NCBI GenBank assembly: GCA_001898625.1 | Contig: MKUP01000008.1 | Location: 62,001-126,000 of the forward strand | Direction of reading: 5' to 3' | Length of the DNA: 64,000 nt | DNA from: Burkholderiales bacterium 67-32 | Lineage (GTDB): Bacteria; Pseudomonadota; Gammaproteobacteria; Burkholderiales; Burkholderiaceae_B | In this document: piece after piece, positions 1 through 64,000 of the stretch | Layout of the letters: every line of letters starts with the position of its first letter | Position numbering within the stretch: position 1 is the first letter of the stretch | Program-made: the position numbers and the translations under genes | Notes under the pieces: model-generated | Seen by the model: only the letters and a program-made list of their open reading frames with translations | The model's database searches: none | Told to the model about the DNA's origin: nothing

Positions 1-716
1 CGGGCCAGGAGGTCTACGACATCACCTTCGAGAACGTGCAGGCCGGCGAGCGCACCAGCCACCTGTTCCGGCTGGCCAATTTCCACAACGCCATCGTGAT
101 CGGCACCGGCGACCTGAGCGAACTGGCGCTGGGCTGGTGCACCTATGGCGTGGGCGACCACATGTCGCACTACAACGTCAACGCCAGCGTGCCCAAGACC
201 CTGATCACCCACCTGGTGCGCTGGGTGGCCGAGACGGGTAAGGTGGGCGACGGCAGCCAGGTGCTGCTGGACATCCTGGGCACCGAGATCAGCCCCGAGC
301 TGGTGCCGGGCAAGACCGACGGCGCGCCCGCGCAGCGGACCGAGCAGTTCATCGGCCCCTACGAGCTGCAGGACTTCAACCTGTACTACATCCTGCGCTA
401 TGGCTTCGCGCCCTCGAAGGTCGCCTTCCTGGCGCTGGCCGCCTGGCACGACCGCGAGCGCGGCGACTGGCCCGAGGAGGCGCACGTGCCGCGCAACCAG
501 TACGAGCTGGCCGCCATCAAGCGCAACCTGGGCATCTTCGTGCACCGGTTCTTCAAGACCAGCCAGTTCAAGCGTTCGTGCGTGCCCAACGCGCCCAAGG
601 TCGGTTCGGGCGGCTCGCTGTCGCCGCGCGGCGACTGGCGGGCGCCCAGCGATTCCGAAGAGGTCGTCTGGAAGGCCGACCTCGCGAACATTCCCGACTC
701 CGCGCCGGACGCCTGA
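1..716 (+). CDS. nadE: Glutamine-dependent NAD+ synthetase, C-terminal part (5' truncated by window edge)
   Basis: This is the last ~238 residues of NAD synthetase, which amidates nicotinic acid adenine dinucleotide to NAD+ in the cytoplasm using ATP and glutamine-derived ammonia. The reading frame is open from base 3. The fragment contains the synthetase-domain segment [17 protein letters not shown] followed by [17 protein letters not shown], typical of the ATP/NaAD-binding domain of the long, glutaminase-fused form. The N-terminal nitrilase-like glutaminase domain would lie upstream of the window, so the long form is inferred from the C-terminal sequence type. The gene directly precedes glnB, an arrangement common in Bordetella and relatives. 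Confidence 0.93.
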
Positions 717-1133
<417 letters not shown>

Positions 1134-1210
1134 CCGGCCGGGCGGCCGCCGCCGCCCGTTGCGTTCGCCATATATTTCTCACAAGAATAAAGAAATGATG
1201 AATATATGGT

Positions 1211-1238
1211 TTGATGACATATGTGGATTTGTTACGTT
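1211..1238 (+). promoter_or_regulatory. AT-rich promoter/regulatory region of the sulfate uptake genes
   Basis: The 148-nt gap between glnB and sbp contains a strongly AT-rich stretch (about 1170-1260) in otherwise GC-rich DNA. TTGATG (1211-1216), a 16-nt spacer and TACGTT (1233-1238) form a plausible sigma-70 promoter. In the gamma- and beta-proteobacteria sulfate uptake operons are activated by the LysR-type regulator CysB/Cbl at such AT-rich sites. CysB control here is inference. A good Shine-Dalgarno (AGAAGGA) precedes the sbp ATG. Confidence 0.4.
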
Positions 1239-1281
1239 TACGTCTCTCGCATCCACATAGTCAGAAGAAGGACGCCGTTTC

Positions 1282-2298
1282 ATGTTCAAGAAGATCATCG
1301 TGCTCGCGGCCACGTCGGCCGCGCTGCTCACGGCAGTGACGGGGACGGCGCAAGCCCAGGACAAGCCGCTGCTGAACGCCTCGTACGACGTTGCCCGCGA
1401 GGTGTTCGCCGCAGTCAATCCCAAGTTCCAGGCGTATTGGAAGGCCAAGAGCGGCCACGACGTCAAGATCGACCAGTCGTTCGCCGGCACCTCGCGCCAG
1501 GCGCAGGACATCATCCAGGGCAAGAAGGTCGACGTCGTGACCTTCAACCAGGTGCCCGACGTCGACATCCTGGCCCAGCGCGGATTGCTGCGCAAGGACT
1601 GGCAGAAGGCCTTCCCGAACAACAGCTCGCCGTACTACAGCACCATCGCCTTCCTGGTGCGCAAGGGCAATCCGAAGAACGTCAAGAATTGGGACGACCT
1701 GGCCCGCGACGACGTCAAGCTGGTGTTCCCCAACCCCAAGACCTCGGGCAATGCGCGCTACACCTACCTGGGCGCCTGGCTGTACGCCAACGAGAAGTTC
1801 GGCGGCGACCAAGAGAAGATCAAGCAGTTCGTCGGCAAGGTCCTGCACAACGTCGTGAACTTCCCCACCGGCGGGCGCGGCGCGACCGTGGCGTTCGCGC
1901 AGAACGGGCAGGGCGACGTGCTGCTGACCTTCGAGTCGGAAGTGATCAACATCGCCAAGGGCGAGGAATTCAAGGCGGGCGGCTATGAAGTCGTGGTGCC
2001 GCCGGTGTCCGTGCTGGCCGAGTTCCCCGTGGCAGTGGTGGACAAGGTCGTGGACGAGAAGGGCACCCGCCAGCTCGCCACCGAATACCTGAACTACCAG
2101 TACAGCCGCGAGATCCAACTGCTGCTGACCACCTTCAACTACCGGGTCAACCATCCGGACGTCGCCAAGGTCGTGGCCGACCGCTATTCCAAGGTGCGCC
2201 TGATCGATCCGACCAAGGTGCTGGGTTCCTGGGATGACATCACCAAGAACCACTTCGGCTCCAACGGCGTGCTGGACCAATTGCTGGCCAAGCGCTGA
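1282..2298 (+). CDS. sbp: Periplasmic sulfate-binding protein
   Basis: A 338-residue solute-binding protein that captures sulfate (or thiosulfate) in the periplasm for the CysTW importer. It begins with a Sec signal peptide (MFKKIIVLAATSAALL, cleavage expected after AQA near residue 25). The mature part starts LLNASYDVAREVF, a segment characteristic of Sbp/CysP, followed by QSFAGTSRQAQDI and VDVVTFNQVPDVD, which contribute to the oxyanion site. Length matches the family. It heads the cysT-cysW unit. The 114-nt gap before cysT holds stem-loops that may allow more binding protein than permease to be made. Confidence 0.95.
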   Translation: MFKKIIVLAATSAALLTAVTGTAQAQDKPLLNASYDVAREVFAAVNPKFQAYWKAKSGHDVKIDQSFAGTSRQAQDIIQGKKVDVVTFNQVPDVDILAQRGLLRKDWQKAFPNNSSPYYSTIAFLVRKGNPKNVKNWDDLARDDVKLVFPNPKTSGNARYTYLGAWLYANEKFGGDQEKIKQFVGKVLHNVVNFPTGGRGATVAFAQNGQGDVLLTFESEVINIAKGEEFKAGGYEVVVPPVSVLAEFPVAVVDKVVDEKGTRQLATEYLNYQYSREIQLLLTTFNYRVNHPDVAKVVADRYSKVRLIDPTKVLGSWDDITKNHFGSNGVLDQLLAKR

Positions 2299-2305
2299 TC
2301 GTGGC

Positions 2306-2377
2306 GGCGCCGGCCCTCGGGCCGGTGCCGTACAATCCTTCCCGGCAAGGCGCGGCCACCCCGCAGGGGGGCCGCGC
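2306..2377 (+). promoter_or_regulatory. Two intercistronic stem-loops between sbp and cysT, with a TACAAT box
   Basis: Stem-loop 1 pairs 2306-2316 with 2319-2329 (11 bp including one G-T pair, very short loop). Stem-loop 2 pairs 2350-2357 with 2370-2377 (8 bp) and is followed by a weak T/C-rich tract. Between them lies TACAAT (2331-2336), another copy of the local TAnAATC -10 core, so cysT may have its own start. Stem-loops after a binding-protein gene often stabilise its mRNA or partly terminate transcription; that role is inferred. Confidence 0.45.
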
Positions 2378-2412
2378 TTCTTCGCTTCCGCTCCGATCCC
2401 GCCGCCTACGCC

Positions 2413-3249
2413 GTGAATCCGTCCTTCCGATTTTTCCGCCGTCCGCCGGTCCTGCCCGGCTTCGTGCCGAGTTTTGGCTTCTCGGTACTGTTCCTCAGCC
2501 TGGTCATCCTGGTGCCCCTGTCGGCGTTGCTGCTGTATGTCGGCGACATGACCTGGGCGCAGTACTGGCGGGCCATCTCCGATCCCCGCGTGGTGCAGAG
2601 CTACAAGATCACGGTGTCGGGGGCGTTCTATTCGACCGTCATCGTCACCGGCGTGGGCTTCGTGCTGGCCTGGATCGTATCCCGCTACGACTTTCCCGGC
2701 CGGCGGCTGATCGATGCGCTGGTCGACCTGCCGTTCGCGCTGCCCACGGCGGTGGCCGGCATCACGCTGTCGGCGCTGTTCGTGCCCAACGGCTGGTTGG
2801 GGCGCTGGTTCGAACCGCTGGGCATCAAGATCTCGTATGCCTACCCCGGGCTGGTGGTGGCGATGATCTTCACCAGCCTGCCGTTCATCGTGCGCTCGCT
2901 CCAGCCGGTGCTGGAAGACCTCGAGCCCGAGTTCGAGGAAGCGGCCTCCACGCTGGGCGCCACGCGCTGGCAGACCTTCTGGCGCGTGCTGCTGCCCAGC
3001 CTGGTGCCGGCGCTGATCTCCGGCGCCTCGCAGGCCTTCATCCGCAGCCTGGGCGAATTCGGCGCGGTCATCATGATCGCCGGCAACATCCCGTTCCAGA
3101 CCGAGATCACGTCGCTGATGATCTTCGTGCGCTTGCAGGAGTTCGACTATCCCGCCGCGGCCGCCATCGCCTCGGTGGTGCTGATCGCCTCGCTGCTGCT
3201 GCTGTTCCTGTTGCAAGTCGTCCAAGGACGACTATTACGCCGTACCTGA
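2413..3249 (+). CDS. cysT: Sulfate/thiosulfate ABC transporter permease CysT (CysU)
   Basis: A 278-residue inner-membrane subunit of the sulfate importer. About six hydrophobic segments are visible (first at LFLSLVILVPLSALLLYVG). The EAA loop that docks the ATPase is the segment EEAASTLGATRWQTFWRVLLP, followed by LGEFGAVIMIAGN, typical of CysT/ModB-type permeases. The start is GTG at 2413; no ATG lies nearby in frame and the N terminus resembles family members. cysW follows after 12 nt. No cysA ATPase gene lies in the window. Confidence 0.93.
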   Translation: MNPSFRFFRRPPVLPGFVPSFGFSVLFLSLVILVPLSALLLYVGDMTWAQYWRAISDPRVVQSYKITVSGAFYSTVIVTGVGFVLAWIVSRYDFPGRRLIDALVDLPFALPTAVAGITLSALFVPNGWLGRWFEPLGIKISYAYPGLVVAMIFTSLPFIVRSLQPVLEDLEPEFEEAASTLGATRWQTFWRVLLPSLVPALISGASQAFIRSLGEFGAVIMIAGNIPFQTEITSLMIFVRLQEFDYPAAAAIASVVLIASLLLLFLLQVVQGRLLRRT

Positions 3250-3261
3250 CACGACACCGCC

Positions 3262-4122
3262 ATGACCAACAAACGGCCCACTCTCGTCCATCAATGGTTG
3301 CTGATCGCGCTGGGTATCGTGCTCACGCTGCTGATCCTGGTCGTGCCGCTGGCGCTGATCTTCTCGCAGGCGCTGTCGGGCGGCTGGAGTCTGCTGGCGC
3401 AGAACCTGGACGAAGATTTCATGAAGCACGCGATCGGCCTGACCGTGCTGACCACGCTGGCGACGGTGCCGATCAACCTGGTGTTCGGCATCCTGCTGGC
3501 CTGGTGCGTGACCCACTACGACTTCTTCGGCCGGCGGCTGCTGACCACGCTGGTCGACATCCCCTACGCCACCTCGCCCGTGGTGGCGGGCCTGTGCTAT
3601 CTGGTGGTCTACGGGATGGAAAGCACGCTGGGCAAGTGGCTGTACAGCCACGACATCCAACTGATGTTCGCGTGGCCCGGCATCATCATGGTGACGGTGT
3701 TCGTGACCTCGCCCTACGTGGCCCGCATCCTGATCCCGCTGATGCAGGCCCAGGGCGCCGACGAGGAAATCGCGGCGCTGTCGCTGGGCGCGTCCGGCTG
3801 GCAGATCTTCCGGCGCGTGACCCTGCCCAACATCAAGTGGGCGCTGCTGTACGGCATCGTCATCACCAATGCCCGGGCGGTAGGCGAGTTCGGCGCGGTG
3901 TCGGTGGTGTCCGGCACTATCATGAACCAGACCCTGACGCTGCCGCTGCTGGTCGAACAGCTCAACAACGACTACAAGACCGCCGCCGCTTTCACGGCCG
4001 CGGCGCTGCTGGCCTGCATGGCCATGCTGACGCTGTTGCTCAAGACCGTCATGGAGTGGCGCCAGAAGCGGCGCGACGATGCGCCGGCGCACTTCTCGCC
4101 CGAGGCGATGCCCAAGCGTTGA
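3262..4122 (+). CDS. cysW: Sulfate/thiosulfate ABC transporter permease CysW
   Basis: A 286-residue second membrane subunit, forming the transmembrane channel with CysT. It shows about six hydrophobic helices, the EAA loop ADEEIAALSLGASGWQIFRR and the conserved AVGEFGAVSVVSG segment. Length is normal for CysW. The ATPase CysA, which usually follows cysW in such operons, is absent: the gene ends 13 nt before the 3' end of the oppositely oriented Smr-domain gene. The ATPase must therefore be encoded elsewhere or shared with another importer. Confidence 0.93.
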   Translation: MTNKRPTLVHQWLLIALGIVLTLLILVVPLALIFSQALSGGWSLLAQNLDEDFMKHAIGLTVLTTLATVPINLVFGILLAWCVTHYDFFGRRLLTTLVDIPYATSPVVAGLCYLVVYGMESTLGKWLYSHDIQLMFAWPGIIMVTVFVTSPYVARILIPLMQAQGADEEIAALSLGASGWQIFRRVTLPNIKWALLYGIVITNARAVGEFGAVSVVSGTIMNQTLTLPLLVEQLNNDYKTAAAFTAAALLACMAMLTLLLKTVMEWRQKRRDDAPAHFSPEAMPKR

Positions 4123-4134
4123 AAACCTCCGGGG

Positions 4135-4794
4135 TCAGGCCGGCCGGTCCGGGCCCCGCAGCAGCACCAGCACCACGCCCGAGCCGCCGTCGTTGGCCCG
4201 GGCTTCGACGAAGGCCAGCACTTCTTCCTTCTGCACCAGCCAGCGCCGCACCTTTTCCTTCAGGATGGGCGTGCGGTTCTTCGATCCCAGCCCCTTGCCG
4301 TGGATGATGCGCACGCAGCGCATCTCCTGCCGCCTGCAGGCGCGCAGGAATTCCCCCAGCGCCTCGCGGGCCTCGTCCACCCGGTGGCCGTGCAGATCGA
4401 GCTGGGCCTGCACCGTCCACTGGCCGCGCCGCAGCTTGTGCACGATGTCCTGCCCCAGGCCGGTACGGCGGTAGGACAGCGTGTCGTCGGTATCGATCAG
4501 CCAGTCGGCGCCGTAGTCGTCGGAAATGGATTCTCGCAGCACCTCGGATTCGTCTTCCCAGCGCTTGTAGGGAAGGGGAGCGGGCGCGACCGGCGAGGGA
4601 TCGACCCTGCCCGTATCCTTCAGCGGCACCACCCCGCCCACCAGCGCCCGAAATTCGACCGCGGCCTGCCGGGCTTCCTCCGCCCGCCGCCGAGCCTCCC
4701 GCTCAGCGGCCTCCGCCGCCTGGCGCTGCTCCAACAACTCCCGCTGCAACACCTTCAGACCTGAGAGGCCGCTACTGCTATTGGACTTGCCCAT
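4135..4794 (-). CDS. Smr-domain protein (SmrA/SmrB-like, putative endonuclease)
   Basis: A 219-residue protein with a charged, Ala/Arg/Glu-rich N-terminal half (residues ~15-50, likely helical) and a C-terminal Smr domain. The Smr motifs are LDLHGHRVDEAR and IIHGKGLGSK, matching the conserved LDLHG and HGxG signatures. Smr domains nick or cleave nucleic acid; the E. coli SmrB homologue cleaves mRNA at collided ribosomes. Whether this copy acts on RNA or DNA cannot be told from sequence. It lies downstream of trxB on the same strand, separated by a repeat-containing gap. Confidence 0.87.
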   Translation of the reverse strand: MGKSNSSSGLSGLKVLQRELLEQRQAAEAAEREARRRAEEARQAAVEFRALVGGVVPLKDTGRVDPSPVAPAPLPYKRWEDESEVLRESISDDYGADWLIDTDDTLSYRRTGLGQDIVHKLRRGQWTVQAQLDLHGHRVDEAREALGEFLRACRRQEMRCVRIIHGKGLGSKNRTPILKEKVRRWLVQKEEVLAFVEARANDGGSGVVLVLLRGPDRPA

Positions 4795-4877
4795 TTCAGC
4801 CCCCTTGTTACTGCCCCATCGCCCGCCAGCCGATGTTTACCCCAGGATGCGGAGGATCCGGCTCCGCCGGTCCTCGC

Positions 4878-4982
4878 GCATCGCCCCCTTGAGGGGGAGC
4901 CCGAAGGGCGTGGGGGTGGGTTTCCCTTCCGGTCCACCCGCATCGCCCCCCTGGGGGGGCGCCCGTAAGGGCGTAGGGGGGG
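4878..4982. repeat. Two tandem copies of a GC-rich hairpin repeat (REP-like) between trxB and the Smr gene
   Basis: Copy A starts GCATCGCCCCCTTGAGGGGG at 4878. Copy B starts GCATCGCCCCCCTGGGGGGG at 4940, a 62-nt period. Each copy continues with a second small dyad (GCCCG-AA-GGGC or GCCCG-TAA-GGGC) and ends in a G-rich run. Each unit therefore folds into two adjacent hairpins. Dispersed intergenic repeats of this flavour are common in Burkholderiales genomes. It sits immediately after the trxB stop and could act as terminator or mRNA stabiliser; that role is inferred. Confidence 0.6.
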
Positions 4983-8459
<3,477 letters not shown>

Positions 8460-8495
8460 CCGGTCCTGCCGCGCTGCGCTACGGAGAGTCCCCCT

Positions 8496-9173
8496 ATGAC
8501 GTTCGTTTCCAAGACCACTGCCTTCCTGGCCCGCGCCGCCGCCGGCGCCGGCCTGGCCGCGGCCCTGGCCCTGCCGGGTGCCGCGCTGGCGGGCGCCATC
8601 GACCAGTTGCACGCGTTCGCAAGCAATACCCAGTCCGCGCGCGGCAGCTTCTCGCAGATCACGCGCGGGTCCTCGGGGCAGGCGGCGCCGGCGCAGTCCG
8701 GCAGCTTCTCGTTCCAGCGCCCCGGACGCTTCCGCTGGGAAGTGGCCAAACCCTATGAACAACTGATTGTCTCGGATGGCAAGCAGTTGTTTCAGTACGA
8801 CCCCGACCTGAGCCAGGTCACCGTGCGCGACGTGGGCGAGGCCATCGGTTCCTCGCCGGCGCAGATTCTGTTCGGATCGGGTTCGCTGGAGCAGTCCTTC
8901 ACCGTGACCGAGCAGCCCGAGCGCGATGGCCTGCAGTGGCTGCGGGCCACGCCCAAGACGCCGGACGCGGGTTTCTCGCGCGTGGACATCGCCTTCAAGG
9001 ATGGCCTGCCGGCGCGCCTGGAACTGCTGGACGCCTTCGGCCAGACCACCGCCATCACCTTCAGCGGTATCGCCCGCAATCCGCAACTGCCGCAGGACAG
9101 CTTCCGCTTCACGGCGCCCGCCGGCGTGGATGTGGTGCGCATGGGCGGACAGGCGCCGGCCGGCGGCCGCTGA
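8496..9173 (+). CDS. lolA: Outer-membrane lipoprotein carrier protein LolA
   Basis: A 225-residue periplasmic chaperone that takes lipoproteins from LolCDE and delivers them to LolB. It has an N-terminal Sec signal peptide (FLARAAAGAGLAAALALPG, cleavage near ALA). LolA-type segments include ARGSFSQITRG, RFRWEVAKPYEQLIVSDGK and PAQILFGSGSLEQSF. It lies 36 nt after ftsK with the Shine-Dalgarno GGAGAG and 17 nt before rarA, the conserved ftsK-lolA-rarA order. Confidence 0.93.
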   Translation: MTFVSKTTAFLARAAAGAGLAAALALPGAALAGAIDQLHAFASNTQSARGSFSQITRGSSGQAAPAQSGSFSFQRPGRFRWEVAKPYEQLIVSDGKQLFQYDPDLSQVTVRDVGEAIGSSPAQILFGSGSLEQSFTVTEQPERDGLQWLRATPKTPDAGFSRVDIAFKDGLPARLELLDAFGQTTAITFSGIARNPQLPQDSFRFTAPAGVDVVRMGGQAPAGGR

Positions 9174-9190
9174 TCGGCGTTTTTCCATCC

Positions 9191-10516
9191 ATGTCCGATC
9201 TGTTTCCCGACGATACGCCCCCGGCCGCCAAGGTGCCCGACGCCGCCGCGCCGCTGGCCGAGCGGCTACGGCCGCGCACGCTGGACGAGGTGGTCGGGCA
9301 GAGCCATCTGCTGGGGTCGGGCAAGCCGCTGCGCGTGGCCTTCCAGTCCGGGCGGCCGCATTCGATGATCTTCTGGGGGCCGCCGGGCGTGGGCAAGACC
9401 ACGCTGGCGCGGCTCATGGCCAACTCCTTCGACGCCCAGTTCATCGCGATGTCGGCGGTGCTGGGCGGGGTCAAGGACATCCGCGACGCGGTGGTCGCCG
9501 CGCAGGCGGCGCAGTTGAAGGGGCGCCGCACCATTCTGTTCGTCGATGAAGTGCACCGCTTCAACAAGGCCCAGCAGGATGCCTTCCTGCCCTACGTGGA
9601 AAGCGGCCTGTTCACCTTCATCGGCGCCACCACCGAGAACCCGTCGTTCGAGGTCAACTCGGCCCTGCTGTCGCGGGCGCGGGTTTATGTGCTGCAATCG
9701 CTCAGCGCCGACGAACTGCGGCTGCTGATCGCCAAGGCCATCGCCATGCTGGGCGACATCGAGTTCGACGAGGCCTCGCAGGCGCAACTGGCGGCCTGGG
9801 CCGACGGCGACGCCCGCCGCGTCATCAACGCGGTCGAGGTGGTGGCCGATTCGGCGCGCGGGGCGGGGCGCACGCAGGTCGACGCCGAATGGCTGGAGAC
9901 GGCGCTGTCGCAGAACCTGCGACGCTTCGACAAGGGCGGCGACGCCTTCTACGACCAGATCAGCGCCCTGCATAAGGCCGTGCGCGGCTCGGATCCGGAT
10001 GGGTCGCTGTACTGGTTCTGCCGGATGCTGGATGGCGGCGCCGATCCGCGCTATCTCTCGCGCCGCCTGATCCGCATGGCGGTCGAGGACATCGGCCTGG
10101 CCGATCCACGCGCGCTGGACATCGCCACCGCGGGGGCCGACGTGTACGAGCGCCTGGGATCGCCCGAGGGCGAACTGGCGCTGGCGCAGGCCGTGGTCTA
10201 CCTGGCCTGCGCCGCCAAGTCCAACGCCGTCTACAACGCCTACAACATGGCCAGGCGTTTCGCCGCCGACAACGGCAGCGCGCCCGTGCCCATGCACCTG
10301 CGCAACGCGCCCACCAAGCTGCTCAAGCAACTGGGGCACGGCAAGCAGTATCGCTACGCGCATGACGAACCGCATGCCTACGCGGCCGGGGTCGACTACT
10401 TCCCGGATGGCGTGCGTGCGAAGTTCTACCAGCCCACCGACCGGGGGCTCGAAGCCAAGATCGGGCAGAAGCTCGCCTTCCTGCGCGAGTTGGACAAGGA
10501 AGCGAAGAAGAACTAG
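9191..10516 (+). CDS. rarA: Replication-associated recombination protein A (RarA/MgsA), AAA+ ATPase
   Basis: A 441-residue clamp-loader-like AAA+ protein that acts at stalled replication forks. Walker A is GPPGVGKTT (63-71), Walker B is ILFVDEVHRF (DE at ~119-120), and sensor/arginine-finger segments GATTENPSFEVNSALLSRA follow. The C-terminal oligomerisation part (SALHKAVRGSDPDGSLYW, RYLSRRLIRMAVEDIGLADP) is typical of RarA. There is no clear Shine-Dalgarno; translation may be coupled to lolA 17 nt upstream. Its TAG stop overlaps the stop codon of the convergent LysR gene within a shared CTAG. In E. coli serS would follow, but here it is 6.9 kb away. Confidence 0.95.
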   Translation: MSDLFPDDTPPAAKVPDAAAPLAERLRPRTLDEVVGQSHLLGSGKPLRVAFQSGRPHSMIFWGPPGVGKTTLARLMANSFDAQFIAMSAVLGGVKDIRDAVVAAQAAQLKGRRTILFVDEVHRFNKAQQDAFLPYVESGLFTFIGATTENPSFEVNSALLSRARVYVLQSLSADELRLLIAKAIAMLGDIEFDEASQAQLAAWADGDARRVINAVEVVADSARGAGRTQVDAEWLETALSQNLRRFDKGGDAFYDQISALHKAVRGSDPDGSLYWFCRMLDGGADPRYLSRRLIRMAVEDIGLADPRALDIATAGADVYERLGSPEGELALAQAVVYLACAAKSNAVYNAYNMARRFAADNGSAPVPMHLRNAPTKLLKQLGHGKQYRYAHDEPHAYAAGVDYFPDGVRAKFYQPTDRGLEAKIGQKLAFLRELDKEAKKN

Positions 10517-11433
10517 GTCCTGGGCGTGCGCCCGTTTTCCCGCAGGGCGCCTGGCAGTCGCGCCATCCGTTCAGCCAGGAAATCCACCCACACGCGCACG
10601 CGCAACGGTAGGCGGCGGCGGGGCGCGTACAGCAGATGCGCCTTCTGTTCCGGTCCCGTATGCCGCGGCAGCACGCGCACCAGGCGGCCCCGCGCCAGCA
10701 GTTCGGCCACCATCCAGGTCGGCTGCAGCGAAATGCCCGCCCCATCCAGCACGCTGTCGAGCAGAGCCACCGCGTTGTTCACGCGATAGCGGCTGCGCAC
10801 CGGCACGGCAAGCAGGCCCTGCGGACCTTGCAGCAGCACGCCGTCGTCGCCTGATGCGTAGCGCAGGTAATCGTGGTCCAGCAGTGCCTGCGGCGTGCGT
10901 GGCTTGCCGCGCGCGGCCACGTAGGCGGGGGAGGCCACCAGCACCCGCGGCCAGGTGCCCAGGTGGCGGGCGACCAGGTCTTGCGGCAGCGGACCGCTCA
11001 GGCGCAGCGAGACGTCGATGCGTTCTTCCAGCGGATTGACGAAACGATCGTCCAGCAGCAGTTCCAGCTCGATGTCCGGGTACAGTTTCAGGAACTCGAC
11101 CGCCATCGCGTTCAGGTGCCGCTGGCCCAGCGTGACCGGTGCGCTTACGCGCAGCAGGCCGCGCGGTTGCTGGATGCCCGCGCGGACGTCGGCGATCGCT
11201 TCGTCGTAGTCCTCCAGCAAGCGCCTTGCCCGCTCGTGGAAGCGCTGTCCTTCCTCGGTCAGCGTCAGTCCGGCCGCCGTGCGCCGGAGCAGGCGCACTC
11301 CCAGCGAATGCTCGAGTTGCGCGACCAGCTTGCTGACCGTGGGCTGGGTGGTGCCCAGGGCACGCGCGGCCCCCGACAGGCTGCCGAGTTCGACACTGTG
11401 GGCGAAGGCGCCCAGGGCGCGCAAGGTATCCAT
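10513..11433 (-). CDS. LysR-type transcriptional regulator (CrgA-like subgroup)
   Basis: A 306-residue regulator with an N-terminal winged HTH (GSLSGAARALGTTQPTVSKL), the linker helix and a periplasmic-binding-like effector domain (from ~residue 90, GLLRVSAPVTLGQRHLNAM). It is divergent from the aldo/keto reductase gene, its probable target. ATG 11433 (MDTLRALGAF) fits the family N terminus; an in-frame start at 11475 would add 14 residues and run into the promoter. The gene is convergent with rarA and shares its stop bases. The effector is unknown. Confidence 0.9.
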   Translation of the reverse strand: MDTLRALGAFAHSVELGSLSGAARALGTTQPTVSKLVAQLEHSLGVRLLRRTAAGLTLTEEGQRFHERARRLLEDYDEAIADVRAGIQQPRGLLRVSAPVTLGQRHLNAMAVEFLKLYPDIELELLLDDRFVNPLEERIDVSLRLSGPLPQDLVARHLGTWPRVLVASPAYVAARGKPRTPQALLDHDYLRYASGDDGVLLQGPQGLLAVPVRSRYRVNNAVALLDSVLDGAGISLQPTWMVAELLARGRLVRVLPRHTGPEQKAHLLYAPRRRLPLRVRVWVDFLAERMARLPGALRENGRTPRT

Positions 11434-11437
11434 GATG

Positions 11438-11469
11438 TATTCGAATATGGAATGGATTGAATGCCATTC
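11438..11469. promoter_or_regulatory. Dyad symmetries between the divergent LysR and aldo/keto reductase genes
   Basis: TATTCGAATA (11438-11447) is a perfect palindrome. It is followed by GAATGG (11450-11455), an 8-nt gap and CCATTC (11464-11469), a perfect inverted repeat. Both lie in the AT-rich intergenic strip immediately upstream of the LysR ATG. They are good candidates for LysR autoregulatory and activation sites; this is inferred from position and symmetry. Confidence 0.45.
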
Positions 11470-11538
11470 TGCCATCTACTAAAAAGAATAGGAAAGAAAC
11501 AAACTGGGCGCCGTACACACACGAAAAAGGAATTCACC

Positions 11539-12618
11539 ATGGAATACCGCTCGCTGGGCCGGTCCGGCCTGAAGGTGCCGGTGCTGAGCTTCGGCGCCGG
11601 CACCTTCGGCGGCTCCGGCCCCTTGTTCGGCGCCTGGGGGAATACCGGCGTCGACGAAGCCCGCCGCCTGGTCGACATCTGCCTAGGGGCAGGCGTCAAT
11701 CTGTTCGACACCGCCGACGTCTATTCGAACGGCGCTTCGGAGGAAGTGCTGGGCGCAGCGATCAAGGGGAGGCGCGGACAGGTGCTGATCTCCACCAAGA
11801 CCGGCCTGCCCATGGGGGACGGCCCCAACGATGCGGGCACCTCGCGGCGGCGGCTGGTGGCGTCGGTCGACGCCGCGCTGAGCCGCCTCGACACCGATTA
11901 CATCGACCTGCTGCAGCTCCATGCCTTCGATGCCGGCACGCCCGTCGAGGAGGTCATGTCGACCCTGGATGATCTCGTCCGGGCGGGGAAGCTTCGCTAC
12001 ATCGGCGTCTCCAATTTCGCCGGCTGGCAGATCATGAAATCGCTGGCTGCCGCCGACCGGCATGGCTGGTCGCGCTACGTGGCCAACCAGGTCTACTACT
12101 CCCTGGTCGGCCGCGACTATGAATGGGACCTGATGCCGCTCGGGGTGGACCAGGGGCTCGGCGCCCTGGTGTGGAGCCCGCTCGGCTGGGGCCGGCTGAC
12201 GGGCAAGATCCGGCGCGGCGCGCCCATGCCAGCCGGCAGCCGCCTGCACGAGACGGCCAGCTTTGGTCCGCCGGTGGAGGACGAACATCTTTATCGTGTC
12301 GTCGATGCGCTGGACGAGGTGGCCGAGGAAACCGGCCGGACCATTCCGCAGGTCGCGCTCAACTGGCTGCTGCGGCGGCCCACCGTCTCGTCGGTCATCC
12401 TGGGGGCGCGCAACGAGGAACAACTGCGCCAGAATCTCGGCGCGGTGGGCTGGTCGCTGACCGTCGAGCAGGTCGCGCGGCTCGATGCTGCAAGCGCCGT
12501 CACCGCGCCCTATCCCCATTTTCCCTATCGGCGACAAGAGGGGTTCGCGCGGCTGAATCCGCCGGTGGAAGCGGCGTATCTAGGCGACCGAGCCGCCGCA
12601 GGCGAAATGCGGCCGTAG
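11539..12618 (+). CDS. Aldo/keto reductase
   Basis: A 359-residue NADPH-dependent oxidoreductase of the AKR superfamily (YajO/Kv-beta-like). The catalytic tetrad is readable: D57 and Y62 in FDTADVYSNG, K87 in STKTG and H128 in LQLHAF. The nucleotide-binding segment near the C terminus is SVILGARNEEQLRQNL. The ATG at 11539 follows an AAGGAA Shine-Dalgarno; the longer frame upstream lacks family similarity. It is transcribed away from the LysR gene. Its last 39 bases overlap antisense with the 3' end of the AraC gene. The substrate is unknown. Confidence 0.9.
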   Translation: MEYRSLGRSGLKVPVLSFGAGTFGGSGPLFGAWGNTGVDEARRLVDICLGAGVNLFDTADVYSNGASEEVLGAAIKGRRGQVLISTKTGLPMGDGPNDAGTSRRRLVASVDAALSRLDTDYIDLLQLHAFDAGTPVEEVMSTLDDLVRAGKLRYIGVSNFAGWQIMKSLAAADRHGWSRYVANQVYYSLVGRDYEWDLMPLGVDQGLGALVWSPLGWGRLTGKIRRGAPMPAGSRLHETASFGPPVEDEHLYRVVDALDEVAEETGRTIPQVALNWLLRRPTVSSVILGARNEEQLRQNLGAVGWSLTVEQVARLDAASAVTAPYPHFPYRRQEGFARLNPPVEAAYLGDRAAAGEMRP

Positions 12619-13497
12619 CGACGGCGGCATGCCCTGCACCCGGCGCCGGTACTCCGACGGCGTCCAGCCCGTGTTGCTCTTCATGAAGCGCGTGAAGTGG
12701 GGCGGAGCGCTGAAACCCAGGTCGTAGGTGATCTCGAAGATGCTTTTCGCTTCTCCGGCCAGCAGTGCGAAGGCGGCGTCCAGGCGCCGCATGTTGTAGT
12801 AGGCACGGGGCGTCATCCGCGTCGCCCGCCGGAACAGGGTGTAGAAGTAGCGCTCGGACACGCCATAGGTGTCCGCGCCGCGCCGGAACGCGGCGAAATC
12901 CTCCAGGTCGCGCAACTGGCCGGCGCGGGCATCGCGGCCCACGCGTTCTTCCAGGCTGTTGGCCTGGACTGCCGTGCCGGGGGTAGGCTGGCGCATCCGG
13001 TTTTCCAGCGAACGGGCCATGGCCGCCTGGTACAGGGTCCGGACGCCCTGCGACACCGTTCGCGGGTCGGGGCCGGCACGGAACAGTTCCGCCACCAGTT
13101 GCATGGCGTCGGCGCGCAGCGGGCCGGGCAGGGTGATCATGTCGACCGGACCGTCGTCCCCCGCATGGGCGACGGGCCCGGCGCTGTCGTTCAACAGCGG
13201 CGAGGCCTTGATCAGGATGGACCCGACCTGGCTCGGATGCCGTGCGTGTCCTGGCGCGGGCGGGATGGCATAGGTCTGCCGGGGGTGGATGACCAGCGCG
13301 CGGAACGGGTCCAGGCGGTGCGAGCCGCCATTCAGGCGGACCGGCAAGGGGTCCTGGTGCATGTTCACCAGCACCTGTACGCAGTCGCGGGCGTGGTCCG
13401 CCAGTTCGACGCCCGCCGCCATGATCGAGACCCGGCCGTAGTCCCCGCCGCAATAGCAGAGGTGGGGCGAATCGCGGGCGTCAGTTGGGGTCGACAA
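12580..13497 (-). CDS. AraC-family transcriptional regulator (TTG start inside the upstream Bug gene)
   Basis: A ~305-residue regulator with an N-terminal cupin-like sensing half and a C-terminal double HTH. The second HTH reads SIFEITYDLGFSAPPHFTRF followed by GWTPSEYRRR. The start is TTG 13497, preceded by AAGGAG at optimal spacing; this puts its first codons within the 3' end of the Bug gene (17-nt overlap), so translation is probably coupled. The in-frame ATG at 13422 would delete the GGDYGRVSI segment, which looks like part of the cupin domain. Its 3' end overlaps the convergent aldo/keto reductase by 39 nt. Confidence 0.85.
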   Translation of the reverse strand: MSTPTDARDSPHLCYCGGDYGRVSIMAAGVELADHARDCVQVLVNMHQDPLPVRLNGGSHRLDPFRALVIHPRQTYAIPPAPGHARHPSQVGSILIKASPLLNDSAGPVAHAGDDGPVDMITLPGPLRADAMQLVAELFRAGPDPRTVSQGVRTLYQAAMARSLENRMRQPTPGTAVQANSLEERVGRDARAGQLRDLEDFAAFRRGADTYGVSERYFYTLFRRATRMTPRAYYNMRRLDAAFALLAGEAKSIFEITYDLGFSAPPHFTRFMKSNTGWTPSEYRRRVQGMPPSLRPHFACGGSVA

Positions 13498-14467
13498 TAT
13501 TTTTCTCCTTCGCCACTTTCGACCACAGCGTCTTCTCGGTCTGCACGACGTGTTCGAGATGGGTCCGCCGCGTGTCCGGGACTTCGGCGCCCCACGAGGC
13601 GACGAGCTTGCGTACGTCGTCGTTGCCCGCGGCGGCGGTGATCTGCGAGGACAGCGCATCCAGTATATCGGCGGGCAGGCCGGCCGGGCCGAACAGCGCG
13701 ATCCAGGACGAGATGGCGGGCACGCCGCGCAGCTTCTTCTCGGTCAGCGTCGGCACCGCCGGCAGTTCCGGGCTGCGCGCCGCGGTGCTGACCGCCAGCG
13801 CGTCCAGCTTGCCGATCCTGATCTGCGGCAGCGCCGTCACCAGCGAAATGATGGCGATGTCCACATCGCCCGCCAGCAGGGCCTGCAACTGGCGCGCGCC
13901 CGATGCGTAGGGGATGTGGACCATGTCGATGCCGGCCGAGGTCTTGATCATCTCGCCCAGGAAATGCATGCCCGAGCCTACGCCGGGCGAGGCGTAGTTG
14001 AGTTTTTTCCGGCTGTCGCGGGCGCCTTCCAGGAACTTGTCGAAGTCCGCGTAGACGCCGGCGCGCGAGACGATGACGTAAGGCGTGGCGACCAGTTGCG
14101 CGATGGGTTGCAGGTCGGTGCCCGGGTCGACGTTGCCTGGACGCAGTGCCCACGAGGTCGTCACCGACGTGCCCGTGGCCAGCAGCGTGTAGCCGTCGCG
14201 GGCGGCGTTCTTCACGTGGCGCGCCGCGACTTCGCCGCCCGCGCCCTGCTGGATCTCGACCACGACGGGTTGCTTCAGGCGTTCCGACAGTTCCTTGGCG
14301 AACAGGCGGGTGGAGTTGGCGGGGAAGCCGTCGCTCCAGGCCATGACCACCTTGATGGGGCGGTTGGGATAGGGCTGGGCGCCGGCCGGCTGGGGCAGCC
14401 ATAGCGCAAGCAGGGCGGCGGCCACCCAGGCGTGGGGGCGGGTCTGGAGAAGGCGGAGCGGCACCAC
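13481..14467 (-). CDS. Bug/TctC-family periplasmic solute receptor
   Basis: A 328-residue tripartite-tricarboxylate-type binding protein with a signal peptide (WVAAALLALWLPQPAGA). Family segments include QPVVVEIQQGAGGEVAA, RDGYTLLATGTS and VHIPYASGARQLQALLAGDV. It is divergent from most relatives: the ligand-loop motif usually read as PxxAGGxxD is AWSDGFPAN here, so the usual Asp is missing and ligand chemistry may differ. The start is GTG 14467 (a second GTG follows directly) behind AGGAG. It forms an operon with the AraC gene. No TctA/TctB genes are nearby. Confidence 0.87.
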   Translation of the reverse strand: MVPLRLLQTRPHAWVAAALLALWLPQPAGAQPYPNRPIKVVMAWSDGFPANSTRLFAKELSERLKQPVVVEIQQGAGGEVAARHVKNAARDGYTLLATGTSVTTSWALRPGNVDPGTDLQPIAQLVATPYVIVSRAGVYADFDKFLEGARDSRKKLNYASPGVGSGMHFLGEMIKTSAGIDMVHIPYASGARQLQALLAGDVDIAIISLVTALPQIRIGKLDALAVSTAARSPELPAVPTLTEKKLRGVPAISSWIALFGPAGLPADILDALSSQITAAAGNDDVRKLVASWGAEVPDTRRTHLEHVVQTEKTLWSKVAKEKNIVDPN

Positions 14468-14667
14468 TTGTCGTTGTCTCCTGGCGGTTGATCGGATGGG
14501 CCCGCATAGGGCGATTTCATTCTAGGAGTCGCTGCCGCGGCGGGCTTACCCTGGACTGAACAGGTAGGCAGCATTTACCCCCATTCGTCGTCCGGCCCCG
14601 CTGTTCAGCGGGCGGTAACGCTCCCGGCCAGGCGCTCGCCAACAATGCTCGGGCCGTTTCCAACAAC
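14468..14667. promoter_or_regulatory. Divergent intergenic region between Bug and rhodanese genes
   Basis: These 200 nt separate two divergent units and must hold both promoters. The stretch is GC-moderate. I see no clear -35/-10 pair, no terminator and no strong dyad. Confidence 0.3.
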
Positions 14668-15543
14668 ATGCCAATGACTTTTCCAACTATGGATATGACT
14701 CACGTATCAGCCCGTGGCGGACACGCCGTCGAGCCGGCCTTCGTGCAGGCCGAGGAACTGCTGGCCCGCCCCGTCGATGACAGGCTCTTCGTCGACGTGC
14801 GCCTGGGCGACCCGGACATCGAATACCGCGCCTACCGCGACGGCCACATCTTCGGCGCCGTCCATGGCCAGATCCGCGATTCATTCGCGGCGGAACCCAC
14901 CCCGGCAAGCGGCAACCTGCCGCTGCCCGGCCTTGGGCAACTGGCCGACACCCTGCGGAACTGGGGCGTGCGCCGGGACACCGAAATCGTCGTCTACGGC
15001 CCGACCCCGGCGCTGGCTGCCCGCGGCTGGTGGGTGCTGCGCTGGGCCGGGCTCGCCAACGTATTCGTGCTCGACGGCGGGCTGAAAGCCTGGACCGCCG
15101 CCGGCGGTGCGCTGGCGCGCGGCGACGAACCCCGGCGGCGCCATGTGCCCGAAGCCCTGGCCCTGGTCGGAGGGCATCTGCCGCAGATCGAGGTGGACGA
15201 GGTCGAGCGGCTGCCGGACGGCACCGTGCTGGTCGACGCGCGGGACGAGGCATCCTACCTGGCCGGGCATATTCCCGGCGCCCGGCATCTGGCCGCTTCC
15301 GAGTTCTGGACTCCGACCGGCCGGCTGCGGCCGGCCGGGGAACGCGCGCGGCTGCTGGCCCGGGCCGGCATCGAGCCCGGCGGCGAGGCTGTGGTGTACT
15401 GCGGCGGCGGTGTCCTGTCCGCCCTGGTCGCCATGACCATGGCCGAGGCCGGCATCCGGCCGAGGCTGTACGTCGGATCGTGGTCCGAGTGGAACAAGGA
15501 TCCGGACCGCATGCGCCGCAGCGCGGTGGGGGAGCAGGCATGA
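14668..15543 (+). CDS. Two-domain rhodanese-type sulfurtransferase
   Basis: A 291-residue thiosulfate/3-mercaptopyruvate sulfurtransferase-like protein. The N-terminal inactive rhodanese domain (DRLFVDVRLGDPDIEYRAYR) is followed by a C-terminal catalytic domain (GTVLVDARDEASYLAGHIPG). The active-site loop is YCGGGVLS with Cys245 as persulfide carrier. This loop differs from the CGSGVTA of classical 3-mercaptopyruvate sulfurtransferases, so the donor is uncertain. The exact start is unsure: ATGs at 14668, 14674, 14692 and 14698 all lack a strong Shine-Dalgarno. Its stop overlaps the ATG of the next gene (ATGA), a close coupling to an FAD monooxygenase. Confidence 0.88.
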   Translation: MPMTFPTMDMTHVSARGGHAVEPAFVQAEELLARPVDDRLFVDVRLGDPDIEYRAYRDGHIFGAVHGQIRDSFAAEPTPASGNLPLPGLGQLADTLRNWGVRRDTEIVVYGPTPALAARGWWVLRWAGLANVFVLDGGLKAWTAAGGALARGDEPRRRHVPEALALVGGHLPQIEVDEVERLPDGTVLVDARDEASYLAGHIPGARHLAASEFWTPTGRLRPAGERARLLARAGIEPGGEAVVYCGGGVLSALVAMTMAEAGIRPRLYVGSWSEWNKDPDRMRRSAVGEQA

Positions 15544-17291
15544 GCGCGCCCGTGGTGCAAGTCGATGTCGCCATCTGCGGCGGCGGCCCCGTCGGCCTGG
15601 CGCTGGCCTATCTGCTGGGCAGGGAAGGGCTGCGCGTCGCGCTGTTCGAGAAGCGCCCCAGCACCACCGTGCTGCCCAAGGGCCAGTACGTCCATGCCTC
15701 CACCGCCGAGCTTTACCGGCAATGGGGCGTCTGGGAGTTGCTGGAAGACAAGGGGTGGTCCATTCCTCGTTCCAACGGCCAGGGCTTCTATGTGCGCGTG
15801 GCCCAGGGGCCGGTGGCCGACGTGCGGTCCTCGCTGGGTACCGATGCGGAATACGAACACAAGTGGGCGCAGCTCGCGCCCGTCTATCCGCGCAAGGTCC
15901 CGGCTTCCGACTACGAGGCCGCGCTGCGCCACCAGGCGGCCGCCTGGCAAAGCGTCGCGTTGCACTTCGGCACCCAGGTGGTGGACGTCGAGGACCTGGG
16001 CGGCGGCGTGCGCCTGGCCGTCAAGGAACTCGAGTCGGGCACGCTGCGCGAGGTCGGGGCGCGCTACCTGGTGGCCTGCGACGGCGCGCGCAGCTTCGTG
16101 CGCAACCGCATCGGCCGGGGCGAGGACCACGGGCCGACCTTCGGCAACCAGGTGCTGGCCGAGTTTCGCGCCGACCTGGACGACACCCTGGGCCGCGACG
16201 GTTACTTCCATTCCTTCGTGCTGGACCCGCGCTACGCCGGCTGGTTCGGCAGCAAGCATCCGGACACGGGCCTGTGGCGCTACAGTTTCCGCCACGACGA
16301 GGATCCGCTGCCCGACACCACGGCGCTGCTCGAACGGATACGCGGCGCACTGGGCATGCCCGAGCTGCCCGTCGAGATCGTCCGCGTCTACCGTTTCGAC
16401 TACACCACGGGCCTGCTGCGCAGATGGCGCGAGGGCAACGTCCTGTTCGCGGGCGACGCGGCCCATTGGCATTCTCCCTGGGGCGGCTTTGGCGCCAATA
16501 CCGGCGTGCAGGACGCCAACAACCTCGCCTGGAAGCTGGGCCTGGTGCTGCGAGGCGCCGCGCCCGACACCCTGCTCGACACCTACGAGGTCGAGCGCAA
16601 GGGCAAGGCCCTGGTCACGGTCAAGGCAGCCACCTACAACTCGCTCAACTTCCAGGCCATCGCGGCGGCCATTGCCGTGGGCGAGCCCGGCGTGAGCCTG
16701 CACGGGACCTTCAGCCCGCAAGCCATCGCCTTCCTGCGCGAGTGCGTCGCGCCGCACGGCGACAACAGCGTGCTGCACACCGGTTTCCAGCTCGGCACGG
16801 TCTACGATTCCGCCGCCGTGATCCGCGACGGCGACGAGCCGCCGCGCGCCACCCTGGAGCACTACGAGGAAAGCACCGTGCCCGGCGTGCGCGCGCCCCA
16901 CGTCTGGCTATACGACTCCGCCGGCCGCCGGCTGTCCACCGTCGACCTGTGGGGTACCGCCTTCTCGCTGATCGTGCAGCACGATGCCGAGGCGTGGGCC
17001 CAGGCCGCCCGCGCCGTCGGCCGGGAACTGGGCCTGGCGCTACGCGTCGTGCACGTCGGCGCCGGGGGCCACTACCGGGCCGACGAGCCGAAGTTCGGCC
17101 GGCTGTATCCCGTGGCGGACGGCGGCGCCGTGCTGGTGCGGCCCGACGGATTCGTCGCGCGCCGCCTGCCGGCGCAGGCCGAAGGCGCCGCCGGACCGGT
17201 GCTGCGCGATACCTTTCGGCGCCTGCTGACACTGGGGGCGGGCGTCGAGGCCGCGGCGGGTGCACCCGGGCAAGAGGCCCCCGTCGAGTGA
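15540..17291 (+). CDS. FAD-dependent aromatic hydroxylase (MhpA / phenol hydroxylase class)
   Basis: A 583-residue group A flavoprotein monooxygenase. The three fingerprint motifs are present: GxGxxG as ICGGGPVGLALAYLL near the N terminus, the DG motif VACDGARSFVR, and the GD motif LFAGDAAHWHSPWGGFGANT. The C-terminal ~150 residues (HVWLYDSAGRRLSTVDLWG onward) resemble the thioredoxin-like domain of phenol hydroxylase/MhpA proteins. The expected reaction is NAD(P)H- and O2-dependent ring hydroxylation of an aromatic acid or phenol; the substrate is unknown. It is translationally coupled to the rhodanese gene. No ring-cleavage dioxygenase lies beside it. Confidence 0.88.
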   Translation: MSAPVVQVDVAICGGGPVGLALAYLLGREGLRVALFEKRPSTTVLPKGQYVHASTAELYRQWGVWELLEDKGWSIPRSNGQGFYVRVAQGPVADVRSSLGTDAEYEHKWAQLAPVYPRKVPASDYEAALRHQAAAWQSVALHFGTQVVDVEDLGGGVRLAVKELESGTLREVGARYLVACDGARSFVRNRIGRGEDHGPTFGNQVLAEFRADLDDTLGRDGYFHSFVLDPRYAGWFGSKHPDTGLWRYSFRHDEDPLPDTTALLERIRGALGMPELPVEIVRVYRFDYTTGLLRRWREGNVLFAGDAAHWHSPWGGFGANTGVQDANNLAWKLGLVLRGAAPDTLLDTYEVERKGKALVTVKAATYNSLNFQAIAAAIAVGEPGVSLHGTFSPQAIAFLRECVAPHGDNSVLHTGFQLGTVYDSAAVIRDGDEPPRATLEHYEESTVPGVRAPHVWLYDSAGRRLSTVDLWGTAFSLIVQHDAEAWAQAARAVGRELGLALRVVHVGAGGHYRADEPKFGRLYPVADGGAVLVRPDGFVARRLPAQAEGAAGPVLRDTFRRLLTLGAGVEAAAGAPGQEAPVE

Positions 17292-17308
17292 AGGAGCGCC
17301 GGGGAGGC

Positions 17309-18715
<1,407 letters not shown>

Positions 18716-18733
18716 CATTCGTCGCCTGCTCGA

Positions 18734-18777
18734 TCCTCCGGGTTGCGTTACGGTTGAAAAACCTACATCCCGGAGGA
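18734..18777 (+). promoter_or_regulatory. 5' hairpin that pairs the Shine-Dalgarno of the DUF1328 gene
   Basis: TCCTCCGGG (18734-18742) is exactly complementary to CCCGGAGGA (18769-18777), whose GGAGGA is the Shine-Dalgarno 7 nt before the ATG at 18785. The 26-nt loop itself contains GGTT-GAAA-AACC (18752-18763), a 4-bp stem with a GNRA tetraloop. Any mRNA that begins at or before 18734 could hide its ribosome site. Translational control (for example by temperature or ribosome competition) is inferred. Confidence 0.5.
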
Positions 18778-18784
18778 GCCAGCC

Positions 18785-18961
18785 ATGTTGAAGTGGGCAC
18801 TGATCTTTTTCGTGGTTTCCATCATCGCCGCGCTGTTCGGATTCACAGGCATCGCCGCCGGCGCGGCCGCCATCGCCAAGTTCCTGTTCTTCCTGTTCCT
18901 GATCCTGTTCGTGATCTTCCTGGTGCTGGGGCTCACGGTGTACAAGAAAATCACGGATTAG
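18785..18961 (+). CDS. Small DUF1328 (UPF0391, YtjA-like) membrane protein
   Basis: A 58-residue protein, [20 protein letters not shown] through to KKITD. Two hydrophobic segments (roughly 4-30 and 32-50) leave only short charged ends. It matches the small inner-membrane DUF1328 family by pattern ([20 protein letters not shown], then a Phe/Leu-rich helix). Function is unknown; family members are often stress-induced. The Shine-Dalgarno GGAGGA is excellent but lies in the 3' arm of a perfect 9-bp hairpin. It sits between serS and tRNA-Ser. Confidence 0.85.
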
Positions 18962-18968
18962 CGGCGGC

Positions 18969-18998
18969 AAGACACAGCGCGAATTTCTGTGCTATATT
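18969..18998 (+). promoter_or_regulatory. Promoter of tRNA-Ser(CGA)
   Basis: AAGACA (18969-18974), an 18-nt spacer and TATATT (18993-18998) lie ~54 nt before the mature tRNA 5' end. The -10 overlaps nothing else and the DUF1328 stop is just upstream, so it is a reasonable independent tRNA promoter. Confidence 0.45.
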
Positions 18999-19052
18999 TG
19001 CGGGCTGTTGTCTGGTTCCGGCCACGGGCCAGGCAAGCACTGAAAGGTGCAC

Positions 19053-19144
<92 letters not shown>

Positions 19145-19155
19145 TCTTGCAAGAA

Positions 19156-19186
19156 CCCCTTGATTTCATCGATCAAGGGGTTTTTT
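19156..19186 (+). terminator. Rho-independent terminator after tRNA-Ser
   Basis: The stem CCCCTTGAT (19156-19164) / ATCAAGGGG (19172-19180) has a 7-nt loop and is followed by six T residues (19181-19186). It is a textbook intrinsic terminator for + strand transcription. On the minus strand there is no matching T-run, so it does not obviously terminate the UbiD gene, whose stop lies 40 nt away. Confidence 0.92.
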
Positions 19187-19225
19187 GTCGCCACGATCAA
19201 CAGAGTCGTGGCAACCGGCGGATCG

Positions 19226-20779
19226 CTACGAACCAAACCGATACCGCCCCTGATCATCACGCACAATCGCGCGCCGGAAGGCGATATCCTCCAGCCCTCG
19301 GACAAGCTCGCGCCCATCCCTAGTCCCAACCGCCGTCATAAGCTCCGCGAAAAACTTGGGCCCGCTCTCCAGCGCAGCCTCCAGGGAAGCACGGCTGGAA
19401 GCGCCGAACCTCGGGGGATGCGGAACCTCATGCTCGATGGGACGCCTGGTTCCAGGCGCCAGCCATGGCAGCGTCAAGTCGAATCCAGCCTTGTCGGTCG
19501 TTCGCGAACCCTCCAGCGAAGGATCTAGTGGAACGGTCCTCAAGCCGCTTTGGACGACCAGGCCCCTGCTCGCCTGGAAACGCGTCGCCAACGCCCACTC
19601 CATCTGGGCGTCGGAATAGATATCGATGTCCGGGTCGACCACGAACACATTCTTGACATTGCCCAGGCAGCCGAATGCGGCCGCGATGGCATTGCGCGCT
19701 TCGCCCGGCACGCGTTGCTGCAAAGCGATACGGACGTTGAACGATCCTCCCGCCGCGGGGGGCGCGTAGACTGCCCGCACTTCGCGCACGGCGGATTCGA
19801 GCGCTTTCCAGACCAGGACCTCCGTGCGCAGGGAGCAAAGCTGCGCCGTATCCGTGCAGTGCATGCTCGGCCCGCCGATGGAGGCGGTTTGAAAGATGGC
19901 GTCCCGGCGGTGGGTGATCGCGGTCAAATGGAAGAGCGGATTGCGTTTTACCGCTCCGTAGTAACCGAGAAACTCGCCGAAAGGACCTTCGGGTTCCACA
20001 TGGCCGCGCTCGTCGAAATAGCCTTCGAGGATGAACTGGGCATCGGCGGGCACCATCAAATCGTTGGTCACGCACTTGACGACGCCCAAAGGCTGGGCCC
20101 GCAAAGCCGCGATAAGCGCCAGTTCGTCGCCGGGAAAGCGGAGCGTGGCGGCGAGTTGATCGATGGGATGGCTGCCGATGGCGAATGCCACCGGCGTGCG
20201 CTCGCCGCGTTCCGCGCGTGCCATATAGATGGCGCGCAAATCGGAAGGCGCGACCAGATCCACGCCCGCCGACCGGCGGCCGCGCAGCATGAGGCGGCGC
20301 ATGCCCACGTTCGTATGCCCGGCGAAGGGATCGTGGACGAAGTCGACCGACGCCGATATGTACGGCGCGCCGTCGAACTCGTGCTGCAGATGCACCGGCA
20401 AGGCGGTCAAGTCGCATTCGTCGCCGGTCAGCACGACCTCCTGGACCGGGGCGTGCGCGCGCGGCACTTCCACCAGTTCGCCCGGCTTGCGCAGCCGCGA
20501 GAGCACCTCGGACAACACCTTGTCCGCCGTGGTCCCGAAGGCGGCGGCCAGGCGGGCCCGGCTGCCCGCGACGTTGCCGCATAAGGCGAAGCGGCTCCCT
20601 TCGATATTTTCGAAACATACCGCGTGCGGATTGCCCTCCAGGCGGGCGGCGACATCGGCGAGGGCGACAGGCGCGGCATGCCGTTTCAGGTCGTCGCCGG
20701 ACAACGACGCAAGAAAGGTACGCAGGCCGAATCGTTGCAGATCGAGACGGCTCTCTGACCGGGAAAGGGGTGCGTTCAT
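19226..20779 (-). CDS. UbiD-family decarboxylase (prenylated-FMN dependent)
   Basis: A 517-residue UbiD/Fdc-type reversible decarboxylase of unsaturated or aromatic acids. The prFMN/substrate site is recognisable: NVGMRRLM (Arg161/162) and EGPFGEF with Glu264 and Glu269, aligning with the Arg-Glu-Glu triad of fungal Fdc1 (R173, E277, E282). Length is typical. ATG 20779 has an excellent AAGGAGGAGAAC ribosome site. No UbiX prenyltransferase gene is nearby, so the cofactor must come from elsewhere. It is divergent from a Bug receptor, which suggests an imported carboxylic acid substrate. Confidence 0.9.
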   Translation of the reverse strand: MNAPLSRSESRLDLQRFGLRTFLASLSGDDLKRHAAPVALADVAARLEGNPHAVCFENIEGSRFALCGNVAGSRARLAAAFGTTADKVLSEVLSRLRKPGELVEVPRAHAPVQEVVLTGDECDLTALPVHLQHEFDGAPYISASVDFVHDPFAGHTNVGMRRLMLRGRRSAGVDLVAPSDLRAIYMARAERGERTPVAFAIGSHPIDQLAATLRFPGDELALIAALRAQPLGVVKCVTNDLMVPADAQFILEGYFDERGHVEPEGPFGEFLGYYGAVKRNPLFHLTAITHRRDAIFQTASIGGPSMHCTDTAQLCSLRTEVLVWKALESAVREVRAVYAPPAAGGSFNVRIALQQRVPGEARNAIAAAFGCLGNVKNVFVVDPDIDIYSDAQMEWALATRFQASRGLVVQSGLRTVPLDPSLEGSRTTDKAGFDLTLPWLAPGTRRPIEHEVPHPPRFGASSRASLEAALESGPKFFAELMTAVGTRDGRELVRGLEDIAFRRAIVRDDQGRYRFGS

Positions 20780-20807
20780 GGTTCTCCTCCTTGTCGCGAT
20801 GAAGTAT

Positions 20808-20842
20808 TTGTAAATATGCTTTATATAAAATATGCTTATATT
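20808..20842. promoter_or_regulatory. Divergent UbiD/Bug promoter with two direct repeats
   Basis: This very AT-rich strip contains AAATATGCTT at 20812 and again at 20828, direct repeats 16 nt apart. They overlap a + strand promoter candidate TTGTAA (20808-20813), a 17-nt spacer and TATGCT (20831-20836). Tandem repeats over a promoter are typical operator architecture. No regulator gene is adjacent, so the binding protein is unknown. Confidence 0.5.
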
Positions 20843-20936
20843 AATCTCGGCAACAGAGAAACGCCACGACCGTCCGCAGATGGCGGCGTGACCGCGACGC
20901 GCATGAAGCGCCCGCTTTGCCCTAGGAGGAGACGAT

Positions 20937-21929
20937 ATGAAGACACGCCTTGGAACAAGAGCCAGGACCTGGCTGGCCCTTGCTGCCGCAGTGCTGGTGC
21001 CGGCTGCCGCGCCTGCCCAGGACCAGGCCGGCCGGTACCCGGACCGCATGATCAAGCTCATCGTGCCCTATACGCCCGGCGGCCTGGTGGACACGTTCAC
21101 CCGCACTCTGGCCGAAGACATGGCCAGCCGGTTGGGGCAACCGGTTGTCGTGGAGAACCGCCCGGGCGCCAACCAGGCCATCGGGGCCAATGCCGCCGCC
21201 CGCGCCGCACCCGACGGCTACACCTTGTTCGTCAGTTCGCAAACCGGAATGATCCTGAACCCGCTGACGACCAAGGGGCTGCTCGTCGATCCGGCGAAGG
21301 ATTTCACGCCTATTGCCACGATGTTCTCCACCCCGTTCTATCTCGTGGTCAACAGTTCCGTTCCGGTGAAGTCCGTCCAGGAACTGGTCGCACTGGCGAA
21401 ATCCAAACCCGGCAAACTCACTTACGGTTCTCTGGGCCGCGGCGGCACTCACCATCTGGCGGGCGAAATGCTTACGCGCCGCACCGGCACGAATATCCTG
21501 CACGTGCCGTACAAGGGCAGCGCCCCGGCCATGAACGACTTGTTGGGCGGCCAGATCGACATGATGTTCGAGGGTGGAACCTCGACGCTTCCCTATGTCC
21601 AGGCCGGCCGGCTGCGGGCCCTGGCCTCCACCGGCCAAACGCGCAGCGAAGCCATGCCCGATTTGCCGGCGCTGAACGAAATCATCCCCGGGTTCTCGAT
21701 GACGGTCTGGATCGGCCTGGTCGCGCCGAGCGGCATACCCCAGCCGATCGCGGACAAGCTGAACGCCGCCGTGCAGGCCATGCTGAAACTGCCTTCCACG
21801 CACGAGAAATTCGCGCCCGTCGGCATAGAAATGATGCCCGGCTCGCAAGCGGATTTCGCCAGGTTGATCCAATCGGATATTCCGACCTGGGCCAAGATCG
21901 TTCAGGACGCGGGGATAGAACCGCAGTAG
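20937..21929 (+). CDS. Bug/TctC-family periplasmic solute receptor
   Basis: A 330-residue extracytoplasmic binding protein with signal peptide (TWLALAAAVLVPAAAPAQ). The ligand-site loop is VPYTPGGLVDTFTR with the usual Asp, followed by QPVVVENRPGANQAIGA and APDGYTLFVSS; VPYKGSAPAMNDLLGGQID is the C-lobe signature. The ribosome site GGAGGAGACGAT precedes the ATG. It is divergent from the UbiD gene and probably co-regulated with it. It probably binds a carboxylate; no membrane TctA/B subunits are encoded nearby. Confidence 0.9.
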   Translation: MKTRLGTRARTWLALAAAVLVPAAAPAQDQAGRYPDRMIKLIVPYTPGGLVDTFTRTLAEDMASRLGQPVVVENRPGANQAIGANAAARAAPDGYTLFVSSQTGMILNPLTTKGLLVDPAKDFTPIATMFSTPFYLVVNSSVPVKSVQELVALAKSKPGKLTYGSLGRGGTHHLAGEMLTRRTGTNILHVPYKGSAPAMNDLLGGQIDMMFEGGTSTLPYVQAGRLRALASTGQTRSEAMPDLPALNEIIPGFSMTVWIGLVAPSGIPQPIADKLNAAVQAMLKLPSTHEKFAPVGIEMMPGSQADFARLIQSDIPTWAKIVQDAGIEPQ

Positions 21930-22022
21930 ATTCCCCTCCTGACACGCCATCCGACCGCCGCATCGGGCCTGCTTCCGGTTCCGATGCGGTAAAGTCGCTC
22001 GACGCTTCGGATGGAGAGTTTG

Positions 22023-23090
22023 ATGAGCCCGAGAATGCCCCTTTACGCGTCCGCCTGCGCCGCCTTGCTTGCCTGCGCAAGCATGCTGGCTGTTTCGGCG
22101 GCGCAAGCCTGCACCCGCTTTGTCTATCTCGGCGCCGGCGGCCAAGTCGTCACGGCGCGCTCGATGGACTGGAAGGTCGACGTCGGCACCAACTTATGGG
22201 TGTTTCCGCGCGGCATGAAGCGATCCGGCGAAGCCGGCCCGAACTCCGTCCAATGGACCTCGAAATACGGAAGCGTCATCGCCTCGGGCTATGACATCTC
22301 GACAACGGACGGCATGAACGAAGCAGGGCTGGTGGCCAACGTCCTGTGGCTGGTCGAATCCTCCTATCCGGCCTACGACGGCAAGACGCCCGGCCTGACG
22401 CTTGCGGCCTGGGCGCAATACGCGCTCGACAATTTCGCCACCGTCCAGGAGGCGGTCGACACTTTGGCGAAAGAGCCTTTCACCGTCGTCACCGACAACG
22501 TTCCTGGCGAAGCCCGCCTGGCGACCCTGCACCTCTCGCTCTCGGATGCCAGCGGCGACAGCGCCATCATCGAGTACATCGATGGCAAACAAGTCATCCA
22601 CCACAGCCGCGATTACCAGGTCATGACCAACTCGCCGACCTTCGACAAACAGCTGGCGATGGAGGAATACTGGAAGCAGATCGGCGGGACGGTCATGCTG
22701 CCCGGCACGAACCGGGCATCCGACCGATTTGCCCGGGCGGCTTTCTACGTCAACGCGATTCCCAAGACGGAAGATCCGCGGGAAACGATCGCCAGCGTTT
22801 TCAGCGTCATCCGCAACGTCTCGGTGCCCCTGGGCATCACCACGCCGGACCAGCCCAATATTTCCTCGACCCGCTGGCGCACCGTCGCCGACCACAAGCA
22901 CAAGCGCTATTTCTTCGAATCGGCGCTGACGCCCAACGTTTTCTGGGTCGACCTGATGACGCTGGATTTCTCGCGGGAAACCGGAAAAGTGATGAAACTC
23001 GACCTCGGCCCGAATCAGGCGAACATCTATTCAGGCATGGCCAACGGCGGGTTCAAGCAGGCGGCGCCTTTCAAATTCCTGGGGATCTGA
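22023..23090 (+). CDS. Secreted penicillin V acylase / choloylglycine hydrolase-like Ntn hydrolase
   Basis: A 355-residue linear amide C-N hydrolase. A signal peptide ends at Ala29 (SAAQA), and cleavage would free Cys30 as the N-terminal nucleophile. Counting from that Cys, Arg17 and Asp20 (TARSMDW) occupy the positions of the conserved Arg17 and Asp20 of penicillin V acylases. The TNSPTFDKQ segment fits the conserved Asn region. The start at 22023 is chosen because GGAGAG sits 6-7 nt before it; an ATG at 22011 is less well placed. The likely location is the periplasm. Possible substrates are penicillin V, N-acyl amides or acyl-homoserine lactones. Confidence 0.88.
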   Translation: MSPRMPLYASACAALLACASMLAVSAAQACTRFVYLGAGGQVVTARSMDWKVDVGTNLWVFPRGMKRSGEAGPNSVQWTSKYGSVIASGYDISTTDGMNEAGLVANVLWLVESSYPAYDGKTPGLTLAAWAQYALDNFATVQEAVDTLAKEPFTVVTDNVPGEARLATLHLSLSDASGDSAIIEYIDGKQVIHHSRDYQVMTNSPTFDKQLAMEEYWKQIGGTVMLPGTNRASDRFARAAFYVNAIPKTEDPRETIASVFSVIRNVSVPLGITTPDQPNISSTRWRTVADHKHKRYFFESALTPNVFWVDLMTLDFSRETGKVMKLDLGPNQANIYSGMANGGFKQAAPFKFLGI

Positions 23091-23185
23091 ATCGAGGTTC
23101 CAAGTCCGGCTTGGATAATGGGTTCATTGCCATATTGGACAGCAAATCCCGCCCTGAATCGATCAAGAATCGGCCGCCCATAACA

Positions 23186-23215
23186 AACAAGCCCTCGTAA
23201 GAGGGCTTGTTGTTT
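23186..23215. terminator. Bidirectional terminator between the acylase and cold-shock genes
   Basis: ACAAGCCCTC (23187-23196) pairs with GAGGGCTTGT (23201-23210) around a GTAA loop, with an extra A-T pair at the base. A T-rich tail (TGTTTT) follows on the + strand and a weaker TTTGTT tail on the minus strand. It lies between two convergent genes and can serve both. Confidence 0.85.
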
Positions 23216-23252
23216 TGAAACTACGCCGTTACCAACCGGCGTATTTCACGAA

Positions 23253-23456
23253 TTACAGCGGGGTGATCTTGGTCGCCTGGGGACCCTTGGGGCCTTGGCC
23301 AGAGACGAAGCTGACGCGCTGGTTTTCCTGCAGCGACTTGTAGCCGTTGCCCTGGATTTCGGAGAAATGCGCGAACAGGTCCTTGCCGCCGTTGTCGGGC
23401 ATGATGAAGCCGAAGCCCTTTTCAGCGTTGAACCACTTGACGATACCGGTTTCCAT
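23253..23456 (-). CDS. Cold-shock protein, CspA family
   Basis: A 67-residue single cold-shock domain that binds single-stranded RNA/DNA and melts mRNA structure. RNP1 is KGFGFIM and RNP2 is DLFAHFS. The start [16 protein letters not shown] is standard; in-frame extension upstream (to 23507) only reads the leader. AAGGAAAC lies before the ATG. The predicted promoter is 131 nt upstream, giving a ~124-nt leader, which is normal for csp genes with temperature-sensitive leader structure. Confidence 0.96.
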
Positions 23457-23586
23457 AATTGTTTCCTTGATGAGATACGGGCACATGCCCAGGGACGAGA
23501 CGATCAAGGAGGGACTAGAACAATTTATGGCGCATCATCAGATCGCACACAACCGCAGAAATCGCAACGCTTGAAGATCTTCCTCT

Positions 23587-23615
23587 ACTATCGGTCCTGA
23601 GGCTCCTGCCGTCAA
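23587..23615 (-). promoter_or_regulatory. Promoter of the cold-shock gene with ~124-nt leader
   Basis: On the minus strand TTGACG (23615-23610), a 17-nt spacer and GATAGT (23592-23587) form a good sigma-70 promoter. Transcription would start near 23580. The leader down to the ATG at 23456 is ~124 nt, in the range of csp leaders that act as RNA thermometers. The divergent LysR gene begins 98 nt to the right. Confidence 0.55.
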
Positions 23616-23712
23616 GGCGTATTGTATATGACGTGCGCGGCGATCGCGACGCAAGCCCGGCAGGCGACGGATGTGCAATCATCCGCCCGGAAACCGCCAC
23701 TTCCCATCCCCC

Positions 23713-24609
23713 ATGCTCCAGCCCCAGGCCCTTCGCTATTTCGCCGAAGTCGTCCGCACCGGCTCCCTGCGCCGGGCGTCCGAACTCTTCTTCGTCGCCC
23801 CCAGCGCCATCAGCCGTCAGATCGTGAACCTGGAGCAGGAACTGGGCGCGCCGTTGTTCGAGCGTTCGCCGCGCGGCATGCTGCCTACCGAGGCCGGACG
23901 GATGCTGTTTGAGTTCGTCCGCGACAGCGACCATCGCATCGAGCGTATCCGCTCCGATCTCCACGACTTGACCGGCCTGCGGCGCGGTACGGTCCGGCTG
24001 GCGGTGATCGAGGCCGTGACCGGGGATTTCCTGCCCGGGCTGATGACGCGCTTCAGCGCGTCGTACCCGGGCATCGATTTCCACGTGGAGGTGTGCGGCA
24101 CGCATCAGATCGCCGATCGGGTGGTCGAGGAGTCGGCCGAGATCGGGCTGGCATTCGATGTGCTGAGCCGCGAGGATCTGGTGCTGCAAGGCCGGCTGGC
24201 GCAGCCGTTGCAGGTGATCTGCCGTCCGTCGCATCCGCTGGCGCGCCGCAAGTCACTACGCATGACGGATCTTGCTGGCGAACGCATGGTGTTACCCGAC
24301 GAGACCTTCGGCACGCGTTATCTGATCGATCATGCCGCCGCGCGCGCGGGCGTCGCGCTGTCGGTCCATTGCGTGGCCAATTCGCTGCAATTGCTCAAGA
24401 CGCTGGTGGCGGGTTCGGATGTGATCTCGTGCATGCCGCCCCTGACGTTCGCACACGAAGAAGCGGCCGGGCTGCTGGCGGGGGTACCGGTTTCGGACAA
24501 GTCGTGCCGGCAGGCCAGCCTGGACATCATCACGGCGCGCCACCACAAGCTCTCGGCCGCGGCGCGGGCCTTTCTCGAACCGCTGCTGGGGATGTGCAAG
24601 GGGCGGTGA
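23713..24609 (+). CDS. LysR-type transcriptional regulator
   Basis: A 298-residue regulator with an N-terminal HTH (GSLRRASELFFVAPSAISRQ) and an effector domain beginning near residue 90 (GTVRLAVIEAVTGDFLPGL). ATG 23713 gives the canonical family N terminus (LQPQALRYFAEVV); an upstream ATG at 23671 would add 14 residues. It lies 116 nt upstream of, and parallel to, the aldehyde dehydrogenase gene. Two dyads in that gap are candidate binding sites, so it may control the ALDH-Bug-decarboxylase series. The inducer is unknown. Confidence 0.9.
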   Translation: MLQPQALRYFAEVVRTGSLRRASELFFVAPSAISRQIVNLEQELGAPLFERSPRGMLPTEAGRMLFEFVRDSDHRIERIRSDLHDLTGLRRGTVRLAVIEAVTGDFLPGLMTRFSASYPGIDFHVEVCGTHQIADRVVEESAEIGLAFDVLSREDLVLQGRLAQPLQVICRPSHPLARRKSLRMTDLAGERMVLPDETFGTRYLIDHAAARAGVALSVHCVANSLQLLKTLVAGSDVISCMPPLTFAHEEAAGLLAGVPVSDKSCRQASLDIITARHHKLSAAARAFLEPLLGMCKGR

Positions 24610-24623
24610 TCCCATCCCCGGTG

Positions 24624-24638
24624 TTCTGTTTTTCAGAA
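24624..24638. promoter_or_regulatory. LysR-type box (T-N11-A dyad) upstream of the ALDH gene
   Basis: TTCTG-TTTTT-CAGAA (24624-24638; flanking G/C extend the arms to six) is a perfect dyad containing the T-N11-A pattern of LysR sites (T24625, A24637). It lies just after the LysR gene. A weak hairpin terminator is an alternative reading. Confidence 0.45.
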
Positions 24639-24688
24639 CGCTACCATCACTTGTTCCCCGCTTCCGTGTGACAGTCCCGCCGCGTTTA

Positions 24689-24704
24689 ATGAAAGCACTT
24701 TCAT
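24689..24704. promoter_or_regulatory. 16-bp palindrome 21 nt before the ALDH start
   Basis: ATGAAAG-CA-CTTTCAT (24689-24704) has perfect 7-bp arms. Its position, close to the expected promoter and transcription start of the aldehyde dehydrogenase gene, suggests an operator. The binding factor is unknown; the adjacent LysR product is one candidate. Confidence 0.45.
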
Positions 24705-24725
24705 GGAACGCCTGGAGCCTGCCGC

Positions 24726-26180
24726 ATGACCTTAGAGAAAATCCTGTCTCCCTATGACGGCAGCGTGGTGGGCGAAATGCCGGTTGCCGGCCCCGCCGAC
24801 GTGGAGCAGGCCATCGTCCGGGCGCAGCGCGCCTTCGAGATCATGCGCAAGCTGCCGCGTTTCGTGCGCGCCGACATCCTGGCGCGGGCGGCGGAGTTGC
24901 TGAAGGCGCGCCGGGACGAGTTCGTGCGCACCATTGCCGCCGAGGCGGGCAAACCGCTGTATGACGCGCGCGGCGAGGTGTCGCGGGCGATTTTTAACCT
25001 GACCAACGCGGCGGCGGAGGCCCGGCTCCAGCATGGCGACGAGGTGCCGCTGGACGCGGACGCCGGCGTGTTCGAGTACCAGACCACGGGCGCCGATGGC
25101 CGTCCGGCGTCGCTGGCGGACCTGGACCACGCGGCGCTGGCGTCGATGCGCCGCCGCGTGGGGATCGCGCGCCGCTTCCCGATCGGGACCATCCTGGCCA
25201 TCGCGCCGTTCAATTTCCCGCTCAATCTGGTGATGCACAAGGTCGCCCCGGCGATCGCGGTGGGCAACAGCGTGGTGCTCAAGCCGGCGCCGCAGACGCC
25301 GCTGACCGCGCTACTGCTGCAAAAGCTGCTGGCCGACGCCGGGCTGCCGGAGGGCGCGCTGGAGGTGGTCCATTGTCCGGTCGACCTGGCCGAGGCCATG
25401 GTGCGCGACGAGCGCTTCGCGATGGTGACCTTCACCGGCAGTGCAAAGGTGGGTTGGCACATCAAGGCCATCGCCGGCCGCAAGAAGGTGGCGCTGGAGC
25501 TGGGCGGCAACGGCGCGGTAATCGTGGCCGAGGATGCCGACCTGGACCTGGCCGCCGCGCGTTGCGTGCGGGGCGGGGTGGTGTACGGCGGCCAGTACTG
25601 CATAGGGGTGCAGCGCATCCTGGTGCAGGAGTCGGTGGCCGATGCCTTCGTCGAGAAGCTGGTCGCGAAGGTCGAGGCCTGCCGCGTGGGCAATCCGATG
25701 GAGGAGGGCGTCGATGTCGGCCCGGTGATCGACGAGAACTCGGCCCGGCGCATCCAGTCGTGGGTGGACGAGGCGGTGGCGCAGGGCGCGCGGGTGCTGG
25801 CGGGAGGTTCGCGCGAGCGCGCGGTGGTGATGCCGACGGTGCTGACCGACACGCGGCCCGGCATGAAGGTGGAGGACGAGGAGATCTTCGGGCCTGTCGT
25901 CACCGTGAATCGCTACCAGGATTTCGACCAGGCGGTGCGGCGTGCCGCCGATTCGAAGTACGGATTGCAGGGCGGCATCTTCACGCAGGACCTGCGCCGC
26001 GCCTTCCGCGCGATCGAGGACTGGGAGGTCGGTGGCCTGATGATCAACGACGTGCCCATCTACCGCATCGACAACATGCCCTTCGGCGGGTGGAAGGAGT
26101 CGGGCACCGGCCGCGAAGGTACGCGCTATGCCATGGACGAAATGTCCGAGATCCGCCTGATGGTCATCAACTACGCCTGA
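24726..26180 (+). CDS. NAD(P)+-dependent aldehyde dehydrogenase
   Basis: A 484-residue ALDH superfamily enzyme oxidising an aldehyde to the acid. Catalytic residues are visible: N163 in PFNFP, E258 in LELGGNG and C292 in GGQYCIGVQRI; the TGSAKVG segment binds the cofactor. The stretch at ~115-140 (VFEYQTTGADGRPASL) is an insertion compared with typical ALDHs and may shape the substrate pocket. It leads a parallel run with Bug and a dihydroxyphthalate-decarboxylase-like gene. The substrate is unknown. Confidence 0.92.
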   Translation: MTLEKILSPYDGSVVGEMPVAGPADVEQAIVRAQRAFEIMRKLPRFVRADILARAAELLKARRDEFVRTIAAEAGKPLYDARGEVSRAIFNLTNAAAEARLQHGDEVPLDADAGVFEYQTTGADGRPASLADLDHAALASMRRRVGIARRFPIGTILAIAPFNFPLNLVMHKVAPAIAVGNSVVLKPAPQTPLTALLLQKLLADAGLPEGALEVVHCPVDLAEAMVRDERFAMVTFTGSAKVGWHIKAIAGRKKVALELGGNGAVIVAEDADLDLAAARCVRGGVVYGGQYCIGVQRILVQESVADAFVEKLVAKVEACRVGNPMEEGVDVGPVIDENSARRIQSWVDEAVAQGARVLAGGSRERAVVMPTVLTDTRPGMKVEDEEIFGPVVTVNRYQDFDQAVRRAADSKYGLQGGIFTQDLRRAFRAIEDWEVGGLMINDVPIYRIDNMPFGGWKESGTGREGTRYAMDEMSEIRLMVINYA

Positions 26181-26217
26181 TTTTTTCCTTTGCCGCACTG
26201 ACGCCAGGAGCCTGTCC

Positions 26218-27174
26218 ATGAAACGTCTTGCCGTATTCTGCTGGATCGCCGCCTTCGCTCTGCTGTCGGGCGCCGCCCGCGCCGACACCTATCCCTCCAA
26301 GCCCATCAAGATGCTGGTGCCGTTCCCCGCGGGCGGCACGGTGGATTTCTTCGCCCGCACGGTGGGCCCGCGGCTGGCCGAGGCGCTGGGCCAGCCGGTG
26401 CTGATCGAGAACCGCTCGGGCGCGGGCGGCAACATCGCGGCCGAGGCGGTGGCCAAGTCGCCGGCCGACGGCTACACGCTGCTGATGGGGTCCGAGATCG
26501 TCTCGATCAACATCACGCTGTACGAGAAGCTGGGCTACGACCCGGTGAAGGACCTGGCGCCGGTGGTGCTGGTCGGCACCGTGCCCAACATCCTGCTGGT
26601 CAGCCCCTCGCTGCCGGTCAAGACTACGCAGGAGCTGATCGCGTACGCCAAATCGGGCAAGAAGATGTCGTACGCGTCCACGGGCCTGGGTACTTCCAGT
26701 CAGTTGTCGTCCGAGCTGTTCAAGTCGGTGGCTGGCATCGACGTATTGCACGTGCCGTACAAAGGCGGGGCGCCGGCCATCGTCGACCTGGCGGGTGGCC
26801 AGGTCGAGATGATGTTCGTCAACATGCCCACCGGCCTGCCCATGGTCAAGGGCGGCAAGGTGCGCATCCTCGCGGTCACCAGCGCGCAGCGCGCGCCGCA
26901 GGTGCCGGACGTGCCCACCATTGCCGAGACCCTGCCGGGCTTCGAGACCGCGGCGTGGTCCGCCGTCTACGCGCCCGCCGGTACGCCCAGGGCGGTGATC
27001 GAGAAGCTCAACGCGGCCATGGTGAAGATCCTGCAGATGCCTGACGTGAAGGCGGCGCTGGCCGAGCAGGGCGCCGTGCCGGCCGGCGGCACGCCGCAGG
27101 CCCTGGGTGATTTCACGAAGTCCGAGATCGTCAAATGGGAAAAGATCATCAAGGCGTCCGGCGCCAAGATATAG
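26218..27174 (+). CDS. Bug/TctC-family periplasmic solute receptor
   Basis: A 318-residue binding protein with a clear signal peptide (FCWIAAFALLSGAARA). The ligand-loop motif VPFPAGGTVDFFAR is canonical, followed by QPVLIENRSGAGGNIAA and VPYKGGAPAIVDLAGGQVE. It lies 37 nt after the ALDH gene with AGGAG upstream, and 32 nt before the next gene, so all three are probably one transcript. The receptor presumably captures the carboxylate handled by those enzymes. Confidence 0.92.
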   Translation: MKRLAVFCWIAAFALLSGAARADTYPSKPIKMLVPFPAGGTVDFFARTVGPRLAEALGQPVLIENRSGAGGNIAAEAVAKSPADGYTLLMGSEIVSINITLYEKLGYDPVKDLAPVVLVGTVPNILLVSPSLPVKTTQELIAYAKSGKKMSYASTGLGTSSQLSSELFKSVAGIDVLHVPYKGGAPAIVDLAGGQVEMMFVNMPTGLPMVKGGKVRILAVTSAQRAPQVPDVPTIAETLPGFETAAWSAVYAPAGTPRAVIEKLNAAMVKILQMPDVKAALAEQGAVPAGGTPQALGDFTKSEIVKWEKIIKASGAKI

Positions 27175-27206
27175 TCCATCGATCCATCTCCGCCACGAGG
27201 CCCCGC

Positions 27207-28169
27207 ATGACCCAACCCTCACTCCGCATCGCCGTCGGCGACTATGACCGCACCCGCGCCCTGGTCGACGGCAGTGTCGGCGTCGCGGGCTTCGAGACCC
27301 GGTTCGCGACCGGCGACCTCGAGGCCATCTTCTCGCAGGCCTTCCAGACCGCCGAGTACGAAGTCACCGAGCTGTCGTTCAGCAACTTCCTGATCGCCAG
27401 CGTGCGCGGCGGTTGTCCTTATGTGGCCTTGCCCATCTTCCCGTCGCGCTCGTTCCGCCACTCGGCCATCTACGTGCGGGCCGGCAGCGGCATCGCCACG
27501 CCGGCCGATCTGGTGGGCAAGCGCATCGGCCTGCGCGAATATTCGAACACGGTGGCGCTGGTCGCGCGCGGGATGCTGTCGGACGAGTACGGTTTCGATC
27601 CGGGCAGTTGCGAATGGTTTGCCGGCGACGTGGACCACGTGGAGCGGGACATGATCGACCCGCGCAACTGGCCCAAGGAGGTGAATATCCAGGCCGTGCA
27701 GGGCCACACGTTGTCGTCGATGATGGAGGCCGGCCAGCTCGATGCGCTGATCGCCTACACGCCGCCGGCGGCTTTCGGCCGCGCCGGCGTGGGCCGGCTG
27801 TTTCCTGACTGGCGCGACGTGGAAAAGGACTACTACGCGCGCACGCGGCGCTTTCCCATCATGCACGTGATCGCACTGCGGCGCGACGTGGCCGAGGCGA
27901 ACCCCGGCCTGCCCCAGGCGCTGCTGGCCGCGTTCAATCAGGCCAAGCAGGTGGCGCAGGACCGCCTGGCCATCCACCAGGCGCTGCCCATCATGCTGCC
28001 GTGGATGCAGGCCGAGGCCGAGAGCACGCAGGCGCTGATGGGGCAGGACTTCTGGCCCTACGGTTTCGAGGCCAACCGCGACATGATCGAGACGCAGATC
28101 CGCTGGTCGCACGAGCAAGGGCTGATCCCGCGCCGGCCGGCCATGGGCGAGCTCTTCCTGGGGGGATGA
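27207..28169 (+). CDS. 4,5-dihydroxyphthalate decarboxylase-like / NMT1-fold protein
   Basis: A 320-residue protein of the family annotated as 4,5-dihydroxyphthalate decarboxylase (Pht5-like), which has a periplasmic-binding-protein fold. Segments such as AVGDYDRTRALVDG, YEVTELSFSNFLIAS, FPSRSFRHSAIYV and LVGKRIGLREYSNT are characteristic. There is no signal peptide, so it is cytoplasmic and probably enzymatic rather than a transport receptor. True dihydroxyphthalate activity is not proven; many members are uncharacterised. The start at 27207 is chosen over an upstream ATG at 27135 that lies inside the Bug gene. Confidence 0.8.
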   Translation: MTQPSLRIAVGDYDRTRALVDGSVGVAGFETRFATGDLEAIFSQAFQTAEYEVTELSFSNFLIASVRGGCPYVALPIFPSRSFRHSAIYVRAGSGIATPADLVGKRIGLREYSNTVALVARGMLSDEYGFDPGSCEWFAGDVDHVERDMIDPRNWPKEVNIQAVQGHTLSSMMEAGQLDALIAYTPPAAFGRAGVGRLFPDWRDVEKDYYARTRRFPIMHVIALRRDVAEANPGLPQALLAAFNQAKQVAQDRLAIHQALPIMLPWMQAEAESTQALMGQDFWPYGFEANRDMIETQIRWSHEQGLIPRRPAMGELFLGG

Positions 28170-28249
28170 GCCGGCGGCGGGCGTTCGAGAACGCCGCGAG
28201 GGTTCGTACTAGAATGGACTGACGTCCTCTTGACGAACGGCTGACGGCG

Positions 28250-30145
28250 ATGGCCTTGAATCGTTCGACCTCGGAAGCGCCGGCAAGCCCCGGCCGGCGG
28301 ATCGCCGACTACGGCTTGATCGGCAACATGATCTCGGCTGCGCTGGTGGGCCGCGACGGCTCCATCGACTGGCTCTGCCTGCCGCGATTCGATTCGCCGG
28401 CATGTTTCGCGTCGCTTCTGGGAACCCCGGAAAACGGCCGCTGGCGCATCGCGCCGGTGGGAACGCCGGTGCGCAGCAGCCGGCGCTATCTTCCCGGAAC
28501 GGCGGTCATCGAGACGACGTTCGAGACCGAAGACGGTGCCGTGGAGCTGATCGACTTCATGCCGCTTGCCGGCGACGAGGAGCGCAGCGATATCGTTCGC
28601 ATCGTGCGCGGCAAGCGTGGGCGCGTGTCCGTGGAAATGGAACTGGTCCTGCGTTTCAACTACGGGCTGGTGGTGCCCTGGGTGCGGCGGCGCGACTACG
28701 GCCTGAGCGCGGTGGCCGGCCCCGACGCGGTCGAGCTGCATACGCAGGCGCCGCTGGAAGGGCGGAACATGAAGACCGTCTCGCGCTTCGACGTCGAAGC
28801 AGGGCAGAGCGTGCCGTTCACGCTGTCCTACCACCGGTCGCACCAGACGCCGCATTTCGTGCCCGACCGTGAAGAGGCGTTGAAATACACCGTGAGCTGG
28901 TGGCAGGAATGGTCGAAGCGCTGCGCCTTCGATCCGGCCCGCGAAGGGTGGCGGGACGCCGTGGTGCGTTCCCTCATCACGCTCAAACTGCTGACGTTCC
29001 GGCCCACCGGCGGGATCATCGCGGCACCGACCACGTCGCTGCCCGAGACACCCGGCGGTGGCAGGAACTGGGACTATCGCTACTGCTGGCTGCGCGACTC
29101 CGCGCTCACGCTCTATGCCCTGCTGAATGCGGGCTATCGCGAGGAGGCCGAAGCCTGGCGGCGCTGGCTGCTGCGCAGCATCGCCGGACAGCCGGACCAG
29201 TTGCGGATCATGTACGGGCTTGCCGGCGAGCGGTGGCTGCCCGAACACGAGATCCCCTGGCTGGCCGGATATGGCGGCAGTCGTCCCGTGCGCATCGGCA
29301 ATGGCGCGGCCGAGCAGGTGCAGCTCGATATCTTCGGCGAAGTGCTGGACACGCTGCATACGGCGCGGGAAGGCGTTCTTGCCGCGGCGCCCGACGCCTG
29401 GCAGTTGCAGAAGGTCATGCTTGAGCATCTGGTCGACATCTGGCGCAAGCCGGACCAGGGCATCTGGGAAATGCGGGGACCGGCGCGGCATTTCACGCAC
29501 TCGAAACTCATGTGCTGGGTGTCTTTCGATCGTGCCGTCAAGGCCGTGGAACGATACGGGCTGGACGGGCCCGTCGATCGATGGCGCCAGGAACGGGACG
29601 CGATCCACGCCGAGATCTGTGCCAAGGGCTTCGATCCGCGGATCGGCAGCTTCGTCCAGTCCTACGGTTCGACGGCGCTCGATGCGAGCCTGCTGCTGTT
29701 TTCCCAGGTCGGCTTTCTTCCCGACGATCATCCGCACATCCTGGGGACCGTGGAAGCGGTCGCACGGGATCTGCTGCAGGATGGATTCGTGCTCCGCTAT
29801 CACCCCGCGCGCACCGTCGATCCCTGCAAGCAGCCCGAAGGTACCTTTCTGGCCTGTTCGTTCTGGCTGGCCGATGCCTATGTCATGTCCAAGCGCATGG
29901 ACAAGGCCCAGGCGCTGTTCGAGCGGCTGCTGTCGGTGCGCAACGATCTCGGCCTACTGGCGGAGGAGTACGACCCGGCGTCGGGCCTGTTGCTCGGTAA
30001 TTTCCCTCAGGCTTTTTCGCACGTTGGTCTCGTCAATACCGCTTTCAATCTGGTGCGGGCCGCCGGGCCGGCTCGCCAACGAGCAGCGCGGACCGGGCCG
30101 GGTTCTTCCTCGCCGTCCCCCCACGCTCCCGCGCACCACTATTAG
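28250..30145 (+). CDS. Glycoside hydrolase family 15 protein (glucoamylase/trehalase-like)
   Basis: A 631-residue cytoplasmic protein with an N-terminal beta-sandwich (IADYGLIGNMISAALVGRDG, DWLCLPRFDSPACFASLLG) and a C-terminal (alpha/alpha)6 barrel. Barrel motifs are W274-DYRYCWLRDS, EQVQLDIFGEVLD, GIWEMRG and the late PEGTFLACSFWLADAY, where GH15 acid/base glutamates are found. Bacterial GH15 relatives include trehalases and glucan glucohydrolases; which one this is cannot be told. It has no signal peptide. It stands alone between two catabolic sets, with no trehalose or glycogen genes nearby. Confidence 0.88.
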   Translation: MALNRSTSEAPASPGRRIADYGLIGNMISAALVGRDGSIDWLCLPRFDSPACFASLLGTPENGRWRIAPVGTPVRSSRRYLPGTAVIETTFETEDGAVELIDFMPLAGDEERSDIVRIVRGKRGRVSVEMELVLRFNYGLVVPWVRRRDYGLSAVAGPDAVELHTQAPLEGRNMKTVSRFDVEAGQSVPFTLSYHRSHQTPHFVPDREEALKYTVSWWQEWSKRCAFDPAREGWRDAVVRSLITLKLLTFRPTGGIIAAPTTSLPETPGGGRNWDYRYCWLRDSALTLYALLNAGYREEAEAWRRWLLRSIAGQPDQLRIMYGLAGERWLPEHEIPWLAGYGGSRPVRIGNGAAEQVQLDIFGEVLDTLHTAREGVLAAAPDAWQLQKVMLEHLVDIWRKPDQGIWEMRGPARHFTHSKLMCWVSFDRAVKAVERYGLDGPVDRWRQERDAIHAEICAKGFDPRIGSFVQSYGSTALDASLLLFSQVGFLPDDHPHILGTVEAVARDLLQDGFVLRYHPARTVDPCKQPEGTFLACSFWLADAYVMSKRMDKAQALFERLLSVRNDLGLLAEEYDPASGLLLGNFPQAFSHVGLVNTAFNLVRAAGPARQRAARTGPGSSSPSPHAPAHHY

Positions 30146-30173
30146 TCTCCCGCATACAGGGAATGACCGCCTT

Positions 30174-30194
30174 CTATTGGACGCGGGCCAATAG
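30174..30194. promoter_or_regulatory. 21-bp inverted repeat upstream of the catabolic operon
   Basis: CTATTGG (30174-30180), 7 nt, CCAATAG (30188-30194): perfect 7-bp arms. It includes the LysR-type T-N11-A pattern (T30178, A30190). It lies ~77 nt before the first operon ATG, the expected place of an activator site. The LysR encoded at the operon's far end (41468) is the natural candidate; this is inference. Confidence 0.5.
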
Positions 30195-30271
30195 GAGCGC
30201 CTATCTTTCGTCTCCAACAGGCGGCGCATGCCGCCCCCACAAGAATCCACCGAAGTGGAGCAGGAGACGAC

Positions 30272-31072
30272 ATGAGCCGGAACCGGCGGCCGATACGCAG
30301 CGGCATGGGCCGCAGCACCCCCGAACGCATTTTCGTCCAGGGCCTGGACCTGGCCCGAGACATCATCGGTACCCTCAACTTCGGCGACATGGCGTACCTG
30401 GAACTGACCGGACGCCTGCCGGATTCGCGGCAGTCCCGGGTGTTCAACGCCATTCTCGTCACCCTGGTCGAACACGGCATGACGCCCATGGCCATCGTCG
30501 CGCGGCTGACCTACCTGGGGGCTCCGGAGTCCTTGCAGTCCGCGGTGGCCGCGGGGCTGTGCGGGATGGGAACCACTTTCGCGGGTACCGCGGAAGGCGC
30601 GGCGCGGATGCTGGAGTCCACCTGGGCCGCCACGCCGGAGGGTTCGCCGCGGGAACTGGCGCGCGACGTGGTCGCGGATTTCCGGAACCGCAAGCAGTCC
30701 ATTCCGGGGATCGGCCACAACCTGCACAAGCCCGTTGATCCGCGCGCGATCCGGCTGTTCGAGGTCGCGGCCGAAGAGGGCCATGCCGGACGCTATGTCG
30801 AGTTGATGCGCGCCATCGGCGAGGAAGCCGAAGCGGCGTATGGCAAGAGCCTGCCCGTCAATGCCACCGGCGCCATCGGCGCGCTGTGCTGCGAGCTTGG
30901 GATCTCCTGGCGCGCGGCGCGCGGGATCGCGGTCATGGGCCGGGCAGTGGGCTTGGTCGGCCATCTGGTCGAGGAGCAGACGCACCCGGTCGCCGCCGAG
31001 ATCTGGCTGCGCACCGAGGAAGAAGCTGGCGAACATGACACGCCGCCCGAGGGCGGACGACAAGGAGGGTGA
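30272..31072 (+). CDS. Citryl-CoA lyase-like protein, short citrate-synthase fold
   Basis: A 266-residue member of the citrate synthase superfamily, much shorter than citrate synthase (~370-430). H68 in LVEHGMTP and H149/H152 in IPGIGHNLHKPVDPRA align with the two active-site histidines. The C-terminal catalytic Asp (VDFYSG in synthases) is replaced by Ala/Thr in LPVNATGAIG (~198-199). Such short proteins are annotated as citryl-CoA lyases, which split citryl-CoA to acetyl-CoA and oxaloacetate. Here it may cleave an analogous 3-hydroxyacyl-CoA. The ribosome site AGGAGACGAC is strong. It is first in the operon; the next gene starts 1 nt after its stop. Confidence 0.82.
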   Translation: MSRNRRPIRSGMGRSTPERIFVQGLDLARDIIGTLNFGDMAYLELTGRLPDSRQSRVFNAILVTLVEHGMTPMAIVARLTYLGAPESLQSAVAAGLCGMGTTFAGTAEGAARMLESTWAATPEGSPRELARDVVADFRNRKQSIPGIGHNLHKPVDPRAIRLFEVAAEEGHAGRYVELMRAIGEEAEAAYGKSLPVNATGAIGALCCELGISWRAARGIAVMGRAVGLVGHLVEEQTHPVAAEIWLRTEEEAGEHDTPPEGGRQGG

Positions 31073-31073
31073 C

Positions 31074-32051
31074 ATGCGGCGACTATCGATGCAATGGCTG
31101 GCGGTTGCGGTGGCGGGTTTGGCCTGGTGGGGGCCGTCCACCGCGCATGCGGAGTGGCCCGACAAGCCCATCCGCTTCATCGTGCCTTATCCGGCGGGAG
31201 GCGGCACCGACATCGTGGCGCGCGCCGTCGGCAAGAAGATGGCGGAGAACCTGGGTCAGCCCGTCATCATCGAGAACCGGCCCGGGGCCAGCACCATCAT
31301 CGGGACCGAGGCGGTGGCCCGGGCCGAGGGGGACGGCTACACGATCGGCCTGGTGACGGATTCCCACGCGTTGAATCCGATCTTCTTCGGGCAGAAGCTG
31401 TCCTACGACTCGGTCAAGGATTTCGCGCCGGTCAGCCAACTGGTCTTCGTGCCTTTCATCCTGGTGGCCAATCCCAAGGCGCAGGTCTCCACCGTCCAGG
31501 AGTTGATCGCCGCCGCCAAGGCCCGGCCCGGGAAGATCACCTATGCCTCCATCGGGAACGGCACGCCGCACTATCTGGCCATGGAGTGGGTGAAGGCGCT
31601 GGCCGACATCGATCTGACCCATGTTCCCTACAAGGGGGTCGCTCCGGCCTTGGCCGATGTGGTGGGCGGGCAGGTGGACGTGATGTTCACCGGCATGTCC
31701 TCGGGCGTGCCGCACGTGCGTTCGGGCCGGCTCAAGGGGTTGGCCGTCTCGGGCAAGGAGCGGTCGGCGATCGCGCCGGAGATCCCTACGGTGGCTGAAT
31801 CGGGCCTGAAGGAATTCTCCTTCATGACCTGGTACGGGGTGGTGGCGCCGGCGTCCACGCCGACAGGGATCGTGGGGCGCCTGAGCAAAGAGATCCGCAA
31901 GGCGCTGGAGAGCCCGGAGGTCAAGGAACAGTTCGTGAAGCTGGGCGTGGAAGGGGCGCCATCCACGCCGGAGGAGTTCGGTGCCTTCCTGCAAAGGGAA
32001 TCGGCGCACTACCAGCACATCATCAAGTTGACCGGCGCAAAGGGCGAATAG
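31074..32051 (+). CDS. Bug/TctC-family periplasmic solute receptor
   Basis: A 325-residue receptor, signal peptide WLAVAVAGLAWWGPSTAHA, with the canonical loop VPYPAGGGTDIVAR, then QPVIIENRPGASTIIGTEAV and VPYKGVAPALADVVGGQVD. ATG 31074 follows AAGGAGGGTGAC that overlaps the end of the lyase gene. Its stop overlaps the GTG start of the acyl-CoA dehydrogenase by one base. It is the first of three receptors interleaved in this operon. Confidence 0.92.
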   Translation: MRRLSMQWLAVAVAGLAWWGPSTAHAEWPDKPIRFIVPYPAGGGTDIVARAVGKKMAENLGQPVIIENRPGASTIIGTEAVARAEGDGYTIGLVTDSHALNPIFFGQKLSYDSVKDFAPVSQLVFVPFILVANPKAQVSTVQELIAAAKARPGKITYASIGNGTPHYLAMEWVKALADIDLTHVPYKGVAPALADVVGGQVDVMFTGMSSGVPHVRSGRLKGLAVSGKERSAIAPEIPTVAESGLKEFSFMTWYGVVAPASTPTGIVGRLSKEIRKALESPEVKEQFVKLGVEGAPSTPEEFGAFLQRESAHYQHIIKLTGAKGE

Positions 32052-33199
32052 TGGAATTGACTCAGGAACAACGGCTGATCCGGGATACGGTCCATGCGCT
32101 GGCGAGCGAGCGGTTCGCGCCGGGAGCGGCGGCGGCCGACCGGCAGTATCGGCCTCCGCTCGACAACCTGAAGGTGCTGGCCGGCCACGGCTATACCGGC
32201 ATTTTCCTGCCCGAATGCTACGGCGGGACAGGGCTGGGGCTGCTGGAGACGGTGCTGGTGGTGGAGCAACTGGCGCGTTCCTGCGCCAACACGGCGATGC
32301 TGTATTCCTGCACCGACGGCGCGACGCCGCGCGCCATCCTGCACATCGGATCCGAACCGCTCAGGCAGCGCTATCTGCCTGCCTTCGCCAAGGCGGAGTG
32401 GTATGCGGCCTGGAGCATGTCGGAGGCGAATGCGGGCTCCGACGTCGGCAATGTCCAGACCCGTGCCGTCAGTGACGGCCAGCACTATGTGATCAACGGC
32501 AGCAAGCTCTGGTGTACCGCCGCCCAGGTGGCCGACGTGTTCCTGGTCCTGGTGCGGCTGACTGACGAACCCGGGATGAAGGGCGTGGGGGCGGTGCTGG
32601 TCGAGCGTGGCACGCCGGGATTCTCGGTGGGCAAGCATCTGGATCTGCTGGGCCTGCGCGGGACGGGCATGGCCGAACTGGTCTTCCAGGACTGCCGCGT
32701 GCCGGCCGAGAACCTGCTCCTGCCGGCGGGACGGATGAAGGACCTGCTGCAGGTGCTGGACGCCGATCGCATCACCGGCAACCCCCCCATCTGCCTGGGG
32801 TTGGCCCAGGCGGCGCTGGGCCATGCCGTCCAGCATTTGAAGGATCGTGCCCAGTTCGGCCGTCCGCTTGCGGAGAACCAGGGATTGCAGTGGAAGCTGG
32901 CCGACATGGCGATGGACATCGAGGCGGCGCGCGCGCTGGTGTACGGGGCCGCGCAGGCCATCGACCAGGGGCGGCAGTCGGTGGCGCAGGTTTCCATCGC
33001 CAAGACCTTTGCCAACGAGATGGCGGTGCGCGTGACCAACCAGGCCATGCAGCTTGCCGGCGCATATGGGCTGTCGGAGGAATATCCGTTCGAGCGCTAC
33101 TTCCGTGACGCGCGCGGCATGTCCATTGGCTACGGAACGACCGAGATCCATAGAAATTCCATCGCGCGGGAGCTGCTCAAGGGCAGCTACCTCGTCTGA
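32051..33199 (+). CDS. Acyl-CoA dehydrogenase with substituted catalytic-base position
   Basis: A 382-residue FAD enzyme of the acyl-CoA dehydrogenase superfamily. N-terminal, middle beta-barrel (WSMSEANAGSDVGN, FAD/substrate loop) and C-terminal domains (REAFG-like motif as RAQFGRPLAENQ) are all present. At the place of the catalytic Glu in the YEGT motif the sequence is IGYGTTEIHR, so Tyr361 replaces it. The alternative helix-G position (isovaleryl-CoA type, LxxER) has Asp in LDADRI. The enzyme may use another base, or catalyse a different reaction such as desulfination-type chemistry. GTG start, coupled to the Bug stop. Confidence 0.88.
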   Translation: MELTQEQRLIRDTVHALASERFAPGAAAADRQYRPPLDNLKVLAGHGYTGIFLPECYGGTGLGLLETVLVVEQLARSCANTAMLYSCTDGATPRAILHIGSEPLRQRYLPAFAKAEWYAAWSMSEANAGSDVGNVQTRAVSDGQHYVINGSKLWCTAAQVADVFLVLVRLTDEPGMKGVGAVLVERGTPGFSVGKHLDLLGLRGTGMAELVFQDCRVPAENLLLPAGRMKDLLQVLDADRITGNPPICLGLAQAALGHAVQHLKDRAQFGRPLAENQGLQWKLADMAMDIEAARALVYGAAQAIDQGRQSVAQVSIAKTFANEMAVRVTNQAMQLAGAYGLSEEYPFERYFRDARGMSIGYGTTEIHRNSIARELLKGSYLV

Positions 33200-33220
33200 C
33201 GCCTGACGCGCAGGAGGACC

Positions 33221-33922
33221 ATGATGTCAGAAGCAAAGACCACCATCGACGCCGGCGACGGGCGCGGTTTCACCGCCTATGCCAGTCGGCCCGGGAAGCC
33301 GAACGGCCACGCCGTGATCATCCTGCAGGAGATATTCGGCGTGACCGATGCGATACGCGGCGTCGCCGATCGCTACGCGGCCGAAGGCTATCTCGCGCTG
33401 GCGCCCGACCTCTATTGGCGCATCGAGCCCGGCATCGAGCTGAGCCATTCCAAGGCCGACATCGAGCGCGCGTTCCAGTATCTGGAGCGGTTCGACGAAG
33501 AGGCGGGCCTGGCCGACATCGGCAGGGTTGCCGCGCACATCCGCGCCATGCCGGGCTTCCGGGGCCGCGTGGCGGTGGTGGGGCTGTGCCTGGGAGGGAA
33601 ACTGGCATTCCGCTGCGCCGCCAGGCTGGAGGTCGATGCGGCGGCCGTGTTCTATGGCGTGGGGGTGGAGGATCATCTGGACGAGGCGGCCGCCTTGCGC
33701 TGTCCGGTGGTGCTGCACTACGGCGACCAGGACCGCTACGCGTCCGCCGAGGCGCAGGCCAGGATCGAGACTGCGCTGCCGCCCATGGCAGGCGGAGGCT
33801 TTCACCGCTATCCCGGGGTCGGCCACGGTTTCTATACCCGCGGCGAGCTGGAGGCGGCGGCGCTGGCCCATGAGCGGACCACGGCGTTCCTGCGGACCGC
33901 GTTGGGGGCAGGTAGCCGATGA
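33221..33922 (+). CDS. Dienelactone hydrolase family protein
   Basis: A 233-residue alpha/beta hydrolase of the DLH family. The triad is C123 (GLCLGG), D171 (YGDQDRY) and H202 (GHGFYTR), with E37 in LQEIFGV, which in classical DLH holds the Cys. Classical DLH opens dienelactone to maleylacetate in modified ortho-cleavage of (chloro)catechols. A strong AGGAGG lies before ATG 33221. Its end overlaps the CoA-transferase start (ATGA). An enolase-superfamily cycloisomerase is encoded downstream in the same operon, which would fit a lactone intermediate. Confidence 0.92.
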   Translation: MMSEAKTTIDAGDGRGFTAYASRPGKPNGHAVIILQEIFGVTDAIRGVADRYAAEGYLALAPDLYWRIEPGIELSHSKADIERAFQYLERFDEEAGLADIGRVAAHIRAMPGFRGRVAVVGLCLGGKLAFRCAARLEVDAAAVFYGVGVEDHLDEAAALRCPVVLHYGDQDRYASAEAQARIETALPPMAGGGFHRYPGVGHGFYTRGELEAAALAHERTTAFLRTALGAGSR

Positions 33923-35085
33923 AAGTCCTTCAAGGGATCCGGGTGCTCGACCTGGGGAATTTCATTACCGCGCCGCTGGCCGGCATGTCGCTGGCCGAAC
34001 TGGGAGCGGATGTCGTCAAGGTCGAGCGGCCGGGCGGCGGCGACCCGTTTCGCGCATTCAAGGGGGGGCTCTACAGTCCCCAGTTCCAGGCGCACAACAG
34101 GAACAAGCGCAGCCTGGCGCTGGACTACACCCGACCCGAGGGGCGAGCCGTACTGGACAAGCTGGTCGAGGATGCCGACGTGCTGCTCCTGAACATGCGT
34201 CCGGGGGTGGAGGAGCGGCTGGGCCTGGGCGCCGAGCGTCTGCGTCGGCTCAATCCCCGCCTTGTTCATTGCGCCATCACGGGCTTCGGCGCCAGCGGCC
34301 CCTATGCCGGCCGGCCGGCCTACGACAACGTGGGGCAGGCCGTCTCGGGATGGTTGTCCATGTTCCACCGCGGCGAGGACCCGCGGGTGGCCGGCCCGGC
34401 GGTATCCGATGCCGTGACGGGCATCTATGCCTGCCTCGGGATCCTGGGCGCCTTGGTGGAGCGGGCGTCGACCGGCCTGGGGCGCAAGGTCGAGGTCAAC
34501 ATGCTCGAGGCGATGATCGCCATGGCCTGCGAGCCGCTGGGTTCGATGCTGGCAACCGGCCAGCCGCCCAGCCTGTACGGACGGGCGGCCATGTCGCAGT
34601 CGTACATCCTGACCTGCCAGGATGAGCGCCGCATTGCCCTGCATCTTTCGTCGCCCGACAAGTTCTGGCGCGGCCTGGTCCAGGCGATCGACCGCCCGGA
34701 CCTGCTCGCGGCCTATCCGGCGCGCCACGACCGCGTGGAACGCTACGACGAGCTGGCGCGCACGCTGGCCGAGGTATTCGCAGAGCGGGAACGGGAGTAT
34801 TGGCTGCCCCGGCTGGAGGCCCATGACGTTCCGTTCACCCCGGAACGGACGTTGGATGAACTGGACGAGGATCCGCAGGTGCGTCACCTGGGCGTCTTCT
34901 ACACGCAGCAGCATCCGCGCCACGGCACGTTGCGCGCCGCGCATCGCGCGATCCGTTACGACGGCGACCACGACAGCAATTTCCTGCCTCCGCCCGACCT
35001 GGGCGAGCACACGGAAGAAGTCTTGCGGGAGGCGGGGTTTTCCGAAGCCGCCATGACCGAGCTCAGGCAGGCCCGAATCATCTAA
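33919..35085 (+). CDS. Family III CoA-transferase (CaiB/BaiF)
   Basis: A 388-residue CoA-transferase that moves CoA between carboxylic acids (formyl-CoA, carnitine and succinyl-CoA:dicarboxylate types). The catalytic Asp is D164 in PAVSDAVTGIYA. N-terminal GIRVLDLGNFITAPLAG and ADVVKVERPGGGDPFR bind CoA, and the GFGASGPYAGRPAYD loop is characteristic. Length fits. It overlaps the dienelactone hydrolase gene by 4 nt. It would activate the pathway acid using a CoA donor, complementing the ATP-dependent ligase encoded further down. Confidence 0.93.
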   Translation: MKVLQGIRVLDLGNFITAPLAGMSLAELGADVVKVERPGGGDPFRAFKGGLYSPQFQAHNRNKRSLALDYTRPEGRAVLDKLVEDADVLLLNMRPGVEERLGLGAERLRRLNPRLVHCAITGFGASGPYAGRPAYDNVGQAVSGWLSMFHRGEDPRVAGPAVSDAVTGIYACLGILGALVERASTGLGRKVEVNMLEAMIAMACEPLGSMLATGQPPSLYGRAAMSQSYILTCQDERRIALHLSSPDKFWRGLVQAIDRPDLLAAYPARHDRVERYDELARTLAEVFAEREREYWLPRLEAHDVPFTPERTLDELDEDPQVRHLGVFYTQQHPRHGTLRAAHRAIRYDGDHDSNFLPPPDLGEHTEEVLREAGFSEAAMTELRQARII

Positions 35086-35115
35086 CGCGGATCTTTCCGC
35101 ACGAAGGGGATGACG

Positions 35116-36090
35116 ATGAAGTTGGCACGCTTCACGGGAGCGCTGTGCGCGCTGGGCCTGGCGGTTGCCGCCGGCCAGGCGGGCGCGGCCGGATGGCCGG
35201 ATCGGCCGGTACGCATTGTCGTCTCGTCGGGGGCGGGCGGAACCGCCGACATCGTCGCCCGCCTGCTCGCGCAGAAACTGGAGGCGGCCTTGGGCCAGCC
35301 GTTCATCGTCGAGAACAAGCCGGGGGCGGGTGGACATGTGGGCGCGGCCCAGGTGGCCCGTTCGCCGGCGGACGGCTACGTCTGGCTGATGAGCGGTAGT
35401 CCGACACACTCCGTCGGGCCGCATCTGTACAAGAACCTTCCGTATGACCCGATGCGCGACGTCCCGCCCGCCGCCATGGTCGCCATCGCGCCGAACCTGC
35501 TGGTCGTCAATCGCGAGCTGCCGGTGCGATCGGTGGCGGAACTCGTCGCGCTGGCGCGCGAGAAGCCCGATGAGCTGACCTATTCGTCGGCCGGCAACGG
35601 TACGTCGGGACACCTGGCGGGGGCCTTGTTGCAGAGCATGGCCGGGGTTCGCTTCAAGCACGTGCCGTACAAGACCGGACCGGATGCGGTGACGAGTGTC
35701 ATCGCTGGCGATGTTTCCATGACCTTCTTTACCGTGCCCGCAGTGATGAAACAGGTGCAGGCGGGCCGGCTGCGCGCGCTGGCCGTGACGTCGAGCGCAC
35801 GGACGCCGCTTGCTCCCGATCTGCCCACGGTCGCCGAGGCAGGCTATCCGGGATTCGATGTGCTGGGCTGGTACGCCCTGTTCGCGCCCAAGGATACGCC
35901 CACGCAGATCGTCGACCGCTTGAGTGCGCAGGTCGAGCGCATCCTGGCCCAGGCCGACGTGCGTGAAAAACTCCAACAACTGGGCGCGGAAGCGCACTAC
36001 CTCGATGCCAAAGACCTGACCGCTTACGTCGCGGCCGAGTCACCGAAGTGGAAGACGCTGATCGAGGCGTCGGGTGCACGGGTGGACTGA
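35116..36090 (+). CDS. Bug/TctC-family periplasmic solute receptor
   Basis: A 324-residue receptor with signal peptide (ALCALGLAVAAGQAGA). The ligand loop is VSSGAGGTADIVAR, with Ser-Ser-Gly in place of the usual Pro-x-Pro, then QPFIVENKPGAGGHVGA and VPYKTGPDAVTSVIAGDVS. The start at 35116 is preferred to 35110 because AAGGGG abuts the earlier ATG. Its stop overlaps the ATG of the cycloisomerase gene by one base. Confidence 0.9.
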   Translation: MKLARFTGALCALGLAVAAGQAGAAGWPDRPVRIVVSSGAGGTADIVARLLAQKLEAALGQPFIVENKPGAGGHVGAAQVARSPADGYVWLMSGSPTHSVGPHLYKNLPYDPMRDVPPAAMVAIAPNLLVVNRELPVRSVAELVALAREKPDELTYSSAGNGTSGHLAGALLQSMAGVRFKHVPYKTGPDAVTSVIAGDVSMTFFTVPAVMKQVQAGRLRALAVTSSARTPLAPDLPTVAEAGYPGFDVLGWYALFAPKDTPTQIVDRLSAQVERILAQADVREKLQQLGAEAHYLDAKDLTAYVAAESPKWKTLIEASGARVD

Positions 36091-37202
36091 TGGATGAAGG
36101 CAGCCAGGCCGAGCGCATCGTGCGCTGGGACGTGTTCGTCCGCAGCCTTGCCTATGGACGCGAGGTCCGCTGGAGCGACATGACCGAGGCGGCCGCGCAG
36201 TTCGTGATCCTGCGCATCGAGACCGAGTCCGGCGCGGCAGGGGCGGCCGAGGTCGTCGTCAAGCCGACGTGGGTCGGCGCCACGGCAGCCAGTCTCGTCG
36301 CCACGCTGCGCGAGGTGTTCGAGCCCTTGGTCCGGCAAACGGGATTGTCGGGTCCGCAGCCATTGCGCGGCGTGCTCGATTCCATCCCGGGAAACACCGT
36401 CGCCAAGGCGTTGATCGACAACGCATGCTGGGACTGGGAAGCGTCCCGCCGGGGGCAGCCGTTGTGGCGCTTGTGGCAGGGGCGGTCCGAGGTCGAACTG
36501 TCCTGGGCCGTTACCCGGCAGGCGCCCGACGCCATGGCGCGCGAGGCCGCCGCGATGGTGCAAGCCCATGGCTTCCGGACCCTGAAGATCAAGGGAGGGC
36601 AGGGGCTGCATCTGGACCGGGCCAGCCTGGCGGCGGTACGCCGGGCACTGGGCGATGGCGCGCGCCTGTATGTGGATGCCAACGGTGCCTATCCGTTCGA
36701 AGAAGCCGCGGACTACGTGCGGGCCATGGCAGAGGAAGGCGTGGAGGTCGTGGAAGACCCCTCGCCTTTGTCTCCGGATGGCGCGTTCCAGGCCCTGCAG
36801 CGGGACGCGGGCCTGCCGCTGCTGGTCGATTTCGGGATGGCCTCGACGCGGGATGCCCGGCTTTTCCTGGAACGCGGCGCCAGCATCCTGAGCGCGAAAC
36901 CGGGGCGCTTCGGCTTTTCGGATGCGCTGGCGATGCGCGATCTTGCCACCCAGGCACGGGCCGGTACGGTAGCGGGCCTCATGGGCGAGAGCGCCATGGG
37001 CACATGGAGCGGCCTGCAGTTTGCCGCGACGCTGCCGGCGGGCTCGCTACCCGCCGAGTTGAGCTGGTTCCTGTCCATGCGAGAGCAGTACGCCGGGCAC
37101 GTGCCGGCGATCGTCGACGGCGTCGTGGCCCTGCCCGAGACACCATCCGTTGCGGAGCTCGTGGACTGGGAAGCCATGAAAGATTTCAAGGTGCCTTCAT
37201 GA
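36090..37202 (+). CDS. Enolase-superfamily enzyme (mandelate racemase / muconate-lactonizing type)
   Basis: A 370-residue enzyme with a capping domain (1-~120) and a beta-barrel. Catalytic parts are readable: K166-I-K168 (LKIKGG), metal ligands D196 (VDANGA), E222 (VEDPS) and D247 (LVDFG), and an opposite lysine K270 (SAKPGRFG). KxK plus the distant Lys is the muconate cycloisomerase / o-succinylbenzoate synthase / dipeptide epimerase arrangement, not the His-Asp of mandelate racemase. It could make or open a lactone, racemise, or dehydrate. ATG 36090 is coupled to Bug; the end overlaps MaoC (ATGA). Confidence 0.88.
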   Translation: MDEGSQAERIVRWDVFVRSLAYGREVRWSDMTEAAAQFVILRIETESGAAGAAEVVVKPTWVGATAASLVATLREVFEPLVRQTGLSGPQPLRGVLDSIPGNTVAKALIDNACWDWEASRRGQPLWRLWQGRSEVELSWAVTRQAPDAMAREAAAMVQAHGFRTLKIKGGQGLHLDRASLAAVRRALGDGARLYVDANGAYPFEEAADYVRAMAEEGVEVVEDPSPLSPDGAFQALQRDAGLPLLVDFGMASTRDARLFLERGASILSAKPGRFGFSDALAMRDLATQARAGTVAGLMGESAMGTWSGLQFAATLPAGSLPAELSWFLSMREQYAGHVPAIVDGVVALPETPSVAELVDWEAMKDFKVPS

Positions 37203-37681
37203 ACGATGTCCGGATGGGCTTGCACGCCATCGCGTATGACGAACTGGTCGTGGGCGAGCGCTACGAAGGAAACGCCCGCACGTTGACGCAGACCGATCTT
37301 TCCCTGGCCTGCATGTTGAGCGGAGACTGGCATCCCATTCACGCCGATGTCGAGTTCTGCCGGGCGGCAGGCATGCCGGGTCCGATGTTCCAAGGCCCCT
37401 ACGGCATCCTGCTGGCCATGGGCATGGCGACGCAGCTGCCCGCGTTCGCGGATCCGGTGGTCGGCGCGATCGGCCTGGCCGAGTGGCGGTACCGGCGGCC
37501 GTTACGGGTGGGGCACACGGTGCGCGTCCGGGCGACGATCAGCGGCAAGCGGGTGACTTCCGATGGCCTGCGGGCGGTGGTGGACAGGCGGTTCGAACTG
37601 CTCGGCCCGGACGGGGAGTTGTTTCAGGAAGGGCATGGAGGAACCATGCTGCGGCTCTCATCCAGGGGGGAACAATCATGA
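37199..37681 (+). CDS. MaoC-like (R)-hydratase / dehydratase
   Basis: A 160-residue hot-dog-fold protein. The hydratase-2 motif is present as LSGDWHPIHAD with D43 and H48 at the catalytic positions. The usual Asn of the DxNPxH motif is His45, a notable substitution. GMPGPMFQGPYGI continues the hot-dog helix. It would hydrate an enoyl-CoA or the reverse. Itaconyl-CoA and mesaconyl-CoA hydratases belong to the same family. It overlaps both neighbours by 4 nt, implying stoichiometric coupled translation with the cycloisomerase and ligase. Confidence 0.88.
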   Translation: MNDVRMGLHAIAYDELVVGERYEGNARTLTQTDLSLACMLSGDWHPIHADVEFCRAAGMPGPMFQGPYGILLAMGMATQLPAFADPVVGAIGLAEWRYRRPLRVGHTVRVRATISGKRVTSDGLRAVVDRRFELLGPDGELFQEGHGGTMLRLSSRGEQS

Positions 37682-39231
37682 TTCTCGGCGACATCGTCGA
37701 CCACAACGCCCGCTGTCTGCGCGACCATCCGGCCTTTCTTTTCGAAGGCCGAGCCATCACGCACGGGGAGTTCGGGCAAAGGGTGAGGCGGCTCGGCAAC
37801 GCATTGCTTGCCCAGGGCCTGGCGCGTGGCGACCGCATTGCGATCCTGGCCCAGAACTGTCCTGAGTACATGGAAATGTACTGTGTGGCGGGGATGTGCG
37901 GATTTATCGCGGTCGGGATGAACTACCGGCTGTCGGCGGCGGATCAGGCGGTCATCCTGCGTGATTGCGCTCCCGCCCTGCTGGTCTATGACCCGGAGTA
38001 CGAGGACCGGGTGCGGGAGCTGTGCACCGCCTTGCCTGCGCAGGCCCGGATCATGAAACTGGGCGGCGACGCGGGCGATTCGGGCTACGAGGCGGCCATC
38101 GCCCGCGCGGACGCCGCGCCGCCGCCGCTGCGCGCCCGGGACGACGACACGGCTTTCCTGATCTATACCAGCGGCACCACCGGTGCCGCCAAGGGGGTCA
38201 TGCTGGGCAACGCCGGGCAAGTGGAGCAGGCCCGCATGCTGGCGCTGTCGCATGGCGCGCAGCCCACGGACCGCATGCTCATCGTCATGCCCGCCTATCA
38301 CATAGGGGGCACCACCGAGTTGCTCAGCTACCTGATCTGCGGTGCGACGATCGTGCTGCACCGCCGGTTCGACGCACGCGAGATCCTGGACAGCATGGCG
38401 CGCCATCGAGTGACGGTCGCCCACTTCGCGCCGATCATGATCCAGGCCCTGCTGGACGAGCAGGAAAGGCAGGCCGTGGATCTGTCCAGCCTGAACACGG
38501 TCTGCTATGCCTCCGCGCCGATGTCGGTGGCGCTGTCCCGGCGGGCGCATCGCGCGCTTGGCCGGATCTTCATGCAGGTCTATGGGATGACCGAACACGG
38601 GCCCGGCAGCGCGCTCCTGAAACACCAGCACGAGCCGGAGGGAAACTCGGCGCAGGCCGCCCGCATGGCGTCGGCCGGCCAGCCGATACCCGGTGTGGAA
38701 ATCAGGATCGTCGACGAGCAGGGCCGGGAGCAGGAACAGGGAGATATCGGCGAAATCGCCATGCGCTCGGCCGCCATCATGCAAGGCTATTGGGGCAAGC
38801 CGGCGGAGACCGCGGCGGCGCTCGACGGCGGGTGGATGAAAACGGGCGATCTCGGCTACTTCGACGAGGACCACTACCTGTTCATCGTCGATCGCAAGAA
38901 GGACATGATCATTTCCGGCGGCGAGAACATCTATTCGCGGGAAGTGGAGGAGGCCTTGCTGCTTCATCCCGCGGTCCTGGAGGCGGCGGTGATCGGCGTG
39001 CCCGACGAGAAGTGGGGGGAGTCGGTGAAGGCTTTCGTCGCCCTGAAGGCGGGCGGGCAGGCCGACGAGCGGACCCTGATCGAACATTGCCGCCAGCGGC
39101 TCGCCAGCTACAAGAAGCCGCGCAGCATCGAATTCATGGCTGCGCTGCCGCGCCTGCCGAGCACGAACAAGATCGACAAGAAGGCATTGCGCGCGCCGTA
39201 CTGGGCAAACAAGGCCAGGCAGGTCGCCTGA
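37678..39231 (+). CDS. Acyl-CoA synthetase (AMP-forming, ANL superfamily)
   Basis: A 517-residue ligase that makes an acyl-AMP, then acyl-CoA. The P-loop motif is IYTSGTTGAAKGVM, the A-loop is QVYGMTEHGPGS, the hinge motif MKTGDLGYFDEDHYLFIVDR and the C-terminal catalytic lysine lies in STNKIDKKALR. It resembles the AliA/CaiC/benzoate- and fatty-acyl ligase group, so substrate size cannot be fixed. It gives the operon a second activation route beside the CoA-transferase. It begins in the MaoC stop (ATGA). Confidence 0.93.
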   Translation: MILGDIVDHNARCLRDHPAFLFEGRAITHGEFGQRVRRLGNALLAQGLARGDRIAILAQNCPEYMEMYCVAGMCGFIAVGMNYRLSAADQAVILRDCAPALLVYDPEYEDRVRELCTALPAQARIMKLGGDAGDSGYEAAIARADAAPPPLRARDDDTAFLIYTSGTTGAAKGVMLGNAGQVEQARMLALSHGAQPTDRMLIVMPAYHIGGTTELLSYLICGATIVLHRRFDAREILDSMARHRVTVAHFAPIMIQALLDEQERQAVDLSSLNTVCYASAPMSVALSRRAHRALGRIFMQVYGMTEHGPGSALLKHQHEPEGNSAQAARMASAGQPIPGVEIRIVDEQGREQEQGDIGEIAMRSAAIMQGYWGKPAETAAALDGGWMKTGDLGYFDEDHYLFIVDRKKDMIISGGENIYSREVEEALLLHPAVLEAAVIGVPDEKWGESVKAFVALKAGGQADERTLIEHCRQRLASYKKPRSIEFMAALPRLPSTNKIDKKALRAPYWANKARQVA

Positions 39232-39254
39232 GCGGACAGACCAAGGAGACGAAC

Positions 39255-40232
39255 ATGAACGTACGCAGGATTCTCGCGCGCGTTGCCGCGCTGGTAGGAT
39301 GCGCGGCGGCCGGAGCGGCGCATGGCGAGGCGTTTCCCGCCAGGATGGTGCGCATCGTCGTGCCTTTCACCGCCGGCGGCCTGGCGGATGTGGTGGCGCG
39401 GGGAGTCGCCCAGGAACTGACGACCCGCTGGTCGCAGCCGGTCATCGTCGAGAACAAGCCCGGCGCCAACACCATCATCGCCGCCGAACACGTGGCCCGG
39501 GCGGCACCGGATGGCTACACGCTGCTGATGGCCAACGATCCGACGCTCTCCTCCAACCAGTATCTGTATCGCAAGCTTTCCTACGATCCGGTCAAGGATT
39601 TCGTGCCGGTGGTCAATCTCGTGCAGACGCGGGAGATCTTGCTGGCGAGCAGGAAGTCCGGACTGGCCAGCGTGGAGGCGCTCGTGGCGCGCGCCAAGGC
39701 GCGTCCGGGAGAGGTGACCTATGGCTCGTATGGCGTGGGAAGCAAGGCGCAACTCGATGCCGAGACCTTCTCTTCGCTGGCGGGCATCCGGCTGAATCAC
39801 GTTCCCTACAAGGGCGTTGCCGACGTCATGGCCGCCCTCGTTGGCGGCCAGATCGACGTGGCGTGGGTAGGTGTGCCGCCAGCCATTCCCATGGTCGAGG
39901 GGGACAAGGTCAGGCTGCTGGCGGTCGCGGCGCCGAGGCGGATCACCGCTTTTCCCGCCGCGCCGACATTCGCGGAGCTGGGGTTTCCGAAGATGGTTTC
40001 GCAAGCCTGGTTCGGACTGGTCGCGCCCAGGGACACGCCGGACGGCATCGTAGGCAGGATTGCCGCCGACGTGTCGGCCGTCGTCTCGCAGCCGGCCTTC
40101 CTGGACAAGTACGTGACGGGCGTCGGGCTCGAGCCGTTGAATCAAGGACCCGAGGAGTTCGGGCGTTTCCTGGCCCGCGACAGGGCCGAGTACGAGACGA
40201 GCATCCGCAATGCCAAGGTGAAACTGGACTAG
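39255..40232 (+). CDS. Bug/TctC-family periplasmic solute receptor
   Basis: A 325-residue receptor with signal peptide (RVAALVGCAAAGAAHG). The ligand loop is VPFTAGGLADVVAR, followed by QPVIVENKPGANTIIAA and VPYKGVADVMAALVGGQID. The ribosome site is AAGGAGACGAAC. It is the third receptor of the operon. It is the closest by eye to the receptor at 31074 (shared IIxxExVARA and SYDSVKDF/SYDPVKDF segments), hinting at duplication within the cluster. Confidence 0.92.
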   Translation: MNVRRILARVAALVGCAAAGAAHGEAFPARMVRIVVPFTAGGLADVVARGVAQELTTRWSQPVIVENKPGANTIIAAEHVARAAPDGYTLLMANDPTLSSNQYLYRKLSYDPVKDFVPVVNLVQTREILLASRKSGLASVEALVARAKARPGEVTYGSYGVGSKAQLDAETFSSLAGIRLNHVPYKGVADVMAALVGGQIDVAWVGVPPAIPMVEGDKVRLLAVAAPRRITAFPAAPTFAELGFPKMVSQAWFGLVAPRDTPDGIVGRIAADVSAVVSQPAFLDKYVTGVGLEPLNQGPEEFGRFLARDRAEYETSIRNAKVKLD

Positions 40233-40245
40233 CTGGAGAAGACCG

Positions 40246-41418
40246 ATGGATTTCGAGCTGGAACCGGAACTGCGCATGCTGCGCGACGCCGTGCGCCGTT
40301 TCGTGGAAAGGGAATTGTTGCCGCTGGAGGGCCGCTACGCCAACGAGCATGACATCCCCGACGACGTCCGGCAGCGGCTGCAGGACAAGGCCAAGGACCT
40401 GGGCTTCTGGACCTTCGACCTGCCGGAGGAGGTGGGAGGGGGCGGGATCGGCGTGGTCGGCATGTGTGTCGTGTTCGAGGAACTGGCCCGGTGCAACGTG
40501 CCCTCGTTCCGGGCCCCCACCGTGCTGACGCCTTACCTGGGGCCGGTGTTGTTCCATGGCAGCCGGGAACAGAAGGAGGCGTACCTGCTGCCCGTGGCCC
40601 GAGGAGAAAAGCGAACCTGTTTCGCGCTGACCGAACCGGGAGCAGGGTCGGATCCCTCCGGCATGCGGACGACCGCGGCTGCCGACGGAGATCACTTCGT
40701 GATCAACGGAGCCAAGATCTTCATTACCGGCGCCGACAAGGCGGATTTCGCGCAGGTGTTCGCGCGGACCATCAAGGACGGGAAGGAACTGGGCATCAGT
40801 TGTTTCCTGGTCGACCGGGACACGCCGGGGATGCGGCTGGGCCAGAGCTTCGAGCTGATGTCGCCGGACCGGCCATGGGAACTGCTGTTCGACAACGTGA
40901 GGGTGCCGGCGGACCGGATGGTGGGTGCGGCGGGCCAGGGTTGGGACCTGGCGCGCGAGTTCCTCGACATGGGCCGTCTCATCCACGGCCCGAAAGCGCT
41001 GGGTCGCGCCCAGCGGGCCCTGGACATGGCGATCGCCTATGCCAACGAGCGCAGCACGTTCGGGCAGCCGCTGGCAAAGCGCCAGGCCATCCAGTGGATG
41101 ATCGCCGATTCCATGGTGGAACTCCATGCGGCCAGGTCCATGGTGCTGCACGCCGCGTGGAGGGCCGACCGCGGACTGGACTATCATCTCGAGGCGTCGG
41201 CGGTGAAGCTCTACGCGGACGAAATGTTGATACGCGTCGTCGACCGGGCCATCCAGATCCACGGCGGCTTGGGGTTGTCCCGCGAATTGCCGCTGGAGCT
41301 CATGTATCGAGATGCGCGCAGCCGCACCATTACCGAGGGTTCTTCCGAAATGCAGCGGATGATCATTGCATCGGGAGCGCTGTCCGGCCGGTACGGAACG
41401 AATCGCTTCGAGACCTGA
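40246..41418 (+). CDS. Acyl-CoA dehydrogenase
   Basis: A 390-residue FAD-dependent acyl-CoA dehydrogenase. The FAD/substrate motif FALTEPGAGSDPSG, the arginine motif RSTFGQPLAKRQ and the catalytic Glu in ITEGSSEMQRM are all intact, unlike the operon's first dehydrogenase. The C-terminal helix GGLGLSRELPLELMYRDA is typical. It would introduce the alpha,beta double bond. ETF genes are not in the window. It lies 13 nt after Bug and is the last enzyme gene before the LysR gene. Confidence 0.93.
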   Translation: MDFELEPELRMLRDAVRRFVERELLPLEGRYANEHDIPDDVRQRLQDKAKDLGFWTFDLPEEVGGGGIGVVGMCVVFEELARCNVPSFRAPTVLTPYLGPVLFHGSREQKEAYLLPVARGEKRTCFALTEPGAGSDPSGMRTTAAADGDHFVINGAKIFITGADKADFAQVFARTIKDGKELGISCFLVDRDTPGMRLGQSFELMSPDRPWELLFDNVRVPADRMVGAAGQGWDLAREFLDMGRLIHGPKALGRAQRALDMAIAYANERSTFGQPLAKRQAIQWMIADSMVELHAARSMVLHAAWRADRGLDYHLEASAVKLYADEMLIRVVDRAIQIHGGLGLSRELPLELMYRDARSRTITEGSSEMQRMIIASGALSGRYGTNRFET

Positions 41419-41467
41419 ATCGGCTGTGTTGCCGCCAGTGGCTGATCGCATTCCACGGAGGGCGGCA

Positions 41468-42418
41468 ATGAACATCGAGAGCATCGACCTGAATCTGTTG
41501 GTGGCTTTCGACGCGATGATGCAGGAGCGCAACGTTACCCGGGCCGGCCTGCGGGTAGGCCTGTCCCAGCCGTCGATGAGCCATGCCTTGACGCGCTTGC
41601 GGCACTTGTGCGCCGATCCGTTGTTCGTCCGCGTCAAGACCGGAATGGAGCCCACGCCGTTCGCGCAGCGCATCGCTCCCAGCGTGCGCGCGGGGTTGGC
41701 CATCATGCGCGCGGGACTGGAGGAGGCCGTGGCGTTCGACCCGGCGCGGTCCGAGCGGATTTTCCAGATCCTGTTGAGCGACATCGGCGAAGTGGTCTAC
41801 CTGCCACGCTTGATGCAGCATCTGAAGAAGGTGGCACCGAGTGTCGGGCTGCGCATACTGCAACTGCCGCGCGAGAGCTACCGTGAAGCGCTGGAGTCCG
41901 GGGATGCCGACCTCGCGGTGGGGTTCCTGCCCGGATTGAATGCGGGTTTTTACCAGCAACGCCTATTCAGCGATCGCCATGTCTGCCTGTTGAGGTCGGA
42001 CCACCCGCGCATCGGGGCATCGCTCAGCCTCCAGAGCTTCAGCGATGAATCGCACATCATGATCGAACCGGCGGGGACGCGGTATAGCCGCGCCTCCCTG
42101 CATTCCTCGACCACGACGCTGATCGAACAATACCTGGAGAAGAACGGGCTGCGCCGCCACATCGCCCTGCGCGTGCCGCATTTCACCATCGTGCCCGAGA
42201 TCCTGGCCGCCACCGAATTGCTGGTGGTCATCCCCGGTACCGTGGCGCGTCTCATGATGCCCTGGCGTCACGTCAAGATGCTGCCGCTGCCTTTCGAGGT
42301 GCCGGAGTTCGAGGTCAAGCAGTTCTGGCATGAACGCAGCCACCAGGATGCCGGCACCCGCTGGGTGCGCGGCGTTTTCGCGGACCTGTTCCTGGAGCAC
42401 GGCCCGCACCTGCCGTGA
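41468..42418 (+). CDS. LysR-type transcriptional regulator (NodD/NahR-like subgroup)
   Basis: A 316-residue regulator whose N terminus (NIESIDLNLLVAFDAMMQ) is typical of the NodD/NahR/LinR group of aromatic- or xenobiotic-responsive regulators. The HTH reads RNVTRAGLRVGLSQPSMSHA. The GGAGGG ribosome site sits 49 nt after the dehydrogenase stop, so it is probably co-transcribed with the operon. It lies between the enzyme block and the DUF1185-ABC transporter block and may regulate both through the dyads at 30174 and 42444. Confidence 0.92.
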   Translation: MNIESIDLNLLVAFDAMMQERNVTRAGLRVGLSQPSMSHALTRLRHLCADPLFVRVKTGMEPTPFAQRIAPSVRAGLAIMRAGLEEAVAFDPARSERIFQILLSDIGEVVYLPRLMQHLKKVAPSVGLRILQLPRESYREALESGDADLAVGFLPGLNAGFYQQRLFSDRHVCLLRSDHPRIGASLSLQSFSDESHIMIEPAGTRYSRASLHSSTTTLIEQYLEKNGLRRHIALRVPHFTIVPEILAATELLVVIPGTVARLMMPWRHVKMLPLPFEVPEFEVKQFWHERSHQDAGTRWVRGVFADLFLEHGPHLP

Positions 42419-42443
42419 TGGCCCGTTCGCATACGCGGAAAAG

Positions 42444-42459
42444 TGCAAGCTTCCTTGCA
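42444..42459. promoter_or_regulatory. 16-bp inverted repeat upstream of the DUF1185-ABC transporter block
   Basis: TGCAAG-CTTC-CTTGCA (42444-42459) has perfect 6-bp arms. It lies 87 nt before the DUF1185 ATG, in the only sizeable gap between the two halves of the cluster. It is a plausible operator and would mark a second promoter. The adjacent LysR is a candidate binder. Confidence 0.45.
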
Positions 42460-42546
42460 TCTATGCAGCGTGACGCCCCGCCGCTCCGGGCATAAGGTTC
42501 TGTCCAGCCTTCCCGGCCATGACCAGAACCTGAATTGGAGAGACAC

Positions 42547-43155
42547 ATGGGGCACCCCTCCGCTTTGCCGACCATCCGGCAACTGCACGTATTCGAACGA
42601 GAAATCCTGAGCGAGGCCGGGCAGGGCGCCAGCCGGCCTTCCCGCCACGTGGTGGCGGCGGCGGTTTTCAAGAACCCCTATGCCGGCCGAGGCGCGGCCT
42701 CGAAGGAAGACCTGGACCACCTGGTGGACATCTCGACCGAGATCGGCGCGCTGCTGACCGAGCGCGTACTGGCGCGCTTTGCCGGACAGGAGCGTCCGCG
42801 CGCCTATGGCAAGGCCATCATCGTCGGCATGAACGGCGAGTCCGAGCATGGCGCCGCCATGATCCACCCGCGGCTCGGGCTGTCGATGCGCAAGGGGCTG
42901 GGCGCGGGTCCGGCGCTGATACCCGGCAACGCCAAGGTCGCGTCCGCCGGGGCATCGATCGATGTGGTGTTCGGCGGCGCCGAGGATGCCTGGGACTATG
43001 ACGCCATGGACGGGATCGTGGTATCTGTTCCAGGCGCGCCCCTGCCCGACGAGCTGGCGCTTTTCGTCGGCTTCGGCACGGTCCGGATCAATGCCCGGGT
43101 CAGGGGAGCCAGCGCCGAACAGGTCGCCAAGCTCGTGGCCGACATCAGGAAGTAA
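42547..43155 (+). CDS. DUF1185 / 'amino acid synthesis family' protein
   Basis: A 202-residue cytoplasmic protein of the DUF1185 family. Segments RHVVAAAVFKNPYAGRG, YGKAIIVGMNGESEHGAAM and VFGGAEDAWDYDAMDG are distinctive. Function is not established, although the fold is known from a Bordetella homologue. The ATG at 42547 is chosen because GGAGA lies just upstream; the TTG at 42535 precedes that site. It stands at the head of a branched-chain-type ABC transporter operon, so a role in metabolising the imported compound is likely. Confidence 0.85.
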   Translation: MGHPSALPTIRQLHVFEREILSEAGQGASRPSRHVVAAAVFKNPYAGRGAASKEDLDHLVDISTEIGALLTERVLARFAGQERPRAYGKAIIVGMNGESEHGAAMIHPRLGLSMRKGLGAGPALIPGNAKVASAGASIDVVFGGAEDAWDYDAMDGIVVSVPGAPLPDELALFVGFGTVRINARVRGASAEQVAKLVADIRK

Positions 43156-43221
43156 AGGAGCGTATCCCACCGGTGCAGCCCGCGCAGACGGGCCAGGCAC
43201 CGGACCACCAAAGGAGACAAC

Positions 43222-44388
43222 ATGAATCGCGAGGAATCCGGCTTTACCGCCAGGCTGGCGCGTTGCGCCCTGGCCGCGCTGTTTGTCCTGGGCACGGGGC
43301 ACGCCCTGGCCAAGGACACCGTCAAGATCGCTTTCATCGGGCCGCTGACCGGCGGCGTGTCGTCCACCGGCCTGGGCGGCAGGAACTCCGCCCAGCTCGC
43401 GGTGGACCAGCACAACGCCGACCCGTCCAGGAAATACCGGGTGGAACTGGTCAAGCTGGACGATGAATGCAAGCCGAACGTGGGCGTGCAGGTGGTTACC
43501 CGGGCGGCCACCGATCGTTCCATCATCGGCGCCGTCGCCCACTATTGCTCGGCGGTCGCCATCGTGACGGTGGACACTTTCCATCGCTTCGGCCTGCCCA
43601 TGGTGGTGTGGGGCGCCGTCCTGCCCGAGATCACCTACGGCAACAACCACAAGGAAATCCACCGCGTCAACGGGACGATGATCAACGAGGGCAAGCTCGC
43701 GGCCGAGTACGTGCACAAGTCCGGCTTCAAGCGAGTGGCGGTCATCTACGACACGACCGACTACGGCAAGGGCCAGAGCGTGCACTTCACGGAGTTCCTG
43801 AAGCAGTACCCCGACGTGACGGTGACCGGGTCCTATGGCGTGGACGTGACCCAGCAGGATTTCTCGGCGGAACTCACGGCGGCCGGCAGCGGCAAACCGG
43901 ACGTCATCTGGTTCGGCGGGCTGACGCCGCAGGGCGTGGCGATCCGGGCGCAGATGCAGCGCATCGGCATCTCGACGCCCTTCATCGGCGTGTCGGGCAT
44001 CCTGAACGAAGGGTTCATCGCCGGCGTGGGGCCCAAGGTCGCCGAAGGCGTCGTGTCCTTCCACAACGGGGCGCCGATCGACAAGTACGCCAAGGGCAAG
44101 GAGTTCCTGGCGGCCTATCGCGCCGCGGGGTTCAAGGAGGAGCCGGATGCCTACGGCCCCTTCGCCTACAGCGCGGCCCAGCTGCTGATGGACGCGATCG
44201 AGAAGGTGGGGCCGAACCGCGCGAAGGTCCGCGACACGCTGAACGCCACCCGCAACTACGACAGCCTGGTCGGCGTCATCAACTTCGACGACCACCGCCA
44301 GAACATCACCAACGCCCACCAGTACGTGGTGCAGGACGGGAAGTGGGTGTACTGGCCCGACAGCAAGTACGCCAAGGAGGCGAAGTAG
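43222..44388 (+). CDS. Branched-chain-type ABC transporter substrate-binding protein (LivK-like)
   Basis: A 388-residue periplasmic receptor of the HAAT (amino-acid/aromatic-acid) type. The signal peptide is CALAALFVLGTGHALA. The mature N terminus VKIAFIGPLTGGVSSTG is typical, with GAVAHYCSAVAIVTVD and VAVIYDTTDYGKGQSV in the binding clefts. Relatives bind branched amino acids, urea, benzoates or other carboxylates, so the name does not fix the ligand. The ribosome site is AAAGGAGACAAC. It is the first of five transporter genes. Confidence 0.92.
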   Translation: MNREESGFTARLARCALAALFVLGTGHALAKDTVKIAFIGPLTGGVSSTGLGGRNSAQLAVDQHNADPSRKYRVELVKLDDECKPNVGVQVVTRAATDRSIIGAVAHYCSAVAIVTVDTFHRFGLPMVVWGAVLPEITYGNNHKEIHRVNGTMINEGKLAAEYVHKSGFKRVAVIYDTTDYGKGQSVHFTEFLKQYPDVTVTGSYGVDVTQQDFSAELTAAGSGKPDVIWFGGLTPQGVAIRAQMQRIGISTPFIGVSGILNEGFIAGVGPKVAEGVVSFHNGAPIDKYAKGKEFLAAYRAAGFKEEPDAYGPFAYSAAQLLMDAIEKVGPNRAKVRDTLNATRNYDSLVGVINFDDHRQNITNAHQYVVQDGKWVYWPDSKYAKEAK

Positions 44389-44426
44389 CGCGTCCCTCGA
44401 TCAACCGGAACAGGCAGGCGCAAGAC

Positions 44427-45344
44427 ATGGAAATTTCGTTCGCTTTCCAGCATCTCGTCAATTTCCTGATGCTGGGCTTGATCTACTCGATCGTTGCCGT
44501 GGGGTTCTCGCTTTACTTCGGGGTGGTCGACGTCGTCCAGTTCGCCCACGGAGACGTGGTGGCATTGGGCGGGTACGCCGGCCTGGCCGGCATCCTGCTG
44601 GCTGTTGCCGCGGGGGCCACGGGCGTGGGGCCGGTCCTGGGCATGATCGTGCTGGCAGTGCTGGCCACCGGCGCTGTCGGCGCGCTGATCGGGCGCTACC
44701 TGGTCATGCCGCTGCGGCAGGCATCGCCGATCAACGTCCTGCTGATCACGCTGATGACCGGCACCGCGATCCGCGAGGCGCTGCGGCTGTTCGTGCCCGG
44801 CGGCTCCAATCCCAGCCCGTTCCCCATGGTGCTGCCCGACCAACTGATGACGTTCGGCGGCGTCAGCATGCGGGTCAGCAGCCTGGTCATCATGGCTGCG
44901 GGCGTGCTGGCCATCTTCGGCACGCACTTCCTGCTGAGCCGCACGAGGCTGGGGCTGGCCGTGCGCGGCGTCGCGCAGGACGAAGAGACCGCGCGCTTCA
45001 TGGGCATCAACTTCAAACAGGTGGTGATCCTGACCTTCGTGCTGGGATCGTGCCTGGGCGCGCTGGCCGGCGTCATGTCCGGGCTCTACTACCGCCAGGT
45101 CATGTTCAACATGGGACTGATGCTGGGCGTGATCGGTTTTTGCGCCGCGGTGGTCGGCGGACTGGGCAGCCTGATGGGCGCCGTGGTCGGCGGCTTCCTG
45201 TTTTCCGGCCTGCAGATCCTGGCGACCGTCGCGCTGCCCATTCCCAGCGCCTACAAGGACGTCTTCGCCTTCGCCATGATGATCTGCATCATCGCCGTCC
45301 GCCCGACGGGCTTGCTGCGCGAGCGTTTCGAGGAGCGCGTATGA
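44427..45344 (+). CDS. Branched-chain-type ABC transporter permease (LivH-like)
   Basis: A 305-residue inner-membrane permease with about eight hydrophobic helices. LivH signatures are present: LIYSIVAVGFSLYFGVVDVV, QFAHGDVVALGGYAG and TRLGLAVRGVAQDEETARFM (the coupling loop to the ATPase), then VGGLGSLMGAVVGG. It pairs with the LivM-like gene, which starts in its stop codon (ATGA). Confidence 0.92.
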   Translation: MEISFAFQHLVNFLMLGLIYSIVAVGFSLYFGVVDVVQFAHGDVVALGGYAGLAGILLAVAAGATGVGPVLGMIVLAVLATGAVGALIGRYLVMPLRQASPINVLLITLMTGTAIREALRLFVPGGSNPSPFPMVLPDQLMTFGGVSMRVSSLVIMAAGVLAIFGTHFLLSRTRLGLAVRGVAQDEETARFMGINFKQVVILTFVLGSCLGALAGVMSGLYYRQVMFNMGLMLGVIGFCAAVVGGLGSLMGAVVGGFLFSGLQILATVALPIPSAYKDVFAFAMMICIIAVRPTGLLRERFEERV

Positions 45345-46573
45345 ACCATCAACTTTCGGCCCGGAAAGTCGGGAAAGCCGACTGGCGTCTGCCGGCTCCC
45401 CAACCGCTCGCCTCGCGGGCATCGCGGTCCGATCGCCGGGCCGGGGCGTTTTTCATGGTGGCGGTAGCGGGCGTGCTCGTGTTGGCCTGCATCCTGGCCC
45501 TGGAGTCGGAGCTTGCCCTGGCCGGTACGCTGGTGGCGGCCGGGGGACTCTGGTGGTGGGGCCTGCGCGCCGGGATCATCGCCGAGGCGGGGGCGTTCTC
45601 GGACCGGCGCCCCTGGGCCGCCCGGCTGGTCGTTGCCGGGGCCGCGACGGTTCTCTTGATCGCCTTCCACGGCGAACACTACGCGCTGCTGATGATCTCC
45701 ACCGTGCTGCTGTTCGCGGCCGCTTGCGCCGGCATCAACATCCAGACCGGCCTGACCGGCCTGGCCAATTTCGCGGGCGCGGCCTTTTTCGCCTGCGGCG
45801 GATACACGCTGGCGGTCCTGGCCAAGAGCACGGCGCTGCCGCACTTCCTGGCCATCCTGGCCGGCGGCGTGGTGGCCGCCGCGATCGGCGCGGTCCTGCT
45901 GCTGCCGGTGCTGCGGACCCGCGGCTATTACTCGGCCCTGGTCACGATCGCCTTCGGCATCCTGTGCAGCTCCTTCCTGCAGGTCAACGAACAGTTGGGC
46001 GGCGCGCAGGGTTTGCAGGTTCCGCCGTTGACGATACTGGGCTGGGACATGGGCAGCGGCTTCGAGGTGGCGGGACGCGAGGTGTCCTTCTACTTCGCCT
46101 ATGGCCTGCTCGCGCTGGCGGTGTTCCTGCTGTCGTCGCTGGTGGCCCATGCGATCGAGTGGTCGGCGATAGGCGTGAACCTGGACGCCACACGCAGCGA
46201 CGAACTGGTCGGATCGACCTTCGGCATCAATCCGCAGCGCTGGAAGATCACGGCCTTCCTGCTGGGCAATTTCCTGATCGGCATCGCGGGCGCGGTGTAT
46301 GCGGGGCTGACCAATTTCGTCAGCCCGGCCGGCGCGACCTTCGAGCAGTCGCTGCTGCTGATCTCCATCGTGATACTGGGCGGTATCGGTAACAGCTGGG
46401 GTTCGCTGATCGCCGCCGTGCTCGTGATCCTGCTGCCCGAGAAACTGCACTCGCTCCAGGAGTATCGCGTGTTGATCTTCTCGGTGTTCGTCGTCGCGGT
46501 CCTGTTGTTCCGTCCCAAGGGCCTGGTTCCGCGCCGGATGCGCGATTTCTCGGTGATGGAGAAGCGGCCATGA
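45341..46573 (+). CDS. Branched-chain-type ABC transporter permease (LivM-like)
   Basis: A 410-residue second permease, with a charged ~30-residue N-terminal extension (lys/arg-rich) before the first helix. The core contains GINIQTGLTGLANFAGAAFF, TRGYYSALVTIAFGI and the coupling segment INPQRWKITAFLLGNFLIG, and the C-terminal ILGGIGNSWGSLIAAVLVIL. It is longer than average LivM because of the N-terminal part with two extra hydrophobic stretches. It overlaps both neighbours by 4 nt. Confidence 0.92.
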   Translation: MNHQLSARKVGKADWRLPAPQPLASRASRSDRRAGAFFMVAVAGVLVLACILALESELALAGTLVAAGGLWWWGLRAGIIAEAGAFSDRRPWAARLVVAGAATVLLIAFHGEHYALLMISTVLLFAAACAGINIQTGLTGLANFAGAAFFACGGYTLAVLAKSTALPHFLAILAGGVVAAAIGAVLLLPVLRTRGYYSALVTIAFGILCSSFLQVNEQLGGAQGLQVPPLTILGWDMGSGFEVAGREVSFYFAYGLLALAVFLLSSLVAHAIEWSAIGVNLDATRSDELVGSTFGINPQRWKITAFLLGNFLIGIAGAVYAGLTNFVSPAGATFEQSLLLISIVILGGIGNSWGSLIAAVLVILLPEKLHSLQEYRVLIFSVFVVAVLLFRPKGLVPRRMRDFSVMEKRP

Positions 46574-47349
46574 ACGACCGCACCCTGGTTTGCAGCGACG
46601 TGACCATGCGCTTCGGCGGCCTGGTGGCCCTGGATGCCTTCAGCCTGGAAGTGCGGCCGGGAGAGGTGGTGGGACTGCTCGGACCGAACGGATCCGGCAA
46701 GACGACCTTCTTCAACGTCGTGACCGGCCTGTACAAGCCCGTGTCGGGCGCCATCCGTTTCGGCGACAAGGATTTGTTCCGCAAGGCACCCAGCGAGATC
46801 AACCACGCCGGGATCGCGCGCAGCTTCCAGCGCTGCCGGCTGATGCTGGAACTGTCGGTGTTCGACAACCTGCTGGTGGGCGCGCACAACCGGCTGCCCA
46901 ATGGCTTGTTCGGCACTTTGTTCGCGCGCAAGGCGGCGCAGCGGTCCCTCGCCGCCTTCATGGGGGCGGCGCGCGACCTGTGCGCGCGCTTCAATCCCTA
47001 CATCGCCGACCACCTGTTCGAACCCGCGGGCAGATTCAACATGATCGACCGGCGGCGTATCGAACTGTGCCGTGCATTGCTGGGCGAACCCCGGCTCCTG
47101 CTGCTGGACGAACCATCGGCCGGTATGACGCACGACGAGACCTTCCGCCTGATGGACGACGTCACGGGTTTCCAGCGTGAGTCGCCGGAATTGTCCATCG
47201 TGCTGATCGAGCACGAGATGCAGGTCATCGAGCGGGTCAGCCAGCGCTGCGTGGTCCTGAACTTCGGCAGGAAGATCTGCGAGGGCAGCTATCGCACCGT
47301 GATCGCCGACCCTCAGGTCCGCAAGGCGTATCTAGGAGAGGATGCATGA
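46570..47349 (+). CDS. Branched-chain-type ABC transporter ATPase (LivG-like) with degenerate signature motif
   Basis: A 259-residue nucleotide-binding subunit. Walker A GPNGSGKTT, Q-loop RSFQRCRL, Walker B LLLLDEPSAG and the H-loop IVLIEHEM are intact. The ABC signature, normally LSYGQQRR in LivG, reads FNMIDRRR (in AGRFNMIDRRRIELC). No frameshift explains this, since both flanks stay in frame and conserved. In the LivG/LivF heterodimer this would spoil one of the two ATP sites. It overlaps both neighbours by 4 nt. Confidence 0.9.
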   Translation: MNDRTLVCSDVTMRFGGLVALDAFSLEVRPGEVVGLLGPNGSGKTTFFNVVTGLYKPVSGAIRFGDKDLFRKAPSEINHAGIARSFQRCRLMLELSVFDNLLVGAHNRLPNGLFGTLFARKAAQRSLAAFMGAARDLCARFNPYIADHLFEPAGRFNMIDRRRIELCRALLGEPRLLLLDEPSAGMTHDETFRLMDDVTGFQRESPELSIVLIEHEMQVIERVSQRCVVLNFGRKICEGSYRTVIADPQVRKAYLGEDA

Positions 47350-48077
47350 ACACCCAGCTCTTGGCGGTGGAAGACCTGGTCGTCGGATACGGCAGCGCGA
47401 ACGTGCTCGAAGGCGTTTCAGTGAAAGCGGAAGAGGGCCGCATTACCTGCCTGCTCGGGGCCAATGGCGTGGGCAAGAGCACGCTGATCAAGGCCATCTT
47501 CGGGCTGGTCCCGGTCCGCCGGGGCCGGGTCCGGTTTCGCGGGCACGACATCACGGGATGGGACACCCACCGCATCGTCGCCCAGGGTCTGGCGGCCATT
47601 CCGGAAGGCAATCGTGTCTTTCCGCGCATGTCCGTGCTCGACAATCTGATGGCGGGCGCCTACCTGGAGCGGTCCCCCGCGAAAATCGCCGCCCGCCTGG
47701 AGCGGGTCCTGGCCTTGTTCCCCCGGCTGGCCGAACGGCGCAGCCAGTTCGCCGGTACCTTGTCCGGGGGCGAGCGGTCGATGCTGTCCATAGGGCGGGG
47801 CCTGATGAGCGATCCCCGATTGCTGGTGATCGACGAACCATCGCTGGGGTTGTCGCCCTTGTTCGTCAAGGAGAACTTCAGGCTGATCCGCGAGCTGTGC
47901 TGCGACGACTGCGCGATCCTGCTGGTGGAGCAGAACGTGAAGCAGACGCTGGAGGTCTCGCACTACGGCTATGTGATTTCCCAGGGCGCCGTTGCCGTCG
48001 AGGGCACGGGCGAATGCCTGCGCGACAGCGCCGAGGTGGGCAACGCCTATTTCGGGGTCGAGGCCGCGGCGCATTGA
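47346..48077 (+). CDS. Branched-chain-type ABC transporter ATPase (LivF-like)
   Basis: A 243-residue ATPase with all motifs intact: Walker A GANGVGKST, Q-loop PEGNRVFPRM, signature LSGGERSM, Walker B LLVIDEPSLG and H-loop LLVEQNVKQ. The short length and PEGNRVFP segment mark it as LivF rather than LivG. Its intact signature would serve the ATP site built on LivG's Walker motifs. It is the last gene of the transporter operon. Confidence 0.92.
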   Translation: MNTQLLAVEDLVVGYGSANVLEGVSVKAEEGRITCLLGANGVGKSTLIKAIFGLVPVRRGRVRFRGHDITGWDTHRIVAQGLAAIPEGNRVFPRMSVLDNLMAGAYLERSPAKIAARLERVLALFPRLAERRSQFAGTLSGGERSMLSIGRGLMSDPRLLVIDEPSLGLSPLFVKENFRLIRELCCDDCAILLVEQNVKQTLEVSHYGYVISQGAVAVEGTGECLRDSAEVGNAYFGVEAAAH

Positions 48078-48209
48078 CCGAAGGTCCGCAGGGCGTCTGA
48101 TAACATAAGGCCGCTACTTCCTGTCGTGCCTTGTGCTTGCAGCCGCCTCCATCGAGCGTAAGGCACACGAGCCGGTTTGCCTGGTGGCTGCCAGGCATCC
48201 GGGAATGCT

Positions 48210-49163
48210 ATGCATGAGACCATGGCCACCAAGTCTTTCTCATTCGAGCAACTCGGCTGGGATCAGCTGCGCGCCCTGCTCGAGGTTGCCCGGGGTGGTT
48301 CGCTGGAGTCGGCCGCGAGACGCCTGGGCGTCGACCAGTCCACGGTCAGCCGCAGGCTGGCTCAGGTCGAATACAGCGCCGGTTCCGCGCTGTTCAAGCG
48401 CGACCGCAAGGGCTTGCAGCTCACGCCCATGGGGCGCGACGTCCTGCTCCGGCTGGAGCGGATGGAAGCCATGCTTCACGAGATCCAGGGCATCACCGCG
48501 CAGGGGCAGTCCGTCAGCGGGCGCGTCTCCATTGCCTCGATGGAAGGCGTGGGCGCGCTGCTGATCGCCCGCGCCGCGAAGGCCCTGCTGGACAGGCATC
48601 CGGGGCTCGAAGTCCATCTCGTCACCACGTCCAACTTCGTCGACATCGCCCGGCGGGAAGCCGACATCTTCGTCAGCTTCTTCGAACCGCCTTCCGCGTC
48701 CTTGACCACGCATGGGGTTGCCGAGGTGCCGTTCCATCTCTACGCCAGCCCCGCGTACCTGGGGGAACGCGTGATTTCCGGTCCCGACGACCTGGCCGAT
48801 GATCTGTTCATCGGCTACATCGACGATCCCGTGTACCTGCCCGCCGCGCGCTGGCTGGAGAGCATCATCGAAAAGCCCAGGATAGGCTTTCGCGCGACCA
48901 GCATGTTCTCGCAGATGTTCGCCGCGCAGGAAGGACTGGGCATCGTGATGCTGCCTTCCTATGCCAACGCGGAGTCGCTGGGGCTGGTCAAGATCATCGA
49001 GGACCGGTATTCCGAGGTGCCGCTGTTCGCCAGCGTGCAGCGCGACATGCAGTATTTGCCGCATATCCGGGTGGTGTTCGAGGCGATCGCGGCGTATCTG
49101 CAGGAGCGGATACCCCGGCAAGGAGAGGGCCTCGATCGGCGTCCGCGCGCCGCCGCGGGCTAG
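48210..49163 (+). CDS. LysR-type transcriptional regulator
   Basis: A 317-residue regulator with HTH GSLESAARRLGVDQSTVSRR and an effector domain (from SGRVSIASMEGVGALLIAR). ATG 48210 is used; 48222 is an alternative and a TTG at 48177 is less likely. It is parallel to and 132 nt after livF, with no divergent partner. It converges on the permease gene, sharing a CTAG with overlapping stop codons. Its target is unknown. Confidence 0.88.
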   Translation: MHETMATKSFSFEQLGWDQLRALLEVARGGSLESAARRLGVDQSTVSRRLAQVEYSAGSALFKRDRKGLQLTPMGRDVLLRLERMEAMLHEIQGITAQGQSVSGRVSIASMEGVGALLIARAAKALLDRHPGLEVHLVTTSNFVDIARREADIFVSFFEPPSASLTTHGVAEVPFHLYASPAYLGERVISGPDDLADDLFIGYIDDPVYLPAARWLESIIEKPRIGFRATSMFSQMFAAQEGLGIVMLPSYANAESLGLVKIIEDRYSEVPLFASVQRDMQYLPHIRVVFEAIAAYLQERIPRQGEGLDRRPRAAAG

Positions 49164-50146
49164 AATCCGAACGCCACAGCCAGCCCCCCGGCCACCACCC
49201 CTATCCCCACCACGCCCGCCATCAGCACGGCCAGTTCCACCGGCCTGAACGACTTCGCCACCATCGCGAGCGACGGCAGGCTGATGGGCGGCAGGGTCAT
49301 GATGAGCGCGGCGGCCGGGCCGGCGGCCATGCCCAGCGACAGCATCGCCTGCACGATGGGGACTTCGCCGGCGGTGGGAATGACGAACAGCATGCCGGCC
49401 ACGGCCAGGCCGACGATCCACAGCACGCTGTTGTCCACGCCGGCGCCGATTTCCGGGAACAGCCAGGCGCGCGCGGCGCCCAGCAGCAGGACCAGCACGA
49501 TGTATTCGGGCAGCAGGCGCAGCGTCATGCGGGCCAGGATGCGCATCCAGCGCCGGAAAACGTGCGCGTCCTCCAGGTCCGCGCCGCCCGCGGCCTGCAT
49601 GGCCTGCATCTGCGCGCCGTCGAAGGTGCTGGCGCGGCCCCGGCTCATGCGGTTGAGCAGCCAGCCCAGGCCGAACACCATCACCAGGCCCAGCCCCAGG
49701 CGTAGGCCCATCCAGTGCCAACCCAGCACGAAGCCCATGAAGATCAGCGTGGCGGGGTTGAGCACGGTATTCCCGAGCCAGAACGCGGCCGCGCTGCCGG
49801 GAGCGGCCTGGCACTTGCGCAGTCCGGCCACCACCGGCGCGGCGCAGCAGGTGCACATCATGCCGGGCAGGGAAAGCAGGCCGCCGGCCACGACGCTGCC
49901 CAGGCCGGTGCCACCCAGCATGCGCAGTATCCACGCGCGCGGTAGCAGCGCCTGTACGCCCGATCCCAGCAGCAGGCCCAGCACCATGGCCTTCCAGATG
50001 GCCAGGCCGTAGGCCACCGCATAGTCCAGCGCCGCCTGCATCGACGGCGCGGGCGGAGCGGACTGCGTGCCCATCAGGATGGACTGGCCGATGGAGTGCG
50101 TGTCGGCCGCCACGAAGGCGCGGTCGTAATAGGGCGACCACTTCAC
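49160..50146 (-). CDS. YraQ/ArsP-type permease (PF03773 family), 5' end displaced by a C7 tract
   Basis: The uninterrupted frame gives 328 residues from GTG 50146. About seven or eight hydrophobic helices are visible, with the cysteine cluster MMCTCCAAPVVAGLRK and the repeat-type motif IPTAGEVPIVQAMLSLG, as in DUF318 permeases linked to metal or metalloid export. Directly upstream, in the same frame, lies another membrane-like segment (AWAIAVFTLIAIAGLFY) with no ATG/GTG/TTG start. An ATG at 50237 would join it if the C7 run at 50203-50209 had six Cs, giving ~358 residues. So the gene is either translated short, or frameshifted in this copy. Confidence 0.83.
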   Translation of the reverse strand: MKWSPYYDRAFVAADTHSIGQSILMGTQSAPPAPSMQAALDYAVAYGLAIWKAMVLGLLLGSGVQALLPRAWILRMLGGTGLGSVVAGGLLSLPGMMCTCCAAPVVAGLRKCQAAPGSAAAFWLGNTVLNPATLIFMGFVLGWHWMGLRLGLGLVMVFGLGWLLNRMSRGRASTFDGAQMQAMQAAGGADLEDAHVFRRWMRILARMTLRLLPEYIVLVLLLGAARAWLFPEIGAGVDNSVLWIVGLAVAGMLFVIPTAGEVPIVQAMLSLGMAAGPAAALIMTLPPISLPSLAMVAKSFRPVELAVLMAGVVGIGVVAGGLAVAFGF

Positions 50147-50202
50147 GTAGAAGAGGCCGGCGATCGCGATCAGCGTGAATACCGCGATGGCCCAGGCGGG
50201 GT

Positions 50203-50209
50203 GGGGGGG
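50203..50209 (-). repeat. C7 homopolymer tract at the permease 5' end (candidate slippage site)
   Basis: Seven consecutive C (minus strand) separate ATG 50237 from the permease frame. With seven, the ATG reads out of frame. With six, it reads MSTHASTRPAPHPAW straight into the predicted first helix. Slipped-strand changes of short C-runs are a known phase-variation mechanism in Bordetella (for example bvgS). Confidence 0.6.
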
Positions 50210-50346
50210 CGGGACGTGTGGAGGCGTGGGTGCTCATTGGGGGGAACTGCGCAAGGTGCCGTCGTTGGCGAAGGGGCACCATTTTAGTGGCAGGGCGGGG
50301 CCCGGGCCATTCAACGGGGATGCCGCTCGGTCCAGAGGCAAGGGCT

Positions 50347-50565
50347 TCAGTTCGACGGCACCACGATTCCCAATTGATTCGGCGACCGCTGGAGGATAGC
50401 TTCGGATCCCAGCGGCGCGCGATGAGAGGCCGCCGGTTGACGTTTGTCGTTCATGCAGTCCGCCGCGCAGGCGCGTTGCGCCGGGGGAGAGTCGTGGGGC
50501 GGCGTCGCGCAGGCGGACAGGGCCAGGGTCAGGGCCAGTACGGCGGCGGAAGGCAGACGGTGCAT
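50347..50565 (-). CDS. Small putative lipoprotein
   Basis: A 72-residue protein with a lipoprotein signal peptide: positively charged start, hydrophobic AAVLALTLALSACA with lipobox LSAC and Cys19 as the acylation site. The short mature part contains CAADC, so two further cysteines could pair. No family is recognised. GGAG lies ~10 nt before the ATG, and a minus-strand promoter (50643-50670) is in place. The permease gene follows ~110 nt downstream and may share the transcript. Confidence 0.6.
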   Translation of the reverse strand: MHRLPSAAVLALTLALSACATPPHDSPPAQRACAADCMNDKRQPAASHRAPLGSEAILQRSPNQLGIVVPSN

Positions 50566-50642
50566 GTCGAAGTCGCTCCAGGGCAGGGAGGGCGCGGTGC
50601 GCCCTTGTCATGAAGACGAATCCGGAGGGCCGGATCTGCCAT

Positions 50643-50670
50643 TTTTTACAAATTGTTATATGAAGTGCAA
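50643..50670 (-). promoter_or_regulatory. Promoter of the small lipoprotein gene
   Basis: On the minus strand TTGCAC (50670-50665), a 16-nt spacer and TAAAAA (50648-50643) lie ~78 nt before the lipoprotein ATG in an AT-rich pocket. Confidence 0.4.
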
Positions 50671-50718
50671 CTATTGACATGTGGCGCGAACCCATGCAGT
50701 CCGGCAGACAAAATCACT

Positions 50719-50724
50719 TACAAT
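50719..50724 (+). promoter_or_regulatory. -10 element upstream of the MHYT-GGDEF-EAL gene (TACAATC)
   Basis: TACAAT followed by C lies 99 nt before the ATG. It matches the recurrent TAnAATC core. A consensus TTGACA at 50674-50679 is too far upstream to pair with it. Confidence 0.4.
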
Positions 50725-50823
50725 CGCCAGTCAAGCGAGCCCGGGGAAGCCCCGCCAATCCTTGCGCCGCAACGTCGTTCCAGCCCGTGATCGCATGGGC
50801 TTTTTTATTGGGCGCGATCCGCC

Positions 50824-52875
50824 ATGATGACCGTCTTGGGATGTATCGTTCACAGCCACAATCCCTGGCTGGTGCTCGTCGCTGTCCTGATCTGCTGCGC
50901 GGGCTCCTGGGTGACCATTCGGCTGTTCCAGCGCGCGGCGGGCACGTCGGGCGTGCAGCGCCTTGGATGGCATGTCCTGACGGCGGTAGCGGCCGGCGCC
51001 GCGATCTGGTGCACGCACTTCATCGCCATGATCGGTTTCGAGCCCGGGACGCCGGTCGCCTTCGATCCCGTGCTGACCGTGCTGTCCCTGCTGGTTGCCG
51101 TCGTCGGTGCCGCGCCGGGCTTCGCGCTTGCCTGCAGCCGGCGCCTGAAGTTCGCGCCTGCCCTGGGGGGCGCGGTGGTGGGGGTCGCGATCGTGCTCAT
51201 GCACTACACCGGCATGATGGCGTACCGGGTGCAGGGCCTCGTGTCGTGGGACATGGGCTACCTGGTGGCGTCCGTCGTGATCTCCGTCGTAGTCTCCGCG
51301 CTGGCGCTGCACACCGCGGCGCGTCTCGATCGTCCCGGCATGCGGTATGCCGCCGGCGGATTGCTGGGGCTGGCCATCGCCGGTCTGCATTTCACCGGCA
51401 TGACGGCGTTCCAGGTCGAGCCCATGCTGGTCGACGGCGTCTTTTCGCAGCCCCAGGCGCTGCAGGCGCTGGGCCTGGCGGTAGCCGGCGTGGCGCTGGT
51501 GATCGTGGGCGCCGGCGTGGCCAGCTATCTGATCGACGACAGCGTGCGCTCGGAATCGCTGGAGCAGTTGCGCCACATGGCGCTGACCGACAGCCTGACG
51601 GAGCTGCCCAACCGCAGCAGTTTCAATGATCGCCTGGACAACGAGATCTACCTGGCCGACCAGACGGGCGGACGCATCGCGCTGGTGGGCATCGACCTGA
51701 ATCGCTTCAAGGAAATCAACGACCTGCATGGCCACGCCGCGGGCGACCGGGTTCTGGTGGTGCTGGCTCAGCGGATGCGCAGCCTGTTGCAGGAGGGCGA
51801 GTTCGTCGCGCGGCTGGGCGGCGACGAGTTCGTGGCGATCCACCGTATGCGCGAGGGCTCGCTGCTCGATTTCCTGTCGCGGCTGGAAACCTCGCTGTTC
51901 GCCCCCATCCAGGTCGAGGACTGGGAAGCGGTGCCGGGCGCCAGCCTGGGCGTGGCGATCTATCCCGACGACGCCAGCGACAAGAGCATGCTGATCGGCA
52001 ATACCGACCTGGCGATGTACCGCGCGAAGTCGGACATGCTGAAGAACGTCTGCTTCTACGAGCCGTCGATGGACGAGGCGATCCGCGCCCGGCGTACGCT
52101 GGCCAGCGAGCTGCGCGAGGCGCTCGAAAGCGGCCAGCTCGATATCCATTACCAGGTGCAGACCGCCGTCGAGAGCCGCGAGATCCGGGGCTACGAAGCC
52201 TTGCTGCGCTGGCTGCATCCCCGGCGCGGCTACGTTCCGCCCGTCGAGTTCATTCCGTTGGCCGAAGAGAACGGCCTCATCCTGCAACTGGGCGAATGGG
52301 TGCTCAGGAACGCGTGCTCGCGGGCTGCTTCGTGGGATCCGCCCTACAAGGTGGCCGTCAACCTGTCGCGCGCGCAGTTCGCCCACGCCGACCTGCCGAC
52401 GCTGATCCAGGACGTGCTGGCCGACACCGGGCTGCCGCCGGGACGGCTGGAGCTCGAGTTGACCGAGTCCACGCTGTTCGCCGACCGCGAGCGCTCGCTG
52501 CACATGCTGCGCGAAATCAAGGCCCTGGGCGTCAGTATCGCGCTGGACGATTTCGGCACTGGCTATTCCTCGCTCGAGACGCTGCGCACTTTCCCGTTCG
52601 ACAAGATCAAGCTGGACTGCTCGTTCGTGAGCGAGGTCGAGTCCAGCCCGCAGGCCCGGGCCATCGTGCGCGCGGTCCTGGCGCTGGGCAAGAGCCTGGA
52701 CATCCCCGTGCTGGCCGAAGGCATCGAGACCCAGGGCCAGTTGTCGTTGTTGCGCAACGAAGGCTGCGACGAAGCGCAGGGCTTTCTGCTCGGCCGTCCG
52801 GCGCCGCTGCGCCAGATCGTCGACAGCGGCCAGATCTCCCTGGCCACCGAGGCTGATAAGCTGGTGCACCCTTAG
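50824..52875 (+). CDS. MHYT-GGDEF-EAL membrane protein (cyclic-di-GMP turnover)
   Basis: A 683-residue inner-membrane protein. The N-terminal seven-helix MHYT sensor (1-~240) has three repeats: CTHFIAMIGF, LMHYTGMMAY and LHFTGMTAF, whose His/Met residues are thought to bind copper and sense O2, CO or NO. A GGDEF domain follows with an intact RLGGDEFVAI, then an EAL domain with YEALLRW and DDFGTGYSS. Both active sites look complete, so it may synthesise, degrade, or switch. No RxxD inhibitory site precedes GGDEF. The SMR gene starts 16 nt downstream. Confidence 0.93.
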   Translation: MMTVLGCIVHSHNPWLVLVAVLICCAGSWVTIRLFQRAAGTSGVQRLGWHVLTAVAAGAAIWCTHFIAMIGFEPGTPVAFDPVLTVLSLLVAVVGAAPGFALACSRRLKFAPALGGAVVGVAIVLMHYTGMMAYRVQGLVSWDMGYLVASVVISVVVSALALHTAARLDRPGMRYAAGGLLGLAIAGLHFTGMTAFQVEPMLVDGVFSQPQALQALGLAVAGVALVIVGAGVASYLIDDSVRSESLEQLRHMALTDSLTELPNRSSFNDRLDNEIYLADQTGGRIALVGIDLNRFKEINDLHGHAAGDRVLVVLAQRMRSLLQEGEFVARLGGDEFVAIHRMREGSLLDFLSRLETSLFAPIQVEDWEAVPGASLGVAIYPDDASDKSMLIGNTDLAMYRAKSDMLKNVCFYEPSMDEAIRARRTLASELREALESGQLDIHYQVQTAVESREIRGYEALLRWLHPRRGYVPPVEFIPLAEENGLILQLGEWVLRNACSRAASWDPPYKVAVNLSRAQFAHADLPTLIQDVLADTGLPPGRLELELTESTLFADRERSLHMLREIKALGVSIALDDFGTGYSSLETLRTFPFDKIKLDCSFVSEVESSPQARAIVRAVLALGKSLDIPVLAEGIETQGQLSLLRNEGCDEAQGFLLGRPAPLRQIVDSGQISLATEADKLVHP

Positions 52876-52891
52876 GAAAGAACGGTCCCCG

Positions 52892-53227
52892 ATGCTTGCC
52901 ACCTATGTCTACCTGGGTATCGCGATCGTCGCCGAGGTCTGCGCGACCTCGGCGCTCAAGGCCTCGCAGAACTTCACCCGCCTCGGTCCGAGCATCGTGA
53001 CCGTGCTGGGCTACGTGATCGCCTTCTATTTTCTGTCGCTGACCCTGCGCACCATGTCCACCGGGATTGCCTATGCGATCTGGTCGGGCGTGGGCATCGT
53101 GCTGATCTCGGCGGTCAGTTGGGTGTGGTTCAAGCAGGCGCTGGACCTGCCCGCGCTGATCGGCCTGGGTCTCATCATCGCCGGGGTGATCGTGGTGAAC
53201 GTGTTTTCCAAGTCCGTGGGGCATTGA
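52892..53227 (+). CDS. Small multidrug resistance (SMR) efflux protein, EmrE-like
   Basis: A 111-residue proton-coupled antiporter with four hydrophobic helices. The essential membrane glutamate is Glu15 in AIVAEVCATSALK. Other family segments are IAYAIWSGVGIVLIS and LIIAGVIVVNVFS. It expels quaternary ammonium compounds and lipophilic cations as a dimer. It follows the MHYT gene at short distance and may be co-transcribed. Confidence 0.95.
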   Translation: MLATYVYLGIAIVAEVCATSALKASQNFTRLGPSIVTVLGYVIAFYFLSLTLRTMSTGIAYAIWSGVGIVLISAVSWVWFKQALDLPALIGLGLIIAGVIVVNVFSKSVGH

Positions 53228-53323
53228 CCGGACAGCGGACGGCAATGCCCGGCGGTTGAGGGTATCCTTGCGGCAGGCCAGGCAGCGCGCCGTGGCGGCT
53301 CGAATCAAGGCAAGGGGACACAA

Positions 53324-54595
53324 TTGGCTGGGCAACGCATCGGCAACTGGTATTTCGGCTGGACCATCGTGGCGGCGGCCACGGGGCTGACGCTGCTGAC
53401 CGTCGGCATGCGCATGGGCATCGGCCCGTTCTTTCTTCCCATCATCGAAGACCTGGGCTTCAGCCGCAGCATGCTGGCCGGCATGGTCGCGATCGGCATG
53501 CTGTGCTATGGCCTGGCCATGCCGCTGGCCGGTTATCTCGTCGCCGCGCGCGGCACGCGCTTCGTGCTGCTGACGGGCATGGTGGTGGTGGTGGTTTCAT
53601 CCATCGCCACGGTGCTGGCGCGCCATCCGCTGGCGTTCTTCCTGGCATTCGGGGTGGGGCAGTCGGTGGGGCTGGGGCTGACCAGTCCGGTGGCGCTCAC
53701 GCCCATCCTGACCCGCTGGTTCACGCGGCAGCGCGGCATGGCGCTGTTCTTTCTTTCCACCGGGTCGATGGCGGGCATCGCGCTGATGACGCCGGTGTTC
53801 ACGTCGTTCATTGCCTGGCTGGGCTGGCGCACGACCATGCTGGTGTTCGCGGCGGCCTTCGCCCTGTTCACGGTGCCCGCCGCGCTGCTGATCTTCCGTG
53901 ATAATGCCCCGCCCGAGTCCGACCTGCGGCCCGAGGACCTGGCGGCACGCGCCGCCGCCAAGGCCGCGCAGCCCGGACCGGCGGCGGCCAGCCTGCGCGT
54001 GGGCGACGCGCTGCGCTCCGCGCCTTTCTGGCAGATCGCGCTGGGCCTTTTCGCCTGTGGCTTCAGCATGAACCTGCTGGGGTCGCACGGCGTGCCCATG
54101 CTGATGGACCACGGCTTCGACGCGATGACCAGCGCGCTCGGCATCGGCCTGATCGGCGCGGTGGCCGTGTTCAGCACGCTGGTGCTGGGGCGCCTGGCCG
54201 ACGTGCTGCCCCGGCGCGACATCCTGGCCACCATCTATCTCGTGCGCGGCCTGGGGTTCTTCGCGCTGGTCGTGGTCGGCACGCATTGGGAGCTGTACAC
54301 CGCGGCCACGCTGGGCGGCATCGTCTGGTCGGGCAGCATTGCCCTGTCGTCGGCCCTGCTGGCCGATGTCTACGGTGTGAAGCTGGTGGGCATCCTGTAC
54401 GGCTGGGCCTATCTGGGGCACCAGTTCGGCGGCATGATCAGTTCGTGGCTGGGCGGCTGGGGCTACGAGACCTTCGGCACGCACTGGGTGTCGTTCGGCG
54501 CGGCCGGCACGCTGCTGGTGGCGGCCGCGCTGCTGTCCATGCGCCTGCCCCGGCGCGCGACGCTGATGGTGCCGCGCGCCGTGCCGGCGGGCTGA
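53324..54595 (+). CDS. Major facilitator superfamily transporter
   Basis: A 423-residue transporter with ~12 hydrophobic helices and a central loop at ~200-230. Its first helix (NWYFGWTIVAAATGLTLLT) and LGFSRSMLAGMVAIG segment resemble the monocarboxylate/oxalate-type MFS group. RGTRFVLLTG is the loop 2-3 motif region. The start is TTG 53324 with AAGGGGA at proper distance; no ATG lies before the first helix. It ends 28 nt from the 3' end of the convergent Bug gene. The substrate is unknown. Confidence 0.87.
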   Translation: MAGQRIGNWYFGWTIVAAATGLTLLTVGMRMGIGPFFLPIIEDLGFSRSMLAGMVAIGMLCYGLAMPLAGYLVAARGTRFVLLTGMVVVVVSSIATVLARHPLAFFLAFGVGQSVGLGLTSPVALTPILTRWFTRQRGMALFFLSTGSMAGIALMTPVFTSFIAWLGWRTTMLVFAAAFALFTVPAALLIFRDNAPPESDLRPEDLAARAAAKAAQPGPAAASLRVGDALRSAPFWQIALGLFACGFSMNLLGSHGVPMLMDHGFDAMTSALGIGLIGAVAVFSTLVLGRLADVLPRRDILATIYLVRGLGFFALVVVGTHWELYTAATLGGIVWSGSIALSSALLADVYGVKLVGILYGWAYLGHQFGGMISSWLGGWGYETFGTHWVSFGAAGTLLVAAALLSMRLPRRATLMVPRAVPAG

Positions 54596-54623
54596 GGAAG
54601 CGGGCCGCCGGCGGCGTCGAGCG

Positions 54624-55604
54624 TCAGTTCACCGAGACGTTGAACTCCTTGATCAGCTTTGCCCATTCGCCGGCCTCGCGCTGCATGGACTGCCCGAAGG
54701 CGTCCGCGCTGACGAAGGCCGGCTCCAGCCCCTGGTTGCGCAGCCATGCCGTCACTTCGGGGTCGCGCAGGACCGTCTGGATGTCGGCGTGCAGCTTGTC
54801 GATCACCGGCCGCGGCGTGCCGGCCGGCGCCAGGATGCCGAACCAGCCTCCTTCGCGCAGGCGGGGGAAGCCCAGCTCGGTGAACGTCGGGACCTCGGGC
54901 AGGACCTTCGAACGCTTGGGCGCCAGCAGCGCCAGGGCGCGCACCTTGCCTTCGCGGATGTGCGGCAGGGCGGTGCCGACCGAGTTGAAGCTCGATTCCA
55001 CGTGTCCGCCCAGCAGGTCGCCCAGCGACAGCGCTTCGCCCTTGTAGGGTACCGGCAGCACTTCCATGCCGGCTCCCTGGCCGAGGATCAGGCTGTAGAA
55101 ATGAAAGCTCGAACCGTTGCCGAAGTTGCCCACGCCCAGCGGTTTTCCGCGTGTCTTCACGCCTTCGACCAGTTGCGCGAGCGTCTTGTAGGGCGAGTCG
55201 GCGCGCACCACGAAGACGGTTTCCGTGTCGACCAATTGCGCGACGGGGGTGAAGTCCTTGATGGGGTCGTAGGGCGTTTCGGGATAGAGCAGCTTGACCA
55301 TCCCGTGCGAGACGAAGGTCGACAGCAGGGTATAGCCGTCCGGGGTGGCGCGGGCGACCATTTCCGCGCCTATCCGCGTCGTGCCGCCGGGGCGGTTCTC
55401 GACCACCACGGGCTGTTTCCATTTCTTGTTCAGATGATCCGCGAGCAGCCGGGTGATCCGGTCAGGGCTGCTGCCCGGCGGTCCGGGCAGGACGATGCGG
55501 ACCGCCTTGTCCGGCCAGGACTGGGCCTGGGACTGGGCCTGGACGGGAGCGGCTGCGACGGCCAGGGCGCATGCCCAGGTCAGGTGGAACCAGCGATGCT
55601 TCAT
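54624..55604 (-). CDS. Bug/TctC-family periplasmic solute receptor
   Basis: A 326-residue receptor, last gene of the minus-strand monooxygenase operon. The signal peptide is CALAVAAAPVQAQ. The ligand loop is LPGPPGSSPDRITR, where the usual PAGG is PPGSS, keeping the Asp; QPVVVENRPGGTTRIGA and VPYKGEALSLGDLLGGHVE follow. The strong AGGAGAC site precedes ATG 55604. Placement behind the hydrolase suggests it imports the operon's substrate. Confidence 0.92.
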   Translation of the reverse strand: MKHRWFHLTWACALAVAAAPVQAQSQAQSWPDKAVRIVLPGPPGSSPDRITRLLADHLNKKWKQPVVVENRPGGTTRIGAEMVARATPDGYTLLSTFVSHGMVKLLYPETPYDPIKDFTPVAQLVDTETVFVVRADSPYKTLAQLVEGVKTRGKPLGVGNFGNGSSFHFYSLILGQGAGMEVLPVPYKGEALSLGDLLGGHVESSFNSVGTALPHIREGKVRALALLAPKRSKVLPEVPTFTELGFPRLREGGWFGILAPAGTPRPVIDKLHADIQTVLRDPEVTAWLRNQGLEPAFVSADAFGQSMQREAGEWAKLIKEFNVSVN

Positions 55605-55636
55605 GGGGTGTCTCCTCTGTGGTGTTCGTCGTGCAA

Positions 55637-56482
55637 TCAATGGTGGCGCAGGAAGTCATGGACGTTGCGATTGAATCGGTCCGGGGCTTCGAGCTTGAGC
55701 AGGTGGCCGCAATCGGCGAATGTTTCGAGCGCCGCGCCGTCCAGGGCGCCACGCAGGCGCTCGGCATGTTCGCCGGGCGGTGCGACGCGGTCTTCTCCGC
55801 CGGCCAGTATCAGCGTAGGCACATGGACGGCGCCCGCCAGGGCAAGCGCGTCGCAGTCGAACAGCATGTGCGTGGCCTGCGCCAGTCCCGCCGGATGCAC
55901 CGCCGCCTGCAGTTCGCCGAAGCGCCGGACCACCAGCGCGTCCGGGGCGGGGCCCAGGAAGCGGGGGGCGCGTTCCTCCGGTGCCTGGGTCCTGGCCGCG
56001 GGCGAAAGCCGTTCGGCCATGCGCCGGGCGCGCTCGTCCAGGGGGAGGTGGGCGTAGCCCCGGGTGGGCACCGACAGCACCATTGCCCGTGTCCGCTCCG
56101 GATATCGCCCGGCGAAGGCCTGGGCGATCAAGGTGCCCCAGGAGCTGGCGACCAGATGCACGCGCTCCAGGGACAAAACGTCCAGCAGGCCGGCGAGCTC
56201 CGCGGCGTAGGCATGCACGTCCGGGGTCGGAGAGGCCAGCGGCGTGCTGGCGCCGAAGCCGGGGGCATTCCACGCGAGCAGCCGCCGTTGCGCGGACAGG
56301 CCGGCCAGTTGCGCGCGATAGCCGGCCGAGCTCGACCCGATGCCGTGCAGCAGCAGGACCGCGTCGGCGCCGTGGCCCGTGTCGCGGTATTCCAGGGTGC
56401 TTCCCGAAGACAGAAGCGCGTGCCGGAGCGGGGGCAGGTCCGATTCGAGCAAGCGCCGGTCCACGGCTGACAGGGTGGGCAT
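55637..56482 (-). CDS. Alpha/beta-fold hydrolase
   Basis: A 281-residue hydrolase. The oxyanion HG motif is LLHGIGSSSAGY. The nucleophile elbow reads ASSWGT, so Ser is present but the first Gly of GxSxG is Ala. The acid is in GGEDRVAPP and the base in DCGHLLKLE. It is similar to meta-cleavage and lactone/ester hydrolases. ATG 56482 has GGAGG upstream; a longer start at 56503 would overlap the monooxygenase stop. It lies between the luciferase-like monooxygenase and the Bug gene. Confidence 0.9.
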   Translation of the reverse strand: MPTLSAVDRRLLESDLPPLRHALLSSGSTLEYRDTGHGADAVLLLHGIGSSSAGYRAQLAGLSAQRRLLAWNAPGFGASTPLASPTPDVHAYAAELAGLLDVLSLERVHLVASSWGTLIAQAFAGRYPERTRAMVLSVPTRGYAHLPLDERARRMAERLSPAARTQAPEERAPRFLGPAPDALVVRRFGELQAAVHPAGLAQATHMLFDCDALALAGAVHVPTLILAGGEDRVAPPGEHAERLRGALDGAALETFADCGHLLKLEAPDRFNRNVHDFLRHH

Positions 56483-56486
56483 CGGA

Positions 56487-57515
56487 TCAGGCCTCCGTGG
56501 CAAGCGGGGTGGCCAGCGCGGGCAGGACGGACTCCGCCATCAGGGCCGTCGAGCGCAAGGATTCGGCAAGGGTGAGATCGCCGAAGGCCAGGCGGCAGAC
56601 GAAATAGTTGATGCCGGCCTGGTCCGCCGCGTCGGCGATCCAGTCCCGGACCGTGGCGGGCGAGCCGGCGATGCCGAGGCCGGCGCGCTGCGCGTCGTCG
56701 AAGTTGTCGGGGAAGGACAGTGTCCTGGGCAGGGTCCCGTGCTTGACCCACAGATGCATCAGGTGCGTGTACCAGCGCCGGTACGCGCGCCGGGCCGAAT
56801 CCATCGCCTGCGCGTCGGTGTCGGCCACGACCACGTGCCGGCTCATGCCCAGGCAGGGCACGGCATCGGCGGCATGGCCCAGTTCCTGCCAGTGGAGGCG
56901 GTACTGGTCGGTGATGGCGCGGACCTGCGCCGCGGGGCCGTTGCAGACGATGTTGATGGCGTTGGCCGCGGTCCACTGCGTGGCGGCCGGCGTGCCGGCG
57001 CCATACCAGATGGGGGGCATGGGTCGTTGCAGGCACTGCATTTCCACCGGCACGTCGCGCAGGTCGAAGTGCCGGCCCTGGAAATTCACGACGGGCTGGG
57101 TCAGCCCCTGCATGATGATCTGGTAGGACTCGTGGTAGATGCCCTGCGATTGTTCGGGGTCGACGCCGTAGTAGCCCAGCTCGTAGGGCGAGATGCCGCG
57201 TCCGAAGCCGACTTCGAGCCGGCCGCGGCTCAACTGGTCCAGCATGCAGATTTCTTCCATGATCCGCAGGGGATGGTGCATGCCCAGGGTGTAGACCAGC
57301 GGGCCGAAGCGCAGCCTGCGGGTGCGCTGGGCGACGGCGGACAGATAGACGCTGGGCGATGGCGCGATGCCCAGGGGCGTCGAGTGGTGCTCGGCGACGT
57401 GGTAGGCGTGGAAGCCGCCCCGGTCGTAGGCTTCGGTCAGGATCAGTCTTTCTTCGTACTGCTGGGCGAGGGGGACGGTACCACGGTCCATATGATCGAA
57501 AACGGCGAACTTCAT
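56487..57515 (-). CDS. Luciferase-like (LLM) flavin-dependent monooxygenase
   Basis: A 342-residue TIM-barrel enzyme of the bacterial-luciferase/LLM family that uses reduced FMN from a partner reductase. Typical segments are GFHAYHVAEHHS, VAQRTRRLRFGPLV, HPLRIMEEICMLDQLSRGRL and GFGRGISPYELGYYGVD. A flavin reductase is encoded two genes upstream in the same operon, supporting a two-component monooxygenase. Substrates of the family range from ketones (Baeyer-Villiger) and sulfonates to amines; here unknown. Confidence 0.92.
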   Translation of the reverse strand: MKFAVFDHMDRGTVPLAQQYEERLILTEAYDRGGFHAYHVAEHHSTPLGIAPSPSVYLSAVAQRTRRLRFGPLVYTLGMHHPLRIMEEICMLDQLSRGRLEVGFGRGISPYELGYYGVDPEQSQGIYHESYQIIMQGLTQPVVNFQGRHFDLRDVPVEMQCLQRPMPPIWYGAGTPAATQWTAANAINIVCNGPAAQVRAITDQYRLHWQELGHAADAVPCLGMSRHVVVADTDAQAMDSARRAYRRWYTHLMHLWVKHGTLPRTLSFPDNFDDAQRAGLGIAGSPATVRDWIADAADQAGINYFVCRLAFGDLTLAESLRSTALMAESVLPALATPLATEA

Positions 57516-57579
57516 GGGATTTCCCTTGTAGGCGTGGAAAGCGGGGCCGGCTCGAACCGGCGGCTAGGGGGCACAGGCC

Positions 57580-57927
57580 CTAGCGGGCGAACAGCTGGAA
57601 CACGGTGCCCGCGGGATCCGCGGCGGTGACGATCCGGCCATGGCTGCCCATGTCGCGTTGATCGAGTACCCGGCCGCCATGGGCCAGCACCTGGGTGCGG
57701 ATGCCGTCCAGGTCGTCGCAGGCGAATACGAGTACCGCGCCGCGTGCATCGCGCGGGGCTTCCTGCGGCGCCGCCAGGGCGAAGCGGGATGCGCCCGCCT
57801 GGAACTCCGCCCAGCGGGAGCCGTCGGCGAAACGGGGAGCCAGTCCCAGCGCATCGCGGTAGAAGGCGCTCAGGGCGGCCATGTCGCACGCGACGTGGTA
57901 GCCCATGCGTATCGAAGAAACCGTCAT
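57580..57927 (-). CDS. VOC-superfamily protein (glyoxalase/bleomycin-resistance-like)
   Basis: A 115-residue single VOC module pair (MGYHVACDMAALSAFYRDAL; late ADPAGTVFQLF). A C-terminal metal-ligand Glu typical of glyoxalases is not obvious (the terminal segment has Gln-Leu-Phe), so catalysis is uncertain. It may be a small isomerase, dioxygenase or binding protein of the pathway. A GGAGGAAAG site precedes ATG 57927. It lies between the flavin reductase and monooxygenase genes. Confidence 0.85.
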   Translation of the reverse strand: MTVSSIRMGYHVACDMAALSAFYRDALGLAPRFADGSRWAEFQAGASRFALAAPQEAPRDARGAVLVFACDDLDGIRTQVLAHGGRVLDQRDMGSHGRIVTAADPAGTVFQLFAR

Positions 57928-57949
57928 CGGTCTTTCCTCCAGATGGATG

Positions 57950-58429
57950 TCAGGCGGCGCTGAACAGGCCGCTCTTGTAGAGCAGGGACAGATCGTCCCG
58001 GTCGGTCATGCCGACGATCTCGCCGATATAGAGCGTGTGGGTGCCGCCGTCGACGGCCTGGACCACCCTGCATTCGAACGTGGCCAGCGCATCGCGCAGC
58101 AGCGGCGCGCCGGTCTCGCCCTCGGTCCAGTCGCCGGTCTCGAAGCGCGCGCCCGGCGCGCCTGACGGCGAGGAGAAGGCGTTCGCGACGTCGGCCTGGC
58201 CATGGCTGAGGTAATTGACGCCGAAATAGCCCGCCTGCCCGATGGCGTCATGGGCTCGGACTCGCTTGTTCACACATACCAGCAATTGCGGCGGTTCGGC
58301 GCTGACGCTGCAGACGGCGGTGGCGGTCAGGCCTCGGCGTTCGCCCCGGTGGGCGGCGCTGATGACCGTGACGGGGGCGGGAACCCGCCGCATGGCCGTC
58401 TTGAAGGCAACTGAGTCGGACATACCCAT
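57950..58429 (-). CDS. Flavin reductase (FMN-binding split-barrel, HpaC-like)
   Basis: A 159-residue NAD(P)H:flavin oxidoreductase. Motifs PAPVTVISAAHRGERRGLTA, TAVCSVSAEPPQLLVCVN and the late GGTHTLYIGEIVG are typical of the short-chain reductases that feed FMNH2/FADH2 to monooxygenases. The start at 58429 lies 7 nt after AGGAGA; the next ATG at 58423 is also possible. It is first in the operon and divergent from the IclR gene, so it sits directly behind the palindromes. Confidence 0.92.
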   Translation of the reverse strand: MGMSDSVAFKTAMRRVPAPVTVISAAHRGERRGLTATAVCSVSAEPPQLLVCVNKRVRAHDAIGQAGYFGVNYLSHGQADVANAFSSPSGAPGARFETGDWTEGETGAPLLRDALATFECRVVQAVDGGTHTLYIGEIVGMTDRDDLSLLYKSGLFSAA

Positions 58430-58445
58430 TAGGGTGTCTCCTATA

Positions 58446-58478
58446 TTCAATATTATTGAATAATTTGATATTGTTAAA
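58446..58478. promoter_or_regulatory. Two palindromes over the monooxygenase-operon promoter (candidate IclR operators)
   Basis: TTCAATATTATTGAA (58446-58460) is a perfect 15-bp palindrome. TTTGATATTGTTAAA (58464-58478) is a second, imperfect one, centre-to-centre 18 bp. On the minus strand TTAACA (58477-58472), a 16-nt spacer and TAATAT (58455-58450) form the operon promoter, so one palindrome covers the -10 and the other the -35. This is classic repressor geometry; assignment to the adjacent IclR protein is inferred. Confidence 0.6.
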
Positions 58479-58542
58479 TTTATCGTAAGCGGCGCGACGG
58501 CCCCCTGTCAAGAGAGAGCCGGGGGCAGAGGGGGGCGGCAGG

Positions 58543-58548
58543 TACAAT
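58543..58548 (+). promoter_or_regulatory. -10 element upstream of the IclR gene (TACAATC)
   Basis: TACAAT followed by C lies 55 nt before the IclR ATG and belongs to the recurrent TAnAATC set. It is ~65 nt from the palindromes, so the regulator's own transcription need not be blocked by them. Confidence 0.4.
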
Positions 58549-58603
58549 CGGCGCCACGCTCGGCCCCACGCGGCGCGCATTTCCTGATCGGTCTATCGGA
58601 TCC

Positions 58604-59416
58604 ATGACACCCATGAAGGCAGGCACCGTTCCGGCACCCGGCCCAGGGCCTCGGGGCATCCAATCCCTGGAAATCGGCTATCGCATCCTGGTGGCGATCC
58701 AGATGGGCCCCGGCGCGGTGGCCTTGAAAGACATCGCGGCGCGCGCCGACATCACCGCCAGCGCGGCCCACAACTATCTCGCCAGTTTCGTGCGCGTCGG
58801 CATGGTCAAGAGCGACGGCCGGGGGCTGTACCGGCTGGGTCCCAGCTTGGCGGCGCTCGGCATGACCGCCGCCCGCGACGTCGATCACTTCGAATTGGTG
58901 CGCGAGGCGGCTGTCGCGCTGAGCGAGGAAACCGGCCTGGGCGTGGCGGTGGTCATCTGGAGCAACGGTCCCGTCATCCTGGTCAACCAGTCGGCGGTGC
59001 GCGGCCGGGTCTTCGAATTGCGCAACGGTCCGGTGGAGATGCTGCACACGGCGGCCGGCCACGTGTTCGCGGCGTATCTGCCGGCCGACGCGGTGTTGCC
59101 GGTGCTCGAGCGGGAGCTGGAGGCGGATGGGTTGGCGCCCACGGCGCAGGAGGCCGAGGCCAGGCTGGCGGCCATCCGCGAGGCGGTGTTGCAGCGTGGG
59201 TATTCGGTGGTGGAATTGCGGGCTTTGCCCACGTATCTGGCTGTCAGCGTTCCGGTTTGGAACGTGCACGGCGGGGTGGCCTACGGCCTGACGATCACGT
59301 CGCCGATGGCCTTGCTGGATACGAGCGAGGACAGCGCGCAGGTTCGCGCGCTCAGGGAAAAGGGCAGGGCCTTGTCGCGCCTCCTGGGCGCGCCGGCCAG
59401 TCTCTGGGCCGGATGA
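58604..59416 (+). CDS. IclR-family transcriptional regulator
   Basis: A 270-residue regulator with an N-terminal winged HTH (GAVALKDIAARADITASAAH) and a C-terminal effector domain (from ~90; LREAVLQRGYSVVELRALP, WNVHGGVAYGLTITSP). It is divergent from the flavin reductase-LLM operon, its likely target. The start could be 58604 or 58613; neither has a good Shine-Dalgarno. IclR proteins typically sense aromatic or short carboxylic acids. Confidence 0.92.
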   Translation: MTPMKAGTVPAPGPGPRGIQSLEIGYRILVAIQMGPGAVALKDIAARADITASAAHNYLASFVRVGMVKSDGRGLYRLGPSLAALGMTAARDVDHFELVREAAVALSEETGLGVAVVIWSNGPVILVNQSAVRGRVFELRNGPVEMLHTAAGHVFAAYLPADAVLPVLERELEADGLAPTAQEAEARLAAIREAVLQRGYSVVELRALPTYLAVSVPVWNVHGGVAYGLTITSPMALLDTSEDSAQVRALREKGRALSRLLGAPASLWAG

Positions 59417-59422
59417 ATGCGT

Positions 59423-59445
59423 GTGCCGGGGACACGCCCCGGCAC
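59423..59445. terminator. GC-rich hairpin between convergent IclR and DUF4148 genes
   Basis: GTGCCGGGG (59423-59431) pairs perfectly with CCCCGGCAC (59437-59445) across a 5-nt loop, 6 nt after the IclR stop. There is no T-run on either strand, so it may be a Rho-assisted or mRNA-protecting hairpin. Confidence 0.55.
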
Positions 59446-59466
59446 GGCTTGCGAAACAACGTCTGC

Positions 59467-59790
59467 TTACAGGTTGGCGGGGTATTCGCCCGGGCCGCCG
59501 GCGCGATTGGCCGCGTTGTACTCGTTACGTTCCTGCCGGACCTGGGCGCGGTCAACCGGCTTGCTGGCTTGTTGGACGGTCTCGTCGGGGAAGCCTTCCT
59601 GGCCGTAGACGATGCCGCCGTTGGCCTTGGCCTGCGCCAGTTCCTGAAGGACCTGGGCGCGGGTCAGCTGCGATGTGGTCGAGATGGCGGGGGGCGGGAA
59701 ATCGTTGCCGTAGTTGTTGCCCTGGTCAGCATGGGCGGCGGCGCCGAACAGAGTCGCGGCGATCACGGCGGTGTAGGCAATGGCTTTCAT
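59467..59790 (-). CDS. DUF4148 domain exported protein
   Basis: A 107-residue exported protein with signal peptide (AYTAVIAATLFGAAAHA). The mature part contains the DUF4148 core LTRAQVLQELAQAKANGGIV, followed by a polar tail (RQERNEYNAANRAGG). The family is abundant in Bordetella and Burkholderia and has no assigned function. ATG 59790 follows GGAG. It is convergent with the IclR gene. Confidence 0.85.
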   Translation of the reverse strand: MKAIAYTAVIAATLFGAAAHADQGNNYGNDFPPPAISTTSQLTRAQVLQELAQAKANGGIVYGQEGFPDETVQQASKPVDRAQVRQERNEYNAANRAGGPGEYPANL

Positions 59791-59951
59791 GGCATATCTC
59801 CAAAGTATGGGGTGTCGGGCGGCTGGACGTCGTGTCAACCGCCGTGCTTTGAAGATGGGCGCGCAAGAATCCTTTTAAATACCGAAGATCTGGAAATGAC
59901 TTTTCCAGTTTCGCCAACAATCGGATGCTCCGAAGGCTGGCGGGCCGCTGG

Positions 59952-61169
59952 CTAGAGCGACAGCATTTCTTCGCCCTCGTGCGGCGCCGCGGCGTCGCGG
60001 GCGTCTCCCCGTTCCTGTCCGGATGCACAGGAGATCCGGTCGCGTCCCTGCCGCTTGGCGGCGTACAGCAGGATGTCGGTACGGGCGAAGAGTTCGTAGA
60101 GCGGTTCTTCCACTCGGGACTGCGCGATGCCGAAGCTGGCCGTCACGGAAAAATCGCCTCGCGGGTTTTCCAGGCGCGTCAGCGCCAGTTGCGCGCGTAT
60201 GCGCTCGGCCACCTGGACCGCCCCGGCCGCCGAGGTGCCCGGCATCAGGATCGCGAACTCGTCGCCGCCCAGCCGCCAGGCCATGTCGCCGGTGCGGGTG
60301 CAGTCGCGGATGATCCTTCCCATCTCGGCCAGCGTCGCGTCGCCCGCGGCGTGGCCATAGGTGTCGTTGATGGCCTTGAAGGTGTCCAGGTCCAGCAGCA
60401 CCAGGCTGAACGGATACTCCGGGTGCCGCTGCGGGCGGCCAAGGCTCAGGTCTTCGAAATTGCGGCGGTTCTTCAACTGGGTGAGCGGGTCGGTGACGCG
60501 TTCGTGCTTGAGCGGCGTGATGATGTCGGACAGCGCGCTGGCGAACAGCGATCCGCCCAGCGCCAGGATGAGGGCGGCGGGCGGAAGGGCCAGCAGCCAG
60601 GCGTTGGGCTGCACGAATTCGCCAGCCTGGGGCGTGGTCGAACCCGCGACCCACGAAATACCCAGGAACAGGCAGGCGGATACGAGCGGAAGCATCCAGT
60701 ACAGGATCTGGTCGGCCGTGCCGCCCCGGCGCAGCGCGCCCAGCCGCATCCAGGCCAGGAGCAGCAGTGCGCCCAGGCCCACGCCCAGCGTATAGGCGAA
60801 CGCGGGGACGTCGTTCTGCATGATGTGGAAATGCAGCAGCAAGACCAGGATGGCGATGCCCAGCGCGCCCAGCGGCGATCCGTCGGCATCGATGTGGCAG
60901 CGCGCGAGCAGGCCGCGGGCAAGCAGCAGCGCGCTGCCCACGTAGAGCACGGCGGCGGCCAGGTCGTCGCCCGTCACATCGGGCTGATCGAAGATGCGCA
61001 ACAGGGTGCCGGCGGCGTAGACGGCGAAGGCGGCCGCATAGAGCAGCAGATAGGTGCGCGGCCGCTCGTGGGCCCACAGGCAGGCGAAGCCCAGCGCGAA
61101 CAGCAGGCACATTGCGGGATTGCCGAGCGCCAGGGCCTGGCTGGCGGTAAATGGCAGGGACGAGTCCAA
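59952..61169 (-). CDS. Membrane-bound diguanylate cyclase (GGDEF)
   Basis: A 405-residue protein with about six N-terminal membrane helices (1-~215) and a C-terminal GGDEF domain. The active site is RLGGDEFAIL and the segment RTGD five residues before it is the RxxD inhibitory site, so it should synthesise c-di-GMP with product feedback. No PAS/GAF part is present; the membrane region is the likely sensor. The start is TTG 61169, supported by AGGAG 7 nt upstream. It lies 133 nt from the kdpE 3' end on the same strand. Confidence 0.92.
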   Translation of the reverse strand: MDSSLPFTASQALALGNPAMCLLFALGFACLWAHERPRTYLLLYAAAFAVYAAGTLLRIFDQPDVTGDDLAAAVLYVGSALLLARGLLARCHIDADGSPLGALGIAILVLLLHFHIMQNDVPAFAYTLGVGLGALLLLAWMRLGALRRGGTADQILYWMLPLVSACLFLGISWVAGSTTPQAGEFVQPNAWLLALPPAALILALGGSLFASALSDIITPLKHERVTDPLTQLKNRRNFEDLSLGRPQRHPEYPFSLVLLDLDTFKAINDTYGHAAGDATLAEMGRIIRDCTRTGDMAWRLGGDEFAILMPGTSAAGAVQVAERIRAQLALTRLENPRGDFSVTASFGIAQSRVEEPLYELFARTDILLYAAKRQGRDRISCASGQERGDARDAAAPHEGEEMLSL

Positions 61170-61302
61170 TTTGGCACTCCTGAATACCCCGGTCTATGAA
61201 ACCTTGCCGGGACAGGTAGCCGTATCTTAGGAAGGGACGCCCAGGAATGAAACTGCTTGTAAAGAATCGTTCACGTTTGCGCACGCGATGCCGCCAGGGC
61301 GT
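61170..61302. promoter_or_regulatory. Gap between kdpE and the diguanylate cyclase gene
   Basis: These 133 nt hold the kdpE 3' flank and the cyclase promoter/leader. I see the Shine-Dalgarno for the TTG start, but no convincing terminator or -35/-10 pair. Confidence 0.3.
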
Positions 61303-61995
61303 TCAGCCGGCGAAACGGTAGCCGACGCCGACCTCCGTCAGCAGATAGGCGGGCTGGGCCGGGTCGGCCTCGAGTTTCTGCCTGAGGTGGCCCATGTAGA
61401 TGCGCAGGTAATGGTTGTTGCCGACGTAGGCCGGACCCCACACCTCGCGCAGGAGTTCGCGGTGCGTCAGGACCTTGCCGCGGTGCGCCGCCAGGGTGGC
61501 GAGCAGCCGGTATTCGCGGTTGGTCAGGTGCACGGCCTCGCCGCCGCGAGTCACGGTGCGCCGGGCGAAATCCAGGGTGATCTCGCCGAAGTGGATTTCC
61601 GCCGGCTGGCCGGCTCCTCCGCGCCCGTGCCGGCGCAGCAGGACGCGGACCCGCGCCAGGAGTTCGCCCACGCCGAAGGGCTTGCTCAGGTAGTCGTCGG
61701 CACCGGCGTCAAGCGCGCCGATCTTGTCGCTTTCGGCGTCGCGGGCCGACAGCACCAGCACCGGCACCTCGGTCCAGCCGCGCAGTTCGCGGATCAGCGT
61801 CATGCCGTCGGCATCGGGCAGGCCCAGGTCCAGGATGACCAGATCGGGGTGCCGGGTTCCGGCCTCGATCAGTCCGCGCTGTACGGTCTCGGCTTCGAAG
61901 ATCGCAGCGCCTTCGCCCTCCAGGGCAGTACGTACGAAGCGGCGGATGGCCGCATCGTCTTCGATGATCAGGATGTTGGGTCGGTAGTCGAACAT
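61303..61995 (-). CDS. kdpE: KdpE, potassium-responsive OmpR-type response regulator
   Basis: A 230-residue regulator with a receiver domain (phosphoacceptor D56 in VILDLGLPDADG; K105 in LSKPFG) and an OmpR-type winged helix (HLTNREYRLLATLAAHRGKV to VGVGYRFAG). Length and the VWGPAYVGNNHYLRIYMGHL segment match KdpE. Its first 28 nt overlap the end of kdpD, which fits coupled translation. It activates the kdpFABC high-affinity K+ pump, which should lie to the right of the window. Confidence 0.93.
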   Translation of the reverse strand: MFDYRPNILIIEDDAAIRRFVRTALEGEGAAIFEAETVQRGLIEAGTRHPDLVILDLGLPDADGMTLIRELRGWTEVPVLVLSARDAESDKIGALDAGADDYLSKPFGVGELLARVRVLLRRHGRGGAGQPAEIHFGEITLDFARRTVTRGGEAVHLTNREYRLLATLAAHRGKVLTHRELLREVWGPAYVGNNHYLRIYMGHLRQKLEADPAQPAYLLTEVGVGYRFAG

Positions 61996-64000
61996 GGTGT
62001 GTCCGGTTCGGGATGGATGTCCGGCGGCGTGCCCAGGGGCAGGGTGAACGCGAAACGCGCGCCGCGCCCGCCCGGCGCGGCTTCGAGCAGGATGTCGCCG
62101 CCGTGGGCGCGGACGATGGCCTGGCAGACGGCCAGGCCCAGTCCCACGCCCGGGGTGGATGATTCGCGTTCGCCGCGGGCGAACTTGTCGAAGATGCGGT
62201 CCGCGATATCCGGCGGCACGCCGGGGCCATCGTCGGTCACCAGCGTGGCAAGCCGGCCGCCGCGGATTTCGGCGTCGATGCGCAGGGTGCTGGACTCGGG
62301 GGTGTACTTGATGGCGTTTTCCAGCAGGTTGCACAGCACGCGTTCGATCAGGACGCCGTCGCATTCCACCAGCGGCAGGTCGGACAGGCGGCCCACGGCG
62401 ACGCGCCGTGGGCCGAGGGCATCGCGCATGTAGGCCAGCGCCGATCCGACCAGTTCCTCGATGGACTGCCATTCGCGGTGCAGCGGGGCATCGCTGCTTT
62501 GCAGCCGGGCCATGTCGAGGATGTTGTCCACCATCGCGTGCATGCGGCGGGCCTGCACGGTCAATCCGTGCAGCGCGTCGCGTACCGCGCGCGGCAGTTC
62601 GGGATGCTGCCGCTGCAGGGTCTCGGAGGTGCCGACCAGACTGGTCAGCGGGGTGCGCAGGTCGTGCGAGACGGCCGACAACAGCGAGTTGCGCAGCTTC
62701 TCGGACTCGACGTTCAAGAGCGCATGCTGGGCGACTTCCACGTAGTGCAGGCGTTCGAGCGCGATGGCGACCAGCGTGCCGTAGGCCGCCATCTGCCGGC
62801 GGCTCTCGGCGTCGTCCAGGTCGGGGCGGCCGCCGCAGGCGATCGCCAGTACGCCGCGCGTGCGCATCGAGGCCTGCAGGGGCAGGTAGTAGAAGGTGCT
62901 GGTGGACAGCGTGGCCGTGCCGGCGCCGGCGGGCTGGCCGTGGTCGTAGGCCCATTGCGCCAGCGCCGGCTCCAGCCCCGGGGTGGCGTTGGCCGCGGCG
63001 GCGGGCAACAGATGGTCGGTGGTGTCGAGGACGTACAGCACGCAATGGGTGTCGAAGGCCGCGCGGACGTACGAGGACGTGGCCTCGACGATCTGTTCCG
63101 GTTGCAGCGCCGACGACAGTTCGCGCGCGAATTCGTACAGCCCGTGCGCTTCGGCCTCGCGGCGGACCGAGGTTTCGGCCTGCAGGCGCAGCCCCGCGGT
63201 CAATTGCCCGATCACCAGTCCGACCGCCAGCAGGACGAAGAAGGTCAGTGCGTACTGGATGTCGGAGATCGCGAACGACCACAGGGGCTGGACGAACAGG
63301 AAATCGAACAGGCCGACGCTGACCAGCGAGGCCAGGGCGGCCGGCCCGCGGCCATGGCGCAGCGCCACGCCGATCACCGCCAGCAGGAACAGCATGACGA
63401 TGTTGGTCTGGTGCAGCACCGGGAAGGCCAGTGAGGACAGTGCGGCGGCGGCGCCGCAATACACCAGCGCCCAGAGGTAGGCCGGCAGGCGGGAGGCGCG
63501 GCGCGGTTCCCGCTCGCCGGCCTGCGCCGTGGCCGCCGCGCGCGCCGGAGCGGGCAGGGGCGGCGCGGCGATGCGGATCACGTCGATTTCCGGGCAGGTG
63601 GCCGCCAGCAGGTCGGCGAAGCTGTGGCGGTGCCAGATCCAGCCGGGTGCGAGCAGGCGCGACAGCAGGCCCGACAGCGACAGGCGCAGGCGCCGCAGGC
63701 CGCCCGGCGCGGTACGGCCCAGCACCACCTTGGTGATGTTGTGGCGCCGCGCATAGCGCACCACGGCCTCGACCAGGTCGGTGCCGCCCAGGACTTCGGT
63801 GCGCGCGCCCAGCGACTCGGCGTGCGCCAGCACGCGCCGCAGGGTGTCGTGCCGCGAGGCGGGCTGGGGCTGGACGCGCAGGCTTTCGATGGTGACCACG
63901 TGCAGTTCGCAATCGAGCTGCTGGGCGAGGCGATGCGCGTTGCGCACCACGTGGCCTGCGTCGTCGGCGGCGACGCAGGCCAGGACGGCTTCCCGGGTGC
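61968..64000 (-). CDS. kdpD: KdpD sensor histidine kinase (5' end outside the window)
   Basis: About 677 C-terminal residues of the K+-limitation sensor kinase. Visible in order: the end of a universal-stress-protein-like domain (HVVTIESLRVQPQP, ITKVVLGRT), a DUF4118 four-helix membrane domain (AYLWALVYCGAAAALSSLAF onward), a GAF-like domain, HisKA with the phospho-accepting His in SAVSHDLRTPLTSLVG, and HATPase (LLENAIKYTPES, DDGPGVPP, GVGLGLAVC). The frame stays open to base 64000, so the N-terminal KdpD domain with its ATP-binding motif lies beyond the edge. Confidence 0.95.
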   Translation of the reverse strand, partial: TREAVLACVAADDAGHVVRNAHRLAQQLDCELHVVTIESLRVQPQPASRHDTLRRVLAHAESLGARTEVLGGTDLVEAVVRYARRHNITKVVLGRTAPGGLRRLRLSLSGLLSRLLAPGWIWHRHSFADLLAATCPEIDVIRIAAPPLPAPARAAATAQAGEREPRRASRLPAYLWALVYCGAAAALSSLAFPVLHQTNIVMLFLLAVIGVALRHGRGPAALASLVSVGLFDFLFVQPLWSFAISDIQYALTFFVLLAVGLVIGQLTAGLRLQAETSVRREAEAHGLYEFARELSSALQPEQIVEATSSYVRAAFDTHCVLYVLDTTDHLLPAAAANATPGLEPALAQWAYDHGQPAGAGTATLSTSTFYYLPLQASMRTRGVLAIACGGRPDLDDAESRRQMAAYGTLVAIALERLHYVEVAQHALLNVESEKLRNSLLSAVSHDLRTPLTSLVGTSETLQRQHPELPRAVRDALHGLTVQARRMHAMVDNILDMARLQSSDAPLHREWQSIEELVGSALAYMRDALGPRRVAVGRLSDLPLVECDGVLIERVLCNLLENAIKYTPESSTLRIDAEIRGGRLATLVTDDGPGVPPDIADRIFDKFARGERESSTPGVGLGLAVCQAIVRAHGGDILLEAAPGGRGARFAFTLPLGTPPDIHPEPDTPCSTTDPTS

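Follow-up and report, generated by a model that had tools for sequence, protein, structure and literature searches.

An operon with two candidate acid-entry branches and a citrate-synthase-fold protein without the catalytic aspartate and histidine in Burkholderiales bacterium 67-32

Which acids are degraded by a compact set of acyl-CoA genes in Burkholderiales bacterium 67-32, and does their degradation end in a lyase? The window, meaning the whole stretch of 64,000 nucleotides that was analysed (contig MKUP01000008.1), comes from a bacterium whose nearest relatives are Pigmentiphaga. A preliminary description had placed here eleven tightly packed genes on one strand, encoding two acid-activating enzymes, two acyl-CoA dehydrogenases, a MaoC hydratase, an enolase-superfamily protein, a dienelactone hydrolase and a short citrate-synthase-fold protein. 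We confirm both the packing and the families. Eleven co-directional genes occupy 30272 to 41418 (Table 1), and the gaps between them are, in gene order, 1, -1, 21, -4, 24, -1, -4, -4, 20 and 13 nt (all at most 24 nt), figures that depend on gene starts picked by ribosome-binding sites and homology. The end of the span given earlier (30174 to 41418) coincides with the end of Acd2, and its start has to be revised because 30174 is the first base of a palindrome and no gene starts there. Three TctC solute-binding proteins were missing from the earlier gene list, and they are relevant to the modules described below.

Table 1. Features of the operon and its flanks, in window positions.
Feature	Position	Strand	Remarks
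Palindrome CTATTGG-N7-CCAATAG	30174..30194	none	perfect 7+7; candidate LysR operator, upstream of first gene
CCL, citrate-synthase-fold protein, 266 aa	30272..31072	+	NCBIfam NF004868 'citryl-CoA lyase'; trunk
TctC1 solute-binding protein	31074..32051	+	branch A
Acd1 acyl-CoA dehydrogenase	32051..33199	+	Tyr361 for Glu, conserved Asp239; trunk
DLH, dienelactone-hydrolase family	33221..33922	+	Cys123/Asp171/His202; trunk (missing at L014, L017, L026)
CaiB family III CoA-transferase	33919..35085	+	Asp164; branch A
TctC2 solute-binding protein	35110..36090	+	branch B
MLE enolase-superfamily protein	36090..37202	+	K166/K168, D196/E222/D247, K270; branch B
MaoC-type hydratase	37199..37681	+	SGDWHPIH motif; branch B
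AMP-forming acyl-CoA ligase	37678..39231	+	branch B
TctC3 solute-binding protein	39252..40232	+	branch B
Acd2 acyl-CoA dehydrogenase	40246..41418	+	Glu364 present; branch A
LysR regulator	41468..42418	+	3' of operon

The exact palindrome pattern, which was picked post hoc, matches once within the window and never in 100 shuffles. Its left half, TCTATTGGAC, is present in all seven aligned upstream regions, and its right half is degenerate in L011, L012, and L018. Judged from these letters, a LysR operator at this place is plausible. A LysR gene of the same family lies downstream of the operon in three relatives (L010, L023, and L027) and upstream and divergent in five (L016, L019, L020, L021, and L024). 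The upstream genes ald, TctC0, binding protein and GH15 were excluded as operon members by the gene content of relatives, as GH15 does not precede CCL in L008 and L009, and the fetched stretches of L011, L012, and L018 show none of the four ahead of CCL.

The same gene content recurs in other genera, and the operon genes exhibit dN/dS values of 0.04–0.36 against L010, L011, and L018; thus, the operon is real and under selection. To describe its modules, presence and absence were scored by tblastn over 17 operons, window included, each with CCL and Acd1, leaving out two loci cut by contig ends (L021 and L022) and three without Acd1 (L015, L025, and L028). The loci were located via the citrate-synthase-fold gene, and its presence in every counted operon is therefore no evidence. 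A trunk of this gene, Acd1 and usually DLH is accompanied by branch A (TctC1-CaiB-Acd2), which is complete in 14 of the 17 operons, and by branch B (TctC2-MLE plus MaoC-ligase-TctC3), which is complete in 10. Four operons (L010, L013, L020, and L023) carry branch A but no functional branch B, and genome-wide searches of the four yield neither MaoC (E<=1e-15) nor the ligase (E<=1e-120). In L020, 44 residues of a former MaoC survive between DLH and TctC1, which indicates that branch B was lost there while the trunk was retained. Conversely, one operon, L019, has only branch B: branch A is wholly missing from the locus, and its genome has no Acd2 match at E<=1e-80. L027 has lost MLE and carries a frameshifted tctC2. 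TctC1 (17 rows), TctC2 (14) and TctC3 (12) form separate clades with SH-aLRT values of 96, 98, and 99, respectively, and TctC2 adjoins MLE in all 12 MLE-bearing operons. Together, the presence/absence pattern, the genome-wide absences and the TctC clades, drawn from few lineages and draft genomes, suggest a funnel with two entry branches; L014 and L017 speak against the pattern, as both loci lack DLH, MaoC and an Acd2 orthologue.

These absences bear on the order of steps proposed earlier, in which MaoC hydration precedes a lyase. Since four genomes keep the trunk although neither MaoC nor the ligase has a functional orthologue there (at the thresholds applied, the L020 remnant aside), MaoC is not obligatory before the citrate-synthase-fold protein. 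A linear pathway of activation, acyl-CoA dehydrogenation, MaoC hydration to a tertiary alcohol and cleavage by a citrate-synthase-type lyase would fit the gene families. Itaconate and methylsuccinate degradation is known to follow this logic (available text of PMC12290011), which has also been proposed for anaerobic naphthalene degradation (available text of PMC11659651). However, the four genomes just described and the loss of the catalytic Asp and His from the presumed lyase make this pathway improbable.

This loss is evident at the active site. The protein passes NCBIfam NF004868 'citryl-CoA lyase' (341.1 bits against a curated cut-off of 193), matches by sequence (E 6.3e-39) the citryl-CoA lyase of PDB 6hxp, a type of enzyme that splits citryl-CoA into acetyl-CoA and oxaloacetate, and its AlphaFold2 model is mostly helical with a mean pLDDT of 76.5. 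At a site that is ungapped against 6hxp and 1iom, the catalytic Asp position is Thr199; the active-site His position is Phe103 and the Arg after GxGH is replaced by Asn150. We take the lost residues to be Asp375 and His274 of pig citrate synthase, with numbering matched by motif. Among 89 homologue rows, the Asp site holds T, S, N, or A in 73 and D in 16, and the His is kept in none of the 73 non-Asp rows versus 15 of the 16 Asp rows. These rows include two duplicate pairs (L031/L082 and L033/L081), corresponding to 87 distinct loci of which 71 lack the Asp; left out were L001-L007 (short own-genome copies of refetched loci, or weak matches), the truncated L028, L055 (same contig as L013), the window itself (L083) and the MLE loci L070-L080. 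The EHG His, GxGH His, DPR Arg, and GR Arg, which have active-site roles in citrate synthase, are kept in the window protein and in all 73 non-Asp rows. In citrate synthase, the Asp and His contact acetyl-CoA, as stated in the available text of PMC8455617. With both gone, a citrate synthase mechanism is unlikely in this protein, which weakens the earlier claim that the pathway ends in a lyase. The Asp is the telling loss because Phe likewise occupies the His position in the ATP-citrate lyase alpha-subunit, which nevertheless retains the Asp.

By gene context, the protein may nevertheless be a lyase. Genes of its family often adjoin CoA-transferases, acyl-CoA dehydrogenases and hydratases, neighbours that match the logic named earlier (activation, dehydrogenation, hydration, and a presumed lyase) and on which we base the lyase role. 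Two clusters of the Sulfitobacter type are similar to the itaconate/methylsuccinate set, except that the lyase has been replaced. Against this role, one of the two also holds an HMG-CoA lyase gene, and in a Limimaricola cluster a CoA ester lyase lies beside the citrate-synthase-fold gene, together with an acyl-CoA dehydrogenase, MmgE/PrpD and a CoA-transferase. It is thus conceivable, if rather unlikely, that the protein is no C-C lyase and uses the kept His and Arg residues for another acyl-CoA job such as hydration or thioester hydrolysis, with C-C cleavage occurring elsewhere. The joint loss of both acetyl-CoA-contacting residues is consistent with such a job, as are the missing hydratases: the Limimaricola cluster contains no annotated MaoC, ECH, or LeuCD, and branch-A-only operons contain no full hydratase gene. 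However, the Limimaricola MmgE/PrpD could itself be a hydratase, and several clusters, in plasmid gene tables that are incomplete, have MaoC or LeuCD alongside the citrate-synthase-fold gene and no second lyase listed; the same holds for one further cluster provided that its RraA gene is no aldolase. The plasmids hold no Acd1 copy at E<=1e-100.

Acd1 has Tyr361 in place of the catalytic Glu and keeps Asp239, presumably at the base position of isovaleryl-CoA dehydrogenase, in 19 of 19 rows; its next-best profile is a desulfinase model, with a score of 301 where the cut-off is 600, so its oxidation step is only putative. Acd2 keeps Glu364, near the C-terminus, in all seven rows that reach the site (seven more end earlier). 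The best solved match of CaiB is succinate--hydroxymethylglutarate CoA-transferase (E 3e-59), which points to di-acids, while the ligase passes NCBIfam 'long-chain-fatty-acid--CoA ligase' (499 versus 476 bits), which favours a fatty acid over a di-acid for that branch, B. The MLE subgroup of the enolase superfamily carries KxK, D/E/D metal ligands and a second Lys, and all of these occur in each of the 12 aligned rows, one of which is the window's.

Could MLE form and DLH open a lactone derived from an aromatic compound or muconate? Both retain their catalytic residues, the best solved match of DLH is dienelactone hydrolase (E 4.5e-35), and a distant citrate-synthase-fold gene adjoins an intradiol dioxygenase and LeuCD. 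One own-genome MLE paralogue lies near an FAD_binding_3 gene, although paralogue contexts are mixed, extending to HMGL-like plus ligase plus CaiB, and are not decisive for substrate. Contrarily, the operon has no ring-cleavage enzyme, MLE scores 104.5 bits against the muconate cycloisomerase cut-off of 334.95 (TIGR02534, mucon_cyclo), and the two genes are not inherited together: DLH occurs without MLE in L010, L013, L020, L023, and L027, and MLE without DLH in L014, L017, and L026. The earlier proposal of lactone opening by this pair thus loses ground, and we consider the route very improbable.

As noted before, no thiolase and no 3-hydroxyacyl-CoA dehydrogenase exist among the operon genes. 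Genome-wide, six Thiolase_N places and five 3HCDH_N places exceed the cut-offs; two of the latter are strong and one lies on the same contig, about 8.3 kb beyond the window. These thiolases could serve the pathway, with the operon oxidising its acid part-way and chromosomal beta-oxidation (hydratase, 3-hydroxyacyl-CoA dehydrogenase, thiolase) completing the degradation. This is improbable, since the citrate-synthase-fold gene, under purifying selection (dN/dS 0.14–0.19), would then be without a role.

We therefore return to the two-branch funnel. The operon probably imports unusual carboxylic acids and degrades their CoA esters via two interchangeable entry branches. That it is a LysR-linked catabolic funnel for CoA-dependent use of such acids, with substituted or branched di-acids as the likeliest substrates, is our favoured but tentative reading, built on the observed gene set, modules, residue losses and purifying selection. 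In the step order and reactions that we propose, TctC1 would bind an acid, CaiB would swap CoA onto it and Acd2 would form the enoyl-CoA (branch A). In branch B, TctC2 and TctC3 would bind related acids, MLE would act on the free acid and alter its configuration or ring state, activation would fall to the ligase, and MaoC would add or remove water. Where the branches meet, Acd1 may perform a second, Asp-type oxidation and DLH may hydrolyse a lactone or ester intermediate. The citrate-synthase-fold protein would most likely split a CoA ester bearing an alpha-hydroxy-carboxylate end, held by the retained residues His68, His149, Arg158, and Arg224, without the His/Asp pair that citrate synthase employs on acetyl-CoA. 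Against the funnel, the branch-A-only operons leave the source of the hydroxyl unexplained. The broader claim, that a large citrate synthase superfamily branch named 'citryl-CoA lyase' performs a reaction unlike citrate synthase with four residues intact, and here joins interchangeable branches that each have their own TctC proteins, is quite possible and still provisional. The readings weighed here overlap, and our confidence in them need not sum to unity.

The annotation 'citryl-CoA lyase' thus covers many proteins without the citrate synthase catalytic pair, whose chemistry is directly testable. Moreover, operons with A only, B only, or both provide a natural presence/absence experiment that could be used to deduce what orphan TctC proteins bind as substrates.

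Among the matches listed from the open-licence literature, we found no described pathway with this exact gene set, in agreement with the preliminary description. The same literature yielded no tricarballylate or citryl-CoA route for it and nothing useful at residue level on the family beyond citrate synthase; the text of a dicarboxylate RB-TnSeq study has no mention of citryl, TctC, or CaiB. Chlorocatechol and muconate lactone routes use MLE and dienelactone hydrolase, and share superfamilies and catalytic residues with the operon's proteins, but differ in having a ring-cleavage enzyme and in the pairing of the two. The lyase of itaconate and methylsuccinate degradation, (S)-citramalyl-CoA lyase, has a CitE-type fold, whereas the operon carries a citrate-synthase-fold protein without catalytic Asp and His; no Pfam family of a CitE-type citramalyl-CoA lyase or MmgE/PrpD isomerase occurs among its genes. 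By sequence, this protein shares the short citrate-synthase fold of 6hxp and of the ATP-citrate lyase citrate-synthase domain, and departs from 6hxp at the Asp, His, and Arg replaced as described above. The thn pathway for naphthalene, as far as the available text of PMC11659651 describes it, is anaerobic and uses a family I CoA-transferase where the operon has family III, and a common citrate-synthase-fold gene is not part of the likeness. In the available text of PMC12290011, the itaconate/methylsuccinate cluster comprises ict, ich, and ccl with mcd and mmgE; it resembles the operon in gene families, with an acid CoA-transferase, an acyl-CoA dehydrogenase, a hydratase and a presumed lyase in both. 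The operon adds a second acyl-CoA dehydrogenase, DLH, a ligase and three TctC proteins. According to the same text, an isomerase admits both stereoisomers in that cluster, a part that the operon's MLE protein could fill.

In outline, the operon resembles a funnel fed by two branches. It can be divided into a trunk (the citrate-synthase-fold, or CS-fold, gene, the acyl-CoA dehydrogenase [ACAD] gene acd1 and usually the dienelactone-hydrolase-family gene DLH), a branch A encoding the solute-binding protein TctC1, CaiB and the second dehydrogenase Acd2, and a branch B encoding TctC2, the enolase-superfamily protein MLE, MaoC, a ligase and TctC3. Modules were counted in 17 operons, that of the window included, holding the CS-fold gene and acd1 in a gene run uninterrupted by a contig end; two interrupted loci from other genomes (L021 and L022) were left out. 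Branch A is complete in 14 of the 17 and branch B in 10. The whole of branch B is missing from the operon in L010, a close relative in which acd2 follows caiB after ~90 bases, in L023, and in L013, where the 9.9-kb contig gives a short neighbourhood. In L020 all that is left of it is 44 residues of MaoC (45% identity, 46 bits) directly after DLH, a remnant showing that branch B was lost there. L019 lacks all of branch A at the locus, and a genome-wide search for Acd2 at E<=1e-80 found none, the absence of CaiB referring to the locus. In L027, branch B lacks MLE and its tctC2 carries a frameshift, perhaps from a sequencing error. The exceptions L014 and L017 encode TctC1, an opposite-strand CaiB, the ligase, TctC2 and MLE; an Acd2 orthologue, MaoC and DLH were not found at these loci, and DLH is missing at L026 too.

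The preliminary description had drawn a linear path with a MaoC hydration before a lyase. This step is not obligatory, as four trunk-bearing genomes (L010, L013, L020, and L023) have no full MaoC genome-wide at E<=1e-15, and general hydratases elsewhere in these genomes could stand in. The same four have no ligase at E<=1e-120. MLE was not found at E<=1e-30 in L013, L020 and L023, and the L010 genome has one of 46% away from the locus; absences in L013, L020 and L023 weigh less because these are metagenome drafts. A quick TctC tree (57 rows, no bootstrap, SH-aLRT supports) separates TctC1 (17 rows), TctC2 (14) and TctC3 (12) into three clades with supports of 96, 98 and 99; the remaining rows fall outside them, including L014 and L017 rows labelled TctC3 by BLAST. 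Pairwise dN/dS (NG86-type) was 0.042–0.182 against L010 (branch B missing), 0.066–0.193 against L011 and 0.134–0.358 against L018, and such low values indicate that the operon parts compared are kept by selection.

The operon first observed was confirmed; it has 11 plus-strand genes and intergenic gaps of at most 24 nt, and lysR lies 49 nt after its end. No sigma-70-like match was found in 29800–42600; this interval holds 12 terminator-like matches on both strands against a shuffled mean of 6.0, and the three on the plus strand all lie within genes. The start coordinate of the preliminary description is the first base of a palindrome. Its left half is conserved in 7 of 7 aligned upstream regions, and L011, L012 and L018 have a degenerate right half; we infer LysR as its binder. 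No TctA or TctB family member occurs among the scanned genes, which are part of the window's genes. In L010, an AA_synth gene and a binding protein gene likewise lie downstream of the operon.

Features of the window and of one fetched locus
Feature	Position	Strand	Remarks
Operon	30272–41418	+	
CS-fold gene	30272–31072	+	First operon gene
Palindrome	30174–30194		Perfect, 7+7
Next gene run	42535–48077	+	AA_synth (PF06684) protein, Peripla_BP_6, branched-chain-type ABC transporter genes
LysR gene	48177		After that run
Upstream stretch	19053–24609		After serS and tRNA-Ser: UbiD-type decarboxylase (- strand), then TctC, choloylglycine-hydrolase-type (CBAH) gene, LysR; lower G+C (0.605 at 22–24 kb)
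TctC-rich stretch	20937–40232		Five TctC solute-binding proteins in ~20 kb
MLE paralogue locus	L077:7818–16711		Adjoins HMGL-like gene, PEP_mutase-family gene, ligase, CaiB, two ECH genes, NMO gene

The CS-fold protein exceeds the NCBIfam cut-off for citryl-CoA lyase (subfamily NF004868), and its AlphaFold2 model is mostly helical (mean pLDDT 76.5). Its catalytic loop aligns without gaps to the solved structures 6hxp (citryl-CoA lyase) and 1iom (citrate synthase), placing Thr199 at the catalytic Asp; Phe103 occupies the His of the HGG motif. Across 89 homologue rows the Asp site reads T in 55, S in 8, N in 6, A in 4 and D in 16. The His is missing in all 73 non-Asp rows and kept in 15 of the 16 Asp rows. 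The EHG His, GxGH His, DPR Arg and GR Arg, which have active-site roles in citrate synthase, are conserved in 73 of 73 non-Asp rows. We take His274 and Asp375 of citrate synthase to correspond to the HGG-motif His and the catalytic Asp. According to PMC8455617, acetyl-CoA hydrogen-bonds to these two residues in that enzyme. The Asp is the stronger point, because a Phe replaces the His in the ATP-citrate lyase alpha-subunit as well. The proposed ending in a lyase is a possibility, but hardly by the mechanism of citrate synthase. CaiB adjoins CS-fold genes of both residue types, so context alone cannot separate them. The source genome carries three CS-fold paralogues (L043, L049 and L050): two of T type, at 52% adjoining a ligase and at 39% adjoining CaiB, and one at 33% adjoining CaiB with Asp and His retained.

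In Acd1, Tyr361 stands at the catalytic Glu place of 5ol2 chain C, and Asp239, which we take to be the isovaleryl-CoA dehydrogenase base position, is conserved in 19 of 19 rows (reference excluded). Acd2 Glu364 is kept in all seven rows that reach it; seven further rows stop short. Among core-locus rows (identity >=38%, >60% of length, window included), the presumed catalytic residues are conserved throughout: DLH Cys, Asp and His (16/16), MLE lysines and acids (12/12), the MaoC Asp/His motif (13/13) and the CaiB Asp (17/17). When 10 operon proteins (all except TctC2) were searched against NCBIfam models, two passed: the CS-fold protein and the ligase, the latter with NF004837 (long-chain-fatty-acid--CoA ligase; 499 vs 476 bits, among the best 25 of 107 matches). 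The top two models for Acd1, acryloyl-CoA reductase and 3-sulfinopropanoyl-CoA desulfinase, fall far under cut-off. Best solved matches were succinate--hydroxymethylglutarate CoA-transferase for CaiB, dienelactone hydrolase for DLH and, for TctC1 and TctC2, Bug-type proteins, terephthalate-binding proteins and 5oei, which is uncharacterised. Among the matches listed from open-licence literature for the gene set or its parts, no title or abstract start described the set; PMC9875883 concerns branched short-chain dicarboxylates, PMC11659651 the anaerobic naphthalene pathway, PMC12543098 RB-TnSeq on dicarboxylates and PMC4524684 citrate synthase.

The source genome spans 6.66 Mb in 34 contigs. Scanning a single genome for each species, a method that detects close relatives only, gave 21 loci with a CS-fold relative, the nearest (94% identity) in Pigmentiphaga and an Alcaligenaceae bacterium. 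A CS-fold homologue at E<=1e-60 occurs in 25 of 399 Burkholderiales genomes, including the source genome, and NF004868 matched at E<=1e-30 in 36 of 398 Pseudomonadota genomes, 17 exceeding its cut-off. Loci of at most 20 kb, some ending at contig ends, were taken from the remaining 24 Burkholderiales genomes. Just one, L055, whose contig matches that of L013 in length and gene hits, holds an Acd1 orthologue (63%); top ACAD matches at the other 23 share 28–31% with Acd1 when this is the closer of the two queries, and 31–47% with Acd2 when that is. Therefore, the full operon is rare and patchy; the CS-fold family is broad.

We also inspected 14 annotated plasmid regions, chosen by eye for diversity (six from 40 listed of 105 records, eight from 60 listed of 120). 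A CoA-transferase lies in the same-strand cluster in eight (L056, L058, L059, L061, L062, L063, L065, and L066) and on the opposite strand in two (L068 and L069); L060 has a two-subunit 3-oxoacid-type enzyme, and the incomplete gene tables list none in L057, L064 and L067. These tables include an ACAD in 8 of 14 regions and, in nine, a hydratase of the MaoC/dehydratase, ECH or LeuCD kind. A thiolase adjoins the CS-fold gene in one region, L069, and no other of the 14 CS-fold proteins has the catalytic Asp. Plasmids of Burkholderia glumae (L066) and Cupriavidus necator (pBB2, L056) carry the CS-fold gene with CaiB and LeuCD; L066 also has an intradiol dioxygenase and a hydroxylase, and looks like an unassigned aromatic route. 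A Limimaricola cluster, in which an MmgE/PrpD gene might supply a hydratase, argues against a lyase role for the CS-fold protein, as a CoA ester lyase gene adjoins the CS-fold gene. Two Sulfitobacter-type clusters, one additionally holding an HMG-CoA lyase gene, combine the CS-fold gene with CoA-transferase, ACAD and MaoC/dehydratase genes, and resemble the itaconate/methylsuccinate set of PMC12290011 with the lyase swapped.
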